Positions 1 to 64,000 of a stretch of DNA of 64,000 bases are shown one piece after another. The notes beneath the pieces are model-generated. The model saw only the letters and a program-made list of their open reading frames with translations, was not told the DNA's origin and made no database searches. Every line of letters starts with the position of its first letter. Positions within the stretch are counted from its first letter, which is position 1. The position numbers and the translations under genes are program-made. The DNA lies in the NCBI RefSeq assembly GCF_014925405.1, contig NZ_AQHJ01000027.1, forward strand, positions 186,001 through 250,000. The letters are read 5' to 3'. Origin of the DNA: Pseudoalteromonas ulvae UL12. GTDB lineage: Bacteria > Pseudomonadota > Gammaproteobacteria > Enterobacterales > Alteromonadaceae.

Positions 1-18
1 CTGAGCTGTACTACATGT

Positions 19-50
19 AAAAAAAGCGCATCTTAACAGATGCGCCTTTT
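19..50. terminator. Bidirectional intrinsic terminator after hupB
   Basis: Perfect 8-bp stem (26-33 with 38-45, loop TAAC), with an A run on the left and a T run on the right, so it can act in both directions. On the minus strand it follows hupB after about 100 nt of 3' UTR. Confidence 0.85.
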
Positions 51-145
51 TACTTAAAGTTTTTGGCATGATTACTAAAGTAAACTTTTATAACCGGTGC
101 GCAAAACGCCAATTTGTGCCGAAAACTTTCGTCTGTAAACAGTGA

Positions 146-418
146 TTAGTTTACAGAATCTTTCAGCGTTTTACCTGCTTTGAAAGATGGAATATTTGCT
201 GCAGCAATTTCGATTGTTGCACCAGTTTGTGGATTACGACCTGTGCGAGCAGCACGCTCACGTACAGAGAAAGTACCAAAACCAACAAGTGCGACAGAAT
301 CACCTTCTTTTAATGCATTTGTTACTGAGCCGATGAATGAGTCTAGAGCGCGGCCAGCAGCAGCTTTAGAAATGTCAGCGCCTGCAGCGATTTCGTCAAT
401 TAGTTGAGACTTGTTCAC
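146..418 (-). CDS. hupB: DNA-binding protein HU-beta
   Basis: Small nucleoid-associated protein that binds and bends DNA as a dimer. The 90-aa product has the family's usual length. It shows the HU helical N-terminus ([11 protein letters not shown]), the GFGTF turn and the RNPQTG arm tip whose proline intercalates into DNA. The start is GTG at 416-418, chosen because an AGGGGA ribosome site lies about 8 nt upstream and the alignment with HU begins there. It is the last gene of the tig-clpP-clpX-lon-hupB run, the order known from enterics and Vibrio, and has its own terminator. HU-beta rather than HU-alpha is inferred from this position. Confidence 0.97.
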
Positions 419-448
419 AATATCATCCCCTTACATTGTTGTAGATGC

Positions 449-481
449 CAGCGTTTGAATTATTCTTTTTTACAAACGCTG
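449..481. promoter_or_regulatory. Inverted repeat in hupB upstream region
   Basis: CAGCGTTTG (449-457) and CAAACGCTG (473-481) form a perfect 9-bp inverted repeat with a 15-nt spacer, ending about 30 bp before the hupB start. It could be an operator or a hairpin in the mRNA leader. The sequence does not decide which. Confidence 0.45.
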
Positions 482-538
482 TTTTTATTATCCTAGATAA
501 GGCACGCGAGCATGACTTTCTAAATTTAAATTCGTTGT

Positions 539-566
539 AAGCCTAGGCCCTACAAGGGCTAGGCTT
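539..566. terminator. Hairpin between lon and hupB
   Basis: An 11-bp stem with one bulge (539-550 with 556-566) lies downstream of lon. No T run follows on the minus strand, so it may be a weak terminator or a transcript-stabilising hairpin rather than a strong intrinsic terminator. Confidence 0.5.
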
Positions 567-636
567 AAAAACCAGTGCCTAACTTAGCATACCTCTTCGA
601 TTTGAAAAGCCCTTTACAGCACTTTTTTTACGATTT

Positions 637-2997
637 TCATGCTTTTTTTTCAGTTTCGATTGAAAAAGTATCAATCGGATTAACTAAAGCTAACTCAAGC
701 ACTTCATCGATCAATTTAACTGGATGAATTGATAAGCCTTCGACAACGTTTTGAGGGATTTCTTTTAAGTCACGTTCATTATCTTTCGGGATAATAACGG
801 TTTTAATTCCGCCTCGATGGGCCGCTAAAAGTTTTTCTTTTAAACCACCAATAGGAAGGACTTCACCACGTAACGTAATTTCCCCTGTCATCGCAACTTC
901 TGAACGTACAGGATTACCCGTGAGACTTGAGACTAAACAGGTCACCATGGCAATACCCGCACTTGGCCCATCTTTTGGTGTTGCGCCTTCAGGAACATGA
1001 ACATGAATATCGCGTTTTTCATGAAAATCAGCATTAATACGCAATTTATCAGCGCGGCTTCTCACGACAGTCATTGCCGCTTGAATCGACTCTTGCATCA
1101 CATCGCCTAATGAGCCGGTATAAGTAAGTTTGCCTTTACCAACAACAGCGGCACTCTCAATGGTCAGTAAATCGCCACCGACTTCAGTCCATGCAAGACC
1201 GGTAACTTGACCTACGCGATCATCACCTTCGGCTTTACCATAATCAAATCGTTGAACACCAAGATACGTTTCTAGGTTTTCTTGATTGATTGTGACATTA
1301 CTGACCCCTTTGGTAAGCAAGATTTCTTTAACGGCTTTACGGCACAACTTAGAAATTTCACGCTCAAGATTTCGTACGCCCGCTTCACGAGTGTAATAGC
1401 GAATGATGCCTATAATGGCACTCTCTTCGATAGTAATTTCTTTCGCCTTCAGTCCATTACGCTTAATTTGCTTAGGTACTAAGTGCTGCATCGCAATATT
1501 GAGTTTTTCGTCTTCGGTGTAACCAGCTAAACGAATCACTTCCATGCGATCTAATAACGGCCCTGGTATATTAAAGCTATTAGATGTGGCAACAAACATT
1601 ACATCAGATAAATCATAATCGACTTCAAGATAATGATCGTTGAATGCTGTATTTTGCTCAGGATCGAGTACTTCTAATAAGGCTGAAGCTGGATCTCCTC
1701 GCATATCCGATGACATTTTATCAATTTCATCAAGCAAGAATAGCGGGTTTTTCACGCCAACTTTAGACATGTTTTGTACGATTTTACCAGGCATCGCACC
1801 GATATAAGTACGACGATGACCACGAATTTCAGCTTCATCACGCACGCCACCAAGAGCCATACGAATATACTTACGGCCTGTTGATTTCGCAATTGATTGA
1901 CCCAGTGATGTTTTACCCACACCTGGAGGACCAACAAGACATAAAATGGGCCCTTTGAGTTTATTCGTGCGTTGTTGCACTGCTAAATACTCAATAATTC
2001 GTTCTTTTACTTTTTCAAGACCATAATGATCGGCATCAAGCACTTGTTGTGCTGCCGCGAGATCTTTTTTCACCTTCGAGCGTTTCTTCCAAGGAACGCC
2101 AATCATCCAGTCAATATAAGAGCGAACCACCGTAGCTTCTGCAGACATTGGCGACATCATCTTTAACTTATTCAGTTCAGCGCGAGTCTTATCTGCCGCT
2201 TCAGCTGGCATAGCTGCTTCTTCAATTTTCTTATTGAGTGTTTCAAACTCGTCAGGTACTTCGTCAAGTTCACCAAGCTCTTTTTGAATCGCTTTCATTT
2301 GCTCATTCAAATAATACTCGCGTTGACTCTTCTCCATCTGCTTTTTCACTCGAGAGCGAATTTTTTTCTCAACTTGCAGTAAGTCAATTTCGCCTTCCAT
2401 CACGGCCATTAAATACTCTAATCGCTCTGTAACATTGGCGATTTCAAGTACTTTTTGCTTCTCTGGCACTTTCAATGGCATATGCGCAGCCATTGTATCA
2501 GCTAAGCGAGCTGGCTCATCAATAGAAGAGACTGAAGTCAGGACCTCTGGTGGGATTTTTTTATTCAGTTTGACATAGCCTTCGAATTGACTAATTGCAC
2601 TACGAATAAAAATATCTTGCTCTTGTTCAGGAATATCATCTGACACTAAGAACTGAACATCCGCCATAAAAAATGCGTCTGTTTGAGTAAACTGGTTTAT
2701 TTGCGCGCGCTGAGTTCCCTCGACCAGCACTTTGACCGTGCCATCAGGTAACTTCAACAATTGCAGAATAGTTGCAATAGTACCTACCTGGAACACATCG
2801 TCGCTTTGGGGTTCGTCAATAGCAGCATCTTTTTGTGCTACAAGAAAAATTTGTTTGTCGTTCTCCATTGCCGCTTCTAAGCATTTAATGGATTTCTCTC
2901 GGCCAACAAATAACGGTATAACCATGTGTGGATAAACCACTACATCCCGTAATGCTAACACTGGAATCTCGACACAGTCCGTACGTTCTAGCGTCAT
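637..2997 (-). CDS. lon: ATP-dependent protease La (Lon)
   Basis: Cytoplasmic AAA+ serine protease that degrades misfolded and regulatory proteins. The N-terminal substrate domain starts with the family's [19 protein letters not shown] motif. Then come a coiled-coil region, the AAA+ module with Walker [10 protein letters not shown] near residue 355 and Walker B LFLLDEID, and the S16 protease domain with catalytic Ser in DGPSAGIAM and Lys in [10 protein letters not shown]. The reading frame is open 24 codons further upstream, but I place the start at ATG 2995-2997. This gives 786 aa, matches Lon N-termini, and has an AGAG site just upstream; the longer form would run into the promoter. Lies between clpX and hupB with its own promoter and a separating terminator. 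Confidence 0.97.
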
Positions 2998-3041
2998 TAT
3001 TATTCTCTGGTACTTGGTTAAAAAATTAAGACTACTTGAGT

Positions 3042-3070
3042 ATATGGGGATATTATGCGTAAAGATCAAC
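3042..3070 (-). promoter_or_regulatory. Sigma32-type heat-shock promoter of lon
   Basis: On the minus strand, GTTGATC (3064-3070) and CCCCATAT (3042-3049) are separated by 14 nt. This fits the sigma32 pattern, and the -10 equals the CCCCATAT of the E. coli lon heat-shock promoter. It lies about 45 nt upstream of the chosen lon start. Confidence 0.75.
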
Positions 3071-3080
3071 GGTTTTATTA

Positions 3081-3106
3081 AAAAAGGAGCCTTTGGGCTC
3101 CTTTTT
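3081..3106 (-). terminator. clpX terminator
   Basis: Six-bp GGAGCC/GGCTCC stem (3086-3091 with 3096-3101) with A and T runs on both sides. It follows the clpX stop by about 20 nt and insulates clpX from the lon promoter. Confidence 0.85.
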
Positions 3107-3124
3107 GATTAATAATAAAACAAT

Positions 3125-4408
3125 CTATTCTGAAGCTGCTTTATCTTGATGCGTATTTTCGTAAATCAAAATAGGATCTGATTCACCACGGATAACCGTT
3201 TCATCAATAACAACTTTGCTGACCTCTTCCATCGATGGTAGTTCATACATAGTATCCAGCAATACACCTTCAACTATTGAACGCAAACCACGAGCACCAG
3301 TCTTTCGATCCATCGCTTTTTTAGCAATTGCTAATAAAGCGTCTTCTCTGAACTCAAGCTCAACATCTTCCATCTGGAATAATGCGCCATACTGTTTAGT
3401 TAGGGCATTTTTTGGTTCATTTAAAATCTGTACCAATGCCGCTTCGTCCAGTTCAGTTAAAGTAGCAACAACTGGTAGACGACCAATAAACTCTGGTATT
3501 AAACCATATTTTACTAAATCTTCAGGTTCGACGTCTTTAAACGATTCACTAATCGTGCGCTCTGCTGCAGATGATTTAACATCAACACCAAAACCAATCC
3601 CTGTATTTTTAGTACTGCGTTGCTCAATCACTTTATCAAGCCCCGCAAAAGCACCGCCACAGATAAACAGAATTTTAGAAGTATCAACTTGCAAGAATTC
3701 TTGTTGTGGGTGCTTACGGCCCCCTTGAGGTGGAACAGATGCGACTGTGCCTTCAATGAGTTTTAATAACGCTTGTTGGACGCCTTCACCAGATACATCA
3801 CGTGTAATTGATGGATTATCAGATTTACGTGAAATCTTATCGATTTCATCAATGTAGACAATACCACGTTGTGCTTTTTCGACGTCATAATCACACTTTT
3901 GCAATAGCTTTTGAATGATATTTTCAACATCTTCACCGACATAACCCGCTTCAGTCAGCGTCGTTGCATCAGCCATTGTAAATGGAACATCAAGTAATTT
4001 GGCCATTGTTTCTGCAAGTAATGTTTTACCACTACCAGTTGGACCAATCAGCAATATATTACTTTTACCTAATTCGATATTTGATGATCTATCTTGGTTT
4101 TTCAAGCGCTTATAGTGATTATAAACAGCAACAGATAAAACTTTTTTAGCATGATCTTGACCGATTACATAATCATCAAGATGGCTGCGAATTTCTTTTG
4201 GCGCTGGCAATTTTTCTGCCGCACTTGCTTTAGGTGCGATGTCTTTGATCTCTTCCCTGATGATATCATTACATAATTCAACGCATTCATCACAAATGTA
4301 GACCGAAGGACCAGCAATCAGCTTGCGTACTTCATGTTGGCTTTTACCGCAGAAGGAGCAATACAATAGTTTGCTGCTCTTGTCGCCGTCAGTACGATTA
4401 TCGGACAT
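3125..4408 (-). CDS. clpX: ClpX unfoldase subunit of ClpXP
   Basis: AAA+ ATPase that recognises tagged substrates, including tmRNA-tagged peptides, unfolds them and feeds ClpP. The zinc-binding domain shows C17, C20, C39 and C42. The AAA+ module has Walker A GPTGSGKT, the pore loop with YVGED, and Walker [11 protein letters not shown]. The IGF loop that docks on ClpP is present (IGFGVD). At 427 aa it has the family length. It follows clpP by 61 nt and ends in a terminator. ssrA, whose tag ClpXP degrades, is in this same window. Confidence 0.98.
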
Positions 4409-4469
4409 TAAGCTACCTCATTCATTACTATTTACTATCCTATAGCAGTAAATAGTCTGGTTAACAAAC

Positions 4470-5087
4470 TTACTTTAAATCTCGCTGAGTCAGTACAGCA
4501 TCAACTATGCCATATTCAACTGCTTGGGCTCCACTCATGAAATTATCACGATCAGTATCGTTGGCGATCACGTCGTATGGTTGGCCTGTATGTTCAGCAA
4601 GTAAGCGATTTAATTTTTCTTTTATAGACAGAATTTCACGGGCATGAATTTCAAAATCTGATGCTTGACCTTGGAAACCACCTAGTGGTTGATGGATCAT
4701 GACACGCGAATTAGGTAAGCAAAAACGTTTGCCCTTTGTGCCGCCTGATAATAAAAATGCGCCCATGCTGGCAGCTTGGCCCATACACACAGTGCTGACA
4801 TTCGGTTTAATAAAATTCATCGTATCGTAAATTGCCATACCTGCAGTTACAGAACCACCCGGCGAATTGATGTAGATGAAGATATCTTTTTCAGGATTCT
4901 CTGACTCTAAAAACAGAAGCTGCGCCACAATCAAGTTGGCCATATGGTCTTCAACTTGCCCTGTTAAAAAGATAACGCGCTCTTTTAACAGTCGCGAATA
5001 AATATCATATGAGCGCTCACCTTTGGCTGTTTGTTCAACAACCATCGGGACTAATGCGTTTAGGGGATCTGTCACACTATTTAACAT
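4470..5087 (-). CDS. clpP: ClpP serine protease subunit
   Basis: Tetradecameric serine protease chamber that works with ClpX or ClpA. Catalytic residues are visible: S107 in [10 protein letters not shown]132 in MIHQPLGG and D181 in the DRDNF segment. The 205-aa length includes a short N-terminal propeptide. It precedes clpX; its own extended -10 promoter and a hairpin lie between it and tig. Confidence 0.98.
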
Positions 5088-5113
5088 TATTATAGATTTC
5101 CGTATTCGCTAAG

Positions 5114-5122
5114 ATTATACCA
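5114..5122 (-). promoter_or_regulatory. Extended -10 promoter of clpP
   Basis: Minus strand TGGTATAAT (extended -10, TGN-TATAAT) ends about 27 nt before the clpP start codon. No good -35 is visible at the proper distance, as expected for extended -10 promoters. Confidence 0.6.
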
Positions 5123-5131
5123 TTGATAGTA

Positions 5132-5174
5132 AAATGGCCCGAGTATCACCAAAAAAGTGATACACGAGCCATTT
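5132..5174 (-). terminator. Long hairpin between tig and clpP
   Basis: Inverted repeat of about 18 bp with a few mismatches (5132-5149 with 5157-5174), followed on the minus strand by TTTTAC. It lies 30 nt after the tig stop. It probably attenuates tig transcription so that clpP relies partly on its own promoter. Confidence 0.65.
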
Positions 5175-5203
5175 AAACTTTTGCAGAGTTTTAAGTCAAT
5201 GAC

Positions 5204-6508
5204 TTATTGTGCTGCTTGCGGATTCATAATGTCATCAAATGCCGCATTTACTTCTGCAACTGTTGCAGCAGCAAGGATAGTCTCAACTGCTTGCTCTTCC
5301 ATTGCTACATTTTGCATTTGTTGCATTAATTCATTATTAGATTTGTAATATTCAACAACTTCTGTTGGATCTTCATAAGCAGAAGCCACTGTCGCGATCA
5401 GTGCTTCAACTTTAGCATCATCAACTTTGATTTCGTTTGCTTTAATTACTTGGCCTAGTAATAAACCTGTCTTAACGCGTTTTGCAGCTTGCTCTTGGAA
5501 CAATTCAGCAGGAAGCTCAGGCATATTTTGAGCGTTGCCACCGAAACGTTGTGCAGCTTGCTGACGTAATGCATCAATCTCTTGTGAAACAAGAGCAGAA
5601 GGTGCATCAACATCGTTTGTTTCAAGTAAACCAGCGATTACTTGCTCTTTTACTTTACCTTTGATCGCTTGATCTAGCTCACGCGTCATGTTGCGCTTAA
5701 CTTCTTCTTTAAGTGCGTCAACGCCGCCTTCAGCTACACCGAATAGTGCTGCGAATTCTTCGTTTAACTCTGGTAATTGCTGCGCTTCAACTTTCTTCAC
5801 TGTGATAGTGAATTGTGCCGCTTTACCTTTTAAGTTTTCTGCATGGTATTCTTCAGGGAAAGTTACATCAGCAACCACTTCTTCGCCTGCTTTTTTACCT
5901 ACGATATTATCTTCAAAACCTGGGATCATACGACCTTGACCAAGTTCTAATGGGAAATCTTCAGCTTTACCGCCTTCGAATACTTCACCGTCGATAGTAC
6001 CAACAAAATCAATTGTTACACGATCATTTTCAGCTGATGCTGCATCTGACTCTGCCCATGTAGCGTGTTGCTTGCGTAATGTTTCTAACATTTTTGCAAG
6101 ATCAGCATCAGTTACTTCAACAACTGGCTTCTCAACATTGATTTTTTCTAAATCTTTGATTTCAACTTCTGGATAAACTTCAAAAGTTGCAGAGAATTCT
6201 AAGTCTTTACCTGCTTCTAATGCTTTAGGAGCAAAAGTAGGTGCACCTGCAGGGTTTAATTTTTCAGCGATAACTGCTTCGTAATATTTACGTTGCATTA
6301 ACTCACCAGCCACTTCTTGACGAACTGCAGCACCGTAACGCTTATTAATGATTGACACAGGAACTTTACCTGGACGGAAACCATCAATGCGTTGAGTTTT
6401 TGATAGTTGTTGTAAGCGTTTTTTTACTTCAGAGTCAATGTTCTCAGCTGGAACAGTGATGGTCAGACGGCGCTCAAGGCCCTGAGTCGTCTCAACAGAA
6501 ACTTGCAT
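5204..6508 (-). CDS. tig: Trigger factor
   Basis: Ribosome-bound chaperone and peptidyl-prolyl isomerase. The N-terminal ribosome-binding domain has the signature GFRPGKVP near residues 44-51. The FKBP-like domain (about 150-240) contains [17 protein letters not shown]. The C-terminal helical chaperone arms follow. Its 434 aa match the family. It is first in the proteostasis block, with a sigma70-like promoter upstream and the tRNA operon behind it. Confidence 0.98.
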
Positions 6509-6620
6509 GATTTACCTCAATCTTCGTATTTTTTGGCGTAGAAACGCCTTCCTTAAACACAATGGCAAGCACTGTGCTCACGCCCGATGGACGCATTCTT
6601 ATTAAACAAATAGACGCGGC

Positions 6621-6648
6621 ATTATAACGCAATATTTGCTTTAGTCGA
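6621..6648 (-). promoter_or_regulatory. Probable tig promoter
   Basis: Minus strand -35 TCGACT (6643-6648), 16-nt spacer, -10 TATAAT (6621-6626). The predicted mRNA start is about 105 nt before the tig ATG. Confidence 0.6.
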
Positions 6649-6738
6649 GTATAGGAATTAATTATTTAAGCTAAGAAGTTAAATTTTTGAAAAATAGGAA
6701 ATTTATAAAATATTAAGATGGGGAATTCGTACTAAAAG

Positions 6739-6815
6739 TGGTCGGCGATGCAGGATTTGAACCTGCGACCCCTTGGACCCAAACCAAGTGCGCTACCAAA
6801 CTGCGCTAATCGCCG
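6739..6815 (-). tRNA. tRNA-Pro(TGG), copy 14 in transcription order
   Basis: 77-nt cloverleaf with anticodon TGG in the loop TTTGGGT, T arm GGTTCAAAT and encoded CCA. Last gene of the operon; no clear terminator hairpin follows. Confidence 0.97.
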
Positions 6816-6839
6816 AACATAGAGAAGTGATGTAAAAAG

Positions 6840-6916
6840 TGGTCGGCGATGCAGGATTTGAACCTGCGACCCCTTGGACCCAAACCAAGTGCGCTACCAA
6901 ACTGCGCTAATCGCCG
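6840..6916 (-). tRNA. tRNA-Pro(TGG), copy 13
   Basis: Identical to the other array copies: anticodon TGG, encoded CCA. Confidence 0.97.
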
Positions 6917-6940
6917 AACATAGAGAAGTGATGTAAAAAG

Positions 6941-7017
6941 TGGTCGGCGATGCAGGATTTGAACCTGCGACCCCTTGGACCCAAACCAAGTGCGCTACCA
7001 AACTGCGCTAATCGCCG
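6941..7017 (-). tRNA. tRNA-Pro(TGG), copy 12
   Basis: Identical array copy: anticodon TGG, encoded CCA. Confidence 0.97.
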
Positions 7018-7041
7018 AACATAGAGAAGTGATGTAAAAAG

Positions 7042-7118
7042 TGGTCGGCGATGCAGGATTTGAACCTGCGACCCCTTGGACCCAAACCAAGTGCGCTACC
7101 AAACTGCGCTAATCGCCG
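7042..7118 (-). tRNA. tRNA-Pro(TGG), copy 11
   Basis: Identical array copy: anticodon TGG, encoded CCA. Confidence 0.97.
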
Positions 7119-7142
7119 AACATAGAGAAGTGATGTAAAAAG

Positions 7143-7219
7143 TGGTCGGCGATGCAGGATTTGAACCTGCGACCCCTTGGACCCAAACCAAGTGCGCTAC
7201 CAAACTGCGCTAATCGCCG
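7143..7219 (-). tRNA. tRNA-Pro(TGG), copy 10
   Basis: Identical array copy: anticodon TGG, encoded CCA. Confidence 0.97.
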
Positions 7220-7243
7220 AACATAGAGAAGTGATGTAAAAAG

Positions 7244-7320
7244 TGGTCGGCGATGCAGGATTTGAACCTGCGACCCCTTGGACCCAAACCAAGTGCGCTA
7301 CCAAACTGCGCTAATCGCCG
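7244..7320 (-). tRNA. tRNA-Pro(TGG), copy 9
   Basis: Identical array copy: anticodon TGG, encoded CCA. Confidence 0.97.
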
Positions 7321-7344
7321 AACATAGAGAAGTGATGTAAAAAG

Positions 7345-7421
7345 TGGTCGGCGATGCAGGATTTGAACCTGCGACCCCTTGGACCCAAACCAAGTGCGCT
7401 ACCAAACTGCGCTAATCGCCG
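7345..7421 (-). tRNA. tRNA-Pro(TGG), copy 8
   Basis: Identical tRNA body; its upstream spacer toward tRNA-His is different, marking the start of the second block. Confidence 0.97.
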
Positions 7422-7456
7422 AACGTGTTTTTTTACATTTTAAAACGTTGTGTGAA

Positions 7457-7533
7457 TGGGGTGGCTGATGGGGATCGAACCCACGACAACCGGAATCACA
7501 ATCCGGGGCTCTACCAACTGAGCTACAGTCACC
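7457..7533 (-). tRNA. tRNA-His(GTG)
   Basis: Anticodon GTG in the stem-loop CCGGATTGTGATTCCGG, the extra 5' G(-1) typical of tRNA-His, discriminator C and encoded CCA. As written, the acceptor stem pairs GTGACTG with CAGCCAC, leaving an A4-C69 mismatch; all other pairs are canonical. Confidence 0.95.
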
Positions 7534-7545
7534 GCTACACAAAAA

Positions 7546-7622
<77 letters not shown>

Positions 7623-7646
7623 ATTTTACTTCGCAAGTGCTTAAAG

Positions 7647-7723
7647 TGGTCGGCGATGCAGGATTTGAACCTGCGACCCCTTGGACCCAAACCAAGTGCG
7701 CTACCAAACTGCGCTAATCGCCG
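7647..7723 (-). tRNA. tRNA-Pro(TGG), copy 7
   Basis: Identical array copy, last of the first transcribed block: anticodon TGG, encoded CCA. Confidence 0.97.
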
Positions 7724-7747
7724 AACATAGAGAAGTGATGTAAAAAG

Positions 7748-7824
7748 TGGTCGGCGATGCAGGATTTGAACCTGCGACCCCTTGGACCCAAACCAAGTGC
7801 GCTACCAAACTGCGCTAATCGCCG
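7748..7824 (-). tRNA. tRNA-Pro(TGG), copy 6
   Basis: Identical array copy: anticodon TGG, encoded CCA. Confidence 0.97.
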
Positions 7825-7848
7825 AACATAGAGAAGTGATGTAAAAAG

Positions 7849-7925
7849 TGGTCGGCGATGCAGGATTTGAACCTGCGACCCCTTGGACCCAAACCAAGTG
7901 CGCTACCAAACTGCGCTAATCGCCG
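7849..7925 (-). tRNA. tRNA-Pro(TGG), copy 5
   Basis: Identical array copy: anticodon TGG, encoded CCA. Confidence 0.97.
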
Positions 7926-7949
7926 AACATAGAGAAGTGATGTAAAAAG

Positions 7950-8026
7950 TGGTCGGCGATGCAGGATTTGAACCTGCGACCCCTTGGACCCAAACCAAGT
8001 GCGCTACCAAACTGCGCTAATCGCCG
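7950..8026 (-). tRNA. tRNA-Pro(TGG), copy 4
   Basis: Identical array copy: anticodon TGG, encoded CCA. Confidence 0.97.
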
Positions 8027-8050
8027 AACATAGAGAAGTGATGTAAAAAG

Positions 8051-8127
8051 TGGTCGGCGATGCAGGATTTGAACCTGCGACCCCTTGGACCCAAACCAAG
8101 TGCGCTACCAAACTGCGCTAATCGCCG
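8051..8127 (-). tRNA. tRNA-Pro(TGG), copy 3
   Basis: Identical array copy: anticodon TGG, encoded CCA. Confidence 0.97.
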
Positions 8128-8151
8128 AACATAGAGAAGTGATGTAAAAAG

Positions 8152-8228
8152 TGGTCGGCGATGCAGGATTTGAACCTGCGACCCCTTGGACCCAAACCAA
8201 GTGCGCTACCAAACTGCGCTAATCGCCG
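8152..8228 (-). tRNA. tRNA-Pro(TGG), copy 2
   Basis: Identical array copy: anticodon TGG, encoded CCA. Confidence 0.97.
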
Positions 8229-8252
8229 AACATAGAGAAGTGATGTAAAAAG

Positions 8253-8329
8253 TGGTCGGCGATGCAGGATTTGAACCTGCGACCCCTTGGACCCAAACCA
8301 AGTGCGCTACCAAACTGCGCTAATCGCCG
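8253..8329 (-). tRNA. tRNA-Pro(TGG), copy 1 (promoter-proximal)
   Basis: Identical tRNA body; first gene after the promoter, about 38 nt downstream of the predicted transcription start. Confidence 0.97.
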
Positions 8330-8373
8330 ATACTTCTGTTATAACTGAGCACTGCTCTGTGACAACGGGGTGC

Positions 8374-8402
8374 ATAATAGTGATTTGGCTGGTTCAGGTC
8401 AA
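8374..8402 (-). promoter_or_regulatory. Strong sigma70 promoter of the tRNA operon with stringent-type discriminator
   Basis: Minus strand TTGACC (8397-8402), a 17-nt spacer, TATTAT (8374-8379), then GCACCCCG. A GC-rich discriminator after the -10 is typical of stable-RNA promoters under ppGpp control. The only clear promoter seen for the 16-gene array. Confidence 0.85.
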
Positions 8403-8583
8403 ACACTTTTTCAATAAAAAATTTCAAGTGCTTAATTTTAAAGCAGAGTGCTGATTTTTTATAGCTTTTGAGTATTTTAGCAGCAAAACTTTTCATATCT
8501 ACTTAATGCTAACTTGGCGTACAAGACCTTTCATGAGAAAATGTCGCTCGCTCTAGTAATAACCCCAATTTAAAAGGTCAACC

Positions 8584-9438
8584 ATGACGGCAAACATCAT
8601 CGATGGTAAGGCGATTGCAAAGCAGGTTCGAACATCTGTCGCGCAACGTGTGGAACAACGACTGGCACAGGGGCTTCGCGCACCTGGCTTGGCTGTTGTA
8701 TTAGTCGGCGCAGATCCTGCGTCACAAGTTTACGTAGGTTCAAAACGTAAAGCCTGTGAAGAAGTCGGCTTCGTATCTAAATCTTATGACTTACCAGGCG
8801 ACACATCTGAACAACAACTATTAGAGCTTGTTGATACACTTAATACCGATCCTGAAGTCGACGGCATTCTTGTACAACTTCCCCTTCCCGCAGGATTAGA
8901 TGCTGAAAAAATCTTAGAGCGTATTACTCCTCTTAAAGATGTCGACGGTTTTCATCCATATAACATCGGGCGTTTAGCACAGCGTATGCCTGCACTTCGT
9001 CCTTGTACTCCAAAAGGGATCATCACGCTTTTAGATTCAACTGGTGTGCGTTATAAAGGAATGGATGCTGTTGTTGTTGGTGCATCAAACATTGTGGGCA
9101 GACCAATGGCACTTGAACTTTTATTAGCCGGTTGTACAACTACAGTTTGTCATAAATTTACGCAAAATCTTGAAGAGCATGTTCGTCGTGCCGATCTAGT
9201 TGTCGTCGCGGTTGGTAAGCCTGCATTTATTCCTGGAGAGTGGATTAAAGAAGGCGCTATCGTCATTGATGTGGGTATCAATCGTTTAGAAGATGGTAAA
9301 TTAGTCGGTGATGTGGCTTATCAAGTTGCTGAACAACGCGCTAGTTTCATTACCCCTGTTCCAGGTGGTGTTGGACCCATGACTGTTGCGAGTTTAATCG
9401 AAAACACCTTAGAAGCTTGTGAGAATTACCACAGTTAA
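8584..9438 (+). CDS. folD: Bifunctional methylenetetrahydrofolate dehydrogenase / methenyltetrahydrofolate cyclohydrolase
   Basis: Cytoplasmic enzyme of one-carbon metabolism that interconverts 5,10-methylene-THF, 5,10-methenyl-THF and 10-formyl-THF with NADP. The 284-aa length is normal. The N-terminal catalytic domain has the [13 protein letters not shown] segment with the catalytic Lys and the [10 protein letters not shown] motif; the dinucleotide fold shows [15 protein letters not shown], and the C-terminus has the [11 protein letters not shown] motif. It is alone on the plus strand, divergent from the tRNA operon, and ends in a strong terminator. The AAGG of AAAAGGTCAACC serves as ribosome site. 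Confidence 0.98.
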
Positions 9439-9460
9439 TAGACGCTACTAAATAGTATAA

Positions 9461-9499
9461 AAAAACGCGAATTGCCTTTAAGGGAATTCGCGTTTTTTT
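9461..9499 (+). terminator. folD intrinsic terminator
   Basis: Stem ACGCGAATT.CC with GG.AATTCGCGT, loop TTTA region, flanked by A5 and T7. It faces the 3' end of fimV, so it may work in both directions. Confidence 0.9.
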
Positions 9500-9590
9500 A
9501 ACTGTTACTTTTGAAGCTAACCTAATTGATTGGTGAAATATCAAGGCTAACCATAATGCTTAGCCTTTCACAAATGAACCATTTATGTTT

Positions 9591-12500
9591 TTAACTGGTT
9601 AATTTACTTAACAGCCTTCCTGCTTCTTGTTGGACTTCTTCAGGCCCATTATCAATGACATCTTGCACCGCTTTTCGTGCATTTTCTAAGTCTTCAATTT
9701 CAAGATAAGCCCGCGCTAAATCTAACTTAGCTGAAAACCCACCACTTTCGTTATCAACATCCAATCCTTCTTCATCAGCAAGCAATTGGTCAAAATCACC
9801 CAAACCGACATCCATACTGACTTTATCGTAAGGTTCATCTTCTGGTATTTGATCATCACTTTCTTCAAGTAATTGTTCAATATCAAGATAATCCCCATCA
9901 TCGTTAAGGTCATCTTCGTCATCTTCGTCATCTGTTAATGGTTCATCATCTAGAGATTCATCTGCTAGCAAATTATCAAAATCAAGCTCGAACTCTTCGC
10001 TGTCACTATCAATCTCTTCATCATCACCTAGCTCACTTAACAATGAATCAAAATCTGCGTGCTCTAAAGAATCAAGCAAGTCAGCTTCTAATGGAATTTC
10101 ATCAAGCTCATCATCTATAAGAGGCGAACTTTCGACTGACTCATTAAGAAGATCATTGAGTGGTTCATCATCTTGCTCACCATCAATATCATCAAGTTGT
10201 TGCTCTGTACTTAATAAATCGGCTTCCAGATCTGCGATAGACTGTCCCTGCTCGGTCAACTCATCAAATGCATCACCTAAACCGATCGACTCATCGTCAA
10301 TATCTTCTTCAAGTGAGAGATCATCATCTAAATCGGTAGCGAGTTCAGATTGGGCTAATGACTGAGCAAGATCCCGCTCTGCTTGAGAGGTATCGCTCTC
10401 GCCCATTTCTAATTCTGCTAACGCATCATCGAGTTCTAGCTCAGGGTATTCCTCCAGCTCAATACTGGGTGTATCTGCATGGGCTTGCTCTAACTGTTCA
10501 TCAAAATTAATTTCAAGGTCGGCTTCAGTCTCTAACTCAAGATCAACATCCTCAAGCTGAAGATCTTCTTCGACGACGATATCATCGGCATCAAGAAGTG
10601 GATCATCGCCTAAATCAACATCATCTAACTCAGCCGCAAGTTCAAACGAGTCTAATTCATCAGCTTCGAAGTTATCAGTATTTTGATAAGGCTCCTCAGT
10701 TCCAACTTCATTCTCGTCACCCTTAGGCGCTGATTGCTCTGCCAGCTGATCATTTGCGTCTGTCTGTACATCCGCTTCAAGCGATTCATCTTGCTGCTCT
10801 GTCTCGGTAGCACCTGGCTGCGCTAAATCATCTTGTTCGTTATCTTTAGAATACTCAACTTCTTCAACATCGGCTGCCTTGTCCGCAGCGGCAGTTTCTT
10901 GCTCATCAGCTTCAGCGCTATCGTCAGGAACTTCTGATAACAAGTCATCTAAATCATCTTCTTCAACATCAGCTGCCTCGTCTGCAACGACCGCTTCTTG
11001 CTCATCATCTTCGAGATCTAAATCATCTAACAAACCATCAAGGTCGTCGGACTCACTCTCCTCTGCAGATTCAGGTTCAACGTCTAACTCATCAACTTTA
11101 GCGTTATCGTCAGCGACTTCTGATAACAAGTCATCTAACTCATCTTCTTGAACATCAGCTGCCTCATCCGCAGCAGCCGTTTCTTGCTCATCATCTTCAA
11201 GATCTAAATCATCTAACAAACTATCAAGATCGTCGGACTCATCGTGCTCTGCAGATTCAGGTTCAACGTCTAACTCATCAACTTCAGCGTTATCGTCAGC
11301 GACTTCTGATAACAAGTCATCTAACTCATCTTCTTGAACATCAGCTGCCTCATCCGCAGCAGCCGTTTCTTGCTCATCATCTTCAAGATCTAAATCATCT
11401 AACAAACTATCAAGATCGTCGGACTCATCGTGCTCTGCAGATTCAGGTTCAATGTCTAACTCATCAACTTCGGTATTATCGTCAGCGACTTCTGATAACA
11501 AGTCGTCTAACTCATCTTCTTGAACATCAGCTGCCTCGTCTGCAGCGGCCGGTTCTTTCACATCATCTTCAAGATCTAAATCATCTAACAAACCATCGAG
11601 GTCGTCAGACTCATCGTGCTCTGCAGATTCAGGTTCAATGTCTAACTCATCAGCTTCGGCGCTATCGTCAGCGACTTCTGATAACAAGTCATCTAAATCA
11701 TCTTCTTCAACATCAGCTGCCTCGTCTGCAGCGGCCGTTTCTTGCTCATCATCTTCAAGATCTAAATCATCTAACAAGCCATCGAGGTCGTCAGACTCAT
11801 CGTGCTCTGCAGATTCAGGTTCAATGTCTAACTCATCAGCTTCGGCGCTATCGTCAGCGACTTCTGATAACAAGTCGTCTAAATCATCTTCTTCAACATC
11901 AGTAACCTCGTCCGCAGCGGCAGTTTCTTGCTCATCATCTTCAAGATCTAAATCATCTAACAAGCCATCAAGATCATCGTCCTCTGCCGATTCAGGTTCA
12001 ACGTCTAACTCATCAGCTTCGGTATTATCGTCAGCGACTTCTGATAACAAGTCGTCTAAATCATCTTCTTCAACATCAGTAACCTCGTCCGCAGCGGCAG
12101 TTTCTTGCTCATCATCTTCAAGATCTAAATCATCTAACAAGCCATCAAGATCGTCTGACTCAATATCCTCTGCTGATTCAGGTTCAACATTTAGCTCATC
12201 AGCTCCGGTATTATCGTCAGCGACTTCTGATAACAAGTCGTCTAAATCATCTTCTTCAACATCAGCAGCCTCGTCTGCAGCGGCCGTTTCTTGCTCATCA
12301 TCTTCAAGATCTAAATCATCTAACAAGCCATCGAGGTCGTCAGACTCATCGTGCTCTGCAGATTCAGGTTCAATGTCTAACTCATCAACTTCGGTATTAT
12401 CGTCAGCGACTTCTGATAACAAGTCGTCTAAATCATCTTCTTCAACATCAGTAACCTCGTCCGCAGCGGCAGTTTCTTGCTCATCATCTTCAAGATCTAA

Positions 12501-14666
12501 ATCATCTAACAAACCATCGAGGTCGTCAGACTCATCGTGCTCTGCAGATTCAGGTTCAATGTCTAACTCATCAACTTCGGTATTATCGTCAGCGACTTCT
12601 GATAACAAGTCGTCTAAATCATCTTCTTCAACATCAGTAACCTCGTCCGCAGCGGCAGTTTCTTGCTCATCATCTTCAAGATCTAAATCATCTAACAAAC
12701 CATCGAGGTCGTCAGACTCATCGTGCTCTGCAGATTCAGGTTCAATGTCTAACTCATCAACTTCGGTATTATCGTCAGCGACTTCTGATAACAAGTCGTC
12801 TAAATCATCTTCTTCAACATCAGCTGCCTCGTCTGCAGCGGCCGTTTCTTGCTCATCATCTTCAAGATCTAAATCATCTAACAAGCCATCAAGATCTTCG
12901 GACTCATCGTCCTCTGTAGATTCAGGTGCAACATCTAAATCATCAGCTGCCTCGTCCGCAGCGGCAGTTTCTTGCTCATCATCTTCGAGATCTAAATCAT
13001 CTAACAAGCCATCCAAATCGTCAGACTCATTTTCTTGCTCATCTGCTGAGTCATCTTCTTCTGGAGCATTATTTGCCTCAGCTAACATTGCATCAATGTC
13101 ATCTAAGTCATCAAGAGCTGACTCATCGCCATCGAAGCTACTATTTAATAAGTCATCAACTTCATCATCGGACGCGATACCTGTTGAAGCATTACCATCA
13201 AGTAAAGCATCAATGTCATTGTCATCAGAAACAACATCAGTTGGCGTACTCAATTCATCCATGAGCCCATCAATATCGTCTTCTTTGACTGAGTCATCCG
13301 GCTCTAGCTCTTCAGGAATATCAATTTCGATATCGGTATCTGGAAGTAAATCATCATCAGCAGGGCTATCAAAATCTTGCTGAAGCAATGCATCAATATC
13401 ATCATCAGCTAATACATCCGTGCTCGCTTCAGTCTCTGGTAAGTCAGGCACGAGATCATCTAATTCATCCGAACCATCATCAAAGACAAGGTCATCACTT
13501 AACAAACCATCCAGTTCATCTTGATTCAGTAAAGAGTCACCATCCATGTCGTCAATGTCGAGCTCTGGTTCATCTTCTTCATATAGAATATCGTCGGGTT
13601 CAGGTAAGATATCATCACTATCGAGCTCATCATCCAAGCGGATAGAGTCATCAAGTAAGTCATCTAAACTATCATCAGTAAGGTTATCATCCGCTAGGCT
13701 GTCATCCATTGACATAAGATCGGGCGTATCATCAACCTCAAACGGAGGTGGAGGCGGCGCTGGAGCCATGGGTGCTGGCGTGTCAAACATAGGTTCAGGC
13801 TGAGGCTCTGACTTATTTCGGTTTCGGACAAATAAGAATCCACCCACAATAATAAGAATCGCCGGAATACTCGAGAACAAGGCGATATAAAGTGGATCAG
13901 AGAACACTTTTCCCCAATCTGTGCCTTGTTCTTCTTGTGCTAACTTAGCCTTTTGCATTGCAAGTTCTTCATTTTGCAATGCAAGCATTTCTCTAAGCTG
14001 TTGTTGTATTTTACTATCGTTGCCTAGCTGCGCTTTAACAAGTTCGAGCTCTTGTGAGATGAGCTCAAGCTGAGATTTCAGTTTGTTATTTTCAGCTAAA
14101 ATCGCCTCAGCATTACCCACTGAAGATTTGAATTTTTGTTGTAAATCAACCAAATTATCGTTTTGAGTTTGTTTTAATTCATTTAACTCTTTTTTAATTT
14201 CAAGCTTGGCCTCTTCCACATCAGATTGGCGCGCCTGTGTCACTTTCTTTTCGACTAAATTAATTTCATTTGAATCTAATGTGCCACTTTTCTTTTTCTC
14301 CCACAGCTCATCATCTTGATCTGACTTTTGTCTTGCCAATTCAGGTTCGATACTACGGATTTCGCGCATTGAAGGGATTTTTAAATAAGCGCCATCACGG
14401 ATGTGATTGATATTTTTATCTAAGAAAGAATCTGGGTTTTTTTCATACAGAGCTTGCATGACTTGATAAATTGTTACTGAGTTATCAGGTCTGACTTTTA
14501 CTGCGATCCGCCATAAGGTGTCGCTCGACTTTACCGGCCCATACGCTCGGCCTTGTTCACCGTAATCAACCCCCTTTGGGCCTTTTAACCGAGTGCCTTC
14601 ATCAGCAGAACTTAGTGGCATAAGTAATACTGACATTAAAAGTAAAATTGAGGATAAACCGCGCAT
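9591..14666 (-). CDS. fimV: FimV/HubP-family polar hub protein with giant acidic repeat region
   Basis: 1691 aa. In order: signal peptide (residues 1-21), a LysM-like FimV N-terminal domain (about 40-105, SSDTLWRIAVKVRPD), coiled coil (about 120-245), one membrane segment (about 258-277), a very long Asp/Glu-rich cytoplasmic part, and the conserved FimV C-terminal TPR-like domain (LDLARAYLEIEDLENARKAV). FimV and Vibrio HubP organise cell poles, type IV pili and flagella. The central part is made of about 12 copies of a 62-aa unit with the core DLDGLLDDLDLEDD, matching a 186-bp DNA period. FimV proteins are typically acidic and variable in length, but this is at the long end. It lies downstream of asd, as in related genomes. 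Identity is sure from both end domains; the exact function in this organism is inferred. Confidence 0.93.
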   Translation of the reverse strand: MRGLSSILLLMSVLLMPLSSADEGTRLKGPKGVDYGEQGRAYGPVKSSDTLWRIAVKVRPDNSVTIYQVMQALYEKNPDSFLDKNINHIRDGAYLKIPSMREIRSIEPELARQKSDQDDELWEKKKSGTLDSNEINLVEKKVTQARQSDVEEAKLEIKKELNELKQTQNDNLVDLQQKFKSSVGNAEAILAENNKLKSQLELISQELELVKAQLGNDSKIQQQLREMLALQNEELAMQKAKLAQEEQGTDWGKVFSDPLYIALFSSIPAILIIVGGFLFVRNRNKSEPQPEPMFDTPAPMAPAPPPPPFEVDDTPDLMSMDDSLADDNLTDDSLDDLLDDSIRLDDELDSDDILPEPDDILYEEDEPELDIDDMDGDSLLNQDELDGLLSDDLVFDDGSDELDDLVPDLPETEASTDVLADDDIDALLQQDFDSPADDDLLPDTDIEIDIPEELEPDDSVKEDDIDGLMDELSTPTDVVSDDNDIDALLDGNASTGIASDDEVDDLLNSSFDGDESALDDLDDIDAMLAEANNAPEEDDSADEQENESDDLDGLLDDLDLEDDEQETAAADEAADDLDVAPESTEDDESEDLDGLLDDLDLEDDEQETAAADEAADVEEDDLDDLLSEVADDNTEVDELDIEPESAEHDESDDLDGLLDDLDLEDDEQETAAADEVTDVEEDDLDDLLSEVADDNTEVDELDIEPESAEHDESDDLDGLLDDLDLEDDEQETAAADEVTDVEEDDLDDLLSEVADDNTEVDELDIEPESAEHDESDDLDGLLDDLDLEDDEQETAAADEAADVEEDDLDDLLSEVADDNTGADELNVEPESAEDIESDDLDGLLDDLDLEDDEQETAAADEVTDVEEDDLDDLLSEVADDNTEADELDVEPESAEDDDLDGLLDDLDLEDDEQETAAADEVTDVEEDDLDDLLSEVADDSAEADELDIEPESAEHDESDDLDGLLDDLDLEDDEQETAAADEAADVEEDDLDDLLSEVADDSAEADELDIEPESAEHDESDDLDGLLDDLDLEDDVKEPAAADEAADVQEDELDDLLSEVADDNTEVDELDIEPESAEHDESDDLDSLLDDLDLEDDEQETAAADEAADVQEDELDDLLSEVADDNAEVDELDVEPESAEHDESDDLDSLLDDLDLEDDEQETAAADEAADVQEDELDDLLSEVADDNAKVDELDVEPESAEESESDDLDGLLDDLDLEDDEQEAVVADEAADVEEDDLDDLLSEVPDDSAEADEQETAAADKAADVEEVEYSKDNEQDDLAQPGATETEQQDESLEADVQTDANDQLAEQSAPKGDENEVGTEEPYQNTDNFEADELDSFELAAELDDVDLGDDPLLDADDIVVEEDLQLEDVDLELETEADLEINFDEQLEQAHADTPSIELEEYPELELDDALAELEMGESDTSQAERDLAQSLAQSELATDLDDDLSLEEDIDDESIGLGDAFDELTEQGQSIADLEADLLSTEQQLDDIDGEQDDEPLNDLLNESVESSPLIDDELDEIPLEADLLDSLEHADFDSLLSELGDDEEIDSDSEEFELDFDNLLADESLDDEPLTDDEDDEDDLNDDGDYLDIEQLLEESDDQIPEDEPYDKVSMDVGLGDFDQLLADEEGLDVDNESGGFSAKLDLARAYLEIEDLENARKAVQDVIDNGPEEVQQEAGRLLSKLTS
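10862..13030 (-). repeat. 186-bp in-frame tandem repeats inside fimV
   Basis: About 12 units, the first and last incomplete, most 186 bp long (62 codons). The period is directly measurable from the repeated GTGCTCTGCA ending at 12360, 12546 and 12732. Several neighbouring units are almost identical at DNA level, which points to recent expansion or gene conversion. Variation is concentrated in the DNTEVDELDIEPESAE linker. Confidence 0.93.
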
Positions 14667-15009
14667 GCTATTCCTTTACTTTCTGAAAAATATTCGTGTA
14701 TTGAACTGAGAATACACAAACTTGGTTATTATAATTTTGCAAGCTTTGTTCCAATCTCAAACTATAAACCAGATGATCACGAATATCCATTGAAAGACTT
14801 TAAAAATGAACACCTTAGATATTAAATAATTATTTATAGAGCAAAAATAATAAATTAGCTCAATTGCCACCTTCATCTTCTAGCGGCAATAGTTGGTACA
14901 ACGTTCATTTTATTGCTGTAAAAACAACAAAACAGGCACAAAGGCCTGTTTTGTTGTTTTTTCTAACTCAAGGCCAATATAGTGCTAAGCCTTTGCTAAT
15001 TTGATTTAT
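14667..15009 (-). other. asd-fimV intergenic region with asd terminator
   Basis: The 343-bp gap holds a strong terminator for asd at 14928-14963: a stem of about 17 bp (AAACAACAAAACAGGC with its complement) followed on the minus strand by a T-rich tract. The rest is AT-rich and should contain the fimV promoter, which I could not place with confidence. Confidence 0.75.
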
Positions 15010-16026
15010 TTATAGGTAAATTTCGATTAACTTTTCAGCTATTTGAACACTATTTGTTGCTGCACCTTTACGGGTGTTATCCGACACAACCCACATATTT
15101 AGTCCTTGAGGGTGACTGATATCAGCACGAACGCGACCTACATAAACAGTGTCATTACCGCTGGCATCACTCACAGCTGTTGGATAGTCATGCTCATCTT
15201 CAATTAATTCAACCCCAGGAGCCTCGCGCAATAATGACTTAACATGCTCAAGATCATACGGCATACGCGTTTCTAAATGGATCGCTTCTGAATGACCAAA
15301 AAAGACCGGTACTCTCACCGCTGTTGGATTGACCGAAACAGTTGAATCACCAAGAATTTTTTGCGTCTCATTGACTATCTTCATTTCTTCTTTGGTATAA
15401 CCATTTTCAGTGAAGTCATCAATTTGTGGGATCACATTAAACGCGATTTGCTTAGGAAACACTTGGTTGTCCATTGGGCGGGCATTCATGAGGTTAGCCG
15501 TTTGTTTTGCGAGCTCATCGACGGCTTCTTTGCCTGCGCCCGATACGGCTTGATACGTACACACATTAATGCGATCAATACCATACGCATCATAAATAGG
15601 TTTGACAGCAAGCATCAGCTGAATTGTCGAACAATTTGGATTGGCAATAATATTGCGATTACGGTAATCCTCTAAACTGTGTGGGTTCACTTCCGGCACT
15701 ACTAGCGGAATTTCAAAATCATTGCGAAACGCTGATGAGTTATCAATCACAATGCAACCTGCGTCAGCAGCAATCGATGCATATTTGAGTGAGGCTTCAC
15801 TCCCAGCAGAAAAAATGGCAATGTGCGCTTGGCAAAAGTCAAATAACTCAACATCTTGCACTTCAATGTCTTGACCTTGAAATTTGATATCTTCACCTGC
15901 ACTTCGGCTACTTGCCAGCGGGAATAATGACCCGACAGGAAATTTACGATCCGCTAAAGTTTCAATAATTTGACGACCGACAAGGCCAGTAGCACCTAAA
16001 ATAGCTACATTGTATTGTTGAGACAT
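15010..16026 (-). CDS. asd: Aspartate-semialdehyde dehydrogenase
   Basis: NADPH-dependent enzyme making L-aspartate semialdehyde for lysine, diaminopimelate, threonine and methionine synthesis. 338 aa. The N-terminal Rossmann motif is GATGLVGRQI; the catalytic cysteine is in NPNCSTIQ; the substrate-binding segment is QAVSGAGKEAVDEL. The cysteine separates it from the Usg-like paralogues, which lack it. It starts 12 nt after pdxB stops, so the two are probably cotranscribed. Confidence 0.95.
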   Translation of the reverse strand: MSQQYNVAILGATGLVGRQIIETLADRKFPVGSLFPLASSRSAGEDIKFQGQDIEVQDVELFDFCQAHIAIFSAGSEASLKYASIAADAGCIVIDNSSAFRNDFEIPLVVPEVNPHSLEDYRNRNIIANPNCSTIQLMLAVKPIYDAYGIDRINVCTYQAVSGAGKEAVDELAKQTANLMNARPMDNQVFPKQIAFNVIPQIDDFTENGYTKEEMKIVNETQKILGDSTVSVNPTAVRVPVFFGHSEAIHLETRMPYDLEHVKSLLREAPGVELIEDEHDYPTAVSDASGNDTVYVGRVRADISHPQGLNMWVVSDNTRKGAATNSVQIAEKLIEIYL

Positions 16027-16038
16027 AATGAAAATACC

Positions 16039-17178
16039 TTATTTAAGTAACGCTGTATTGCTCGTTGTAAAGCCTAGCTCAGACAACATTAAAGCTTGTT
16101 CATCCGTCGCGCATTCTAGGGTCAAAGCTGAAAATTCACGGCGAATGGGATAATTTTTACGTAAGAAGTCAAAACCCTTCTTTTGTAATTCGGCGCGCAC
16201 AATACCATCATCTCGTCGAATATCATAAACACTATGCACTAACTGGGGCAGGTTTTTGACTTCAAATGAAGCAGACACTGTCATATTGGTTATCGCAGGA
16301 GTGGGTAAAAAGTCGCTTAATTGTAATTCAGCAGGTGTATCAAGCTGTGCACTTAAAGCTTGATAAAGCATTTGTGTGCCTCGCGCTTTGCCCTCAAGCG
16401 TATGCCCTGCAATATGAACCGAGGCAAAATCGACCTTATCTAAAAGCTGTGTATTGATTGTCGGTTCATTTTCCCACACATCAAGTACCACATGATGCTG
16501 ATGCGGCTCAGATAAATACGCGTTTAGTGCCAGATTATCAATCACATCACCACGGCTCGCATTAATCACAATCGCATTTGGTTTAAGTGAACTTAACGTT
16601 TGCTCGTTAAGTAAATGTTTTGTCGCATGGGGGCCATCTTTTATTAACGGCACGTGAAAACTAATCACATCAACCTGCTGAAATAATTGCGATAATTCAA
16701 CAAACTGAAGTTCTGGATATTGCTCTTGAACAAATGGGTCACATAATAATGTCTTGATTCCAATTGCTTGTAACTTACGATGCAATCGGATCCCAATATT
16801 ACCAACCCCGACAATACCGACGACTTTATCTGACAATTCGAAATGATATTGCTGCGATAACGCACACAAAGCACTAATCACAAATTCAGCCACTGCCACC
16901 GCATTACAGCCCGGCGCATTGGTAAACGCGATATTACGCTTAGCGAGTTCATCTTGATCGACATGATCAGTACCGATAGTGGCGGTTCCCACAAATTTAA
17001 GTTGATCAGCAAAACGAAGTAATGCTTCATTAACTGGCGTAACCGAACGAATAAGTAAAATATCCACACCCTTTAACTGTTCCGCAGTCAAAGAGCGACC
17101 ATCAAAACGCGTAACGTGACCAAGGTGAGCGAAGTACTCTTCAACCAGTGGCATGTTTTGATCGGCTAAAATCTTCAT
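16039..17178 (-). CDS. pdxB: Erythronate-4-phosphate dehydrogenase
   Basis: NAD-dependent D-2-hydroxyacid dehydrogenase family enzyme of the DXP-dependent pyridoxal phosphate pathway. The start MKILADQNMPLVEEYF is characteristic of PdxB. The dinucleotide-binding motif is VGIVGVGNIGIRL (about residues 119-131), with catalytic Arg in NASRGDVID and His in VHIAGHTLEGKARG. The 379-aa length includes the C-terminal PdxB dimerisation domain. It lies between fabB, from which a terminator separates it, and asd. Confidence 0.96.
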   Translation of the reverse strand: MKILADQNMPLVEEYFAHLGHVTRFDGRSLTAEQLKGVDILLIRSVTPVNEALLRFADQLKFVGTATIGTDHVDQDELAKRNIAFTNAPGCNAVAVAEFVISALCALSQQYHFELSDKVVGIVGVGNIGIRLHRKLQAIGIKTLLCDPFVQEQYPELQFVELSQLFQQVDVISFHVPLIKDGPHATKHLLNEQTLSSLKPNAIVINASRGDVIDNLALNAYLSEPHQHHVVLDVWENEPTINTQLLDKVDFASVHIAGHTLEGKARGTQMLYQALSAQLDTPAELQLSDFLPTPAITNMTVSASFEVKNLPQLVHSVYDIRRDDGIVRAELQKKGFDFLRKNYPIRREFSALTLECATDEQALMLSELGFTTSNTALLK

Positions 17179-17245
17179 TTAAATATCCTTTATGTGCGTA
17201 TCGCTGCATTGTAGCGGAGATAACTATTTGAAACAGCCCTTTAAA

Positions 17246-17280
17246 CAACAAAAAAGGCCGCTCAACGCGACCTTTTTGTC
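17246..17280 (-). terminator. fabB terminator
   Basis: Stem ACAAAAAAGG...CCTTTTTGT with an inner GC pairing, T-rich on the minus strand after the stem. It separates fabB from pdxB. Confidence 0.8.
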
Positions 17281-17297
17281 AGTATATAAACGGCAAC

Positions 17298-18512
17298 TTA
17301 GCCTTTATATTTTTGCATCACTAACGTGGCGTTTGTGCCACCAAAGCCGAAGCTATTCGACATCACAGTATTCAGTGCTACATCACGCTTTTCTGTCACG
17401 ATATCAAGCCCTACCGCTTGCTCGTCAAGCTCATCAATATTAATTGATGGTGCTACAAAGCCATTTTCAAGCATAAGAAGAGAGTAAATTGCTTCGTGAA
17501 CACCAGCGGCACCTAACGCATGACCTGTCATAGCTTTAGTTGCGCTGATTGCAGGTGATTTACCACCAAATACTTCTTGAATTGCACCTAACTCTTTCAC
17601 ATCACCAACTGGTGTCGACGTACCATGAGTATTTAAATAATCAATTGGTCCTTCAACGGTAGCCATTGCTTGTTGCATACAACGAACCGCACCTTCGCCA
17701 GAAGGTGCAACCATGTCATAACCATCAGAAGTCGCGCCATAACCAACGATTTCTGCATAGATGTGTGCACCGCGAGCAAGAGCATGTTCCAGCTCTTCAA
17801 CAACAACAATACCGCCACCACCAGAGATAACAAAGCCGTCACGATTCGCATCATAGGTACGCGAAGCTTTTTCTGGGGTTTCATTGTACTTAGTTGATAA
17901 CGCACCCATCGCATCAAATTCCATTGCAAGTGTCCAGTGAAGCTCTTCACCGCCACCAGCAAAAACAACATCTTGCTTACCTAATTGGATTTGCTCAACC
18001 GCATTTCCGATACAATGTGCAGATGTTGCACAAGCAGAACTGATTGAGTAGTTAACGCCTTTGATTTTAAAAGGGGTTGCCAAACATGCAGAAGCAGTAC
18101 TGGCCATAGTACGAGGGACCATGTATGGGCCCACGCGTTTAACGCCTTTTTCGCGTAAAATATCGGCTGCATCAACTTGGTGCTTAGATGAACCACCACC
18201 TGAACCTACCACAAGACCGGTACGAGGGTTTGATACTTGCTCTTCGTTTAAACCAGAATCTTCAATAGCTTGTGCCATGGCAATGTACGAATATGCCGCA
18301 GCATCCCCCATAAAGCGTAATGCTTTACGGTCAACAAAATCAGCCACATTGATATCAACTGCACCACACACTTGACTGCGAAGTTTGTATTGCGCAAATT
18401 CTTCGTTGTATTTAATACCTGAACGACCAGCTTGAAGAGATTCTAGTACTTGTTGTTTATCATTACCGATACTAGATACAATACCGATCCCCGTAATTAC
18501 GGCTCTTTTCAT
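17298..18512 (-). CDS. fabB: 3-oxoacyl-ACP synthase I (beta-ketoacyl-ACP synthase I)
   Basis: Condensing enzyme of fatty acid elongation, needed for unsaturated fatty acids. 404 aa. The thiolase-fold active site shows Cys in [12 protein letters not shown], His in [11 protein letters not shown] and His in [12 protein letters not shown], plus the C-terminal [14 protein letters not shown]. FabB rather than FabF is chosen from the start [16 protein letters not shown] and the overall sequence. A single gene bounded by its own terminator. Confidence 0.95.
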
Positions 18513-18891
18513 GGGAGTTCCCTTAGTTACAAACTCAATTGCGCGCTATTTTACGTGCAAATATATATTAAACTGGTCAGCTTTCAGCTGTTATTGACCA
18601 TTAGATGTTAAAAGTGTTGCAAAAAAAATATTTTTTTATGATTTAATTACCTAGTTCAATACTAATAACTCTAATAATTCAAAGTACTTAGTAAGATAAT
18701 CATATTAAAAAATAAATTAAAGTAATTACCCTAAAAAACTTAAATTAATTCTTTTGTACCCCTTCACAAACCTGCGATGAACGACTTTTAATCATAAAAA
18801 CGACCGTTTGATCAGTTTTAGCTGCGAGCCAAAGTTAAAAAAAGTATCATAATGGCCATTCTCTGACTGATATTTAATCACGCTATCCATC
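18513..18891. other. Divergent fabB-mnmC intergenic region
   Basis: 379 bp, very AT-rich, without coding potential. It must hold the fabB and mnmC promoters. TGGTCA (18574-18579) and TGACCA (18595-18600) form an inverted repeat near the fabB start. AACTGGTCAG resembles one half of a FadR site, but the second half is missing, so no operator is called. Confidence 0.5.
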
Positions 18892-20871
18892 ATGATAAAA
18901 AACGCTCCAATCGAATTTAATGAACAAGGCACGCCTGTATCCACCCAATTTGACGATGTATATTTTTCAAATGAAAATGGGTTGCTCGAGTCAGATTATG
19001 TTTTTTATCAGCAAAATGATATTTCTCAGCGCTTATTAAACCATGATAACGCCAGATTTGTAATCGCAGAGACAGGCTTTGGCACAGGGCTAAATTTTTT
19101 AAATACTTGGTATCAATTTAATCTCCAACACGATAAAAGTGTGCAGCAACTGCATTTTGTATCATTTGAAAAATACCCAATATCTAAAACACAACTTATT
19201 GAAATATTAAAACAATGGCCAACGTTGACGTGCTATGCTGAACAGCTCACCTCACTTTATCCGACTTCGCTAAAAGGTTGCCACCGCCTTGAATTTCAAC
19301 AAGGTCACATTATTTTGGATTTGTGGTTTGGTGATGTGCAAGATGGGATTAACAATATGCCTTATCTCTCGCAAGGTTGGATAGACGCTTGGTATCTGGA
19401 TGGGTTTGCGCCCAGTAAAAACCCAGAGATGTGGCAGCAAAGTTTGTTTAATGAAATGGCTCACCTTGGGCGAGCTGGCTGTACTTTAGCCACATTTACA
19501 GCTGCAGGTGATGTTCGTCGAGGCTTGATTGAAGCTGGCTTCACTGTATCAAAACGAAAAGGATTCGGTAAAAAAAGAGAGATGCTCGTCGGTGCACTCA
19601 CAAGCCCAACAGCTAAAAGTAATGCAACGCCATATTTTATGCGCCCAGGGCATACACCTAAAAAAGTAGCCATTATTGGAGGTGGCATAGCCGCTGCCAA
19701 TATAGCATTGGCATTAGCAAAAAAAGGACTTGAGTTTGATGTATTTTGCCAAGCCGAAGCCTTAGCAAGTGAAGCATCGGGCAATCAGCAAGGTGCGTTG
19801 TACCCTCATATTCAAGTTGATGTCAGTAACAGCAGTGAGTTTTTTGCCCACGCTTTTTACTATGCTCGGCGCACCTATGATCAGCTGTTGCAGTCAGGCC
19901 ATCACTTTGATCATCAATGGTGCGGGGTTCTCCTACAAGCGGTCAAACCTGCAAAACTAGCTTTTCAGGAGAATTTACTGACTAAGCAGCATTGGCCAAC
20001 ATCTTTAATTTACGGGGTTGATGAAAAAGAAAGCGAAATAATAAGCGGCGTACGCACACCTTATCGAGGTTTGTTTATCCCTGATGGAGGCTGGATCAAC
20101 CCCCCTTCACTCATTCAGGCTTTATTTGATGCAGCTTACAAATGTGTGCCTTTCTCGCTTCATTTAAATTGTGAAGTGCAACAACTCCATAACCACAACA
20201 ATCAGTGGCAATTACAGACATCACTCGGTGATTTTACTAATTATTCCCATGTGGTGATAGCATGTGGCGATCAAAGCCATCAGTTTAAACAAAGCGCCGA
20301 ATTACCCTTAGTGCCAGTACGAGGCCAAGTGTCGCAAATCAACGCAACTCACCACTCTAAAACGCTCAAAACGGTATTGTGTCACAAAGGGTATTTCACG
20401 CCTCATTATCGCGATCAGCATTGTATGGGAGCGACATTTGATAAAGGCGAGAGCAACACTGAAGTCAGAGAGTCTGACAATCAGCTCAATTTCTCTCAGT
20501 TTAATGATTTTTACGCACAATGTGATTTTGCCAGCGAGCTAAGCACTATCGATTCAGCAAAAGCCGCAATACGCTGTACGGTTATTGATCATTTACCTCT
20601 AGCAGGACAAGTGACTGACTCCGAGCAGTTTGCCCTTAGCTTCGCCCCCATCAAAAAAGGTCAATATCACAGCTTTTTACCTTATCATTCCAGTCAGCCT
20701 GGTTTGTATAGCTTGACGGCACTTGGCGCTCGGGGTTTGTGCAGTGCACCGTTATTGGCCGAAATGATTGCCTGTGAAATGTTAGGTTATCCACTGCCCG
20801 TCTCAAAGCGTGTCGCTGATGCGCTTCATCCGGCCCGTTTTAATTTTCGTCAACTAAAAAAAGGCCATTAA
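18892..20871 (+). CDS. mnmC: tRNA 5-methylaminomethyl-2-thiouridine biosynthesis bifunctional protein
   Basis: Final enzyme of mnm5s2U34 synthesis in tRNA anticodons. The N-terminal half (about 1-240) is the SAM-dependent methyltransferase, with the SAM motif ETGFGTGLNFLNTW and the YLDGFAPSKNPEMW segment. The C-terminal half (about 258-650) is the FAD-dependent oxidase, with the FAD fold KVAIIGGGIAAANIALAL and the ALGARGLCSAPLLAE tail. The 659-aa length is normal and both domains look intact. Confidence 0.96.
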   Translation: MIKNAPIEFNEQGTPVSTQFDDVYFSNENGLLESDYVFYQQNDISQRLLNHDNARFVIAETGFGTGLNFLNTWYQFNLQHDKSVQQLHFVSFEKYPISKTQLIEILKQWPTLTCYAEQLTSLYPTSLKGCHRLEFQQGHIILDLWFGDVQDGINNMPYLSQGWIDAWYLDGFAPSKNPEMWQQSLFNEMAHLGRAGCTLATFTAAGDVRRGLIEAGFTVSKRKGFGKKREMLVGALTSPTAKSNATPYFMRPGHTPKKVAIIGGGIAAANIALALAKKGLEFDVFCQAEALASEASGNQQGALYPHIQVDVSNSSEFFAHAFYYARRTYDQLLQSGHHFDHQWCGVLLQAVKPAKLAFQENLLTKQHWPTSLIYGVDEKESEIISGVRTPYRGLFIPDGGWINPPSLIQALFDAAYKCVPFSLHLNCEVQQLHNHNNQWQLQTSLGDFTNYSHVVIACGDQSHQFKQSAELPLVPVRGQVSQINATHHSKTLKTVLCHKGYFTPHYRDQHCMGATFDKGESNTEVRESDNQLNFSQFNDFYAQCDFASELSTIDSAKAAIRCTVIDHLPLAGQVTDSEQFALSFAPIKKGQYHSFLPYHSSQPGLYSLTALGARGLCSAPLLAEMIACEMLGYPLPVSKRVADALHPARFNFRQLKKGH

Positions 20872-20956
20872 AAGTTGCGCTAAAACAATTCATCGCGGCT
20901 CAGATGAGCATATACTGACAACTAATATGCTTACACGAGTTTATGGAGATAGAAGT

Positions 20957-21373
20957 ATGAGCCGCACAGTCGCAGAAATCATGACATCTGATGTTGTTAG
21001 CTTAAGTAGCACAGCAAGCATGTATGATTTACATCAGATGATGAAAACACACAACATCCGCCATATTCCCATAGTCGATGATACACGCTTTGCCGGTGTC
21101 GTGACCCAAAAGACAGTATTAGCTAAAGTGATGTATTTACTTGATATCCATGGGTCTTCTTGCTTGAGCAAAGAAGAAAAATCGATTAATGTGATGTCGT
21201 TGATTGACAAAGATGTGGTGTTTGCCAGCCCTGATATGCCACAAATAAAAGCGGCTGAGTTCTTTGTTAATAATCGCCACGGTTGCTTGCCAGTGATTGA
21301 TAGTCAAGATCGTTTGCTCGGAATTGTGACTTCATCGGATTTTGTTCGATTAGCGCTTAAATTATTACAATAG
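20957..21373 (+). CDS. Tandem CBS-domain protein
   Basis: 138-aa protein made of two CBS motifs (about residues 5-60 and 75-138), the fold that binds adenine nucleotides and acts as a regulatory module. No other domain is present, so a partner protein is likely. The frame is open 10 codons upstream, but ATG 20957 is chosen because GGAG (20945-20948) sits 8 nt before it and the CBS fold begins right after. It lies 85 nt after mnmC and 8 nt before the next gene, suggesting cotranscription with that gene. Confidence 0.88.
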   Translation: MSRTVAEIMTSDVVSLSSTASMYDLHQMMKTHNIRHIPIVDDTRFAGVVTQKTVLAKVMYLLDIHGSSCLSKEEKSINVMSLIDKDVVFASPDMPQIKAAEFFVNNRHGCLPVIDSQDRLLGIVTSSDFVRLALKLLQ

Positions 21374-21381
21374 GAATCATT

Positions 21382-21717
21382 ATGTTGAAACGCGCTTTAT
21401 TTCCTGTGTTGCTTTGCAGCGTATTAGGTTTGGCCAGTCCAAGTAGTTATGCCGATCTAACACAGGTTCCCTTGCCTGATAATTTTGATGTTAGGATGAA
21501 GCTCGATGATGAATACCCGATGATCCTAACCGGCTATGTAAAAAGCACCGCTGAAGGTGTAATGCAGTTCTATTTTGCTCAGTTAGGCGATCCCATCAAT
21601 ATGGTTGAAGATATCGGTCGCCAAACACTGTTTTATAAACAGTCATCACAGTCAATAAAAATTAGTGTTTATCAACAAAGTGACTGGACGGAAGTGAATG
21701 TTATGGTGACACAGTAA
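21382..21717 (+). CDS. Small exported protein of unknown function
   Basis: 111 aa with a clear signal peptide (about residues 1-24, cleavage after SSYA). The mature part (about 87 aa) has no cysteine and no motif I recognise; it is soluble and probably periplasmic. A GGAAT site lies before the start. It follows the CBS gene by 8 nt. Function unknown. Confidence 0.8.
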   Translation: MLKRALFPVLLCSVLGLASPSSYADLTQVPLPDNFDVRMKLDDEYPMILTGYVKSTAEGVMQFYFAQLGDPINMVEDIGRQTLFYKQSSQSIKISVYQQSDWTEVNVMVTQ

Positions 21718-21736
21718 ACCACTCAGCTTGGTTTAC
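21714..21736. terminator. Hairpin at the convergent end of the exported-protein gene and motY
   Basis: GTAAACC (21714-21720) pairs with GGTTTAC (21730-21736) and overlaps both stop regions. No T run, so termination is uncertain. Confidence 0.4.
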
Positions 21737-22608
21737 TGCTTCGCAATCTGAATAACCACTCGACGGTTTAGTTGACGACCCAACACCGTAGAATTGGGTG
21801 ATATGTGTCGTTTTTCTCCAAACCCCTCAACCTCAACTCGTTGATCTTCAACACCCATTTCTGTCATATAGTTTTTAATTGATAGCGCTCGTTTTTTAGA
21901 TAACTCATCATTTAAATATCGGCCACCGTAGCTATCGGTATACGCAGCAATAAGCACAGATTCTATATTGGGGTCATTTTTTAAATACTCACCAATTTTA
22001 TTTAGGCGTTTTTTTGATTGCTTGGTTAATTCGCTGGAGTTTTTTTGATAACTCAGCACAGTAAAGGCAATATCTTCAAAATTGTAAGCGAGCATTTGAT
22101 CGCGACACTGTAAAAATTTTAAATAGTTATCTCGAAAATTGACTGCAGATAATGCAACTTTGACTTTATCTTGTTCGTTTCGCCAATCTTGATAATACAA
22201 AGTTGGCATGTTGCCTTTTTCAAGTTCAGATAACATTAACCAAGCCGTTTTATTTTCAGCTTCAGCGTCAAATTGTTGTAATAGCTTCAACGAAGCCAGC
22301 TCTGTACTGCGATAACCAGGCTTCCAAGGAGGAGGTACCGATTTAATCGCTGCCATGCTATAGCCTTCTGGCTGGATCAACATATCCACTGTAAAATTTA
22401 ATGGTTTCGCTTTACTGGCCTGTGTTGTAAAAATAACTTGACCATAATAAGGGATCGCGTGGGCGAGTTCACACGACAGGCGAGTTGTTTTCTCATTGAA
22501 CCACGTTGAGTTTTCTGGGTTAGCTGAATACGCCTGCACAGCCCCATGGGACGTCACGCTATAAAGCATTAACCCAATCGCCAATGAAAGATAACTAAAC
22601 TGAAGCAT
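21733..22608 (-). CDS. motY: Sodium-driven flagellar motor T-ring protein MotY
   Basis: 291 aa with a signal peptide (about 1-22). The MotY-specific N-terminal domain (about 25-170) carries PPPWKPG, TAWLMLSELEKG and YQDWR, as in Vibrio MotY. The C-terminal OmpA/peptidoglycan-binding domain (about 175-291) carries YTDSYGGRYLNDELSKKRA and GRQLNRRVVI. MotY forms the T ring around the basal body and helps place PomA/PomB stators. Position next to rnt, head to head, repeats the Vibrio arrangement. The start ATG has AGGCGACA upstream. Confidence 0.93.
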   Translation of the reverse strand: MLQFSYLSLAIGLMLYSVTSHGAVQAYSANPENSTWFNEKTTRLSCELAHAIPYYGQVIFTTQASKAKPLNFTVDMLIQPEGYSMAAIKSVPPPWKPGYRSTELASLKLLQQFDAEAENKTAWLMLSELEKGNMPTLYYQDWRNEQDKVKVALSAVNFRDNYLKFLQCRDQMLAYNFEDIAFTVLSYQKNSSELTKQSKKRLNKIGEYLKNDPNIESVLIAAYTDSYGGRYLNDELSKKRALSIKNYMTEMGVEDQRVEVEGFGEKRHISPNSTVLGRQLNRRVVIQIAKQ

Positions 22609-22897
22609 TGTCGCCTGTTCCTATACATTTCAACATAAAAATAAATGATCCTAATAAGCGCTTTTTTCAAAACATCATTCCATTTAATACCATGCAAATT
22701 ACTTGCCGATTATTAGGTATGACTAACAAGTAACCGGTATAACATCTAAAATTCAAATACAGCGCTTTATCTAGGTTATTTAACGGCCGCTTGCACCCTC
22801 TTTTTAGGGTTGTCAGTTAATAGTGATAGATTAACTGGCATTTGATGATAATTTTTTGACATAATGCCCCCCTATTTTGTGCTAAAAAAAGATAATT

Positions 22898-23572
22898 ATG
22901 GCTGATACTGAGCAAACTTTATTTTCAAAACGCTTTCGTGGCTTTTTTCCTGTAGTCATTGATGTAGAAACTGCTGGTTTTAACAGCCAAACTGATGCTT
23001 TGCTCGAAATAGCTGTCACCACATTAAAAATGGATGACCAAGGGTTACTGTCTCTCGACTCCACATTGCATTTTCATATTCAACCGTTTGAAGGGGCAAA
23101 CATTGAACAGGCAGCCATCGAGTTTAATGGCATTGATCCCTTTAGCCCGCTAAGAGGTGCCGTAGAAGAAGTTGATGCCTTTAAAGAAATATGTAAATCA
23201 GTGAGTAAAGCGCAAAAAGCAGCGGGTTGCCAACGCACCGTGATTGTTGCTCATAATGCGTCATTTGACCAAGGTTTTGTCAATGCAGCCCTTGCCCGCA
23301 CGAAAATCAAACGAGTTCCGTTTCACCCCTTTGTCAGTTTTGACACCACTTCATTAGCCGGTTTAGCATTAGGACAAACGGTATTAGCTAAAGCTTGCCT
23401 TACAGCTGGCATTGACTTTGACAACAGCCAAGCACATAGCGCGGTATACGATACCGAACGTACCGCTGAGCTTTTTTGTCATATTGTCAATAAATGGCAG
23501 CAGTTAGGTGGCTGGCCAATGGTGAGTGCAGACGATGAACAAGTAGAGACTTCAGTTAAAACGTCTGAGTAA
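22898..23572 (+). CDS. rnt: Ribonuclease T
   Basis: DEDDh 3'-5' exoribonuclease that trims the 3' ends of tRNA and other stable RNA. 224 aa. The catalytic motifs are visible: ExoI DVETAG, Exo[12 protein letters not shown], Exo[17 protein letters not shown] with the His and Asp. Its 3' end overlaps the convergent FapA-domain gene by 17 bp. Confidence 0.97.
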
Positions 23573-25181
23573 TTTTACCTTCTGATACCCGCACTAAATG
23601 GGGCGGGTATATTCTTGAAAACGATTTAACATCTTTTGCGATTTGTAATTCAACACCTGGGTGCATTAACTCATTGATGGTGACACGGCTTGTTTTAAGC
23701 AGTGTTGCGAGTTTTCGTTTTAACGTTTCTTTATTTCGATAAACATGCTTGAGCTTCAATATTATTTGCTCGTCACTGGCGGCTATTTTATTCAAATAAA
23801 GCTGTTTTTGCTGTTTTGATGGGATTTTTTCTGCTTTTTTACGCGCTTGTTTCAAAGCATTTGCTTTACTATTTAAGCTTTTTTCGAGTTCACTCAATGC
23901 TGATTGCTTATCTCTGAGTTCATGCCAATATTGCGCCAGCTGAACATGTGTTTTAGTCCCCGATGGAGCTCCTAACTCGCCGGTTTCAACACGTAAGGCA
24001 TTAATGATCCGCCCACCAATTATTTTCCCTCGTGGCTTTTCACCTTTTCCCACCCGAATTAATCGATTCGATGACAATTCACAATGAAGCGCTTGGCGAT
24101 CAATCATTAAATCTTGGCCACTTGATACTTGCGAATACTGAGCATATCCTAATGAAATAGTCCCTTGTGCTTTGATAATACAGGTAAAGTCTTCACCCTC
24201 TTCTCGTTTTCGGCCAATCGCTCCTTGGACTATTGTAATGACAGAGTTTGATTCAAGCGTGGCTGATTCAACAAAACCCAGCACAGTGATATCACCCGTA
24301 GCTTTGACTTTCATCCCATCTTTTACATCGCCAGAAACAATGACACTGCCATCAAACTCTACATGCCCAGTTGTTACATCAATATTGTCATAACAAATAA
24401 CATCATCGACTCGCATACCACGAGTCAAGGCTACAGGCACACCTACAGCGTCAGCGACTAAAATATTAGGATTACTTGGGTCAAGTGCTGTGCCATCCAT
24501 CACTTGCAATGCGAAATCTCGTCCAGGTTTTGCAGGCAAAGCATCACCAAACACGGTAAACCCATCTTCGCCTTTAGTTGGCGGAACACGCTGCATCAAA
24601 GGTGCCCCAGGATTGACTGTAATGATGGCACCTAAATTTCGCATATCGACTTTACCATCAGCTTGTACCTGAGGGCTCAAAATCCTATCTTGCGCGGTCG
24701 CACACAAGCGCACAAACTTAGTATCATCACCATCTTTAGCACGCCGACCGTGTGCAATAATCGCTGAATAACTATCACCGGCTGCAGTTTCAAACTGACG
24801 GCCTAAAAACTCTTCTATAGCTCGGCTACTGATCCCCTTTTGTACACCAGCTTGCTGTAAAGCGGTTTTCACAACATCAAAATTGGCAATTCCTCCCCCT
24901 TGGGCTGCAATTAAGGTTGCTTCAGCGCTCATATTCGTTTCATCTACCCGAATTGAAACTTTAGCATCAAGGGCTTTTGCAACAATAAATGGAGGAGATA
25001 ATGTGAGCTTAGCATCAGCAAATAATGCGCGTATGACAGAGATATCATATTCAAATTCGCAATAAACTGACGCATCAAGGGCATCTATAAGCTGAGCAGC
25101 AGATGCTGGAAAACCAGATTGGACAGGATGTTGTAATAACATAACCTGTTTAGATTGATCATCGAACTCAAACAAAGACAT
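23556..25181 (-). CDS. FapA-domain (DUF342) protein
   Basis: 541 aa. The long middle part (about 170-400) has the polar, right-handed beta-helix pattern of the FapA/DUF342 family ([36 protein letters not shown]). A coiled coil follows at about 410-480. Related Vibrio and Shewanella proteins are linked with polar flagella and cell-surface regulation, and motY is two genes away, but a flagellar role is inference. ATG 25181 is chosen over an in-frame TTG six bases upstream because AGG lies 6 nt before it. Confidence 0.85.
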
Positions 25182-25365
25182 TAGCAACCTACTTCTAATA
25201 CAAAAGGGCTAAATTGTTTTACAATTTAAAGTAGGTTCATTTGAGCACACCTTAACAGAAAAGTTAAGTGTTAGTTTTTTGATAACTATAAAACAATAAA
25301 AGTGAGCTTAAACAATACGTTAAAAACTCACCTTCAGTAAAATGCCATCTAGTACTTATGCCTTA

Positions 25366-26985
25366 CTAGATCTCAAATTTAGACGTCGCATCCAATAAAT
25401 TATCTGATAACGTGTGAAGATTCATCGCGACCTCTCGCACCTGCGCTAATGATCCTAGCGTGTCCTCAAATGAGCGATGCATATTTGACACATTATCCAC
25501 CACCATTGCTGCCACCGATGTTTGCTCTTCTGTTGCCGCTGCAATTTGCGCATTCATACCATTGATAGCCAAAATCTGTTCTGAAATCTTCTGAATCGAA
25601 CCGCCGGTTTCTTGTGCTGCATCAGCATTATTTTTTGCCATATCACGCGCGGTATTCATCGCACTCACAGATACATTCGCAGCCCCTGTTAATGCAGTCA
25701 GTAGCTCTCGAATTTCATTGGTTGATTTTGCAGTTCGAGAAGCAAGCTCACGGACTTCGTCAGCTACCACAGCAAACCCTCGACCTTGCTCACCTGCACG
25801 AGCGGCCTCTATGGCAGCATTGAGGGCCAATAGGTTTGTTTGCTCTGCAATAGACGTGATTACATTTAAAATTTGGCTAACATTTTGAGTATCGTTTGCC
25901 AATTTATCGATAGTAGCCGAAGCACTGTCAATTTCATCACTCAAGGCTTGTGAGGTATCGACTGACAACTTGATTTGTTTAAGACTTTGCTCCACTTCTC
26001 GTTCAGCGGTTTGCGCGGCCTGAGCAGCACTCGCAGCAGAAGATGAAATATCACCAACACTTTGTTTCATCTCCTCCATCGATTGACGGACAACCTCTGC
26101 ATCTCTGGTTTGCTGATTAGTTGCGCTTTCAGCCTTTTCCATCCCTTGAACAAGCCGAGTTGAGTTTTCCATCAAAGGTTCAACCACAGCCATAATATTC
26201 ATTACCGCAGCCTTCAGTAAGGCCATAAACCCGTTAAAGTTAATAGATACTTGGCCTATTTCATCACCTGAACGAACAGCAAGTTGAGAGCTTAAACTCC
26301 CACCTCCGTTTGCTAGTAACTGTAAAGAGCGAGCTGCATCACTTGCTGAGTGACCAATCCCTCGAGCGATAAATATAGCTAATATCACTAGGCCTGCGAG
26401 CAAGACGATACTAATCGAAAGCATCATGAACATTGCATCATGTGAGCGGATTTGCGTACTTTCTACTAATTCGATAAAACGATCGTCTGCTCGTGTTTGA
26501 ATCGTTTTAAAACTATCGAGTAGGGTTTCATATTTTTTTGTTTTTTCTTGAGCATCTTGCTGGATTTTAGAAAAATCTGCGGTGCCATCAATCATACCTG
26601 AAGCTATTTTTCCTGATATAGCAGCATATTCTTGCAGCTGCTTATTTTCTTGACCGTGATAAGAACTGTCGAGTCGCGCTAGCTCTGTTAAGTTTTCCTC
26701 AATTATGGCTGCAGTATTTTGCGCTTGAGTGACCAATTCTTCATCACCAAATGTCACCGCTTGAGTATAAAGCTCATTCAGTTTTTCTAAATAAAACTTA
26801 TTAGCTGTCGCAAGCTGTACCACTTTAAATGTTGTACTTTCAAGCTCCTTAAGGGCTTTTTCATTGTCCATCATCGCAGAGTAATTAATTGCTGAGGAAA
26901 TTAAAAAAACCAAAACAGCCAGGCTGGTAATAGCGTGAATTTTTTTAGTAATGCTTAAATTGCTAAAGCTGAACCCAGATGACAT
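25366..26985 (-). CDS. Methyl-accepting chemotaxis protein
   Basis: 539-aa chemoreceptor. A first membrane segment at about 18-37, a helical periplasmic ligand domain (about 40-185), a second membrane segment (about 187-210), a HAMP region, and a cytoplasmic signalling domain with the conserved tip [20 protein letters not shown] and [15 protein letters not shown]. The sensed ligand is unknown. The frame is open to a TTG five codons upstream, but the GAGGGG ribosome site 7 nt before ATG 26985 decides the start. It is divergent from the porin gene. Confidence 0.94.
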
Positions 26986-27162
26986 AGAGTGTCCCCTCAA
27001 TTTTTGCCATGAATGTATTAATACTTAGCTAAATGTAGTCTAAGTCTTGAGATTTATTATAAAAAAAATAACAAAATTTGGACAATTATTCGATTTTTAT
27101 AAATCCTGACTATACTTCGAGGTGCGGATAGCAAGACATATTATCTAAATCGGGGATAAAAT

Positions 27163-28236
27163 ATGAAGACAACACTCGCAATCGCAGTACTTGCAGCGTG
27201 CGCTATGCCACTGCATGCAGATGTAAACATTTCGGGTTTTGCCAGCGTCAATGCTGGTAAAGTGCTGAGTGGTGATGGGGTACCCCACTACGGCGTACCA
27301 CCCACATTTTTAGCAGACTACCCTATTGTTAGTGCTTATACGGAAGAGTTTTCTTTCGAACCTGAATCTCTGTTTGGTCTGCAAGTTAAAGCTGACTTAT
27401 CAGATGGGCTCAGTGCAACAGCGCAAATTGTTGCCCGAGGAGCAGAAAACTTCGATGCTAAATTCGAATGGGCATATTTATCGTATGAATTAAATGAAAA
27501 CTGGACAGTTCAAGCGGGTAAAAAACGCTTACCTCTGTTTTATTATTCTGATTTCTACGATGTCGGTTATGCCTATGTCTGGATGAGACCTCCAGCAGAT
27601 AACTACACATGGCAAATCTTCAACTACAACGGTATCAATCTTCTCTACACTGGTGAAATTGGTGACTGGTCGATGACCGCAAATATTTATGGTGGCCGTG
27701 AAGACGATGAAGAAAATAAACTACTTTCGGAGTTTTTCTTTTTAGAGCCGACAAGAGAAATTTGGAAAGACATTTTAGGTGGTGTTATTAATGTCAGTAA
27801 TGATTGGCTTGAGATTCGTGCCACTCACATGATGTACACCAATGAACGCTATAATGCTGCTGGCGAAAAAGTCACTTGGGATGGTAAAGACTACCGTGAT
27901 GGTAAATTCTATGGCCTAGCCATGAATGCAGACTTTGGTAACTTATTCATTTTATCTGAACTCAATCGCTTAGATCTAGATGGTAATTTAGACACTTGGA
28001 TGCTCAGTATGGGCTACCGCTTTGACAACATCATTCCTTACATTTCTTATGCTGATTTTAGTCAAGAAGGCGAAGATGGTGAGGACCACAATACGACTTC
28101 ATTCGGCGTTCGTTGGGACTTTCACTCCTCTGCAGCGTTTAAAGTACAGTATGACATCGTCAAAGATAACTCATTTAGCTTAGCTGTTGCCGGAGATAGT
28201 AAATCACTGACTTTTGGCGTAGACCTTGTCTTTTAA
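27163..28236 (+). CDS. Outer membrane porin-like beta-barrel protein
   Basis: 357 aa with a signal peptide (MKTTLAIAVLAACAMPLHA, cleavage before DVN). The mature part has alternating beta-strand patterns, many acidic turns and a C-terminal Phe (FGVDLVF), the sign of an outer membrane barrel. GFASVNAG near the mature N-terminus and WTVQAGKKRLPLFYY suggest a phosphate- or anion-selective-type porin fold, but the substrate cannot be read. It is followed after 13 nt by a PstS-like protein, which supports a nutrient or phosphate link. Confidence 0.82.
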   Translation: MKTTLAIAVLAACAMPLHADVNISGFASVNAGKVLSGDGVPHYGVPPTFLADYPIVSAYTEEFSFEPESLFGLQVKADLSDGLSATAQIVARGAENFDAKFEWAYLSYELNENWTVQAGKKRLPLFYYSDFYDVGYAYVWMRPPADNYTWQIFNYNGINLLYTGEIGDWSMTANIYGGREDDEENKLLSEFFFLEPTREIWKDILGGVINVSNDWLEIRATHMMYTNERYNAAGEKVTWDGKDYRDGKFYGLAMNADFGNLFILSELNRLDLDGNLDTWMLSMGYRFDNIIPYISYADFSQEGEDGEDHNTTSFGVRWDFHSSAAFKVQYDIVKDNSFSLAVAGDSKSLTFGVDLVF

Positions 28237-28249
28237 TAGGAGCAAAAAC

Positions 28250-28663
28250 ATGAAACTATCATATTTAGCATTTGTTTCGGTCGCTTTAGTTAGCACATCT
28301 GTTTTTGCTGAAGTGGCCGTAATCGTTCACCCATCCAATGCCAATGCCATTGACGCCAATGCGATTGCTAAAATTTACACCGGTAAAATGAAGTCTTTCG
28401 ATGATGGCAGTAAAATCATTGCGATTGCTCAAGATTCAGGTAATCCAATTACGGATGAATTCAACGAAAAAGCACTAAAGAAATCATCAAGCCAACTGAA
28501 AGCCTATTGGTCAAAATTGGTTTTTACGGGTAAAGGAACGCCGCCTAAAGAAGTGAGTAATGACGCCGAAGTCATTAGCTTAGTTGCATCTAACCCAAAT
28601 ACAATCGGCTTTATTTCTTCAAGCGCGACTGACGGCACGGTAAAAGTAATCCAAACATTTTAG
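28250..28663 (+). CDS. Small PstS-like periplasmic substrate-binding protein
   Basis: 137 aa with a signal peptide (about 1-20). The sequence (VHPSNANAIDANAIAKIYTG, then KAYWSKLVFTGKGTPPKEV and NTIGFISSSA) follows the pattern of phosphate ABC transporter binding proteins, but it is about half of a full PstS. ATG 28250 is chosen over an upstream in-frame start because AGGAG (28238-28242) sits 7 nt before it; the longer form would overlap the porin stop. No transporter genes are adjacent. Confidence 0.85.
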   Translation: MKLSYLAFVSVALVSTSVFAEVAVIVHPSNANAIDANAIAKIYTGKMKSFDDGSKIIAIAQDSGNPITDEFNEKALKKSSSQLKAYWSKLVFTGKGTPPKEVSNDAEVISLVASNPNTIGFISSSATDGTVKVIQTF

Positions 28664-28675
28664 TTTATGACCTCT

Positions 28676-28706
28676 GGCGAGAAGTTCTCCTTCTCGCCAT
28701 TATTTC
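28676..28706 (+). terminator. Terminator after the PstS-like gene
   Basis: GGCGAGAA (28676-28683) pairs with TTCTCGCC (28691-28698), followed by a T-rich stretch. Confidence 0.7.
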
Positions 28707-28766
28707 TGCAACTCGGTTAAATTATCAACAAACACACCTTTAAAACCAAATAAGCACGCTAATAGC

Positions 28767-28796
28767 TTGTGCCTGAAAGAATTAGTGCGTTATACT
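28767..28796 (+). promoter_or_regulatory. Promoter of ssrA
   Basis: TTGTGC (28767-28772), an 18-nt spacer, TATACT (28791-28796). It predicts a precursor starting near 28803 that is cut at the tmRNA 5' end. Confidence 0.65.
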
Positions 28797-28861
28797 CGCC
28801 CTGTCGAGTCACTGGCTATGTAAATAGTTTTAGTGGCAAACATCGAACTGAATTTAATTCA

Positions 28862-29217
28862 GGGGCTGATTAGGATTCGACGGAATTCATGAAGCCTTAG
28901 GTGCATGTCGAGGTGCGGTTTGCCTCGTTAAAAAGCCGCAATTTAAAGTAATCGCAAACGACGATTCTTACTCTCTAGCAGCTTAGGCCGCTAGCGCTCC
29001 TTCCATGTATTCTTGTGGACTGGATTCTGGAGTGTCACCCTTACACCTGATCGCGACGGAAACCCTGGCCGGGGTTGAAGCGTTAAAACCAAACGGCCTC
29101 GCCTTTGCTTATCGTGTTCGTCCGAGATTCAAAGGTTAACTTATAGACGATACTAAACATGTAGGACCGAAGGTCGACGCTTTTCGGACGGGGGTTCAAA
29201 TCCCCCCAGCTCCACCA
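28862..29217 (+). ncRNA. ssrA: Transfer-messenger RNA (tmRNA)
   Basis: 356 nt. The tRNA-like ends are clear: 5' GGGGCTGATTAGGATTCGAC and 3' T arm GGGGTTCAAATCCCC followed by CCAGCTCCACCA. The tag reading frame is 28954-28986 and encodes ANDDSYSLAA then TAG, with the usual upstream AGTAATC. It rescues stalled ribosomes and marks products for ClpXP and Lon, both encoded in this window. The 3' end is the attachment site of an integrative element, so the native terminator now lies 10.5 kb away. Confidence 0.97.
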
Positions 29218-29220
29218 CTT
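29205..29220 (+). repeat. attL: 16-bp direct repeat at the ssrA end
   Basis: CCCAGCTCCACCACTT; the repeat contains the last 13 nt of tmRNA including CCA. Identical to attR at 39658. Confidence 0.88.
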
Positions 29221-29230
29221 ACTTCGATTT

Positions 29231-29261
29231 AGTGCTTGTAATACAATAAGTTACAAGCACT
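29231..29261. terminator. Element-borne hairpin directly after ssrA
   Basis: Perfect 11-bp stem AGTGCTTGTAA (29231-29241) with TTACAAGCACT (29251-29261), loop 9 nt, 14 nt after the tmRNA CCA. No T run. It may protect or terminate tmRNA in place of the displaced native terminator. Confidence 0.55.
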
Positions 29262-29335
29262 AAGTTGAGTATCTTTCTAGTAAAAACACGATTTACCCCC
29301 TAATTTTGCAGGTGATACACTAAGGTGAGTCACAC

Positions 29336-31438
29336 ATGCGTAATCCAAGCTTTATATTCAAAAACCGCTTTAATACTTATTATTTTCGTCAAAAAACCCC
29401 AAAATATATTCTAGATTAATTGCCAAGCGCCAAAAAAGAAGTCAAGATATCCCTGAAAACAAAAGAAAAATCAAGGGCTTTAGTATTAGCCAGACAACAT
29501 AAAGTTAAATTTGACGCTTTATTTGAAGCACTCAGGGAAATATCACCAATGGACAGGGGTCAACCTTTATCATTTGATGAATTAAGTTTTAAGCAGCAAC
29601 AATCAGCAATGTTACAACAACGTGCTGTTGAAACAATTCAAGATCAACAATATACCCAGCAACTTTTCTTTTTATTTGAACGAAAAGATCGCATTAAAAA
29701 TACGTTTAATAATATTGAAGCATTACAAAACTATTCATTAACTGATATTGATTTATCTACTATAGATAAAATAAATCACTTTATTGCTATTGTTGATTTA
29801 CTCTCTGATGAAACTTTATCTGATCCAGCACCTTATATAGAACAAATACACTGGAAACCAGCACCTAAAGAAATGAATTACCATACTCGTACTGGTGGTA
29901 TTGCAAAAGAAATTAAATTTAATCGCATGGTGATCAAACGTAATAAACAACCAGAAAAGCAAATCACCAATCCGACTCAATTAAAACGACAATCAACAAT
30001 CGCACGTAAGAATGTAGGTAAAACTTTAGTTGGCTTACTTAATAGTGAAATTAATACAGGTGAAACGGCAGCACTTCGTACTCAAGCTGATGATATTCAT
30101 CATAGTGAAGATGTTATTTTAGAAGGTGTCACTCTTGATAATGAACAAGATGTAATTAATTTTGCCAAGCTTTGTAGTTTATTAGAAAAAGGTGATTCAG
30201 TATCTCTTGCTGATCTAAACCAAGTCTCCCGCCCTGTTGTTGTATCTAAACACATGCATAAAATGTCAGAGATATTTAAAAAGTTTTATAAAGAACGTTC
30301 ATCCGAATGGAAAAGCGAGAAAACCAAAACAACAAATCTCAGTATTTATGACTCATTTATTGAAATCACGGGTGATATATTTGGCACAGAACTCAATTAT
30401 GAACATTGTCGTGACTATATTGAAGTACTACAAAAACTTCCAGCTAATCGCAACAAGTTAAAACAATTTAAAGATAAAACGATAAATGAAATTTTTGATA
30501 TGGAAGGCTCATTTAAACCTATGTCAAAACAGAATGTGAATAAATATGTTCGCAGATTATCTGAAGCTTTTGGGTGGGCAAAGCAACGCAAGTTTATACC
30601 TGACAATGACTTTAAAGAAATGCGTGTAAAAGATAAAAATGAAAAAGTCAGAGCACAAGATCAAAGACAACGTTTTAATGACAAAGATTTAAATTCAATA
30701 TTTAATTCTGATGATTATATTAAAGCAAAACATAATCGAGCCTTTAAACACTGGTTGCCATTACTTGGGCTTTATAGTGGAGCAAGATTAGAAGAGTTAT
30801 GCCAATTAAGGTTAGAGGATGTAAGGCGTGAAGGTGGTATTTGGGTTATTGATATTAATGATAAAGAAGACAAACGCCTTAAAACACCGAACTCAAAACG
30901 TTTAGTTCCAATCCATAAGACACTTATAAAGCTGGGTTTTATTAAATATGTAGAACATTTAAAGCTGTGCTTTAAAGATGGTGTATTACTCACAAACCAT
31001 GTATTCCCTGACATTACTAAAGGTCGTGATGGTTACGGTCATAACCCAACAAAACGCTTTGATGCATATTTAGCAAATATCAATATTAGAGAAAAAGGAA
31101 AATCATTTCATAGTTTTAGACATACCTTTGCTGATGAAAGAAAACAACAACGTAAGAATCCTGTAATGACTGCCGAACTAATCGGTCATAAGGTAGATAG
31201 TGAAACCCAAGGTCGGTATGGCAAAGATTACGCTATCAGTACCAAGAAAAAAGAGCTTGATGAATATGAACCACTTTCATCAAAACAGATTAAAAATATC
31301 AGCCCCTTTTTAATCTGGGCTGAACTTTGCCCACAAAATACAACAAGAGCATCTTTTCCATTAGTTTCGAAAAATAAATTTATAAATAAAAGTAAATTAT
31401 TAAAAGAAGCTTTGAAAAATAAAATATTTATTAAGTGA
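29336..31438 (+). pseudogene. Tyrosine-recombinase integrase interrupted by an in-frame stop
   Basis: Reading from ATG 29336, preceded by AAGGTGAG, gives 27 codons beginning MRNPSFIFKNRFNTYYFR, then TAA (29417-29419), then 672 more codons in the same frame (LPSAKKEVKISLKTKEK...). The two parts together read like the normal N-terminus of large phage-type integrases, so one base change (for example CAA or AAA to TAA) has probably broken it. The catalytic domain looks whole: Arg in YSGARLEELCQLRL, HSFRHTF, LIGHK and Tyr in GRYGKDY. Translation could restart at TTG 29420 or read through, giving a protein lacking the arm-binding N-terminus. It is 7 nt upstream of the TIR gene. Confidence 0.85.
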
Positions 31439-31445
31439 TAAAATT

Positions 31446-34073
31446 ATGAATGAAAAACCAAAGTTAAATTTATTCATTAGTTATTGCCATGCTGATGAAG
31501 ATAAAAAAGAAATGTTTGAAAAATTCCTTGTTACTTTACGTAAAAATGGGGAAATCACCGATTGGAATGACCGAAAGATTGATGTTGGCTCAAAATTTGA
31601 TTCTGAAATAAAAAGAAACTTAGAAGAATCAGACCTTATTTGTTTGTTAATTAGTCAAGACTTTCTAAATTCAGACTATTGTATGAATGAAGAGCTTTTC
31701 AGAGCTTTAAAACAAGTAGATGATGGAAAAAGTAGAATAATCCCAATTATTCTAGATCACTGCATGTGGCTTGATACTGAAATAAGTAATTATATGGCTA
31801 CTCCAAAAGATGGTAAGCCTATTTGTGACTTTATACCTGAGACAAAAGCTTGGATGGAGGTCATGTCACAAATTAAAACGGTTATAAAAAAACTTGAGTT
31901 AAAACCTTTAAAAAAAAAAGAAGTTTTAATTACTCCTGAAGATTCTGAAGTGATAACTGCTGATAAATTACTTCTGCTTAAAGACTCTTTCATTGAGGAG
32001 ATTAATAGTACAGAGATAACGCTTCAATCCCCTCACAAAGAAAATGTAACTTTACAGGATATTTTTATATATCCTGATTTTAAATTTCTAGACGATGATA
32101 TTTCAGAACACGAAGTTACAAGAAACTCAGAGTTCTATTCTGAATTAAGTAGATTTCCAACACATTCATTAGTTGTTGGTGAAGAACAATGTGGTAAAAC
32201 AAGTTTCGCAAAAATGGTATTTAAAACAGCTATTAGTGATGGGGCTATTCCTGTTCTATTGAAGGGTCGTGACATTAACAAGTCAGATATAAACCACTAC
32301 TTAGAGCGAGCTTTGAATTTACAATATGATAATCTAAATATTGACCAATTTAAGCATAATAATAAAGAAAAAGTCCTTATAATTGATGATTTATCAGATA
32401 TCAAACTAAATCATGCCTATTTAGATAAATTTGTAAGTCGAATAATGGATACATTCGATAAGGTTTTATTTTTATCCGATGAGTCTATTCGCTTCGATGA
32501 GCATAAAGCTAATATTTTTAATAACTTTGAACAATTTGAATTACTTCAACTTGGCTATGAACGTAGGGATGAATTAATAAAGAGGTGGCATTCACTTGGT
32601 CGAGAAGAAGAGATAGAAGATGAATATCTAATTAATTTAGTTAAAACAACAGCTACTCATTTAGATATGATAGTAAGAAAAAATATAGTTCCAAGAAAAC
32701 CAATTTTCATTCTAATGATTTTGCAAGTATTAGATTCAGGCAAACCTTCCGATTATTCATTAACTTCCCATGGATATTGTTATCAACGGTTAATTGAAGA
32801 AAATTTAAATAAAGTAAAAATAAAACCTGAAGAAATTGAGAAATATATTAATTACTTATCACAACTCGCATTTTATATGTACGAAAAAGAAACTTATAGT
32901 CTCAACGAATCTCAAATGCAGCACTTTCATAAGTTTTATAAATCAAAGTTCAACCTAGGTACTAATGACCAAGTTATAGAGAAGCTGCTAGATTCCAAAA
33001 TTTTAAAATTATCTAATGAAAATTACTCGATTAGATATAAATATATTTATTATTTTTATGCTGCTAAATACATGTCTAATCATAGTGAATGTTTAAACTT
33101 TGTAGAGCAACTTTGTCGTAAAACACACATAGAAAAAGATTCCAACATCCTTATTTTCATTACTCACCATACTAAAAATGATGATGTTATTTCTTTAATT
33201 ACAGAAAAAACAACACAGATCTATAAAGATACTAACGAGGCTTTACTTGATAGAAGTGATACAGAATTTTTAAGAAAATTTATGTCTAATATACCCAAGT
33301 TGGTCATGAAACAAAAACATAATGTAGATGAAGCCAGAAAAGAAAGCCTAAGAAAACAAGATCAATCTGAAAATAAATCTGAAAGATTTGACATAGAGTC
33401 TTTAGATGATGATCCTGAATTTGATTGTATTAGAGATATTACTCGCTCAGTCCGAGCCATAGAAATATTAGGCCAAATAATTAAAAATAGACATGCATCT
33501 ATTGAGCTTGGCCAATTAGAGACGCTCTCTGCTGAAGCTACAAAAGTAGGGCTACGTTTTTTAAGTTTTTATTTAAAATCAACAGAACAAGTTCAAACTG
33601 AAGTTATGGATATGATCCATTCTCATTTAGAAGATAATTTAAACTTAACGGTTGAGGAAATATCAAAAGAAGTTAGCAAAACATTTATGCAACTTGTATA
33701 TCAAATCACTTTTAATGTTGTGCGAAAAGTATCCTTTTCTGTTGGCCATAAAGAATTAGTAGATTTATTCAGTGATATAGCATTAAAAGCTGATACTCCC
33801 GCATTTTACTTAATAGAAGCCTCTATGCTATTAGAGTTTTCAAGTAGTAGAAATAATATACCCAAAAGGAAGTTAGAGAATATTTGGAAAAAAGTTAATT
33901 CTAACTTTTTAGCTAAACGTCTTATGCAAGATGTAATATTACAGTACCAATACTTTAATTACGTTTCATATCAAGATAAAGCATGGATAGCGTCAAAATT
34001 AGAAATCCCTCTAGAAACACAAGAAATAGTTCAAAGTAATAAAAAACCCAAAGCACTATCTAGAAAGCATTAA
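31446..34073 (+). CDS. TIR domain - P-loop NTPase (STAND-like) protein, probable antiphage defence effector
   Basis: 875 aa. The N-terminal TIR domain (about 1-145) shows LFISYCHADEDK and DFLNSDYCMNEELF, where E82 or E83 is at the position of the catalytic Glu of TIR NADases. The NTPase module (about 215-420) has Walker A GEEQCGKTS near residue 245 and Walker B VLIIDDL near 310. The helical C-terminal half has no motif I recognise and could be the sensor. TIR plus STAND-type NTPase is a known plan of bacterial immune proteins that kill infected cells by destroying NAD. Position on an integrative element, directly behind the integrase, supports this. NAD cleavage is inferred, not shown. A terminator follows. 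Confidence 0.8.
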   Translation: MNEKPKLNLFISYCHADEDKKEMFEKFLVTLRKNGEITDWNDRKIDVGSKFDSEIKRNLEESDLICLLISQDFLNSDYCMNEELFRALKQVDDGKSRIIPIILDHCMWLDTEISNYMATPKDGKPICDFIPETKAWMEVMSQIKTVIKKLELKPLKKKEVLITPEDSEVITADKLLLLKDSFIEEINSTEITLQSPHKENVTLQDIFIYPDFKFLDDDISEHEVTRNSEFYSELSRFPTHSLVVGEEQCGKTSFAKMVFKTAISDGAIPVLLKGRDINKSDINHYLERALNLQYDNLNIDQFKHNNKEKVLIIDDLSDIKLNHAYLDKFVSRIMDTFDKVLFLSDESIRFDEHKANIFNNFEQFELLQLGYERRDELIKRWHSLGREEEIEDEYLINLVKTTATHLDMIVRKNIVPRKPIFILMILQVLDSGKPSDYSLTSHGYCYQRLIEENLNKVKIKPEEIEKYINYLSQLAFYMYEKETYSLNESQMQHFHKFYKSKFNLGTNDQVIEKLLDSKILKLSNENYSIRYKYIYYFYAAKYMSNHSECLNFVEQLCRKTHIEKDSNILIFITHHTKNDDVISLITEKTTQIYKDTNEALLDRSDTEFLRKFMSNIPKLVMKQKHNVDEARKESLRKQDQSENKSERFDIESLDDDPEFDCIRDITRSVRAIEILGQIIKNRHASIELGQLETLSAEATKVGLRFLSFYLKSTEQVQTEVMDMIHSHLEDNLNLTVEEISKEVSKTFMQLVYQITFNVVRKVSFSVGHKELVDLFSDIALKADTPAFYLIEASMLLEFSSSRNNIPKRKLENIWKKVNSNFLAKRLMQDVILQYQYFNYVSYQDKAWIASKLEIPLETQEIVQSNKKPKALSRKH

Positions 34074-34082
34074 CTGACAATA

Positions 34083-34112
34083 AAAGGCAATAATTTTATT
34101 TATTGCCTTTTT
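34083..34112. terminator. Bidirectional terminator after the TIR gene
   Basis: AAAGGCAATA (34083-34092) pairs with TATTGCCTTT (34101-34110), flanked by A and T runs. It overlaps the 3' end of the opposing gene remnant. Confidence 0.8.
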
Positions 34113-34619
34113 GAAACTTTAAATTTGACTTCTGATGCTTCAAGGCAAATTCGGCTTCATTTTGGCTAAAATGTTTGCTTTGAAGTATTCGATATATATT
34201 AGTTTCTGCATCCCAGCCGTAACAACGAATAAATTTTAATATTATTAGTTTTCCCAATTTATCTACTATATATTCTCTACACCGAGATTCATTTTTATCT
34301 CTTCTTAATAGCCCAAAAATTCTAGATAACTTTTCTAGTTTAAAATCTATATGAACCCCCTCATGAGTTGATAAATATTTATAAAACGCCATCTGAGGCT
34401 CTTTTTTCATTTCCTTTAATTTTTCAAAATTAATATAAGTCATATCTGTGTTGGGTAAATAAAGATCACCAAGAAATGAAGCTAACTTAATTCTTATTAC
34501 TTTATTATTAAAATCAAATTCAGGTTCATTGTTAAATAATCCTCCTTCTAGATAAGGAGATTGTTTTTTGTGAGTATATTTAAATTTAAAACTTTGAGAA
34601 TGAAGCAGAATTAAACTTT
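34096..34619 (-). pseudogene. 3' remnant of a gene cut by the IS3-family insertion
   Basis: The frame is open without a stop from the IS end at 34619 down to the stop at 34096 (about 173 codons). An internal ATG at 34443 would give 115 aa, but the frame reads as protein well above it (SPYLEGGLFNNEPEFDFNN; KVIRIKLASFLGDLYLPNTD). On the other side of the IS all three frames of this strand stop within about 35 nt, so the N-terminal part is missing, not just separated. The remnant contains FKLEKLSRIFGLLRRDKNES, which has a helix-turn-helix-like feel and could come from a replication initiator or regulator. I do not recognise the family. Confidence 0.7.
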
Positions 34620-34644
34620 TGGACTTCCCAGACTTTGCTAGACA
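34620..34644 (+). repeat. IS3-family left inverted repeat
   Basis: 25 nt beginning TGGACTTCCCAG and ending CTAGACA; imperfect inverse match to 35825-35849. Confidence 0.88.
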
Positions 34645-34683
34645 CTTTTAACAGTTACAATGTAACTTCAAATAGAGGTGTTT

Positions 34684-34962
34684 ATGAGCAAAGGCAAACG
34701 GTATACCGAAGAGTTTAAGATAGAAGCAGTCAAGCAAATTACTGAGCGTGGTTATTCAGTTCAGGAAGTTGCTGATCGGCTTGGTATTTCAACTAAATCC
34801 CTCTATCACTGGCGAAGCCAGTTAAGTGGCAATAAAGCCGTTCGCCAGTCATCTGATGATTCGGTTCGAATTGCTAAGTTAGAGGCAGAGTTGAAGCGGG
34901 TCACGGAGGAAAGGGACATCTTAAAAAAGGCCGCAAGGTACTTTGCAAGCCAGCCAGAGTAA
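34684..34962 (+). CDS. IS3-family transposase OrfA
   Basis: 92 aa. Helix-turn-helix (EEFKIEAVKQITERG, VQEVADRLGIS, SLYHWRSQ) followed by a leucine-zipper-like coiled coil (AKLEAELKRVTEERDILKKA). ATG 34684 is chosen because GAGG lies 5 nt upstream. The A6G run in TTAAAAAAGG (34921-34930), near the 3' end, should allow a -1 frameshift into orfB to make the full OrfAB transposase. Confidence 0.93.
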   Translation: MSKGKRYTEEFKIEAVKQITERGYSVQEVADRLGISTKSLYHWRSQLSGNKAVRQSSDDSVRIAKLEAELKRVTEERDILKKAARYFASQPE

Positions 34963-35000
34963 AGTACGCCTTTATCCGAGATCACCAGAAGCAGTTCTCT

Positions 35001-35831
35001 GTGTTATCCATGTGCCGTGTATTAAAAATCAATCGCAGTGGCTTTTATGCATGGCTTAAACAGCCGTTGAGCACGAGAGCGATTGAAGATAATCGCCTGC
35101 TCAAGCGGATAAAAGAGTTCTATATTGCCAGCGGCGGAACATATGGTAGCCCTTGGATACATCGTGATCTTCGTGAAGCGGGCGAGTCTTGTAGCGTGCA
35201 CCGTGTTGCTAAAATTATGCGACTGAACAACCTTAGAGCGCAGATTGGTTACAAGCGCAAATACATCAAAGGCGTTAAGCCATCACGGATTGCAGATAAC
35301 GTATTGGAGCGTGATTTTGCCCCAGACTCACCTAATACTGCGTGGGTGAGTGACATCACGTATGTGCGAACGTATGAGGGTTTTCTGTACTTAGCGACAG
35401 TTATCGACTTGTTCTCACGACGCGTTGTCGGTTGGTCGATGGATAAAAACATGGATAAGCATTTGGTTATCCGGGCATTATTAATGGCCGTTTACCAACG
35501 TCGGCCAGAACAATCTGTGTTGGTACATAGCGATCAAGGCAGTCAGTATGGCAGTGCAGATTATTTAGCGTTTATGAAAGAGCATAATCTTATTCCTTCC
35601 ATGAGCCGCAGAGGAAACTGTCATGATAATGCGGTTGCTGAGAGCTTTTTTGCTACGTTTAAAAAGCGCGTGATCAGAAAGAAGATATATTCGACCAGAG
35701 TCGAAGCGAAGACAGAGATATTTAACTTTATAGAAATGTTTTACAATCCAAAAAAACGCCACTCGCATACAGGCGGTATATCACCTGCTAAATTCGAAGA
35801 AGCGTATTTTTTGAAACAACAGACTGTCTAG
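35001..35831 (+). CDS. IS3-family transposase OrfB (DDE integrase domain)
   Basis: 276 aa from GTG 35001; the same frame is open further up to the slippery run at 34923, as expected for an OrfAB fusion. The DDE triad is intact: Asp in WVSDITYV, Asp in VHSDQGSQY and Glu in NAVAESFFATFKK. It lies in the -1 frame relative to orfA. Confidence 0.94.
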   Translation: MLSMCRVLKINRSGFYAWLKQPLSTRAIEDNRLLKRIKEFYIASGGTYGSPWIHRDLREAGESCSVHRVAKIMRLNNLRAQIGYKRKYIKGVKPSRIADNVLERDFAPDSPNTAWVSDITYVRTYEGFLYLATVIDLFSRRVVGWSMDKNMDKHLVIRALLMAVYQRRPEQSVLVHSDQGSQYGSADYLAFMKEHNLIPSMSRRGNCHDNAVAESFFATFKKRVIRKKIYSTRVEAKTEIFNFIEMFYNPKKRHSHTGGISPAKFEEAYFLKQQTV

Positions 35832-35849
35832 TGAGAGCTGGGAAGTCCA
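35825..35849 (-). repeat. IS3-family right inverted repeat
   Basis: Ends GGGAAGTCCA; inverse of the left end with differences in the middle. It overlaps the orfB stop. Confidence 0.88.
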
Positions 35850-35916
35850 CTATATGTAGTACAGAAGGTTACAAAACACTACAGAGTTATAATGTTCGTC
35901 ATAGTAACCGTTAAAA

Positions 35917-35953
35917 TAAAAAGTAGTTAAATTTTTTAACTGCTTTTTCATCC
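35917..35953 (-). terminator. Terminator of the radical SAM operon
   Basis: AAAAAGTAGTTAAA and TTTAACTGCTTTTT form a 10-bp stem with one mismatch, with T run on the minus strand, about 30 nt after the radical SAM stop. The remaining bases from 35850 to here show nothing else. Confidence 0.7.
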
Positions 35954-35982
35954 CAAGCCTATGTATAAAAAATTGGCTTGAC

Positions 35983-37431
35983 TTATAAGTATGCTTTAGT
36001 CTGTAAAATATTTTTTAATTGATTTGTATCATATGAAGGAAACAAATCAAAATCACAAGAACGTATCATTTTTTGATGTTCAGAATAAGATAAGATTTTA
36101 TTAATACTTAACGAATCCATTAGAAAAGTTCCAACCTCAGTATATCTTCGTCTACCTTTCGGAAGTAATCGACACCTACCTTTATATAATAAAATATAAT
36201 CTAATTTAGAAAGGTAATTCAATTCATTTAATATTGTTTTATCTTGAAGCTCTTGTGAAATTTCAAACGACTCAAGTGTACCAAGCTTTAATATTAACTT
36301 TTTTCTCTTAAATTCACTTAAGCTCAAATCTGTGCTTTTCCAAATAGGTAATTGATTCATTTTAGTGCTATTTATATAGTGAGAAATATTAGGAGTATTG
36401 ATATATTGCGATTGAGATTTTTTTGAAGGAATGTAACCAAAAGCTCCAGCCCCAACTCCAATTAAAGCATCTGAATTATACTTTCCATTTTGTTGAATAT
36501 TATCAATGTTCGTCCTACTAAAAAAGTTTATAGGGCTTTCTATAAAATTATGCTCTTTCATAAAAAGTGTCATAAACTCTTCCATTACATCCCTTTCATA
36601 CTCGCTTAAAAAATACTCTTTGTTATTTTTTAAAAGCCTAAAAAGAGGATCACTTGACTTAAACATCAAGGGATACCCTGTAATTGTAGAGACTGATTCA
36701 TGGGATGCTAAAGCACGTAATGTTGATTCTAAGCTACCACGAGAATCTTTTGGTAAACCAATAATTAGCGAGGTAATAATTTCACCAACTCCATTTTCTT
36801 TAAGAAAATCTATAGTTTTTAGGTATTCATTATAGGTTTGTTTTTTTCTTCCTATTTTTTTTAAAATTTCACTACTTTTTGTCTGTAAATCAACAACCCC
36901 CTTCAACTTGCCAAAGTCACCTAAAATATTTACTATATCTGCATATTTATTTGGATTAGTATCTGCTAGGAACTCAAACTTCAATTCACAATCATTATCA
37001 ATAATAAAATACTTATGTATAGCGGAAAGGATTTTATCCAATTCTCTAGCAGATAAAATAGAAGGAGTTCCTCCTCCAAATTGAATAGATTTGATCGTTA
37101 CTCTTTGTGGAAAACGTTCAAAATAGTACTTTAGTTCTCTAATAATGGAATCGACATACAAAGAAACTATCGAGTGGTCACTTCCGAGTTTAATTTTATT
37201 TAAATGACAAAAAGAACAAATTATTTCACAAAATGGTATATGTAAGTATAAATGAACATTATTAACACAATAAAAATTTTTTTTTGTTGCTTTTTCATCC
37301 CACACTAATAAAGGAGGAATAAAACTAATCAAATAGTGTTCTTCTCTATTTCTTATAGGGATACCATTGTTTTTTAAATCCAAATTGTATTCAGAAATAT
37401 TATCTTCAGCTAACTTCCATATTTCATCCAT
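35983..37431 (-). CDS. HemW/HemN-like radical SAM enzyme
   Basis: 482 aa. The radical SAM cluster motif is CEIICSFC with C68, C72 and C75, set in YLHIPFCEIICSFCHL, the form typical of the HemN/HemW and class C methyltransferase group. The second motif IQFGGGTPS follows near residue 120. The C-terminal part matches the HemN-like layout loosely. True HemN or HemW genes are chromosomal housekeeping genes; this one, in an island operon with an oxidoreductase and a pentapeptide protein, more likely modifies a small molecule or peptide. Its ATG overlaps the stop of the upstream gene by 8 nt (ATGGATGA), with AAGGA upstream, so translation is coupled. Confidence 0.85.
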   Translation of the reverse strand: MDEIWKLAEDNISEYNLDLKNNGIPIRNREEHYLISFIPPLLVWDEKATKKNFYCVNNVHLYLHIPFCEIICSFCHLNKIKLGSDHSIVSLYVDSIIRELKYYFERFPQRVTIKSIQFGGGTPSILSARELDKILSAIHKYFIIDNDCELKFEFLADTNPNKYADIVNILGDFGKLKGVVDLQTKSSEILKKIGRKKQTYNEYLKTIDFLKENGVGEIITSLIIGLPKDSRGSLESTLRALASHESVSTITGYPLMFKSSDPLFRLLKNNKEYFLSEYERDVMEEFMTLFMKEHNFIESPINFFSRTNIDNIQQNGKYNSDALIGVGAGAFGYIPSKKSQSQYINTPNISHYINSTKMNQLPIWKSTDLSLSEFKRKKLILKLGTLESFEISQELQDKTILNELNYLSKLDYILLYKGRCRLLPKGRRRYTEVGTFLMDSLSINKILSYSEHQKMIRSCDFDLFPSYDTNQLKNILQTKAYL

Positions 37432-38026
37432 TATTAAATCCTTTCACCAAACTGCTAACTATTGCCTCTACTTCGTCATTTACATCTCGATAAACATTAT
37501 ATAAGTTATAGTGCCTTACATGGATTGGATTTATAGAAAAATCCTCTAGGCGATAGAACAATGCAAGTATTCCCTTTGAAGTAAATAACTCTTTCATTGA
37601 TTCCTCATTACCATCACAACTTGTAATAACATTTATTTTTTTTAAAAATTTAAGTTTATTCTCTTTACTTTTCAACGAAGCTGAAATTGCCTCTCCTGCA
37701 ACAGCCTGGATTAATATTTTATCAAACCATCCTTTTAATAAAGCTGGCATTCCATACCACCATATTGGGAAAAAAAATGAAATGGTTTCAGCTTCCCTAA
37801 CTTCTTCAATTAACTTATCAATTTCTTTATTTTTTTGTTCTTCACTAACAATACTATATACAACACTATCCCACTCTCCTTTTGTAAGATAAAAATTCAT
37901 ATCATATTCATCTAAATAAAGGCATTTAAAAGCAACCCCCTTTTTTGAAAGTCTATGAATTACTGATGAATAAATACTATATGTAAGGCTCTGTCTTGAT
38001 GGATGATTTACAATTAATAAATGCAT
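37424..38026 (-). CDS. Flavodoxin-fold NAD(P)H oxidoreductase (NQO/MdaB-like)
   Basis: 200 aa. The N-terminal beta strand and phosphate loop (LLIVNHPSRQSLTYSI) and the segment FFFPIWWYGMPALLKGWFDKIL are characteristic of NAD(P)H-quinone oxidoreductases and KefF/MdaB-type flavoproteins that bind FMN or FAD. It starts 1 nt after the pentapeptide gene stops and overlaps the radical SAM gene by 8 nt. It could supply electrons to the radical SAM enzyme or reduce the same substrate. The substrate is unknown. Confidence 0.85.
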   Translation of the reverse strand: MHLLIVNHPSRQSLTYSIYSSVIHRLSKKGVAFKCLYLDEYDMNFYLTKGEWDSVVYSIVSEEQKNKEIDKLIEEVREAETISFFFPIWWYGMPALLKGWFDKILIQAVAGEAISASLKSKENKLKFLKKINVITSCDGNEESMKELFTSKGILALFYRLEDFSINPIHVRHYNLYNVYRDVNDEVEAIVSSLVKGFNNG

Positions 38027-38027
38027 A

Positions 38028-39119
38028 TTAATACTTATCTTTGATTCGATTAAGCATTAAGGGAACATTAATCTCTAATCCTAATAATTTAATTGGCTTA
38101 ACTTTTAAATACTCGCCAATCATAAACTCTTTATCGGATATCTTCCCTTTACTATCAGAAACCACATCAACATATTGGATTAAATCTCCATTTAAAGCAG
38201 ACTTTCGTAAGGAGTTATTTTCGGCATATGCTAAGGACAGTTTTGACTTAAGACTATATAGTTCAGACATAAGCCTAGCTTGTTTAATATCTTTATCATG
38301 ATTAATTTCAGTAAGTTCAATTGATGGAAGGTTCAAATATTGAGTTAATAATTCATATATTGCCTTTAAGGCAATGTTTTTATTTTTTGGCTTAATTTCA
38401 AATGTTGATTTTAAATCATCTCGTAGAAGAGTTGTATTTACATCAACATACTGATCTACCATGAATTGGGAGAAATAAACTAGGTACTGTTCACATGGAA
38501 CTCTTATTTCATTAGGAAAACAAAATTCTACTAATATTCTTTGTTTATCATTTGACATAATAGATGTAGAGCCAATAATATCGATTTCACTGTTTATTTC
38601 TCTAATTTTATCAAATGTTAATTCGTTAGAAGTTACGTTTAAAAGTTTACTATTTATCCAATTGCAAGTTTCTATATTTTGAATATTCAAAAAAACTGTA
38701 TTTTTCACAATGCAATTATCAAATACAGCTAAATCTAAATTGGTTGAAGATAATTCGCATCCATCAAAACCTGTACATTCAAACTTTGTTTTCTTAAGAT
38801 TTGCCCCCCCTAAGCCACAATCGAAAAACTTACAATTTAAAAATTTACAATTAGTAAGATAAGTACCACTAAAAATTCCTTTATGTATTTCAACATTTTC
38901 GAAAATAGCCCCTCTTAGATCAGAGCGACTAAAATCAACATTAATTATTTTACAGTTTCTAATCTCAACATTTAATAACTTTGAATCCACCAAATACATA
39001 TCTTTTAAATCTGTTTCCACGACTGAATTTTCGATACAGATTCTAGTCCCATCAACACCATCAGTTTGCACCCAAACCTTGTGTTTTTGAATTTTGTCAT
39101 CATCAAATTTATCTATCAC
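38028..39119 (-). CDS. Pentapeptide-repeat protein with a unique C-terminal domain
   Basis: 363 aa. Residues about 25-165 have the A(D/N)LXX-type pentapeptide rhythm (VDFSRSDLRGAIFENVEI, CKFLNCKFFDCGLGGANLKK, FECTGFDGCELSSTNLDLAV), expected to form a right-handed quadrilateral beta helix. The rest (about 170-363) has no motif I know. The start is GTG 39119 with AAGGAG 8 nt upstream; no better start exists. First gene of a three-gene operon. Some pentapeptide proteins mimic DNA and protect gyrase from inhibitors made by neighbouring genes; others have no known role. Such a role here is only a possibility. Confidence 0.85.
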   Translation of the reverse strand: MIDKFDDDKIQKHKVWVQTDGVDGTRICIENSVVETDLKDMYLVDSKLLNVEIRNCKIINVDFSRSDLRGAIFENVEIHKGIFSGTYLTNCKFLNCKFFDCGLGGANLKKTKFECTGFDGCELSSTNLDLAVFDNCIVKNTVFLNIQNIETCNWINSKLLNVTSNELTFDKIREINSEIDIIGSTSIMSNDKQRILVEFCFPNEIRVPCEQYLVYFSQFMVDQYVDVNTTLLRDDLKSTFEIKPKNKNIALKAIYELLTQYLNLPSIELTEINHDKDIKQARLMSELYSLKSKLSLAYAENNSLRKSALNGDLIQYVDVVSDSKGKISDKEFMIGEYLKVKPIKLLGLEINVPLMLNRIKDKY

Positions 39120-39657
39120 TGCTGAATCTCCTTGAGGTAAACTCTAATGTTAATTATGTAAAAAACAAACATGAAAAATTACAAAGCATTATCATAAATA
39201 ATACATTGCACTTTATATGAAATAATTTCAACAAGTTACACTAAATAATTTACAAACAAGTCATTCATGGCTTCAATATAAAGCTAGCAACACTTTTAAA
39301 ACTAACCTCCCATGAAAATGCATCATCGAATACCCATAGCAGCATTATTTTAAGCTCCTTCATTTGCTATATAACTTAATATCTACCCCTTTGTTGATAC
39401 GCAAATCATAATAAAAGTAAGCAATCCTTTTTTGAAACCTTTTGATAATATCTCAACGTATATTAAGCTTTTATATATTTACCTTAACAGGTCCTTAAAG
39501 CTTGAAGTATTACACATCATAGCGAAGAATTTCGGTATTATACTAGCTGGTTCATAGTACCTACTGGTGATACACTGAATACTAATTCTAAATTTAATTG
39601 CTATTAACCAAACACCTGTAACATTTGGATTAGTGTTTAGAAAGGGGTGAGCCACCA
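39120..39657. other. Right-end non-coding region of the element
   Basis: 538 bp, AT-rich, no credible gene on either strand. It must hold the promoter of the pentapeptide operon. GGTGATACACT (39566-39576) and GGTGAGCCAC (39646-39655) recur as GGTGATACACT (29311-29321) and GGTGAGTCAC (29324-29333) beside attL, so they are candidate integrase arm sites. Confidence 0.5.
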
Positions 39658-39673
39658 CCCAGCTCCACCACTT
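39658..39673 (+). repeat. attR: 16-bp direct repeat
   Basis: CCCAGCTCCACCACTT, identical to the ssrA end at 29205-29220. Upstream bases do not rebuild the tmRNA T arm, so no second functional tmRNA end is made. Confidence 0.88.
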
Positions 39674-39689
39674 TAAAGTGTTATAAAAA

Positions 39690-39730
39690 AGCCAGTTAAA
39701 ACATCATGTTTTAACTGGCTTTTTTTATTT
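39690..39730 (+). terminator. Displaced native ssrA terminator
   Basis: Perfect 14-bp stem AGCCAGTTAAAACA (39690-39703) with TGTTTTAACTGGCT (39707-39720), loop TCA, then TTTTTTATTT. It lies 17 nt after attR, where the ssrA terminator must have been before integration. Confidence 0.85.
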
Positions 39731-40074
39731 GTGATTTTAATTAGTTTGGTTGAATACACTTAAATTCATGCTGCGGAGATTATTGCTACTCAATGGTTTT
39801 GCTGTATTAAATGGCACTCTAAAAACTTTTTAATACTTTTTGCCTGATTACTTCCATCATTTATCAGTCTTTCTTTTCCGCTTATTCTCTTCAATTATTA
39901 GTGCTGTTATAACTCTTTGAGCTGTATCTTTTTCTACTTTGTATAAGGCCTCCAATCAACAACTCATTATTACATTAGCGATTGCATACGCTACCCCAAC
40001 AAATCAAATACTGAATAGCGCTGCGCTTTGCGGTATTATTAGCTTTAGAGATTTTAGGATAGTTAAGAACCACA
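39731..40074. other. Non-coding gap with a possible short gene remnant
   Basis: 344 bp. On the minus strand, 39857-39955 is open for about 32 codons (EALYKVEKDTAQRVITAL..., rich in Lys/Arg, ending in TGA). It has protein-like composition but no start site or partner, so it is at most a fragment of an older gene. Otherwise nothing recognisable. Confidence 0.35.
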
Positions 40075-41703
40075 ATGGCAACCCAACAATTTGAGACACA
40101 ACTTTCTATTAAACAAATAGATGCAACTGATGGTGTTACAACAAGCAACAAAGATAGCGTTTCTAAGCAAATCCAAACGGCTGATTTAACGTCAACAAAA
40201 ATAGTACTTGCGACTATTAATGCGAAATATATTCACGCCAGTTTGGGCTTACGTTATTTGTATGCCAATTTACAAGAGCTGCAAAGCTGCTGTGAAATCA
40301 AAGAGTTTGTCATCCAAACTCGCCCGATTGATATTGTTGAGCAAATTTTGGCATCTAAACCGACCATCGTTGGCTTTGGTGTCTATATTTGGAATATTGT
40401 TGAAACCACCAATGTAGTGAGCTTACTGAAAGTAGTCGCACCTGAGATAAAAATAGTATTGGGTGGCCCCGAAGTAAGCTACGAGTCAGAGCAACAAGCC
40501 ATCGTGCAATCTGCCGACTTTGTGTTAACTGGCGAAGCCGATCTGAGTTTTTATCAATTATGTAAAGACATTATCAATCGTACTGAACCACAGCAAAAAG
40601 TGCTCAAATCTAAGCCCGTTGAATTAAAAGACTTAGCGTTGCCTTACGAATATTACAGCGATGAAGATTTAAAAAATCGCCTGCTGTATGTCGAAGCCTC
40701 TCGTGGTTGCCCATTTAAATGTGAATTTTGCTTATCTTCTTTGGACACAGCGTCGAATCCGTTTGAACTTGAACTCTTTTTAGAGCAAATGGAAATTCTC
40801 TACCAACGTGGCGCGCGCAATTTTAAGTTCATCGACCGTACGTTTAATTTAAACATCAAAACCACCATGCAAATCATGCAGTTCTTTTTAGATAAAATGA
40901 GTGATGAGCTCTTTTTGCATTTTGAAGTGGTGCCAGATCATTTACCAAGAAAACTCAAAGAGTTACTCACCCAATTTCCTGAAGGGAGTCTGCAATTTGA
41001 AGTTGGGATCCAAACCTTTAACCCTGAGGTGCAGACTAATATCAGCCGCAAGCAAAACAACCCTAAGTCTAAAGAAAACTTAATGTGGCTAAAAGACAAC
41101 ACTCATGCGCACATTCATGCCGACCTTATTTTTGGTTTACCTGGGGAAACATTCGAGACCTTCAGAGACAGTTTTAATGAGCTTTACGAATGTCGCCCGC
41201 ACGAAATTCAATTAGGGATCTTAAAGCGTTTAAAAGGTAGCCCGATTATTCGTCATACTGAAGGTTTTGATTTACGTTTTAACCCATTGCCTCCGTTTAA
41301 TATTTTAAGTACAGATCGAGTTGATTTTGCCACGATGCAATTGGTGAATCGTTTTGCTCGGTACTGGGATATGATTGGAAACTCAGGGCGATTTAAGCAC
41401 TCTTTAGCATTGATTTTATCAGACAATCCGTTTGATGAATTTTTAGCGATCACTAATTGGTTATTTGAAAAAACCGGTCAAACTCATCAAATTAATCTCA
41501 AACGTCTTTATGAATTGGTTTCGCAAGCTGTTGAGGCTTTATTTCCTCACAAGCATCAAGGGGTGATTGAGTTATTAGCGTTAGATTTTGCCGCTTCAAA
41601 ACTAAAGGGTTACTTTGAAAACTTAGCCCTTTACAACACACAGCAAGCTGCAACTGTAACACAGCCTAAACTAATGCAGCGTCAACAGCGCCACCTTCAA
41701 TAA
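40075..41703 (+). CDS. B12-binding-domain radical SAM protein
   Basis: 542 aa. The N-terminal cobalamin-binding-like domain (about 40-165: ATINAKYIHASLGLRYL, VGFGVYIWN, VLGGPEVSYE) is followed by the radical SAM core (about 205-400) with C-X3-C-X2-C in SRGCPFKCEFC and LIFGLPGETFETF. The C-terminal part (about 410-530) fits the DUF4080 type found with such proteins. The B12 His motif DXHXXG is not evident, so cobalamin binding is uncertain. Substrate unknown. It is a single gene with its own terminator. The first 40 residues are low-complexity and poorly conserved in style; a later start at residue 43 or so is possible. Confidence 0.85.
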   Translation: MATQQFETQLSIKQIDATDGVTTSNKDSVSKQIQTADLTSTKIVLATINAKYIHASLGLRYLYANLQELQSCCEIKEFVIQTRPIDIVEQILASKPTIVGFGVYIWNIVETTNVVSLLKVVAPEIKIVLGGPEVSYESEQQAIVQSADFVLTGEADLSFYQLCKDIINRTEPQQKVLKSKPVELKDLALPYEYYSDEDLKNRLLYVEASRGCPFKCEFCLSSLDTASNPFELELFLEQMEILYQRGARNFKFIDRTFNLNIKTTMQIMQFFLDKMSDELFLHFEVVPDHLPRKLKELLTQFPEGSLQFEVGIQTFNPEVQTNISRKQNNPKSKENLMWLKDNTHAHIHADLIFGLPGETFETFRDSFNELYECRPHEIQLGILKRLKGSPIIRHTEGFDLRFNPLPPFNILSTDRVDFATMQLVNRFARYWDMIGNSGRFKHSLALILSDNPFDEFLAITNWLFEKTGQTHQINLKRLYELVSQAVEALFPHKHQGVIELLALDFAASKLKGYFENLALYNTQQAATVTQPKLMQRQQRHLQ

Positions 41704-41722
41704 CAACCAATCGAAAGAAAAA

Positions 41723-41756
41723 GCTCAAGTGAAATAATCACTTGAGCGTTTTTTGA
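41723..41756 (+). terminator. Terminator after the B12 radical SAM gene
   Basis: GCTCAAGTG (41723-41731) pairs with CACTTGAGC (41739-41747), followed by GTTTTTTG. Confidence 0.88.
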
Positions 41757-41792
41757 CGAGGTGAAATTTGTACTTAACCTGTGTTCGGGTTA

Positions 41793-42752
41793 CTAAACTA
41801 CTTTGCGTGAACTGGTCACGGTCAATTTGCTGCCACCTGAAATATCAACATTGGCATAAGCAAAGCGCATTTCACCTGTTCGTCTTTCAATTGGCTGAGG
41901 CAGATGAGACGATTTTGGAAATGTATTCACCAATTGCTTTCTAAAACGGTAAATCTGAATGTTGACATGCCCTTCATTTTGCCCAAGCATTTTGCACAGA
42001 AGATCTTTATCTAACCAGCCTTGCTCTGCTTCAGTCACGCCCGCTTCTTTATCTTCGAGGCGTTTTCTTGCCAGTAATAACAGTAAATAATGGTGATTAC
42101 GTTGCCCTAAATCATACTCATAGCCATCTAAGATAAAGCGTAATGACACATGCTCTTCATTCTGGCTGACATCAAAAAAGATCCCAAGTTGCGATGATTT
42201 AGGTAGCTCTACAGATTCTATGCGACATGTTTCATCACTGGCTTTCGCTTCAATAAATCGCCACTTTTCATCCAACGTACCCACTAAGTCACCTGTTGCA
42301 AGCACTGATATGCCCAATGGGCTTTCACAGATCCAATGACCATTAGGGGATAAATATAAGGTAATTTCTGGGTTTTCTTCGTTGGGCAACACAACCAAAG
42401 ACTCTAACTCAATGAGCTTTAATCCTGTTGTCACAGGCACTAACAAACTTTTTGGCGGGCAATCACTTTCGACTTTCCAACTATCGGCATCTAATGAAGC
42501 AAACTGAATTACATCATCAATATGAATTCGTTGTTTGGTTCCTCGTTGAATGAGTTTACCATTCACATAACTGCCATTTGTACTCGAGTCTTGCAATAAC
42601 CAATCCTCTCCATCCCAAAAAATTGACGCGTGCGTACGTGAAGCCTCAGGCATAACAAGCACAGTGTGGGATGTCGTAGGATGACGCCCAAAAATATGTT
42701 GTGTCAGTAAAGTCACACTTTCAGAAGTCGTTTGATTAGTAATGCGAGCCAT
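41793..42752 (-). CDS. FHA-domain protein with C-terminal winged-helix-like region
   Basis: 319 aa. The N-terminal FHA domain (about 15-95) has all phosphothreonine-binding residues: FGRHP, SRTHASI, DSSTNGSYVNG. The C-terminal part (about 210-300: LLLLLARKRLEDKEAG, NIQIYRFRKQLVNTFP, ERRTGEMRFA) reads like an OmpR-type winged helix, as in FHA-linked regulators. It lies at the far end of the locus headed by the large Ser/Thr kinase, so it may read the kinase's phosphorylation and control transcription. That link is inferred. Confidence 0.83.
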   Translation of the reverse strand: MARITNQTTSESVTLLTQHIFGRHPTTSHTVLVMPEASRTHASIFWDGEDWLLQDSSTNGSYVNGKLIQRGTKQRIHIDDVIQFASLDADSWKVESDCPPKSLLVPVTTGLKLIELESLVVLPNEENPEITLYLSPNGHWICESPLGISVLATGDLVGTLDEKWRFIEAKASDETCRIESVELPKSSQLGIFFDVSQNEEHVSLRFILDGYEYDLGQRNHHYLLLLLARKRLEDKEAGVTEAEQGWLDKDLLCKMLGQNEGHVNIQIYRFRKQLVNTFPKSSHLPQPIERRTGEMRFAYANVDISGGSKLTVTSSRKVV

Positions 42753-42851
42753 GAGAGTTCCTTCTTAAATGCACGAAAATCCAATGATAGGATGCTTTGC
42801 CTTGCGTGTATATTACCTATTATTACAAATTTATTAACAAGTAGTGTTAAA

Positions 42852-43787
42852 TTAATAAGTTAGCTTTTCATTCTCTGAAAGTTCAAAGCCATTTTTTCCA
42901 TTTTCTTTGGCTCGATATAAGGCTAAGTCGGCCCGTTCAAACACATTACTCATTTCATCCCCTTTTTGGTAAGAAGCGCAACCGATACTGCATGTCACCT
43001 TAAATTGTGCCAATAAACGGTCTTCGAGCACTGCATCACGGATCCGGTTAGCGATATCAGGGATTGTCTGCTGCGTTGCTTGGTCTAATAAAAGCGTAAA
43101 TTCATCTCCGCCAAAACGAAAAACAGCATCGTGCTCTCGGCTGCAGCGCTTTAGTACCTTAGCAAAAGACATGAGCACTAAGTCACCCATCTGATGACCA
43201 AAGGTGTCATTGACCCATTTGAAGTTATCTAAGTCGAGCACCATCATTGCAAAGCTGTGTGACTGATTATGATTTCGGTGCATCATATTTTTAAACGACA
43301 TATCAAATTGATTGCGGTTCGCAAGCCCAGTTAAACTATCCACTAACGCCAATGTTTTCATTGCTTGATAGGCTAACGAATTTTTTAAAGGGAAGGCTAA
43401 TACATTGATTAAAATGGTTAATACCTTTTTTTGTGCAGAAGAGAGCGTTTGCTCAAATTCGATGTCAAGCGTACCAATTTCTTGACCTTCAATGAGTATT
43501 TTTTCACAAACACTCTCTGCGCCTTTTTCAAATAGGGCCGATGACAAGACCCCATCTAGGTGTGTGAAGGTTAAGCCGCAAATAGGTAAACAATACCTAA
43601 TGTGTTGATGGAAAATAGCCAATAACTCTTCTGGTTTCATCGTCGATTGTAAATCAGTGAGTAAATTAACCGCTGAACGATCGACGCTGCTTTGTTTTAC
43701 CAAAGTATTTAAAAACAGCGGATGCCTACGAGCTAAACTAAAAAATTTATATGGAAGCCAAGTGCTTGCGGTCATAACGTTACTCAA
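42852..43787 (-). CDS. GGDEF diguanylate cyclase with GAF-like N-terminus
   Basis: 311 aa. The C-terminal GGDEF domain (about 145-305) is complete: DSLTGLANRNQFD, LDLDNFKWVNDTFGH and the active site RFGGDEFTLLL. An inhibitory RXXD site (REHD) lies exactly five residues before GGDEF, so product inhibition is expected. The N-terminal 140 residues look like a degenerate GAF-type sensor. No signal peptide or membrane segment, so it is cytoplasmic. It lies between the FHA gene and the haem-protein gene, with gaps of about 100 and 120 nt. Confidence 0.92.
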   Translation of the reverse strand: MSNVMTASTWLPYKFFSLARRHPLFLNTLVKQSSVDRSAVNLLTDLQSTMKPEELLAIFHQHIRYCLPICGLTFTHLDGVLSSALFEKGAESVCEKILIEGQEIGTLDIEFEQTLSSAQKKVLTILINVLAFPLKNSLAYQAMKTLALVDSLTGLANRNQFDMSFKNMMHRNHNQSHSFAMMVLDLDNFKWVNDTFGHQMGDLVLMSFAKVLKRCSREHDAVFRFGGDEFTLLLDQATQQTIPDIANRIRDAVLEDRLLAQFKVTCSIGCASYQKGDEMSNVFERADLALYRAKENGKNGFELSENEKLTY

Positions 43788-43908
43788 AATTACGCAAAAT
43801 CCAAACTGAGTTCTGCCAAAATTATTATTGCTATGACGACGATACTACTGCTTCTTTTTGTGCAATCAAATTACAGCATATTACACACTCATCAGCCGTA
43901 ATTACGTG

Positions 43909-45435
43909 TTAATGCCCCTCTTTTTTCCAATGTGCATCATAAAAATTAAAACTCATATCACCATTGTTATGACCCCAAATCACCTTCTTTTGCATGCCTT
44001 GTTGCTTATAACCTGTTGCGATCGCCCCTTTTGCATGGCAATTCATACAAGAAGAGCTTTGGTAATAGGTGCGATTATCGGTCTTCACATTACCAAGTTG
44101 CAGAAAGGTTTCTATTACTTCGTTAGTTAAAAATACAGGGTAAGGGCCATAACCTGAATAATTGACGATTTTCCCTGGTAACTGAATTTGCTCCGCTGCT
44201 GAAAAGTCGGTTGTAAACTGTGTACCAACCAATTGATAAAACTGTAAAACCGAGCCTTCTACTGCAAGCTTGGCCTGAACTTGTTGGTTAATTGTTTGAG
44301 TAATTGGGTTGATGGGATCCATCAATTTAACTTGGGTTTTACTGCTTCCTCCATTTGCAACATTCACCGCACACTCTGGGCATTGAGGATCAAAAAATGA
44401 CGGTGACTGCTCACTTGATGGTTCAGTAAGCACATTATCGAGATGCGTAAAGGTTGAAAACACCCACTTGGGTGACGAAGTGGTTTTTTGTGCGAGGTGA
44501 AAACCCACCACTCCTAGTTTTTTCTGCACGACTTTACTGGCATTATCGTCGGTTATTAGTACATCTGTATTTACATGAATATATCGGCTCACATCATCAG
44601 CGTCTGTTAGTACTTTCCAAGCTATTTTTAATTCAACCGGGCCACTTGGATCATTGCTATCAATGTCGCGCATATTCGTCGCTGGTGTACACGGGATCGA
44701 AGGTGCCCCTGTTGCATTAGATTTGCCATTGCACAATAAAAAACTACCCTGTGCAAACGACACTTCACCGTGACTGCTGGCATACGTTATTTGACCATCT
44801 AAGTTATACAGCTCATTAGTTTTAATAAAGTTGAATGCCACAGGATTCATGTATTTTTGGTAATAAACGGGATTATCTTGTTGATCAATTAACACTCCAT
44901 CTGTGGCGGCATTAAATTGATGATCAACAACCTGATGGATACTCGACACTGCTGGGTTATATTGCTTGTTCTCAGTAAAGAGCCACTCTTTGGGTGCTGA
45001 ACCATCCTCTAAAAAGACACTTTCAGTCGTTCTCCAATTGAGCCAAACAGGTGTTTGTGCCGACTTAAGATTCTCATCAGTGATTACAAACTCTTTATCG
45101 ACAGCTCGGTTCACCGCAATAAACGCAGCCCATGAAAAAACATCGTATTGCCACGTTAAATAATTAAGCTGCTGCTCTCTTTTGAGCAATAAATCTGCTG
45201 ACTGCTCTGCTTGTGAAACACTCACAACAGGCTTAATACTTTTACACAAATTTCGATTATAAGCCTCTGGCGGGTAGTACTTAATCGAAACAAGCGTTTC
45301 TGGAATTGTGGTTGGTAAGGGCCGTTCAAATGGGCACGATGTTGTTTCTAACCACGGTGGGTAAAGGCCTGCTTGATTTGCATCTGACGCTAAACTTGCA
45401 CTGAGTAACAATAAAGATAAAAGGGTTTTTGTCAT
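43909..45435 (-). CDS. Exported protein with a single c-type haem motif
   Basis: 508 aa with a signal peptide (about 1-19). One CXXCH motif (SSCMNCHAKGA, near residue 465) for covalent haem binding is close to the C-terminus. The rest is mainly beta-rich and has no family motif I recognise; several other cysteine pairs occur (for example CPFE, CNGK/CTPA, CPECA). Periplasmic or secreted. Its start lies 8 nt after the 317-aa gene, so both belong to one transcript with the kinase gene. Function unknown; an electron-transfer or oxidase role is a guess. Confidence 0.8.
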   Translation of the reverse strand: MTKTLLSLLLLSASLASDANQAGLYPPWLETTSCPFERPLPTTIPETLVSIKYYPPEAYNRNLCKSIKPVVSVSQAEQSADLLLKREQQLNYLTWQYDVFSWAAFIAVNRAVDKEFVITDENLKSAQTPVWLNWRTTESVFLEDGSAPKEWLFTENKQYNPAVSSIHQVVDHQFNAATDGVLIDQQDNPVYYQKYMNPVAFNFIKTNELYNLDGQITYASSHGEVSFAQGSFLLCNGKSNATGAPSIPCTPATNMRDIDSNDPSGPVELKIAWKVLTDADDVSRYIHVNTDVLITDDNASKVVQKKLGVVGFHLAQKTTSSPKWVFSTFTHLDNVLTEPSSEQSPSFFDPQCPECAVNVANGGSSKTQVKLMDPINPITQTINQQVQAKLAVEGSVLQFYQLVGTQFTTDFSAAEQIQLPGKIVNYSGYGPYPVFLTNEVIETFLQLGNVKTDNRTYYQSSSCMNCHAKGAIATGYKQQGMQKKVIWGHNNGDMSFNFYDAHWKKEGH

Positions 45436-45443
45436 GTTTATTC

Positions 45444-46397
45444 TTATAATTTGAAAAAATGAATAGGCATCACTTGATGGTAATAATAAACTTTTAAAAG
45501 CGGTTGCTGACCATATTCAAGTGTCGCTTTAAAATATAAAGCAGCTTCATCCAGTCGTTTATTTTTATACCAAGCACTTACCTTACGTAAACACTCGGGC
45601 GAAATGTCAAAAAACTGCGCCAATTGCTCAGTAAATAAATCCGTTAAGTCATGATTTTGTTCACTTAACCAAGGGAACTCAATTTCAATTCGCGAGGTGA
45701 GATCGGCTTGAAATGACACGCTCACTTGAACTTCATCTAACCACTGTAAAAATCGATGATAAAAAGCGGTTAATTGCTGAATATCCCCCGGCCACTCAAG
45801 CGAATCCAATAAATCAAACAATGCTGCTTGGGTGAGTTTATATGTAAACTTAAAACGCAATTGACTGCGCGCAAAAGTAACCCCTAAGTGCTTCAGGTTA
45901 TTGAGCTCTCCTGCGGCGAAAATTCTGGGCACTATGTACTGATATTGTTCGCCCACACTTCGATACACATCCTGTATCACTTGTTTGAGTAACTTTTCAT
46001 CATTAAAAGCAGGATGCTGTGTACTTAAACAAAAGGACGGTAAAACCGGATACAAATTGTCTGCCCAATCGAAACTGAGCCAGTACAATTTGACCGGCCA
46101 ATAGATGTCACCCGTTTTAAGCTTTTCGAGCAACGAAATAAAGCAACTCGTGCGTTCATTGCATTGTTGTGCAGATAAGTAGTGAATAAGTGCATTTATA
46201 TTGTTATCACTGGTTTTAAATCCAAATAACACATCAAATGCATCACTATGTTTAAGCTGAGTTTCATAACAAATCACCTTAGGCGTGCCAATTTTCAACG
46301 CGAACAGTTGAGCAACATGCTTGGGATCTTGGTGGGTTAATAAGGTGGGAAATTGGCGAAAACGCTGTGTATCGATACACATTAACTCATTAGGCAT
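45444..46397 (-). CDS. Unknown 317-aa protein next to the kinase locus
   Basis: No signal peptide or membrane segment. I do not recognise the family with confidence. The C-terminal half alternates strands and helices (ARSQLRFKFTYKL, SRIEIEFPW, LYFKATLEYG, LLKVYYYHQ). This pattern, the size and the closing YYY segment recall cyanobactin ABBA-type peptide prenyltransferases (PagF/LynF type), but that is a remembered resemblance, not an alignment. It lies 48 nt after the 84-aa gene, with a strong hairpin in the gap, and 8 nt before the haem-protein gene. If the 84-aa protein is a precursor peptide, this could be its modifying enzyme. Confidence 0.7.
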   Translation of the reverse strand: MPNELMCIDTQRFRQFPTLLTHQDPKHVAQLFALKIGTPKVICYETQLKHSDAFDVLFGFKTSDNNINALIHYLSAQQCNERTSCFISLLEKLKTGDIYWPVKLYWLSFDWADNLYPVLPSFCLSTQHPAFNDEKLLKQVIQDVYRSVGEQYQYIVPRIFAAGELNNLKHLGVTFARSQLRFKFTYKLTQAALFDLLDSLEWPGDIQQLTAFYHRFLQWLDEVQVSVSFQADLTSRIEIEFPWLSEQNHDLTDLFTEQLAQFFDISPECLRKVSAWYKNKRLDEAALYFKATLEYGQQPLLKVYYYHQVMPIHFFKL

Positions 46398-46412
46398 CTC
46401 TGAATCCTAAAT

Positions 46413-46436
46413 GGCCTATAACAGGCGTTATAGGCC
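46413..46436. promoter_or_regulatory. Perfect intercistronic hairpin after the 84-aa gene
   Basis: GGCCTATAAC (46413-46422) and GTTATAGGCC (46427-46436) form a perfect 10-bp stem with a 4-nt loop between the 84-aa and 317-aa genes. No T run follows on the minus strand, so it would act as an RNA stabiliser or processing site, or as a partial terminator, letting the upstream small gene be expressed more than the downstream ones. Confidence 0.7.
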
Positions 46437-46445
46437 TGATATTAA

Positions 46446-46700
46446 TTACCAACAGGTCGGTATAATGTTTTCGACTTCACCACGAAGTGCTGCACAATAG
46501 TTTGCCCAATTAGCATCATTCACGCCTTGCTCAGCAAAACTTTTTACCACTGCTTTTTCTTCATTATCAAGTTCAAACAAAGCCATTGCTTGGTTTAAGT
46601 CATTGATCGCAAGCTTTTTTACTTCATCGTTATTGTTGACGTTATATGTAAATGACAACAAACCTTTTGGATAATTATTTTCACTCATTTTACTACTCAT
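46446..46700 (-). CDS. 84-aa protein, candidate ribosomal-peptide precursor
   Basis: Starts 2 nt after the kinase gene stops, so translation is probably coupled. Residues about 28-70 look helical and acidic (INDLNQAMALFELDNEEKAV, VKSFAEQGVNDANWANYC), resembling in style the helical leader regions (Nif11/LigA-like) of RiPP precursors. The C-terminus GEVENIIPTCW is different in character and holds Cys and Trp at the very end. A double start (ATG codons 1 and 5) is present. It is followed by a strong hairpin. No function is proven; alternatives are a small regulatory or adaptor subunit of the kinase. Confidence 0.7.
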   Translation of the reverse strand: MSSKMSENNYPKGLLSFTYNVNNNDEVKKLAINDLNQAMALFELDNEEKAVVKSFAEQGVNDANWANYCAALRGEVENIIPTCW

Positions 46701-46702
46701 TT

Positions 46703-49700
46703 TTATAAATTAACTTTTAATGTTTCTAATAAACCTTTGGTGTACCTTAATTGTGTGTCATTTTGATGATGACTCACTAAATCACTGCATTGTCGAGCGA
46801 TATCGTTGCGCCCCAATGCCAAAGCATGGTGCCCCAACACAATAAAGTAGAGCCCCCGATGCAAAAAGTACGCAGGGAACTTCGCTAAATTTTGTTCATA
46901 AACGGTTAAATCCCAACAGCCGACAGTTGGGTAATCAAGCACATATTGATGCATGGTGTTGTAACTTAACCAAAATGGATTATTCACTTTCTTAGCCAGC
47001 GCCAAACCTTGTTGATTAACTAATTGCGCTTGTACTAATAAATCAGCTTTATTTTCTGCCAAAGGAAACTGTAATAAACTCAACCAATTGAGTAAGCCAC
47101 ACACTGCGGACGAAAGCTCATCGAGGTTAATCTCCGACGTCTCTTGATTTAAAGCTGCGATATATTGCTCTGCTTGCGAGGTATTTCCCATTAAGATATT
47201 CGCCCCGGCAACAAAAGCTTTAGAGGTTAAAGTCGGGACAGTGCCAAAGTTTTCCACACAAAATTGTGAGTCAACAGGCGCAAGATTGAGCAATAACTCA
47301 AATTCATCATAATATTGTTGTGTACATGCAAATTCCCCCAGACAGAAGCTGGTTTGCATCAACATTTCATAAATAATCAGCTGAATTGAAATAGAGTACG
47401 TTGCTTTGTGCTCATACAAAGCCAAATTGATTTCATGGGCGGTGATGATATTACCTTTGGCATACTCCATTAACCAATTACCTCTTATCACAGAGAAAGA
47501 TTTGAGTAAGTCGATTTGAGTTGCTTGCTGTTCATGAGCATTAAGTAGATGACTCGCTTTTTCTGATTGCCAGCCTTCGATAGCGACAAGGCATGCCGCG
47601 ACAGCATTTCGGATATCATCCTCTGGATAAGCCAATTGAGCACTTAATTCATTATTGAGTGTCAAAGCACGCTGATATTGCACCAGCGCGTCATGATATA
47701 AATAGCGTTTAATGGCATTTTCAGCCGTATTAAGCGCATATTTAATCGCTAATGGATAATCTTGCGCAAGCTCAAAGTGCATAGAGATCTGCGCGCTTTC
47801 GGATTTTTTGTTTTCTAAACTTTGATACGCTCGCGCAAGTCGCTGATGATGGTTAATTTTATGGCTAGATTGAATACTTTCATAGGCCGCATCACGCACC
47901 AGTGCGTGTTTGAAAATATAACTATCACCTTCGACTTTGCGATGCTGAATAATTAAATCAGCGGCCAGTAACTCATTCAGATCGGTTTGCGTTTGCTCTT
48001 CGCTTCGCGCTGAGGCTGCTTGTAACAATTGGTAGTCAAACTCACGACCAATAGCTGCCGCTAATTGAACGGTTTCTTTCGAGTAAACCAACGAATCTAA
48101 CTTCTGTTGTAATGAGTCTCGCAGCGTACTTGGGACCTGATCGAGCTTATCAGGACTGACAAAATCAATAATGCCATTGAGCTTATGCACTAATTGATTC
48201 TTTTTAAGCATATCCACTAATTCTTCAATGAATAATGGGATACCATCTGTACGGTTTATCAATAAATCAGTCACATTCGGCGCCACCACATCATGGCCAA
48301 ATAAACTTTGGATAAATAAACGCGTCATCTGTGGGGGTAATTGCGTTAAATGTAACGAAGAGCAAGAATTAAACGCTAACGTTTCATCAAGCGCCTCACG
48401 AGAGGTGGTCACAATCAAACATTTATGTGCCTGTGCATTTTTCACTAAATAGACAATAAAATCTCGGCTGATTGGATCAACCCAGTGCAAATCTTCAATA
48501 ATGATGACTTGTTTTAAATCACTGTTCAAATTAGACAAAAGCAACTGCGCAAGTACGGCAAACATCGCCATTCTTTGCTGCTCTATATTTAGGTTTGGCT
48601 CAGATAAACCATCTGGTAGAGGTAAATTTAACCAGGCCAGCAGCGTCGCAACGCCCTCTTCGAAGGCGTTTATATTGTCCGCGATACATAACGCTTGCTC
48701 ATACAAAAGCTGCGCAGCTTCTTCGTCTGCGAGATTGAGCAAAGAGTATTTGTACTGAATTAAATTTAAGATAGGAAACAAAGCATTGTTTTGCTGCTCA
48801 GGTAAACATTGAGCAATAAACTGCGGGTGAGCCACTGCGTTATCACGAAACTCAAAAACTAATCGAGATTTGCCGATCCCAGCTTCACCATAAATATGCA
48901 GCCATTTTTCATTCTCTTGCAATCCATTTAGCTGATCGGATCTCGTTTCTAAAACTTGCTTCAAACGATCTAACTGTGCTGTTCGCCCAAAAAATCCGTG
49001 GTTGCGTCGATGGCCCCGTAAAAATCCAAAGGCCTCAGCTTGGCGCTCTGCGGTCAATAAATAGGTTAATTGCAATGTGCTATTTACACCAACAAGACAG
49101 CGCTGTCTGGGCTGAAACTCCAAATAACAATTTAAAATATTTTGCGATGACTGCGAGCACAATATTTGCTCAGGCTCGGCCATTGCAGATAATTCTAAGG
49201 CAATATTGGCGGTTTCCCCTTCAGGGCTAGTATCGGCAAAGCACGTAATAATCCCAGTATGCATGCCTATTTTGGCCTTTGCCTCAATCCCTTGACTGAC
49301 CCGTAATAAGGAACTTCTTTTTTGCAGCAAACTTGATATTTCAAGGGCTGTTCGGGCTGATAACCGAGAGTCGTTATCACTTACTGTCGGATAACCAAAG
49401 TAAAAGAGCAGCTGATGACCTAAACTCCCAACATGGTACGCCCCGTAACGAATGGCAATATCGATACATTGATTTTTTAAATCGTGATGAATAGCTTCAA
49501 TGACTTCACTATCAAAGTGCTCGTGAGTCATGCGTCTAAGGCTTATCGTCACAGCCAAAGCAGTAATTTGTTTTCGCTCAGTTTGACTGGTTTGGTTAGC
49601 TGCTTTTGCACTCACCATAGTGTTATCAGATAACGTGGTTTCAGAAAACTCATGTTTACTGTTATCTTGCCCCGATAAATCCCCAACCAGATTTGCAAAG

Positions 49701-50575
49701 TTAAGCTGACTTACTTCTGCAAATAGCTCTTGGGCTGTCACTGTGCGTTCGTGTGATTTTTTTTGTAATGCTCGGCGCAAAATAGCCGCAATAGGATGCC
49801 CCACTAGCGCCGCAGACAGTGGCACATTACTCTGGCTCAATTGTTTATGAAAGATTGAAGCGATGCTCGACCCTGCCATGGCCGGCTTGCCGGTTAAGCA
49901 CTCTATAAATACCAAGGCCCAAACATAAATATCTGTTTTGACTGTGGGAGGCTCACCTCTTAATTGCTCAGGGGCACTGTAGGATGGTGTGCCAAGCGTT
50001 TCTTGTGTGAGTGTAATGCTTTTATAGTCGCTGTGTTGCGCTTCATTAATCAGTGTGCCGATACCAAAGTCGAGCACTTTAACGTGAGTTTTTGCTCCGG
50101 TTTGGGTCAACATGATATTGGCAGGTTTTATATCGCGATGGATCACACCCAATTGATGTGCATGAGCCAGCGCATCGAGCACTTGAGTCATGATCTCAGC
50201 CGCCACCACAGGTTTGAGCGCACCACTTTGAGTAATGACTTGTTTTAACGTTTGCCCCTGTACATACTCAAACACGGCATATAAAAGGTGATCATTTGAG
50301 CGGCCTTTATCAAGTAAACGTACAATGTTTGGGTGTTGCAGCTTACTAACAAGCAGAGTTTCGCGTTCAAAACGGTCAATATAACGTTGCTTTTTTTCAG
50401 CATCAAAATCGGTATTGATATTTAAAAATTTAATCGCAACTTCTTGCCCGGTTTTTAATAAAACCGCGCGATAAACACTTGCAAACCCGCCTTCCCCGAT
50501 TTTTTCAATCAACTGATAAGCATCAGAGTTAAATTGCAGTGTGATTGGATCTAAATCAGACATACCTACATTCAT
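46703..50575 (-). CDS. Ser/Thr kinase - degenerate class III cyclase - AAA ATPase - TPR protein
   Basis: 1290 aa. Kinase domain about 18-290 with intact motifs: GEGGFASV, VAIK, HRDIKPANIM, DFG and an APE-like SAPEQL. The class III cyclase-like domain (about 335-510) keeps the fold but has lost both metal-binding aspartates: the first motif reads TISLRRM instead of F.DI.G and the second reads SLGHQLLFYFG instead of LGDG. AAA_16-type ATPase (about 535-700) with Walker A GEAGIGKSR and Walker B IIIEDLHWVD. The rest is TPR-like. This build resembles the kinase/cyclase fusions described beside TOMM peptide clusters. It is cytoplasmic, as no membrane segment is seen. First gene of the run kinase, 84-aa, 317-aa, haem protein. 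Confidence 0.9.
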   Translation of the reverse strand: MNVGMSDLDPITLQFNSDAYQLIEKIGEGGFASVYRAVLLKTGQEVAIKFLNINTDFDAEKKQRYIDRFERETLLVSKLQHPNIVRLLDKGRSNDHLLYAVFEYVQGQTLKQVITQSGALKPVVAAEIMTQVLDALAHAHQLGVIHRDIKPANIMLTQTGAKTHVKVLDFGIGTLINEAQHSDYKSITLTQETLGTPSYSAPEQLRGEPPTVKTDIYVWALVFIECLTGKPAMAGSSIASIFHKQLSQSNVPLSAALVGHPIAAILRRALQKKSHERTVTAQELFAEVSQLNFANLVGDLSGQDNSKHEFSETTLSDNTMVSAKAANQTSQTERKQITALAVTISLRRMTHEHFDSEVIEAIHHDLKNQCIDIAIRYGAYHVGSLGHQLLFYFGYPTVSDNDSRLSARTALEISSLLQKRSSLLRVSQGIEAKAKIGMHTGIITCFADTSPEGETANIALELSAMAEPEQILCSQSSQNILNCYLEFQPRQRCLVGVNSTLQLTYLLTAERQAEAFGFLRGHRRNHGFFGRTAQLDRLKQVLETRSDQLNGLQENEKWLHIYGEAGIGKSRLVFEFRDNAVAHPQFIAQCLPEQQNNALFPILNLIQYKYSLLNLADEEAAQLLYEQALCIADNINAFEEGVATLLAWLNLPLPDGLSEPNLNIEQQRMAMFAVLAQLLLSNLNSDLKQVIIIEDLHWVDPISRDFIVYLVKNAQAHKCLIVTTSREALDETLAFNSCSSLHLTQLPPQMTRLFIQSLFGHDVVAPNVTDLLINRTDGIPLFIEELVDMLKKNQLVHKLNGIIDFVSPDKLDQVPSTLRDSLQQKLDSLVYSKETVQLAAAIGREFDYQLLQAASARSEEQTQTDLNELLAADLIIQHRKVEGDSYIFKHALVRDAAYESIQSSHKINHHQRLARAYQSLENKKSESAQISMHFELAQDYPLAIKYALNTAENAIKRYLYHDALVQYQRALTLNNELSAQLAYPEDDIRNAVAACLVAIEGWQSEKASHLLNAHEQQATQIDLLKSFSVIRGNWLMEYAKGNIITAHEINLALYEHKATYSISIQLIIYEMLMQTSFCLGEFACTQQYYDEFELLLNLAPVDSQFCVENFGTVPTLTSKAFVAGANILMGNTSQAEQYIAALNQETSEINLDELSSAVCGLLNWLSLLQFPLAENKADLLVQAQLVNQQGLALAKKVNNPFWLSYNTMHQYVLDYPTVGCWDLTVYEQNLAKFPAYFLHRGLYFIVLGHHALALGRNDIARQCSDLVSHHQNDTQLRYTKGLLETLKVNL

Positions 50576-50713
50576 CAGTTACTCTTATTGCTCTTCTGCT
50601 ACTTAGTAAAAAAATACTACTTCAGCGTCCCCATATTATCAATAAAATCAGACAAATGAAGGCATACATCTGATTTAAATGTCGAATAAACACTCTAAAA
50701 CAATACTTAAGGA

Positions 50714-51055
50714 TTATGCCTTGGATGCAGGAGCTGATTCACTGACAGACAAGCGCACTTCAATTTGCTTTTCAATACGCTGACCATCCGGATTTAACAG
50801 TTCAAACACTATCTGGGCTTGACCTGCTTTTTTCATCACAAAACACCATTGTTTTACGCAAAATTCACCGATGGCGCGCACTGGGGGCTGAAATACATTC
50901 ACATGTGCGACTTCATACACGTCGCTGTTATCTGTTCTAACTTGCCAATGATTTAATTTAGAAGGATTGCATTCTTTAAAGAAAAAAGCCTGCTCACCAA
51001 TTGAAAGTTGGTTTTCGAAAAAGTTATTTAAAAGGTGCTGTGAAGATTCAGTCAT
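50714..51055 (-). CDS. 113-aa protein, possibly chagasin (I42)-like
   Basis: No signal peptide. The second half (RAIGEFCVKQWCFVMKKAG, then QIVFELLNPDG and IEVRLSV) has the beta-strand rhythm of the chagasin-like/I42 protease-inhibitor fold, but the usual NPTTGY loop is not present, so this is tentative. It lies 138 nt upstream of the kinase gene on the same strand and may be the first gene of that operon. Function unknown. Confidence 0.65.
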   Translation of the reverse strand: MTESSQHLLNNFFENQLSIGEQAFFFKECNPSKLNHWQVRTDNSDVYEVAHVNVFQPPVRAIGEFCVKQWCFVMKKAGQAQIVFELLNPDGQRIEKQIEVRLSVSESAPASKA

Positions 51056-51227
51056 GCTAAATAAATTCTGTAATAATGTGAATTAAATTAAGTGTCATCA
51101 CTTAATCATTAGCACATCCATATGAAATGACTTTCTTCCTGAATGTTCATCATAAAACGAATGGCAAATTTAACTATTACACTCTATTACACCGAGCATG
51201 AATGTCGGGATTGATGAGCTCCTGATA

Positions 51228-51268
51228 CAAAAACACCTCACAGCCATTGCTGACAGTGAGGTGTTAAT
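51228..51268 (-). terminator. Collagenase terminator
   Basis: AACACCTCAC (51232-51241) pairs with GTGAGGTGTT (51256-51265), followed on the minus strand by TTTTGT. It lies about 20 nt after the collagenase stop. Confidence 0.85.
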
Positions 51269-51286
51269 TTAACAAGTGATGACTAA

Positions 51287-54082
51287 CTAACGACAACCTG
51301 CGGTATCAAAATCGACCACTATAGCGGCTCCTTGTGGCGCACCCGACACTTTAACGTATCCCCAGTAATTACTCTGTGTTTGCAATGAAATACATTCACT
51401 ATTACCGACATTATAAGATGCACCATGGTGGTTCGAACCATTTGGCCAGCCCGCATTGCTGTACTCAATGGTTAAATCACCCGTTCCATTGGCCGTAGTG
51501 ATAGACATGCTGCCATGTGCATTCACGTCAGCAATGCTAAACCACATCGGTTCTTGTTGACCTAAACAAGTCACTTGCCCTGCTGTTAAGCGACCATCAG
51601 TTACCGGTGCTTGAGTCGCACATACGTTTGGCAAACTATTGTTTTGCGGCGCTTTGAAACTTGCTGTCAAAGTAGTTTGATACGCATTGTAACCGCGAAC
51701 CATCACATGATAGGTGCCCGCTTGAACATTTGCGATAGTACAAGTTTCAGTATTTCCGCCAATATATGGGCGACAATCGTACACATTTTGGTCGGCTTGT
51801 TGGCCAAATTTCACATATAAATCTGCATCTCCTTGGCCACCTGCTATTTTAAAGCTCAGTTCAGTGGCTCCTGCAGGCACTTGCAAGGTGTAGTGCGTTT
51901 GTGAATCTTGAGCACCTGAAATACTCAGAGGTTGTTTATTAACTAATTCATTGCCAATAGGCGGTTCGATAACATCCCCACCAATTACGGCTTGTGAAGT
52001 TGCGGTTGCAACGGCGCCTTGGTTATCTGTCACAGTCAAATACACAGTGTAGTTACCGGCCTGACTATAACTGTGGTTAGCTTGAGCTGATGAGCTAGTT
52101 GAGTTATCCCCAAAGTCCCATAAGTATGTAATAACACTGCCATCTTGGTCATAAGATGAAGTTGCATCAAACGCGATACTGATATTTTTATCTGCTGAGT
52201 ATGGACCATTTAAAATGGCAACTGGCGCGATGTTTTCAACCGGAGGATTAGTGACATTAGTGAGCGATTGCGTCCAGGTCGTAAACTCTGCACCATAATT
52301 ACTGGCCCATGTGTTGACCCTTGCTTTATAGGCTGTCCAGTCACCTTTGCGAGTGTCCGCGAGCATTAAATTCACTTCATCACGGTGTTTTTCAAACATA
52401 AACCTTACAGCTAAATAGCCCCAACGGTAGATACGATCTTGATCAAAACCATCGTACGTGGTTTCAAACACTGTCGCTAATGAATACGTAGAGCCATCAT
52501 TAATTGTATCAATCGCTGCTGGGTTGTCGTTCTGATTGGCGACATATTCTGCAACCCCTTCTGTCCACCACACAGTTCGTTCAGTCGGGTTATTAAAATC
52601 GCCATACAAATCAAAACGCCCATCAAGATAATGCACATACTCGTGTTCAAGGTTCCAGACATAATGATCTGCATTGGCGTAACTTGCTTCATAAGCAATA
52701 AAGTTCGGAACATTATCAAGTGCAGCAGGATTTCCCTCTAAATACATGCCACCATTGTTGGTATCGATACCAAAAATAGCCCCACCGTACTTACCATAAT
52801 CATCACTTGAGTCAAAAATGTTGACTTGCAACTGACTATTGTTGTCATCAGGAACAGGCACATTATTTGTTTGTAATTGAGTGTGGAAAAAGCTTTCTTC
52901 GTAAGCCATCTTGTCGCATGCAGCTGTTAACTGTACCGCTGTCATTTGCTGCGCTCGAATGCGAATAGTTGCGCTACATTGATGATTTTGTGGAAACACT
53001 TTAGCGACTAACTGCTCGCCATAACCACAAATATTGAACTCACTGCAATCTGCATAATAAGTGGCGGTATCTGCCGCACCTAACCAAACAACATCACCGT
53101 AACCAAACATTTCATAGGTTGAGAATATCTGTTTCAGCGCTGCATCAACATCAGCTTGAATCGCTGTGCCTGTGTAACTTTTAAGCCGACCTAATTCACG
53201 TGCCGCATTTGCCACCATAAACTCGGCATCTGTACCAAGCATATAGTTGCTCATAGCAAACTCTTTTAGAATCGTAACTAACTGACGATCGTTACCGACA
53301 TTCGCAACAAAATTATCGTTCCATTGACCGCGGAAAATAAGCGTAAAAAAGCCATTGACTGCATTGCGCATATTCCAACCAGCAGCATAACTTTCATTCC
53401 AACGGCTTAGCCACGTTTTAGCCACAGAGAGATAAATATCTTGCTGCTCTGAGCTATCCATCGTGGTGATCACTTCAGCCATGGTTTTAGCATGACCTTC
53501 GTTATTATCATAAAAATGACTATTGTTTACAAACGCGTCAATTGCGCCTTTCACCGCTGGTTTAACCCAAGTTGCGAAACTCACTGAGTCGTTATAAAAC
53601 TCAACAAAATAACCTGCACGTAAATACAAAAATAATGCCTCAAGATCCGCATCACCGCCGCCATTGTAGTTTTGAGCTAATGACTTGGCATGATTCGCCA
53701 CTGCATGCATATGATTCGATGTAAATACAGTCGCTTGTATGTTGGAAGAAGCGCTAAATAAGTCATTAACACATGTCGCGCCTTGTGACTTAATACTGCT
53801 AATTAAAGTCGTACTATTGCTGGTATTAAACGCATCCAAATTACAATTTTCAGCCATAAGCTGATCAACCGCAGTTTGAATATTTAAATCGTGTAAACGG
53901 TGAGAATATTCATTTGGAATATCCCGTGAAACTGATTGTGCTTTTGGAACATTTAACTGAGGTTTGGCTTCAACCCCATGATAATGATTTTTTTGCGTGG
54001 CAGTATGTGGAGCCGAGCTTGCCAATACTGATTGAGCGCATAGCGCTGCCGATATCGCGATAACCAATTGTGTTGTTTTCAT
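51287..54082 (-). CDS. Secreted M9-family collagenase with PKD and PPC domains
   Basis: 931 aa with a signal peptide (about 1-21). An N-terminal activator-like domain (about 75-330), then the peptidase domain with zinc motif HEYVH near residue 480 and the third ligand Glu in WWTEGVAEYVA about 27 residues later. A PKD domain follows (about 617-700: PVAILNGPYSADKN, YLWDFGDNS), then a PPC domain (about 710-800: DADLYVKFG, GTYHVMVRGY) and a last beta domain with a Cys pair. The plan matches Vibrio-type collagenases that digest collagen outside the cell. It is a single gene. Confidence 0.93.
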   Translation of the reverse strand: MKTTQLVIAISAALCAQSVLASSAPHTATQKNHYHGVEAKPQLNVPKAQSVSRDIPNEYSHRLHDLNIQTAVDQLMAENCNLDAFNTSNSTTLISSIKSQGATCVNDLFSASSNIQATVFTSNHMHAVANHAKSLAQNYNGGGDADLEALFLYLRAGYFVEFYNDSVSFATWVKPAVKGAIDAFVNNSHFYDNNEGHAKTMAEVITTMDSSEQQDIYLSVAKTWLSRWNESYAAGWNMRNAVNGFFTLIFRGQWNDNFVANVGNDRQLVTILKEFAMSNYMLGTDAEFMVANAARELGRLKSYTGTAIQADVDAALKQIFSTYEMFGYGDVVWLGAADTATYYADCSEFNICGYGEQLVAKVFPQNHQCSATIRIRAQQMTAVQLTAACDKMAYEESFFHTQLQTNNVPVPDDNNSQLQVNIFDSSDDYGKYGGAIFGIDTNNGGMYLEGNPAALDNVPNFIAYEASYANADHYVWNLEHEYVHYLDGRFDLYGDFNNPTERTVWWTEGVAEYVANQNDNPAAIDTINDGSTYSLATVFETTYDGFDQDRIYRWGYLAVRFMFEKHRDEVNLMLADTRKGDWTAYKARVNTWASNYGAEFTTWTQSLTNVTNPPVENIAPVAILNGPYSADKNISIAFDATSSYDQDGSVITYLWDFGDNSTSSSAQANHSYSQAGNYTVYLTVTDNQGAVATATSQAVIGGDVIEPPIGNELVNKQPLSISGAQDSQTHYTLQVPAGATELSFKIAGGQGDADLYVKFGQQADQNVYDCRPYIGGNTETCTIANVQAGTYHVMVRGYNAYQTTLTASFKAPQNNSLPNVCATQAPVTDGRLTAGQVTCLGQQEPMWFSIADVNAHGSMSITTANGTGDLTIEYSNAGWPNGSNHHGASYNVGNSECISLQTQSNYWGYVKVSGAPQGAAIVVDFDTAGCR

Positions 54083-54421
54083 AATTATCTTCTTTCTAGT
54101 TGTGTGAGATTAAGCACTTGCCACTGCTGTTCAAAAATAACACAGAACAACAAAGTGCAACGACTTTTTAACAAACGAACAACTAAATAGCAAGATTTTG
54201 TATACAATATATTAATAGTTACCAATAAGGAAACAATTATAAACAAACTAAACGACTGAAAAAATGAGGCTTTAAATAGATTATTGCCTGAAGTTGGCTC
54301 AAAATATTTTTGTGAAACAATGTAAATTAAAAGTTAACTTGCAGACACATGGATAGCTAACACGCTTGAAATGATGACGCTTCATCTAGGTTCAATCAAC
54401 TGCTTGGCTATTACAAAGTAT
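54083..54421. other. Intergenic region upstream of the collagenase gene
   Basis: 339 bp, AT-rich; the collagenase promoter must lie here with AGAAGA as ribosome site, but no convincing -35/-10 pair or operator was found. No coding sequence and no terminator hairpin for the opposing-end gene were seen. Confidence 0.45.
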
Positions 54422-56332
54422 TTAATCGAGCATAGTCGCTGAGAAGAGTTGGATTTGGTTACGCCCATGTTCTTTGGCGTAATATAGCGCGATATCAGCA
54501 CGGTGGATTAACTGTTCAATTTGGCGATCACTGTCTAAAAGCATCGTAACACCAAAACTTGCTGAAACCGTTAAATTGGCTAATTCCGGTGCTGCGAAAT
54601 GAAGTTGTTCGATCACAGTGCGAATGCGCTCCATTTTTTCTAATGCTGTGGACTCATCAACATTGCTGAGGACGATTAAAAACTCCTCACCTCCTAAGCG
54701 ACCAATAAAATCAGGGGACACTAAACACTGCTGGCATACTTTAGCCACTTCAATCAGCACTGTATCGCCGACTAAATGCCCATACTGATCATTAATTTTT
54801 TTGAAATAATCAATGTCGAGCATCCCAATCACTAAAGGCTTTGCTGATTTTTTAGCGGTAAACATCTTCTTTTTTAATCGACTCAGTGCACTGCGTCGAT
54901 TTGGAATATGTGTTAATTCATCCGTTGTTGCATGTAATTGGTGCTTTTTAGCAATGCGACGAACATAAAAGATCAAAACAATCAAGATGAGTAAACAAAA
55001 AGTGATTATCAAAGCAAGCCAGCTAAGCCAGCGGTTTTTCTCAGAGATTTCATCAAGGAAATCTTGTTTGGCCTCGTTTTGCGCCCTTAAGCGTTTATTT
55101 TCTAACTCTTGAACCTGTGTTTCCATCAAGGCACGACTTTGTTCTGCTATTTTGGCTGAACTCAAGTTGTAGTTTTTGACGGTTGCGCTGATGGCTTGAA
55201 AAAACAGATCCATACTTTGGTCATACGCTTGCTGATGATGTTTAATCACAGCCTCTAACTCGTAGAGGTAACTTTCAACATTAAGCTTTTCTTTTTCGGC
55301 GATAGCTTTCGCTTGCACAAGGTGCATCATAGCTTGATCAATTTGCCCAAGATGAAGTAAAGGATAAATAGAGTCCGCATAACCTGCAAAAATATAATCT
55401 CGAATATCGTCTTCTTGAGCTAATGTGAGTGATTGTGAAAACCAATCAACCGATTGTTGGTATTCACCTTTTGATTTAGCCACTCGCCCGAGTAAGGTTT
55501 TGATCAAGACTTCGACGTAACGATTTTGTTCAACATTAGCCTGCCCCAGCGCTCTGCTGGCATATTCCATCGTTTTATCAAGCTGCTTTAAATTAAAAAA
55601 GTTAAACGCAATATTTGCGTACACAACCGCATGATTTACGCCCAACTCTTTTTTATAAGCCAGCGCTTTTTTAAATGCTGTTAACGCTTTTTGAAAATGA
55701 CCATGCTCGGATAATGCCAGACCCCGACTATTTTCAACCGAAGACCAAAAATCTTTGTCATCTATTTGTGTCGCAAACTGATGCGCTAAACTAAAATAAT
55801 GCCAACCTTCTTCGTCTTGCATTAATCTTAAGGCGATATTCGCAGCATCTAATAATAAATAGCCATAAGAGGTGGAAGTTGTATTTGCTGGTGCTTGCTC
55901 TATTAACTTTTTAACTTGTTGATAATATGCAATATTGTCATTATCAAACGACCCCATAAAAAACAACTGACTTTTCAATGAGAACACAAGATCTTCATCT
56001 GTAATATGCGGGATTAACTCAGTGATCTGCCTCATTACCTCTGGATATTGCTCAGTTGAGTGGGCATTCAACGCAATGGCACTGTCAATAATTGCTCGTT
56101 TAGCCTTATTTTCAAGTGAAGGATGCTCGGGGTAATGTTCTTTTAGCTGCTGATAGTGATTAAAAAATTCATCACTCGAAAAATCACTTTTTTCGATTAA
56201 CCTATCCAGCTGCTGCGATACACTAAGATTTGTGTCGGCGAGCACAAATACACTCAGTAGTAGGCATATCAGACAAAATAAGTTTTTCAAATGTGACGTT
56301 CCTAAATAGGGGCGGATCCTTTCGCATTTCAT
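54422..56332 (-). CDS. TPR - transmembrane - GGDEF diguanylate cyclase
   Basis: 636 aa. Signal peptide or N-terminal anchor (about 15-33), a periplasmic TPR region (about 100-395), a short coiled coil, a membrane segment (about 440-458: WLSWLALIITFCLLILIVLI), and a cytoplasmic GGDEF domain (about 475-632) with DELTHIPNRRSAL, LDIDYFKKINDQYGH and GGEEF. The RXXD inhibitory site is absent (VSPD at that place), so it should lack product inhibition, unlike the other cyclase in this window. The likely output is cyclic di-GMP in response to a periplasmic protein signal. Confidence 0.92.
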   Translation of the reverse strand: MKCERIRPYLGTSHLKNLFCLICLLLSVFVLADTNLSVSQQLDRLIEKSDFSSDEFFNHYQQLKEHYPEHPSLENKAKRAIIDSAIALNAHSTEQYPEVMRQITELIPHITDEDLVFSLKSQLFFMGSFDNDNIAYYQQVKKLIEQAPANTTSTSYGYLLLDAANIALRLMQDEEGWHYFSLAHQFATQIDDKDFWSSVENSRGLALSEHGHFQKALTAFKKALAYKKELGVNHAVVYANIAFNFFNLKQLDKTMEYASRALGQANVEQNRYVEVLIKTLLGRVAKSKGEYQQSVDWFSQSLTLAQEDDIRDYIFAGYADSIYPLLHLGQIDQAMMHLVQAKAIAEKEKLNVESYLYELEAVIKHHQQAYDQSMDLFFQAISATVKNYNLSSAKIAEQSRALMETQVQELENKRLRAQNEAKQDFLDEISEKNRWLSWLALIITFCLLILIVLIFYVRRIAKKHQLHATTDELTHIPNRRSALSRLKKKMFTAKKSAKPLVIGMLDIDYFKKINDQYGHLVGDTVLIEVAKVCQQCLVSPDFIGRLGGEEFLIVLSNVDESTALEKMERIRTVIEQLHFAAPELANLTVSASFGVTMLLDSDRQIEQLIHRADIALYYAKEHGRNQIQLFSATMLD

Positions 56333-56434
56333 TTCTAATCATCAAGTATAGCGCTTTATTTTATCGACAATGAATTGACCCCATACCTTTGCAGGCTGAT
56401 AATCGCTTTTCAACCATTGAAACGAGAATAAATC

Positions 56435-56857
56435 ATGAAAAAGTTCAGCTTAATGTTGATAATCAGCGCAGTGACCTTATTGGGATGTGAGCAACAAGAA
56501 GAGATTAAAAGTGAAGCGCTCGAAGCTAAGCAAGAAGTCAAACAAGCACTGTCTGATGCCTGGAAAGATATCAAAGACAATGCCCTCGAACTCAAAGACG
56601 ATTCGTTAACTGATTTACTCAATGAAAGTGAAGCACTAACCAAAGCCCTAGCTGCCGACGGCCAAACCTTAAGCAAAGAGCTCTTAGCTGAGAGTAAAAC
56701 GCTAATTGAACAGAGTAAAGTCGTCGCTAAAGACAGTTGGTTAGAAGGCAAAGAAAGCGCCAGCGAATTATCAGAAGATGCACACAAAGCCATTGAAGAA
56801 TTAGCAGAAAAAATTAAGGCTCATCGCGAAGCCATTGAAAAATCAAACTCGAACTAA
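56435..56857 (+). CDS. Helical lipoprotein of unknown function
   Basis: 140 aa. Lipoprotein signal with lipobox LLGC (Cys18). The mature part is almost wholly amphipathic helix rich in Lys, Glu and Ala, with repeating heptad-like blocks (EALEAKQEVKQALSDAW, SKELLAESKTLIEQSK), a pattern like apolipoproteins or stress-type helical proteins. No enzyme motif. Single gene with its own terminator. Confidence 0.82.
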   Translation: MKKFSLMLIISAVTLLGCEQQEEIKSEALEAKQEVKQALSDAWKDIKDNALELKDDSLTDLLNESEALTKALAADGQTLSKELLAESKTLIEQSKVVAKDSWLEGKESASELSEDAHKAIEELAEKIKAHREAIEKSNSN

Positions 56858-56883
56858 TCAACCCGATTCTGGGTTAACACTAC

Positions 56884-56913
56884 ATAAAAAAAGCCAGAAC
56901 TCTGGCTTTTTTA
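56884..56913. terminator. Terminator between the lipoprotein and the 395-aa gene
   Basis: AAAAAAGCCAGA with TCTGGCTTTTTT: stem AGCCAGA/TCTGGCT with a short loop, flanked by A and T runs; works for both converging genes. Confidence 0.88.
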
Positions 56914-56933
56914 CTCTGCAATATTACTAAAGC

Positions 56934-58121
56934 TTAGAAGCGCTCATGATGCTCAAGCAACATCATTCGGCTTTGATCGACTAGCTTCACATTGGCTAAA
57001 AAAACCGGCCCTGTTTGCAGACGTTGATTATCAATCGTAAAAGGCAATTCAAATATGCCATCTTCATTTAGCCACTGTGCCACCTCGATAGTTTGCAAAT
57101 ATTCAATCTGACCCGTTGATGAATGCTGTGCCAAGGTTGCCGTGACCGCATAACGCCCAGAATGCAAGATTTTCACTGGCATCGAGATTTTATTCGCCTG
57201 ATCAATCTTTGGCGACATGCTCTCTAATTGTGCTGTCTTGATAACATGTGCAAAAGGTACTTTTATGCTGCGTTTTACCGTCAGGCCAGCAAGCACTTTT
57301 TCGGTCGTCATTTCAAGTTCATAAAACCCTTTATATGCACCGACATTTTCTAAATCATTCGGTAGTACCACTCGCCCTTTTTGAAAATCGGCAGGAGTTT
57401 TAACGCCTTCGGGACTGATTAAGTTCAGAGCCGTGTGGGCTTCATCAATCATCTCGCCAGCAAGGCGGCCGACGAGTTTAAACCCCTGACCATGTGCTTG
57501 AAATGTATTATCCGCAATAACTTGCAGCTGATGAGGACTATATTTTTCTTTTACATGCATTAAATAAGTGGCATTCGCTGCTAATCCTTGCTGACTTTGC
57601 ATCACTAGTCGTCCGACACCTTGCTGAGCATTCGTGGTTAACGCGATACTGCCATCGTTAAAACCCGCTAAACTCATTTCTTGCTGCGATACGGTTTGTT
57701 CAATCGCTTGAAAATGCGATTGCGGACTATCAGGTCTAATTTTTAACAATCGAGCATTCAAGGGCTCGCTTTGCAATGCTTCTCCTTCGCTATAATGTGT
57801 TTTAGGGGCAATACGGATAAATGCTTCTGTCGAAGTGGTATAAATTGCCACCCCCGCCGAGAGCTGCTCTCCGGTAACTTCTTGCCAATACTCATTACTT
57901 TTTAGCGTTTGCTCTGTTGTTGTGAGCGCAGTTATATTTTGAGGTTTAGGCCAGATATACACAACAGCTTGTGTATTGTCTGCATGGGGATCATTAAGTG
58001 TGATCGGTGATGTGGCTGTGACCTTGTAATCATTTACTTGCTTGTTTGTTGCACTTACATTCATTGATATAAGCGCACTCATCAACCAAAAAAGACCAAC
58101 GGATTTCGTTACATTATTCAT
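56934..58121 (-). CDS. Exported protein of unknown function (DUF4785-like)
   Basis: 395 aa with a signal peptide (about 1-24). Beta-rich throughout, with no cysteine or metal motif; reads like tandem immunoglobulin-like domains (residues about 190-390). I connect it tentatively with the DUF4785 family known from Shewanella and Pseudoalteromonas. It lies 11 nt after the lipase-like gene and both are exported, so they probably form an operon and may work together, for example as hydrolase and helper. Confidence 0.78.
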   Translation of the reverse strand: MNNVTKSVGLFWLMSALISMNVSATNKQVNDYKVTATSPITLNDPHADNTQAVVYIWPKPQNITALTTTEQTLKSNEYWQEVTGEQLSAGVAIYTTSTEAFIRIAPKTHYSEGEALQSEPLNARLLKIRPDSPQSHFQAIEQTVSQQEMSLAGFNDGSIALTTNAQQGVGRLVMQSQQGLAANATYLMHVKEKYSPHQLQVIADNTFQAHGQGFKLVGRLAGEMIDEAHTALNLISPEGVKTPADFQKGRVVLPNDLENVGAYKGFYELEMTTEKVLAGLTVKRSIKVPFAHVIKTAQLESMSPKIDQANKISMPVKILHSGRYAVTATLAQHSSTGQIEYLQTIEVAQWLNEDGIFELPFTIDNQRLQTGPVFLANVKLVDQSRMMLLEHHERF

Positions 58122-58132
58122 TCTGTGATCCT

Positions 58133-58990
58133 TTATATGCGGTTTTTCAAAATGGAGCCCAAATTAAAACAATCTCGGCGACTTTGCTGATGACTAAGGG
58201 GTTCTTTGCCTCTGGTTTTTTGCTTGTCAGTAAACCAAACATCTCCAGCTGCCATTTGTGAACTGCAATTTAAAAAGCCATCGGAGCAACTATCCAACCA
58301 ATTTTGTGTTACTTCTAAGGCCACCTGATATTGATAACCTGCGCAATAACTATCTCCATCCCAGATAGCCGAATCAACATCACTGCCTACAACGACTTCA
58401 AACTTAGTAGGTAAATTGGGTCTATTCTGGGTGCCTAGCAACCAACTTGCATTATAATTAGCCATCCATGCGACTTGCTGTTGTTTCACTGCATCGGTTT
58501 TGTAGCCTAAGATCCAACCTAAAGAAGACTCAAATGCATTACCTGCGGTCACTGCATCAGCTAAAGGAGTGCCGCCACTTGATGGCGCAATTGCAATTGC
58601 ATGCGAAATAACTTCAATTAATGGCACAAAGCGGTTATCCCAAGTCGGATTTGATAAAATCCAGCGCAGAACATTTGCACCATTAGAATGAGTAATAACT
58701 TTGAGGTCAGTAATCCCCTCTTTAGCAATAAAGTCTGTGAGTTGCTGCGCTAAACAACCAGATGCTTGTGTACTCCACATGTATTGATCAAAGTCACAGT
58801 TAATGACAGTCAATAAATTAGGATCGGCTAAACCCTGTCGAACATTATTGATAAACCCTCCCGTCCAATAATCATTATAAGCATCCGTTTGATTTCCCGT
58901 TCCATGTATAAAGGCTAAGCCCGTTTTTGCATGAACTTGCCAACTCAGGCAGCCAAGTAGCAGCCAGATTAATCGTGTTTTTGTTGTCAT
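58133..58990 (-). CDS. Exported alpha/beta-hydrolase (lipase-like)
   Basis: 285 aa with a signal peptide (about 1-21). Oxyanion segment LAFIHGTGNQ near residue 25; nucleophile Ser in THSNGAN (H-S-N-G, a variant of GXSXG); the catalytic Asp and His are probably in the C-terminal third but cannot be fixed. Several cysteines suggest disulfides. The frame is open from a TTG four codons upstream; ATG 58990 with TGAGA 7 nt before it is chosen. Substrate unknown. Confidence 0.82.
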   Translation of the reverse strand: MTTKTRLIWLLLGCLSWQVHAKTGLAFIHGTGNQTDAYNDYWTGGFINNVRQGLADPNLLTVINCDFDQYMWSTQASGCLAQQLTDFIAKEGITDLKVITHSNGANVLRWILSNPTWDNRFVPLIEVISHAIAIAPSSGGTPLADAVTAGNAFESSLGWILGYKTDAVKQQQVAWMANYNASWLLGTQNRPNLPTKFEVVVGSDVDSAIWDGDSYCAGYQYQVALEVTQNWLDSCSDGFLNCSSQMAAGDVWFTDKQKTRGKEPLSHQQSRRDCFNLGSILKNRI

Positions 58991-59207
58991 AAATTGTCTC
59001 AATGTGTGTTTAATTTTAACTGAGGTACGTCCTCAGACCTCCGATCTATGGCAGAGTAAAAAACAAACAGCAAATAAAATTTACATAATATTCACATTTA
59101 TTCTAAAAAAGGGGACTGATATAGCGTTTTTAACAACAGATTAACCTGAGCAAAAAACAAACAGCCCCACCTCTGGATTTATTATGACAAGCAAAGAAAA
59201 TCAGTGC

Positions 59208-59235
59208 TTGACTCTCAAATGATATAGGCTACACT
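59208..59235 (+). promoter_or_regulatory. Cold-shock gene promoter and long leader
   Basis: TTGACT (59208-59213), 16-nt spacer, TACACT (59230-59235). The mRNA would begin near 59242, giving a leader of about 148 nt, the length typical of cold-shock mRNAs. GAAAGTACGACC near 59248 resembles the cold box. The rest of the 387-bp gap (59003-59207) shows nothing else. Confidence 0.65.
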
Positions 59236-59389
59236 GAGCTCTGTTTGAAAGTACGACCTTATTTATGCATACCATTTCGAAGTTTAGTAACTCGTCCTGT
59301 TTTTTATAAGTAATTGCAATACTTCCAGATCAACGGCAGTCTTCATACTGAAACTGCTTATATTACTCAAAAAGAATTAGGATATTATT

Positions 59390-59599
59390 ATGTCTACTAC
59401 AACTACTGGTACAGTAAAATGGTTTAACGAAGCTAAAGGTTTCGGTTTCATCGCTCAAGAAAATGGTCCTGACGTGTTCGCTCACTTCGGTAACATCGTT
59501 GGTGAAGGTTTCAAAACTTTAGCTGAAGGCCAAAAAGTTGAGTTCATCGTAACTCAAGGTCAAAAAGGTCCTCAAGCTGAGAAAATCGTAGCTCTTTAA
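59390..59599 (+). CDS. Cold-shock protein (CspA family)
   Basis: 69 aa, one OB-fold cold-shock domain that binds single-stranded RNA and DNA and melts mRNA structure. RNP1 is KGFGFI and RNP2 is DVFAHF (usual form VFVHF). TTAGGA lies before the start. The long leader and strong terminator fit a cold-inducible gene, though some paralogues are constitutive. Confidence 0.96.
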
Positions 59600-59649
59600 T
59601 TGCTAACGATTTAGTTAACACTCGTTAACTGACTAATTGTTCTATGCAG

Positions 59650-59689
59650 AACAAAAAAAGGCGAAACCTTCGGGTTTGGCCTTTTTTAA
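59650..59689 (+). terminator. Cold-shock gene terminator
   Basis: AAAAAAAGGCGAAACC, loop TTCG, GGTTTGGCCTTTTTT: long stem with a stable tetraloop and T run. Confidence 0.9.
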
Positions 59690-59764
59690 TGCCTAAATTT
59701 AGGGATTAAAATCATTAAAAAGAGCACCTACAGTGCCCTTTTATATTCATTGCAATTAATTCGA

Positions 59765-61216
59765 CTAACGGCCGCGTTTTTCTAATCGTGCCGCAAATTC
59801 AGTCATAATATGCATGTAAAGCTCATTGCCTAAATATGCATCTTCAACTTTATGGTCAATACTTGGATTATCATTGACTTCAATGACATACACTTGTTTG
59901 CCTTTTTGTTTAATATCCACACCATACAATCCTTTACCGATGATCGAGCATGACTTAATAGCGGCATCGAGTACTTTCTTTGGCACTTCAAATGTTGGCA
60001 ATGTCTCAAACCCACCTGAAGAAAACCGTTTTGAACCATGGTTATAAATCTGCCAATGGTTTCGCGCCATATGATAACGACAAGCATAAATGGCTCGGCC
60101 ATTTAATACCCCAATTCGCCAGTCAAAATCGGTGTATAAGTATTCTTGAACAAGCACCAGTGCAGTCCCTTTAAGCAAATCATCGAGTTGATGGATTAAT
60201 TCACCTCGGTCTTTGACTTTAAAGACCCCTTTAGAAAATGCCCCTTCTGGTAATTTTAATACCATCGGATAACTAAATGCTGCCTCTATTTGCTCAATGC
60301 TCCCGGGCTCAGTACTGATCACGACCTGCGTTTTCGGTGAAGGTACTTTGTTATAACTAAATGCATCGTGTAAAAAAGCCTTATTACAACACCGCATGAT
60401 TGAAGTGGAATCATCAATCACCACTAAGCCTTCTTGCTCGGCTTTACGTGCAATTCGATAAGTATGATGATCAATTGCGGTAGTTTCACGAATAAACAAT
60501 GCATCATATTGTGCAATATGATTCGCTTCTTTAGCCGTAATGGTATGCGCATTGATGCCGACTTTTGCCGCTGCTTTGATAAAACGACTGATAGCATCTT
60601 TGTCACTCGGTGGGTGACTTTCTTCGGGATTGACTAAAATGGCCATGTCCCAACGTAATTTTCGCTGTGAAGCCGATTGTCGCCATATCCTCTGCGTATA
60701 TTCATTTAGTTTTTTCATAAAAAGACTGTGCAGCGCAATCGGTAACTCCGAATAAGCGCAGCGGCTGACACTTAAATGTAAGCCTGTCCCTTCAATTGTG
60801 AGGCTAAGTTTTATAATTGGAGCGGGATATTTATCGTAGACACGGCGAGCGAGTTTTTTTAACCCATCCAGTTCTACATATCCAAAAAATGCATAGACAT
60901 CTAAAGGCTCATCCATTGCCAATTGCACCAAATCAGAACTAAACACTAAAGCACTGTCACTATTACTGGCTAAATGACGCAAGTCATTAATAGTGCTCAC
61001 ACTAGGGAGCACTTTATGCTGGCGAGCTTCTGCGAGCAAAGAACAATAATATCCCTGACTTAAATAATGTTCGGTGTCACACAGGTTAATCACTCGGGTT
61101 TTTGGTTCATTCTTCTTCGGGTAATCCTGTAAGTATTGTTCAAACGTGATAACGTCATAGTTATCACCAGCCAGTACAGCATCAATTGATGGTGCAACAA
61201 CTAAAGTTTTATACAT
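59765..61216 (-). CDS. RimK-like ATP-grasp ligase with RLAN-type N-terminus
   Basis: 483 aa. The N-terminal part (about 1-190) is the region typical of longer RimK relatives; the C-terminal ATP-grasp domain (about 270-475) shows the ATP and Mg sites in FSYPMVLKLPEGAFSKGV, LVQEYLYTDFDWRIGV and IEVNDNPSIDHKVEDAYLG. Such enzymes join an amino acid to a carboxylate with ATP, as RimK adds glutamates to ribosomal protein S6. It lies 14 nt after the M42 peptidase gene, in the same operon. Its substrate is unknown. Confidence 0.88.
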   Translation of the reverse strand: MYKTLVVAPSIDAVLAGDNYDVITFEQYLQDYPKKNEPKTRVINLCDTEHYLSQGYYCSLLAEARQHKVLPSVSTINDLRHLASNSDSALVFSSDLVQLAMDEPLDVYAFFGYVELDGLKKLARRVYDKYPAPIIKLSLTIEGTGLHLSVSRCAYSELPIALHSLFMKKLNEYTQRIWRQSASQRKLRWDMAILVNPEESHPPSDKDAISRFIKAAAKVGINAHTITAKEANHIAQYDALFIRETTAIDHHTYRIARKAEQEGLVVIDDSTSIMRCCNKAFLHDAFSYNKVPSPKTQVVISTEPGSIEQIEAAFSYPMVLKLPEGAFSKGVFKVKDRGELIHQLDDLLKGTALVLVQEYLYTDFDWRIGVLNGRAIYACRYHMARNHWQIYNHGSKRFSSGGFETLPTFEVPKKVLDAAIKSCSIIGKGLYGVDIKQKGKQVYVIEVNDNPSIDHKVEDAYLGNELYMHIMTEFAARLEKRGR

Positions 61217-61230
61217 TCTTTTATAATTTC

Positions 61231-62331
61231 CTAGAATTTAAGATTTGATAGAGCCATTAACAAGGTTAAAAAAGCGTGCACCGACTCTAAAGGCGCGGAC
61301 TCTTCCATGGTATGATAACCTGATGTTGGAATTTGTAACGTCGTGCCATCAACTAGACCATTCGACGCGGCAATAATTCGCCCCATTTCAGTCGAACCCA
61401 ATGACGCAGGCTCTTCCCCACGGGCGATACGTTGCTCATTGATTGATTCAACGTATTCGTCTTTAAATTGCACCTGTAATTTATGCTTTTTACATACTTT
61501 CACTAATTTTTTGGTTAAAGCTTGGTTAAAGGGTGCATTGGCATCTTTATTTCGTAGCACTAAATGCTGTAACTGTGCCGTGGCAAAATCCGGATATGGA
61601 CTTGTATCCACTACGATTAACTGATTGGTTGAACCGCCAAAACGGCGAAACCATTCCAGTAGATAACGCCAACTTTTACCTGCTTCTTCTTGTGCGGTGA
61701 AAAATGCAGTCCCTTGAAAGCCTCTTTCAAATAAATAGACCAAAGCCGCCGCGGTCAACACATTATCGAGCTGACCAACAAGCGCACTGTCGGTTATTTT
61801 GAGCTTATCCAAAAAAGCCACAGGAGTACCAGCCACCAAATGCTCAAGTCCCGCCACTTCAAAAATAAGGTTATTACGGTGTTCACAAATGTATGTGCCG
61901 GTGATTTCACCTTGACCGCGGTATGCGCCTGACCAAGGTTCATACGCATAGACAGCCCCTTGCGAAAAACGCTCAACAATCTTTTTCATCAACTGTTCAC
62001 TGACTGAGTTGCCAAGCAGATCTGAGCGAGCCCCTGAAACAAACGCAGCGTATTGAAATTCATTTGGGCCTGTACAGACTAAACCATGACGATCGATATG
62101 CGCTGAAAACATAATGCTGTGGGGATCGTTTCCTTGAGCTACGAGCACACCTTCATACCAAGTGACTTTCGCACCGCGCTCTTCTAACTCTCGTTGTAAA
62201 ACTCGAAAAAAAGAATGCTCCGCTCCAACCACGCTTGGGTTACGTAGCAGCGAATTAAGGAGATGAATAAATGAATCGGGTAAACCATGATGATGATTAT
62301 CTGAGTGACTCTTATGATGGACTGAACTCAT
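61231..62331 (-). CDS. M42-like metallopeptidase
   Basis: 366 aa. Metal-site residues for the M42/M28-type di-zinc aminopeptidase fold are visible: SAHIDRHG, an Asp in GQLDNVL, the EE pair in TAQEEAGKS, Asp in VVDTSPYPD and His in SGYHTMEES. A His-rich N-terminus (HHKSHSDNHHHG) is unusual. Members of this family accompany the NAGGN osmoprotectant genes in other bacteria, but the other NAGGN genes are not here. Together with the ATP-grasp ligase it suggests making and trimming of a small peptide. Confidence 0.87.
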   Translation of the reverse strand: MSSVHHKSHSDNHHHGLPDSFIHLLNSLLRNPSVVGAEHSFFRVLQRELEERGAKVTWYEGVLVAQGNDPHSIMFSAHIDRHGLVCTGPNEFQYAAFVSGARSDLLGNSVSEQLMKKIVERFSQGAVYAYEPWSGAYRGQGEITGTYICEHRNNLIFEVAGLEHLVAGTPVAFLDKLKITDSALVGQLDNVLTAAALVYLFERGFQGTAFFTAQEEAGKSWRYLLEWFRRFGGSTNQLIVVDTSPYPDFATAQLQHLVLRNKDANAPFNQALTKKLVKVCKKHKLQVQFKDEYVESINEQRIARGEEPASLGSTEMGRIIAASNGLVDGTTLQIPTSGYHTMEESAPLESVHAFLTLLMALSNLKF

Positions 62332-62597
62332 ATTTATTCCAATTATAAATAGGTCGCTAGGGCAATGCTTGCCACATCATTTCTGACGGTCTGGGCACCC
62401 CAACTTAAGGGGTTAAAACAGCTATATAACGTGGAATATTCATAAATGCAAATAAAAACATTGATTTTTTAAATAAAATATTCATCTCATCCTGACGATT
62501 AAAATAAGTTGTCAAACTATAGTATTTCAATACTTTACAACTATTTTTTCAAAGCGCACAATTCTCACTACACAGGTAATTTTATGAGCAACAAACG

Positions 62598-63701
62598 TTG
62601 ATCTCCCCTCTTTTCAGACCCGCAGTAATGAGTGATCTGACTGCACTTGAAGCCCTCGAAAACACGTGTTTTAGCAGTGATAAAATTAGTCGACGAAGCT
62701 TTTTACGCTGGCTCAAGTCCGGCAATTGCCTCATTTATGTTGCAGAGCAAGAACAAATATTGCTCGGCTACGGATTAGTGTTACTTCATAAAGGCACTCA
62801 ACTGGCCCGCTTATACTCATTGGCGATTAGTCCTAACGCCAGAGGATTAGGCATCGCCAAGCAATTATTGGCTCATTTAGAGTTAGCTGCTGCAGATTCT
62901 GGGCGGTTATTTATGCGACTAGAAGTAGCCAAACCCAACCTTGCCGCGATTAGTCTGTATCAGCAACTAGGGTACAAAAAATTTGGTGAATACAGCCAAT
63001 ACTACCACGATCATAGCGATGCCCTGCGGATGCAAAAGCGGATCCGGAATCTAGTTGCAGCAAAGCAGCCAAAACCGGTTCCTTGGTATCAACAAACCAC
63101 CGAGTTTACCTGCGGGCCGGCATCTTTAATGATGGCCATGGCGTCATTGGATACCACTCTTGTGCCAAATCAAATGCTAGAGCTCGATATTTGGCGAGAA
63201 GCCACCACTATTTTTATGACCTCAGGCCATGGTGGTTGCCATCCTTTAGGTTTAGCTATTGCAGCAAAACATCGCGGCTACCCTGTTGATTGTTACATCA
63301 GCCACCAGCGCCCTCTTTTTATTGACGGTGTACGCAGCGCGCACAAAAAAGAAGTGATGCAAGTGGTCGAGCAACAATTTAGAAGTAAATCAGAGCAACT
63401 AGGTATCAATGTTCACTACCAAGATTTTAGCCAAATACAGGTAGAACAATGGCTGCAAAGCGGCTATGCCATTTTAATTTTGATTAGCACATACCGCATG
63501 GATGGCCGTAAAGTCCCTCATTGGGTTGCCGTAACTGCGATTGATGAAGTGTGCTTATATGTGCATGATCCAGATCCTGACGATGAACGCCCCGATCCAC
63601 TCGATTGCCAGCATTTACCGATTGCCCGAGCAGACTTTGATAAAATGTCTCAATTCGGCTCTGATAAATTGCGCACTTGTGTGGTACTAAAGCCCAGTTA
63701 A
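62598..63701 (+). CDS. GNAT acetyltransferase - C39-like peptidase fusion
   Basis: 367 aa. N-terminal GNAT domain (about 1-150) with acetyl-CoA motif [17 protein letters not shown] and [20 protein letters not shown]. The C-terminal domain (about 160-365) resembles C39-type cysteine peptidases: Cys in [13 protein letters not shown], His in [10 protein letters not shown] and Asp in VHDPDPDD. Divergent from the M42/RimK operon, so probably functionally linked. The start is uncertain: TTG 62598 is used, but a 5-codon mini-frame from ATG 62584 (AGGTAATTTT before it) ends at 62601 overlapping it, and ATG 62628 is a third choice. It overlaps the opposing gene by 15 bp. Confidence 0.85.
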
Positions 63702-64000
63702 ATCTAAACAATTTGCATAATAAGCCGCTGTAGCTGGCCAATCAGAAAACACCGCTTTGACTCCTACTTGTTGTGCTAAAACATCAAGCACAACAAGTTT
63801 ATCACCCGAATGACGAATTGCAGATTGCACACTTTGGTAGTACCACATCGCACCACGCGGCGGTGAACGCTCAAAAGACCAAGCAATCAGATTTAATCCT
63901 GCTTTTTTGGCAGCTAATGCATAGGCCGATGGAATGATCTCACCTTGCTCAGAGAGCTGAACCAAAACCCAAATAGGCGGAGCTAAGTTTTTTAGCCCCG
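63687..64000 (-). CDS. Glycerophosphodiester phosphodiesterase, C-terminal part (cut by window end)
   Basis: The frame is open to the last base of the window; about 104 codons of the C-terminus are visible. [36 protein letters not shown] and the tail [13 protein letters not shown] match the end of GDPD TIM-barrel enzymes that cleave glycerophosphodiesters. Catalytic residues lie outside the window. Its stop overlaps the 3' end of the GNAT-C39 gene by 15 bp. Confidence 0.82.

Follow-up and report, generated by a model that had tools for sequence, protein, structure and literature searches.

In Paenibacillus alvei, the enzyme PalQ prenylates the conserved C-terminal Trp of the NHLP precursor PalX; the cluster that encodes them has three genes, the third being that of a histidine kinase (PMC10853753, accessible in part). 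According to the accessible part of a review (PMC13290415), the cyanobactin enzymes have the ABBA fold, and PalQ and ComQ are trans-IDS-like. The other described systems close to the locus reported here are those of the TOMM precursors, where TIGR03795 precursors adjoin a large Ser/Thr kinase and a cyclodehydratase (PMC2887384, also accessible in part). Our literature search found no paper mentioning TIGR03903, the model that recognises the kinase studied here, and no fitting report on a Pseudoalteromonas RiPP prenyltransferase with a precursor peptide.

The window analysed here is a stretch of 64,000 nucleotides from Pseudoalteromonas ulvae UL12, and the locus lies on its minus strand. A 1290-aa Ser/Thr kinase/degenerate cyclase/AAA regulator (46703..50575) scores 756.7 bits against TIGR03903 (TOMM_kin_cyc; cut-off 705.75), with Pkinase and AAA_16 over the Pfam cut-off and Guanylate_cyc just below it. 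Only 2 nt behind it starts the gene of an 84-aa candidate precursor or acceptor protein (46446..46700), which ends in IIPTCW directly before the stop; the codon of the C-terminal Trp (residue 84) is at 46449..46451. Behind a stem-loop (46413..46436) come the genes of a 317-aa predicted ABBA-barrel (PT-barrel) prenyltransferase (45444..46397) and of a 508-aa haem protein with a signal-like N terminus and one CXXCH motif, CMNCH (43909..45435). A GGDEF (diguanylate cyclase) gene (42852..43787) and the gene of an FHA-domain protein (PF00498; 41793..42752) follow. Each of these ORFs was recovered in the place and on the strand given by the preliminary description, which had also reported that YcaO is absent. 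Indeed, none of the seven ORFs matched YcaO in Pfam and NCBIfam, and the single YcaO match of the genome is on another contig. The same annotation gave no protease and no transporter among the genes of the locus.

Like PalP/PalX/PalQ, the window has a kinase gene, a small candidate precursor with a conserved C-terminal Trp and a predicted prenyltransferase gene side by side. It differs from the Pal system, as presented in the accessible part of PMC10853753, in four respects. PalQ belongs to the isoprene synthase superfamily, whereas the enzyme of the window is predicted to be an ABBA barrel; the Pal kinase is a histidine kinase and not a Ser/Thr kinase-AAA regulator; PalX has a recognised NHLP leader, whereas the 84-aa protein matches no family; and a haem protein is present in the window and not among the Pal components described there. 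By analogy, the window would hold a PalX/PalQ counterpart with another kinase type, another enzyme fold and a haem protein in addition. With the TOMM kinase loci, as far as the accessible part of PMC2887384 goes, the window shares a TIGR03903 kinase over the curated cut-off, a precursor-like gene just behind it and a candidate residue at the extreme C terminus. It differs from them in having no YcaO and no TIGR03795 or TIGR03793 match, and in ending its small protein with Trp instead of a Cys/Thr/Ser tail.

The 84-aa protein matched no NCBIfam and no Pfam family at E<=1, and profiles of the 84-aa and 317-aa proteins gave nothing of use in a sequence search against solved structures. The homology search proposed in the preliminary description yielded only two matches to the 84-aa protein and one to the 317-aa protein in a large protein set, so the families were built from genomes instead. 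In the window's own genome, the only one searched for further copies of the 84-aa family, none was found beyond chance. We then searched 108 genomes of the genus Pseudoalteromonas with TIGR03903; 50 of them have a place over the cut-off, 64 places in all, and every one of these kinase loci was examined (60 fetched loci and the window, then L221-L223).

The kinase loci carry cassettes of three types. A YcaO protein (C0) of at least 400 aa is encoded in 28 of 61, often with an amidohydrolase (C2), a PhyH protein (C3) and precursor-like proteins; among the latter, two representatives were tested, and C8 is over the TIGR03795 cut-off and C4 below it. The very last residue of many of these precursor-like proteins is Cys, Ser or Thr. 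Another type, seen behind the same kinases (L097, L104, L105, L108; L087, L092), combines a different PhyH-like oxygenase gene (C10) with small proteins of 90-154 aa, and its clustered downstream genes include no full-length YcaO and no haem protein. The remaining type encodes a member of the 508-aa family (C1) and was found in 29 of the 64 loci. The order of the window, with the 84-aa (C5), 317-aa (C6) and 508-aa (C1) families in succession, occurs in 12 of the 64 over-cut-off kinase loci, the window included; given this recurrence, the arrangement behind the kinase is not due to chance. The C6 proteins are 24-26% identical to the 317-aa protein of the window (alignment of 12). The preliminary description had asked whether the first two of these families co-occur with the kinase, and they do: in 12 of 12 loci, a C5 gene is followed immediately, and on the same strand, by the C6 gene. 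Cassettes can also be stacked. In L053, the window-type set comes after another C1 cassette that lies between it and the kinase; L098 has both C1 and a YcaO gene; and in L064 the C1 gene is followed, further downstream, by C11, C2 and C3.

The small proteins of the C1 loci share their last residue: all 29 of the clustered ones end in Trp. In the C5 alignment (9 of the 12 sequences), 17 of 106 columns are invariant and the last of these is Trp, which closes all nine; a conserved C-terminal residue, one of the checks suggested beforehand, is thus present. A Trp-ended small protein is encoded in all 29 C1 kinase loci, 26 times as found by the ORF caller and otherwise in L107, L221 and L222; the L107 peptide, missed by the caller, has 98 aa and ends in NFTW, as confirmed by translation. 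For comparison, the YcaO and PhyH groups supplied 40 precursor-like proteins, picked by cluster and mostly without a test against precursor models; 0 of these end in Trp. Among the other called ORFs of at least 60 aa, 3 of 897 do: one in L060 that resembles C9, and two more, 113 and 89 aa long, from two loci that lack C1.

The Trp-ended proteins of the C1 loci are 79-272 aa long and fall into clusters C5, C9, C14, C25, C29, C31 and C35 plus the L107 peptide. With hhalign, C5 was linked to the L107 peptide at 77% (E 2e-05) and to C14 at 17.5%, the rest not being significant; clear links were otherwise found only among precursor-like proteins of YcaO loci (C4-C11, C8-C4). A small BLAST comparison gave weak C5-C9 (2e-04) and C5-C14 (0.003) matches and joined C25 with C29. 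We rejected a single family for all Trp-ended proteins, as the hhalign links are mostly not significant. Since the Trp is found in clusters that are mostly unlinked, it has been kept across several of them, and these sequences probably represent several independent families, the exact number of which is uncertain. By a simple rule, Sec- or Tat-like starts were found in 3 of the 29 clustered small proteins (L053, L059, L065), and the 84-aa protein of the window has none.

The 317-aa protein gave only chance-level Pfam and NCBIfam rows and no prenyltransferase family. Structure prediction, another check suggested in advance, gave a model with pLDDT 75.2 and pTM 0.78, which Foldseek and VIA-align identify as an (alpha-beta-beta-alpha)x5 barrel; at the level of a predicted model, the ABBA fold is shown. 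Residues E45, D55, W106, D110, H170, K290, K302 and Y304 are invariant over 16 family members that are 12-26% identical to the protein of the window, and E45, D55, H170, K290, K302 and Y304, candidates for the diphosphate-binding basic residues and the catalytic acid of the barrel, lie on predicted strands. In predicted fold and in length, the protein resembles the cyanobactin (F-family) and indole ABBA prenyltransferases (LimF, CymD, IptA, AmbP1), and Trp or indole acceptors are common among the matched ABBA enzymes. It is 12-14% identical to the listed chains of LimF, CymD and IptA and shares no sequence family with these enzymes, and its proposed acceptor differs from those of the matched enzymes in being a linear protein with a terminal Trp. 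A gene with the prenyltransferase fold is present in 23 of the 29 C1 loci, each time directly behind the small protein (23 of 23).

The preliminary description took the locus for a variant system that makes or senses a modified peptide by other chemistry. That the locus is a YcaO-less relative of the TOMM kinase loci is supported and a modification of a peptide is plausible, and for the other chemistry the likeliest candidate is Trp prenylation by an ABBA-fold enzyme together with a P460-like haem protein. We think it probable that the 317-aa enzyme prenylates the C-terminal Trp of the 84-aa protein and that the P460-like protein acts on, or with, the same Trp. The cassette would then form a RiPP-like unit for protein modification, headed by a regulator kinase of the TOMM type. 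The prenyltransferase, in the cytoplasm, would dock on the body of the 84-aa protein and move a prenyl group onto its terminal Trp. The 508-aa protein, matured and located in the periplasm, would recognise or oxidise this Trp before or after prenylation, or alternatively serve as a redox partner of the product. The kinase would govern the unit, as its sister kinases are thought to do for YcaO-modified precursors. We infer the acceptor role of the Trp, the action of the haem protein on it and, equally, what the kinase would sense.

The haem protein resembles cytochrome P460 and cytochrome c'-beta (PMC6427953 and PMC11928373, both accessible in part) in having CXXCH near the C terminus followed by a tail of the D-F-x-F type. 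Those proteins have about 150 aa, whereas the present family has about 500 aa with large insertions and is genomically linked to peptide-like genes. CXXCH was found in 30 of 30 members, and C463, C466 and H467 are invariant in 36 sequences of the family. K270 is invariant in the same number; with a weak score of about 5 bits, its motif aligned with the one that contains Lys78, the residue crosslinked to the haem in the P460 of M. capsulatus. Rows 1-14 of the VIA search with the 508-aa model all belong to the cytochrome P460/c'-beta superfamily with weak match scores; a P460-like core is the weaker of our two structural assignments. Members of the P460 family oxidise hydroxylamine and bind NO, and some have peroxidase-like activity. 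No paper joining cytochrome P460 to post-translationally modified peptides was found in our literature search.

Six C1 loci of the C9 type (L062, L063, L064, L066, L067, L098) are without a prenyltransferase gene, and a search of their genomes gave no prenyltransferase match. Conversely, an orphan homologue of the 317-aa protein (L220:7318-8355) lies beside an FG-GAP repeat protein and a weakly kinase-like protein of 1242 aa; no C1 gene adjoins it, and a 167-aa neighbour ends in VEVV. Because of these six loci and the orphan, prenylation alone fails to explain the Trp, and the haem protein is its constant partner. In an alternative reading, prenylation may be secondary and the haem protein the core of the unit. 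Taken furthest, this would make a new class in which a P460-type enzyme oxidises, nitrates or otherwise alters the C-terminal Trp and an ABBA prenyltransferase adds a second step in most loci. YcaO cassettes could take the place of both, and the single kinase family in front of them would have general oversight of changes made at the extreme C termini of proteins; we put this class forward tentatively, as possible but doubtful.

Relatives of the haem protein were also sampled away from the kinase loci. Within the genus, 20 such loci (L119-L138) were examined and none of the peptide clusters was represented nearby, so a tie of the whole haem-protein superfamily to terminal Trp was rejected; the Trp-ended ORFs shown there have 45 aa, 59 aa and, as two adjacent ones in L137, 313 and 324 aa. 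The haem-protein relatives adjoin LodA-type quinoprotein oxidases in L123 and L135 and, by inspection, in L129, L130, L134 and L195, and a LodB-like flavoprotein, where seen, accompanies LodA. The word cytochrome was not found in a survey of lodA (PMC4417212). We regard as unlikely an explanation in which the cassette is a redox unit, where the Trp-ended protein would be a stable partner of the haem protein, its Trp docking at the haem or passing electrons to it, and the prenyltransferase-fold gene would be an accessory of part of the loci only. The Trp-ended protein is present in every haem-protein kinase locus, including the six in genomes without a prenyltransferase, and this fits such a unit, as do the LodA/LodB oxidases and a GMC oxidoreductase beside relatives elsewhere and the Sec- or Tat-like starts of some Trp-ended proteins. 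However, most of the small proteins lack a signal peptide by the rule used, and the frequency and fixed position of the prenyltransferase-fold gene argue against a mere accessory.

Outside the genus, the distribution of the cassette is thin. Profile A2 matched 2 of 395 genomes of the family, both in the genus, and the wider profile A7 matched 5 of 395, one of them outside it. In 369 genomes of the class, two kinases were over the cut-off, that of the window and that of L208. Twelve haem-protein-like loci, from outside the genus or otherwise picked, included one of the cassette type (L207, first numbered L183), and no peptide-cluster gene was seen in the other 11. L207, from another genus of the same family as the window's host, encodes a C1 protein of 419 aa, a prenyltransferase of 285 aa and a 179-aa protein with a signal-like start and the ending NAVW; no match to the kinase family of the window was found within 20 kb. 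L208, from another taxonomic family, has the kinase, C1 in an open frame, a 90-aa protein ending in RVYW and a prenyltransferase; an FHA gene directly precedes the kinase. Both loci came from searches blind to Trp.

The kinases themselves do not form one clade for each cassette type. HRDxKxxN, DFG and P-loop patterns are present in 61 of 61 family members, and the best-scoring relatives of the window's kinase are a C1-type kinase (L086, 57.7% over 925 aa) and a YcaO-type kinase (L072, 52.1% over 1025). In a quick phylogeny of 61 kinases, the 26 rows labelled C1 (L098 was put apart as a class of its own for its haem protein and YcaO) require 9 label changes against a shuffled mean of 19.9, and 8 of these are forced by well-supported branches. 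In this tree, L108 owes its YcaO label to a fragment of 55 aa, and the kinase of the window sits on a long terminal branch of unsure position. The tree thus speaks against a single origin of each cassette type, and kinase lineages have swapped cassettes several times.

Between the 84-aa and 317-aa genes, a folded segment of 48 nt reaches -16.3 kcal/mol (z -3.79), a stability matched by 0 of 200 shuffles. L054 and L058 have a stem at the same place with sequences different from that of the window, and folding of parts of the corresponding gaps in L051 and L056 gave no clear stem. An intrinsic terminator was rejected, as by eye there is no T-run; the stem-loop may set the expression ratio. Other neighbours in the window include, at 50714-54082, an ORF for a Chagasin-like inhibitor (113 aa; PF09394 below cut-off), which still falls within the end given for the locus in the preliminary description (51055), next to the gene of an M9 collagenase that has PKD and PPC domains. 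At 29420-39119 there is a possible mobile island with a phage integrase, a TIR-STAND protein and an rve-type transposase, after which a trio of radical SAM, flavodoxin-fold and pentapeptide-repeat genes follows on the minus strand. A 1691-aa protein with many near-identical acidic repeats of the LDDLDLEDDEQETAAADE type is encoded at 9591-14666.

The two remaining genes had been counted in the preliminary description as parts of the system. The GGDEF gene is no member of the cassette, since it clusters with none of the downstream genes of other loci. The role of phospho-reader given to the FHA protein is weakly supported: 5 of 61 loci, the window included, encode homologues, one being a 101-aa piece; these are found before as well as behind the kinase and all fall within one 7-row kinase clade, an association to be weighed with care because the window's kinase branch is long. 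These homologues, tracking one kinase subclade, would suit a membrane-anchored signalling system in which the prenyl group anchors the 84-aa protein so that it can serve the kinase as adaptor or substrate, the FHA protein acts as reader and no product is secreted, and so would the length of the Trp-ended proteins and the lack of protease and transporter genes. We find this quite improbable, as the fetched stretches of 56 of the 61 loci yielded no homologue of this FHA protein, the sister cassettes are YcaO modification cassettes and the haem protein would be left unexplained. It is very hard to believe that the 317-aa protein has kept its barrel and lost catalysis, serving the 84-aa protein only as a binding or immunity partner: its sequence is too divergent for the Pfam and NCBIfam models and a fold match does not show function, but the invariance of the eight residues named above, W106 aside, fits a kept active site.

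If the 317-aa enzyme does prenylate the terminal Trp, an uncharacterised family would gain a testable enzyme activity, and an ABBA-fold route for C-terminal Trp prenylation would stand beside the known report, that of the unrelated PalQ fold (PMC10853753 and PMC13290415, in their accessible parts). Such an enzyme, if the proposal is true, would also be usable as a labelling tool. The cassette would further tie a P460-like haem protein to peptide-like substrates. For the TOMM kinase/cyclase family, a role becomes testable in which these regulators precede interchangeable cassettes that encode small proteins with a modifiable C terminus.
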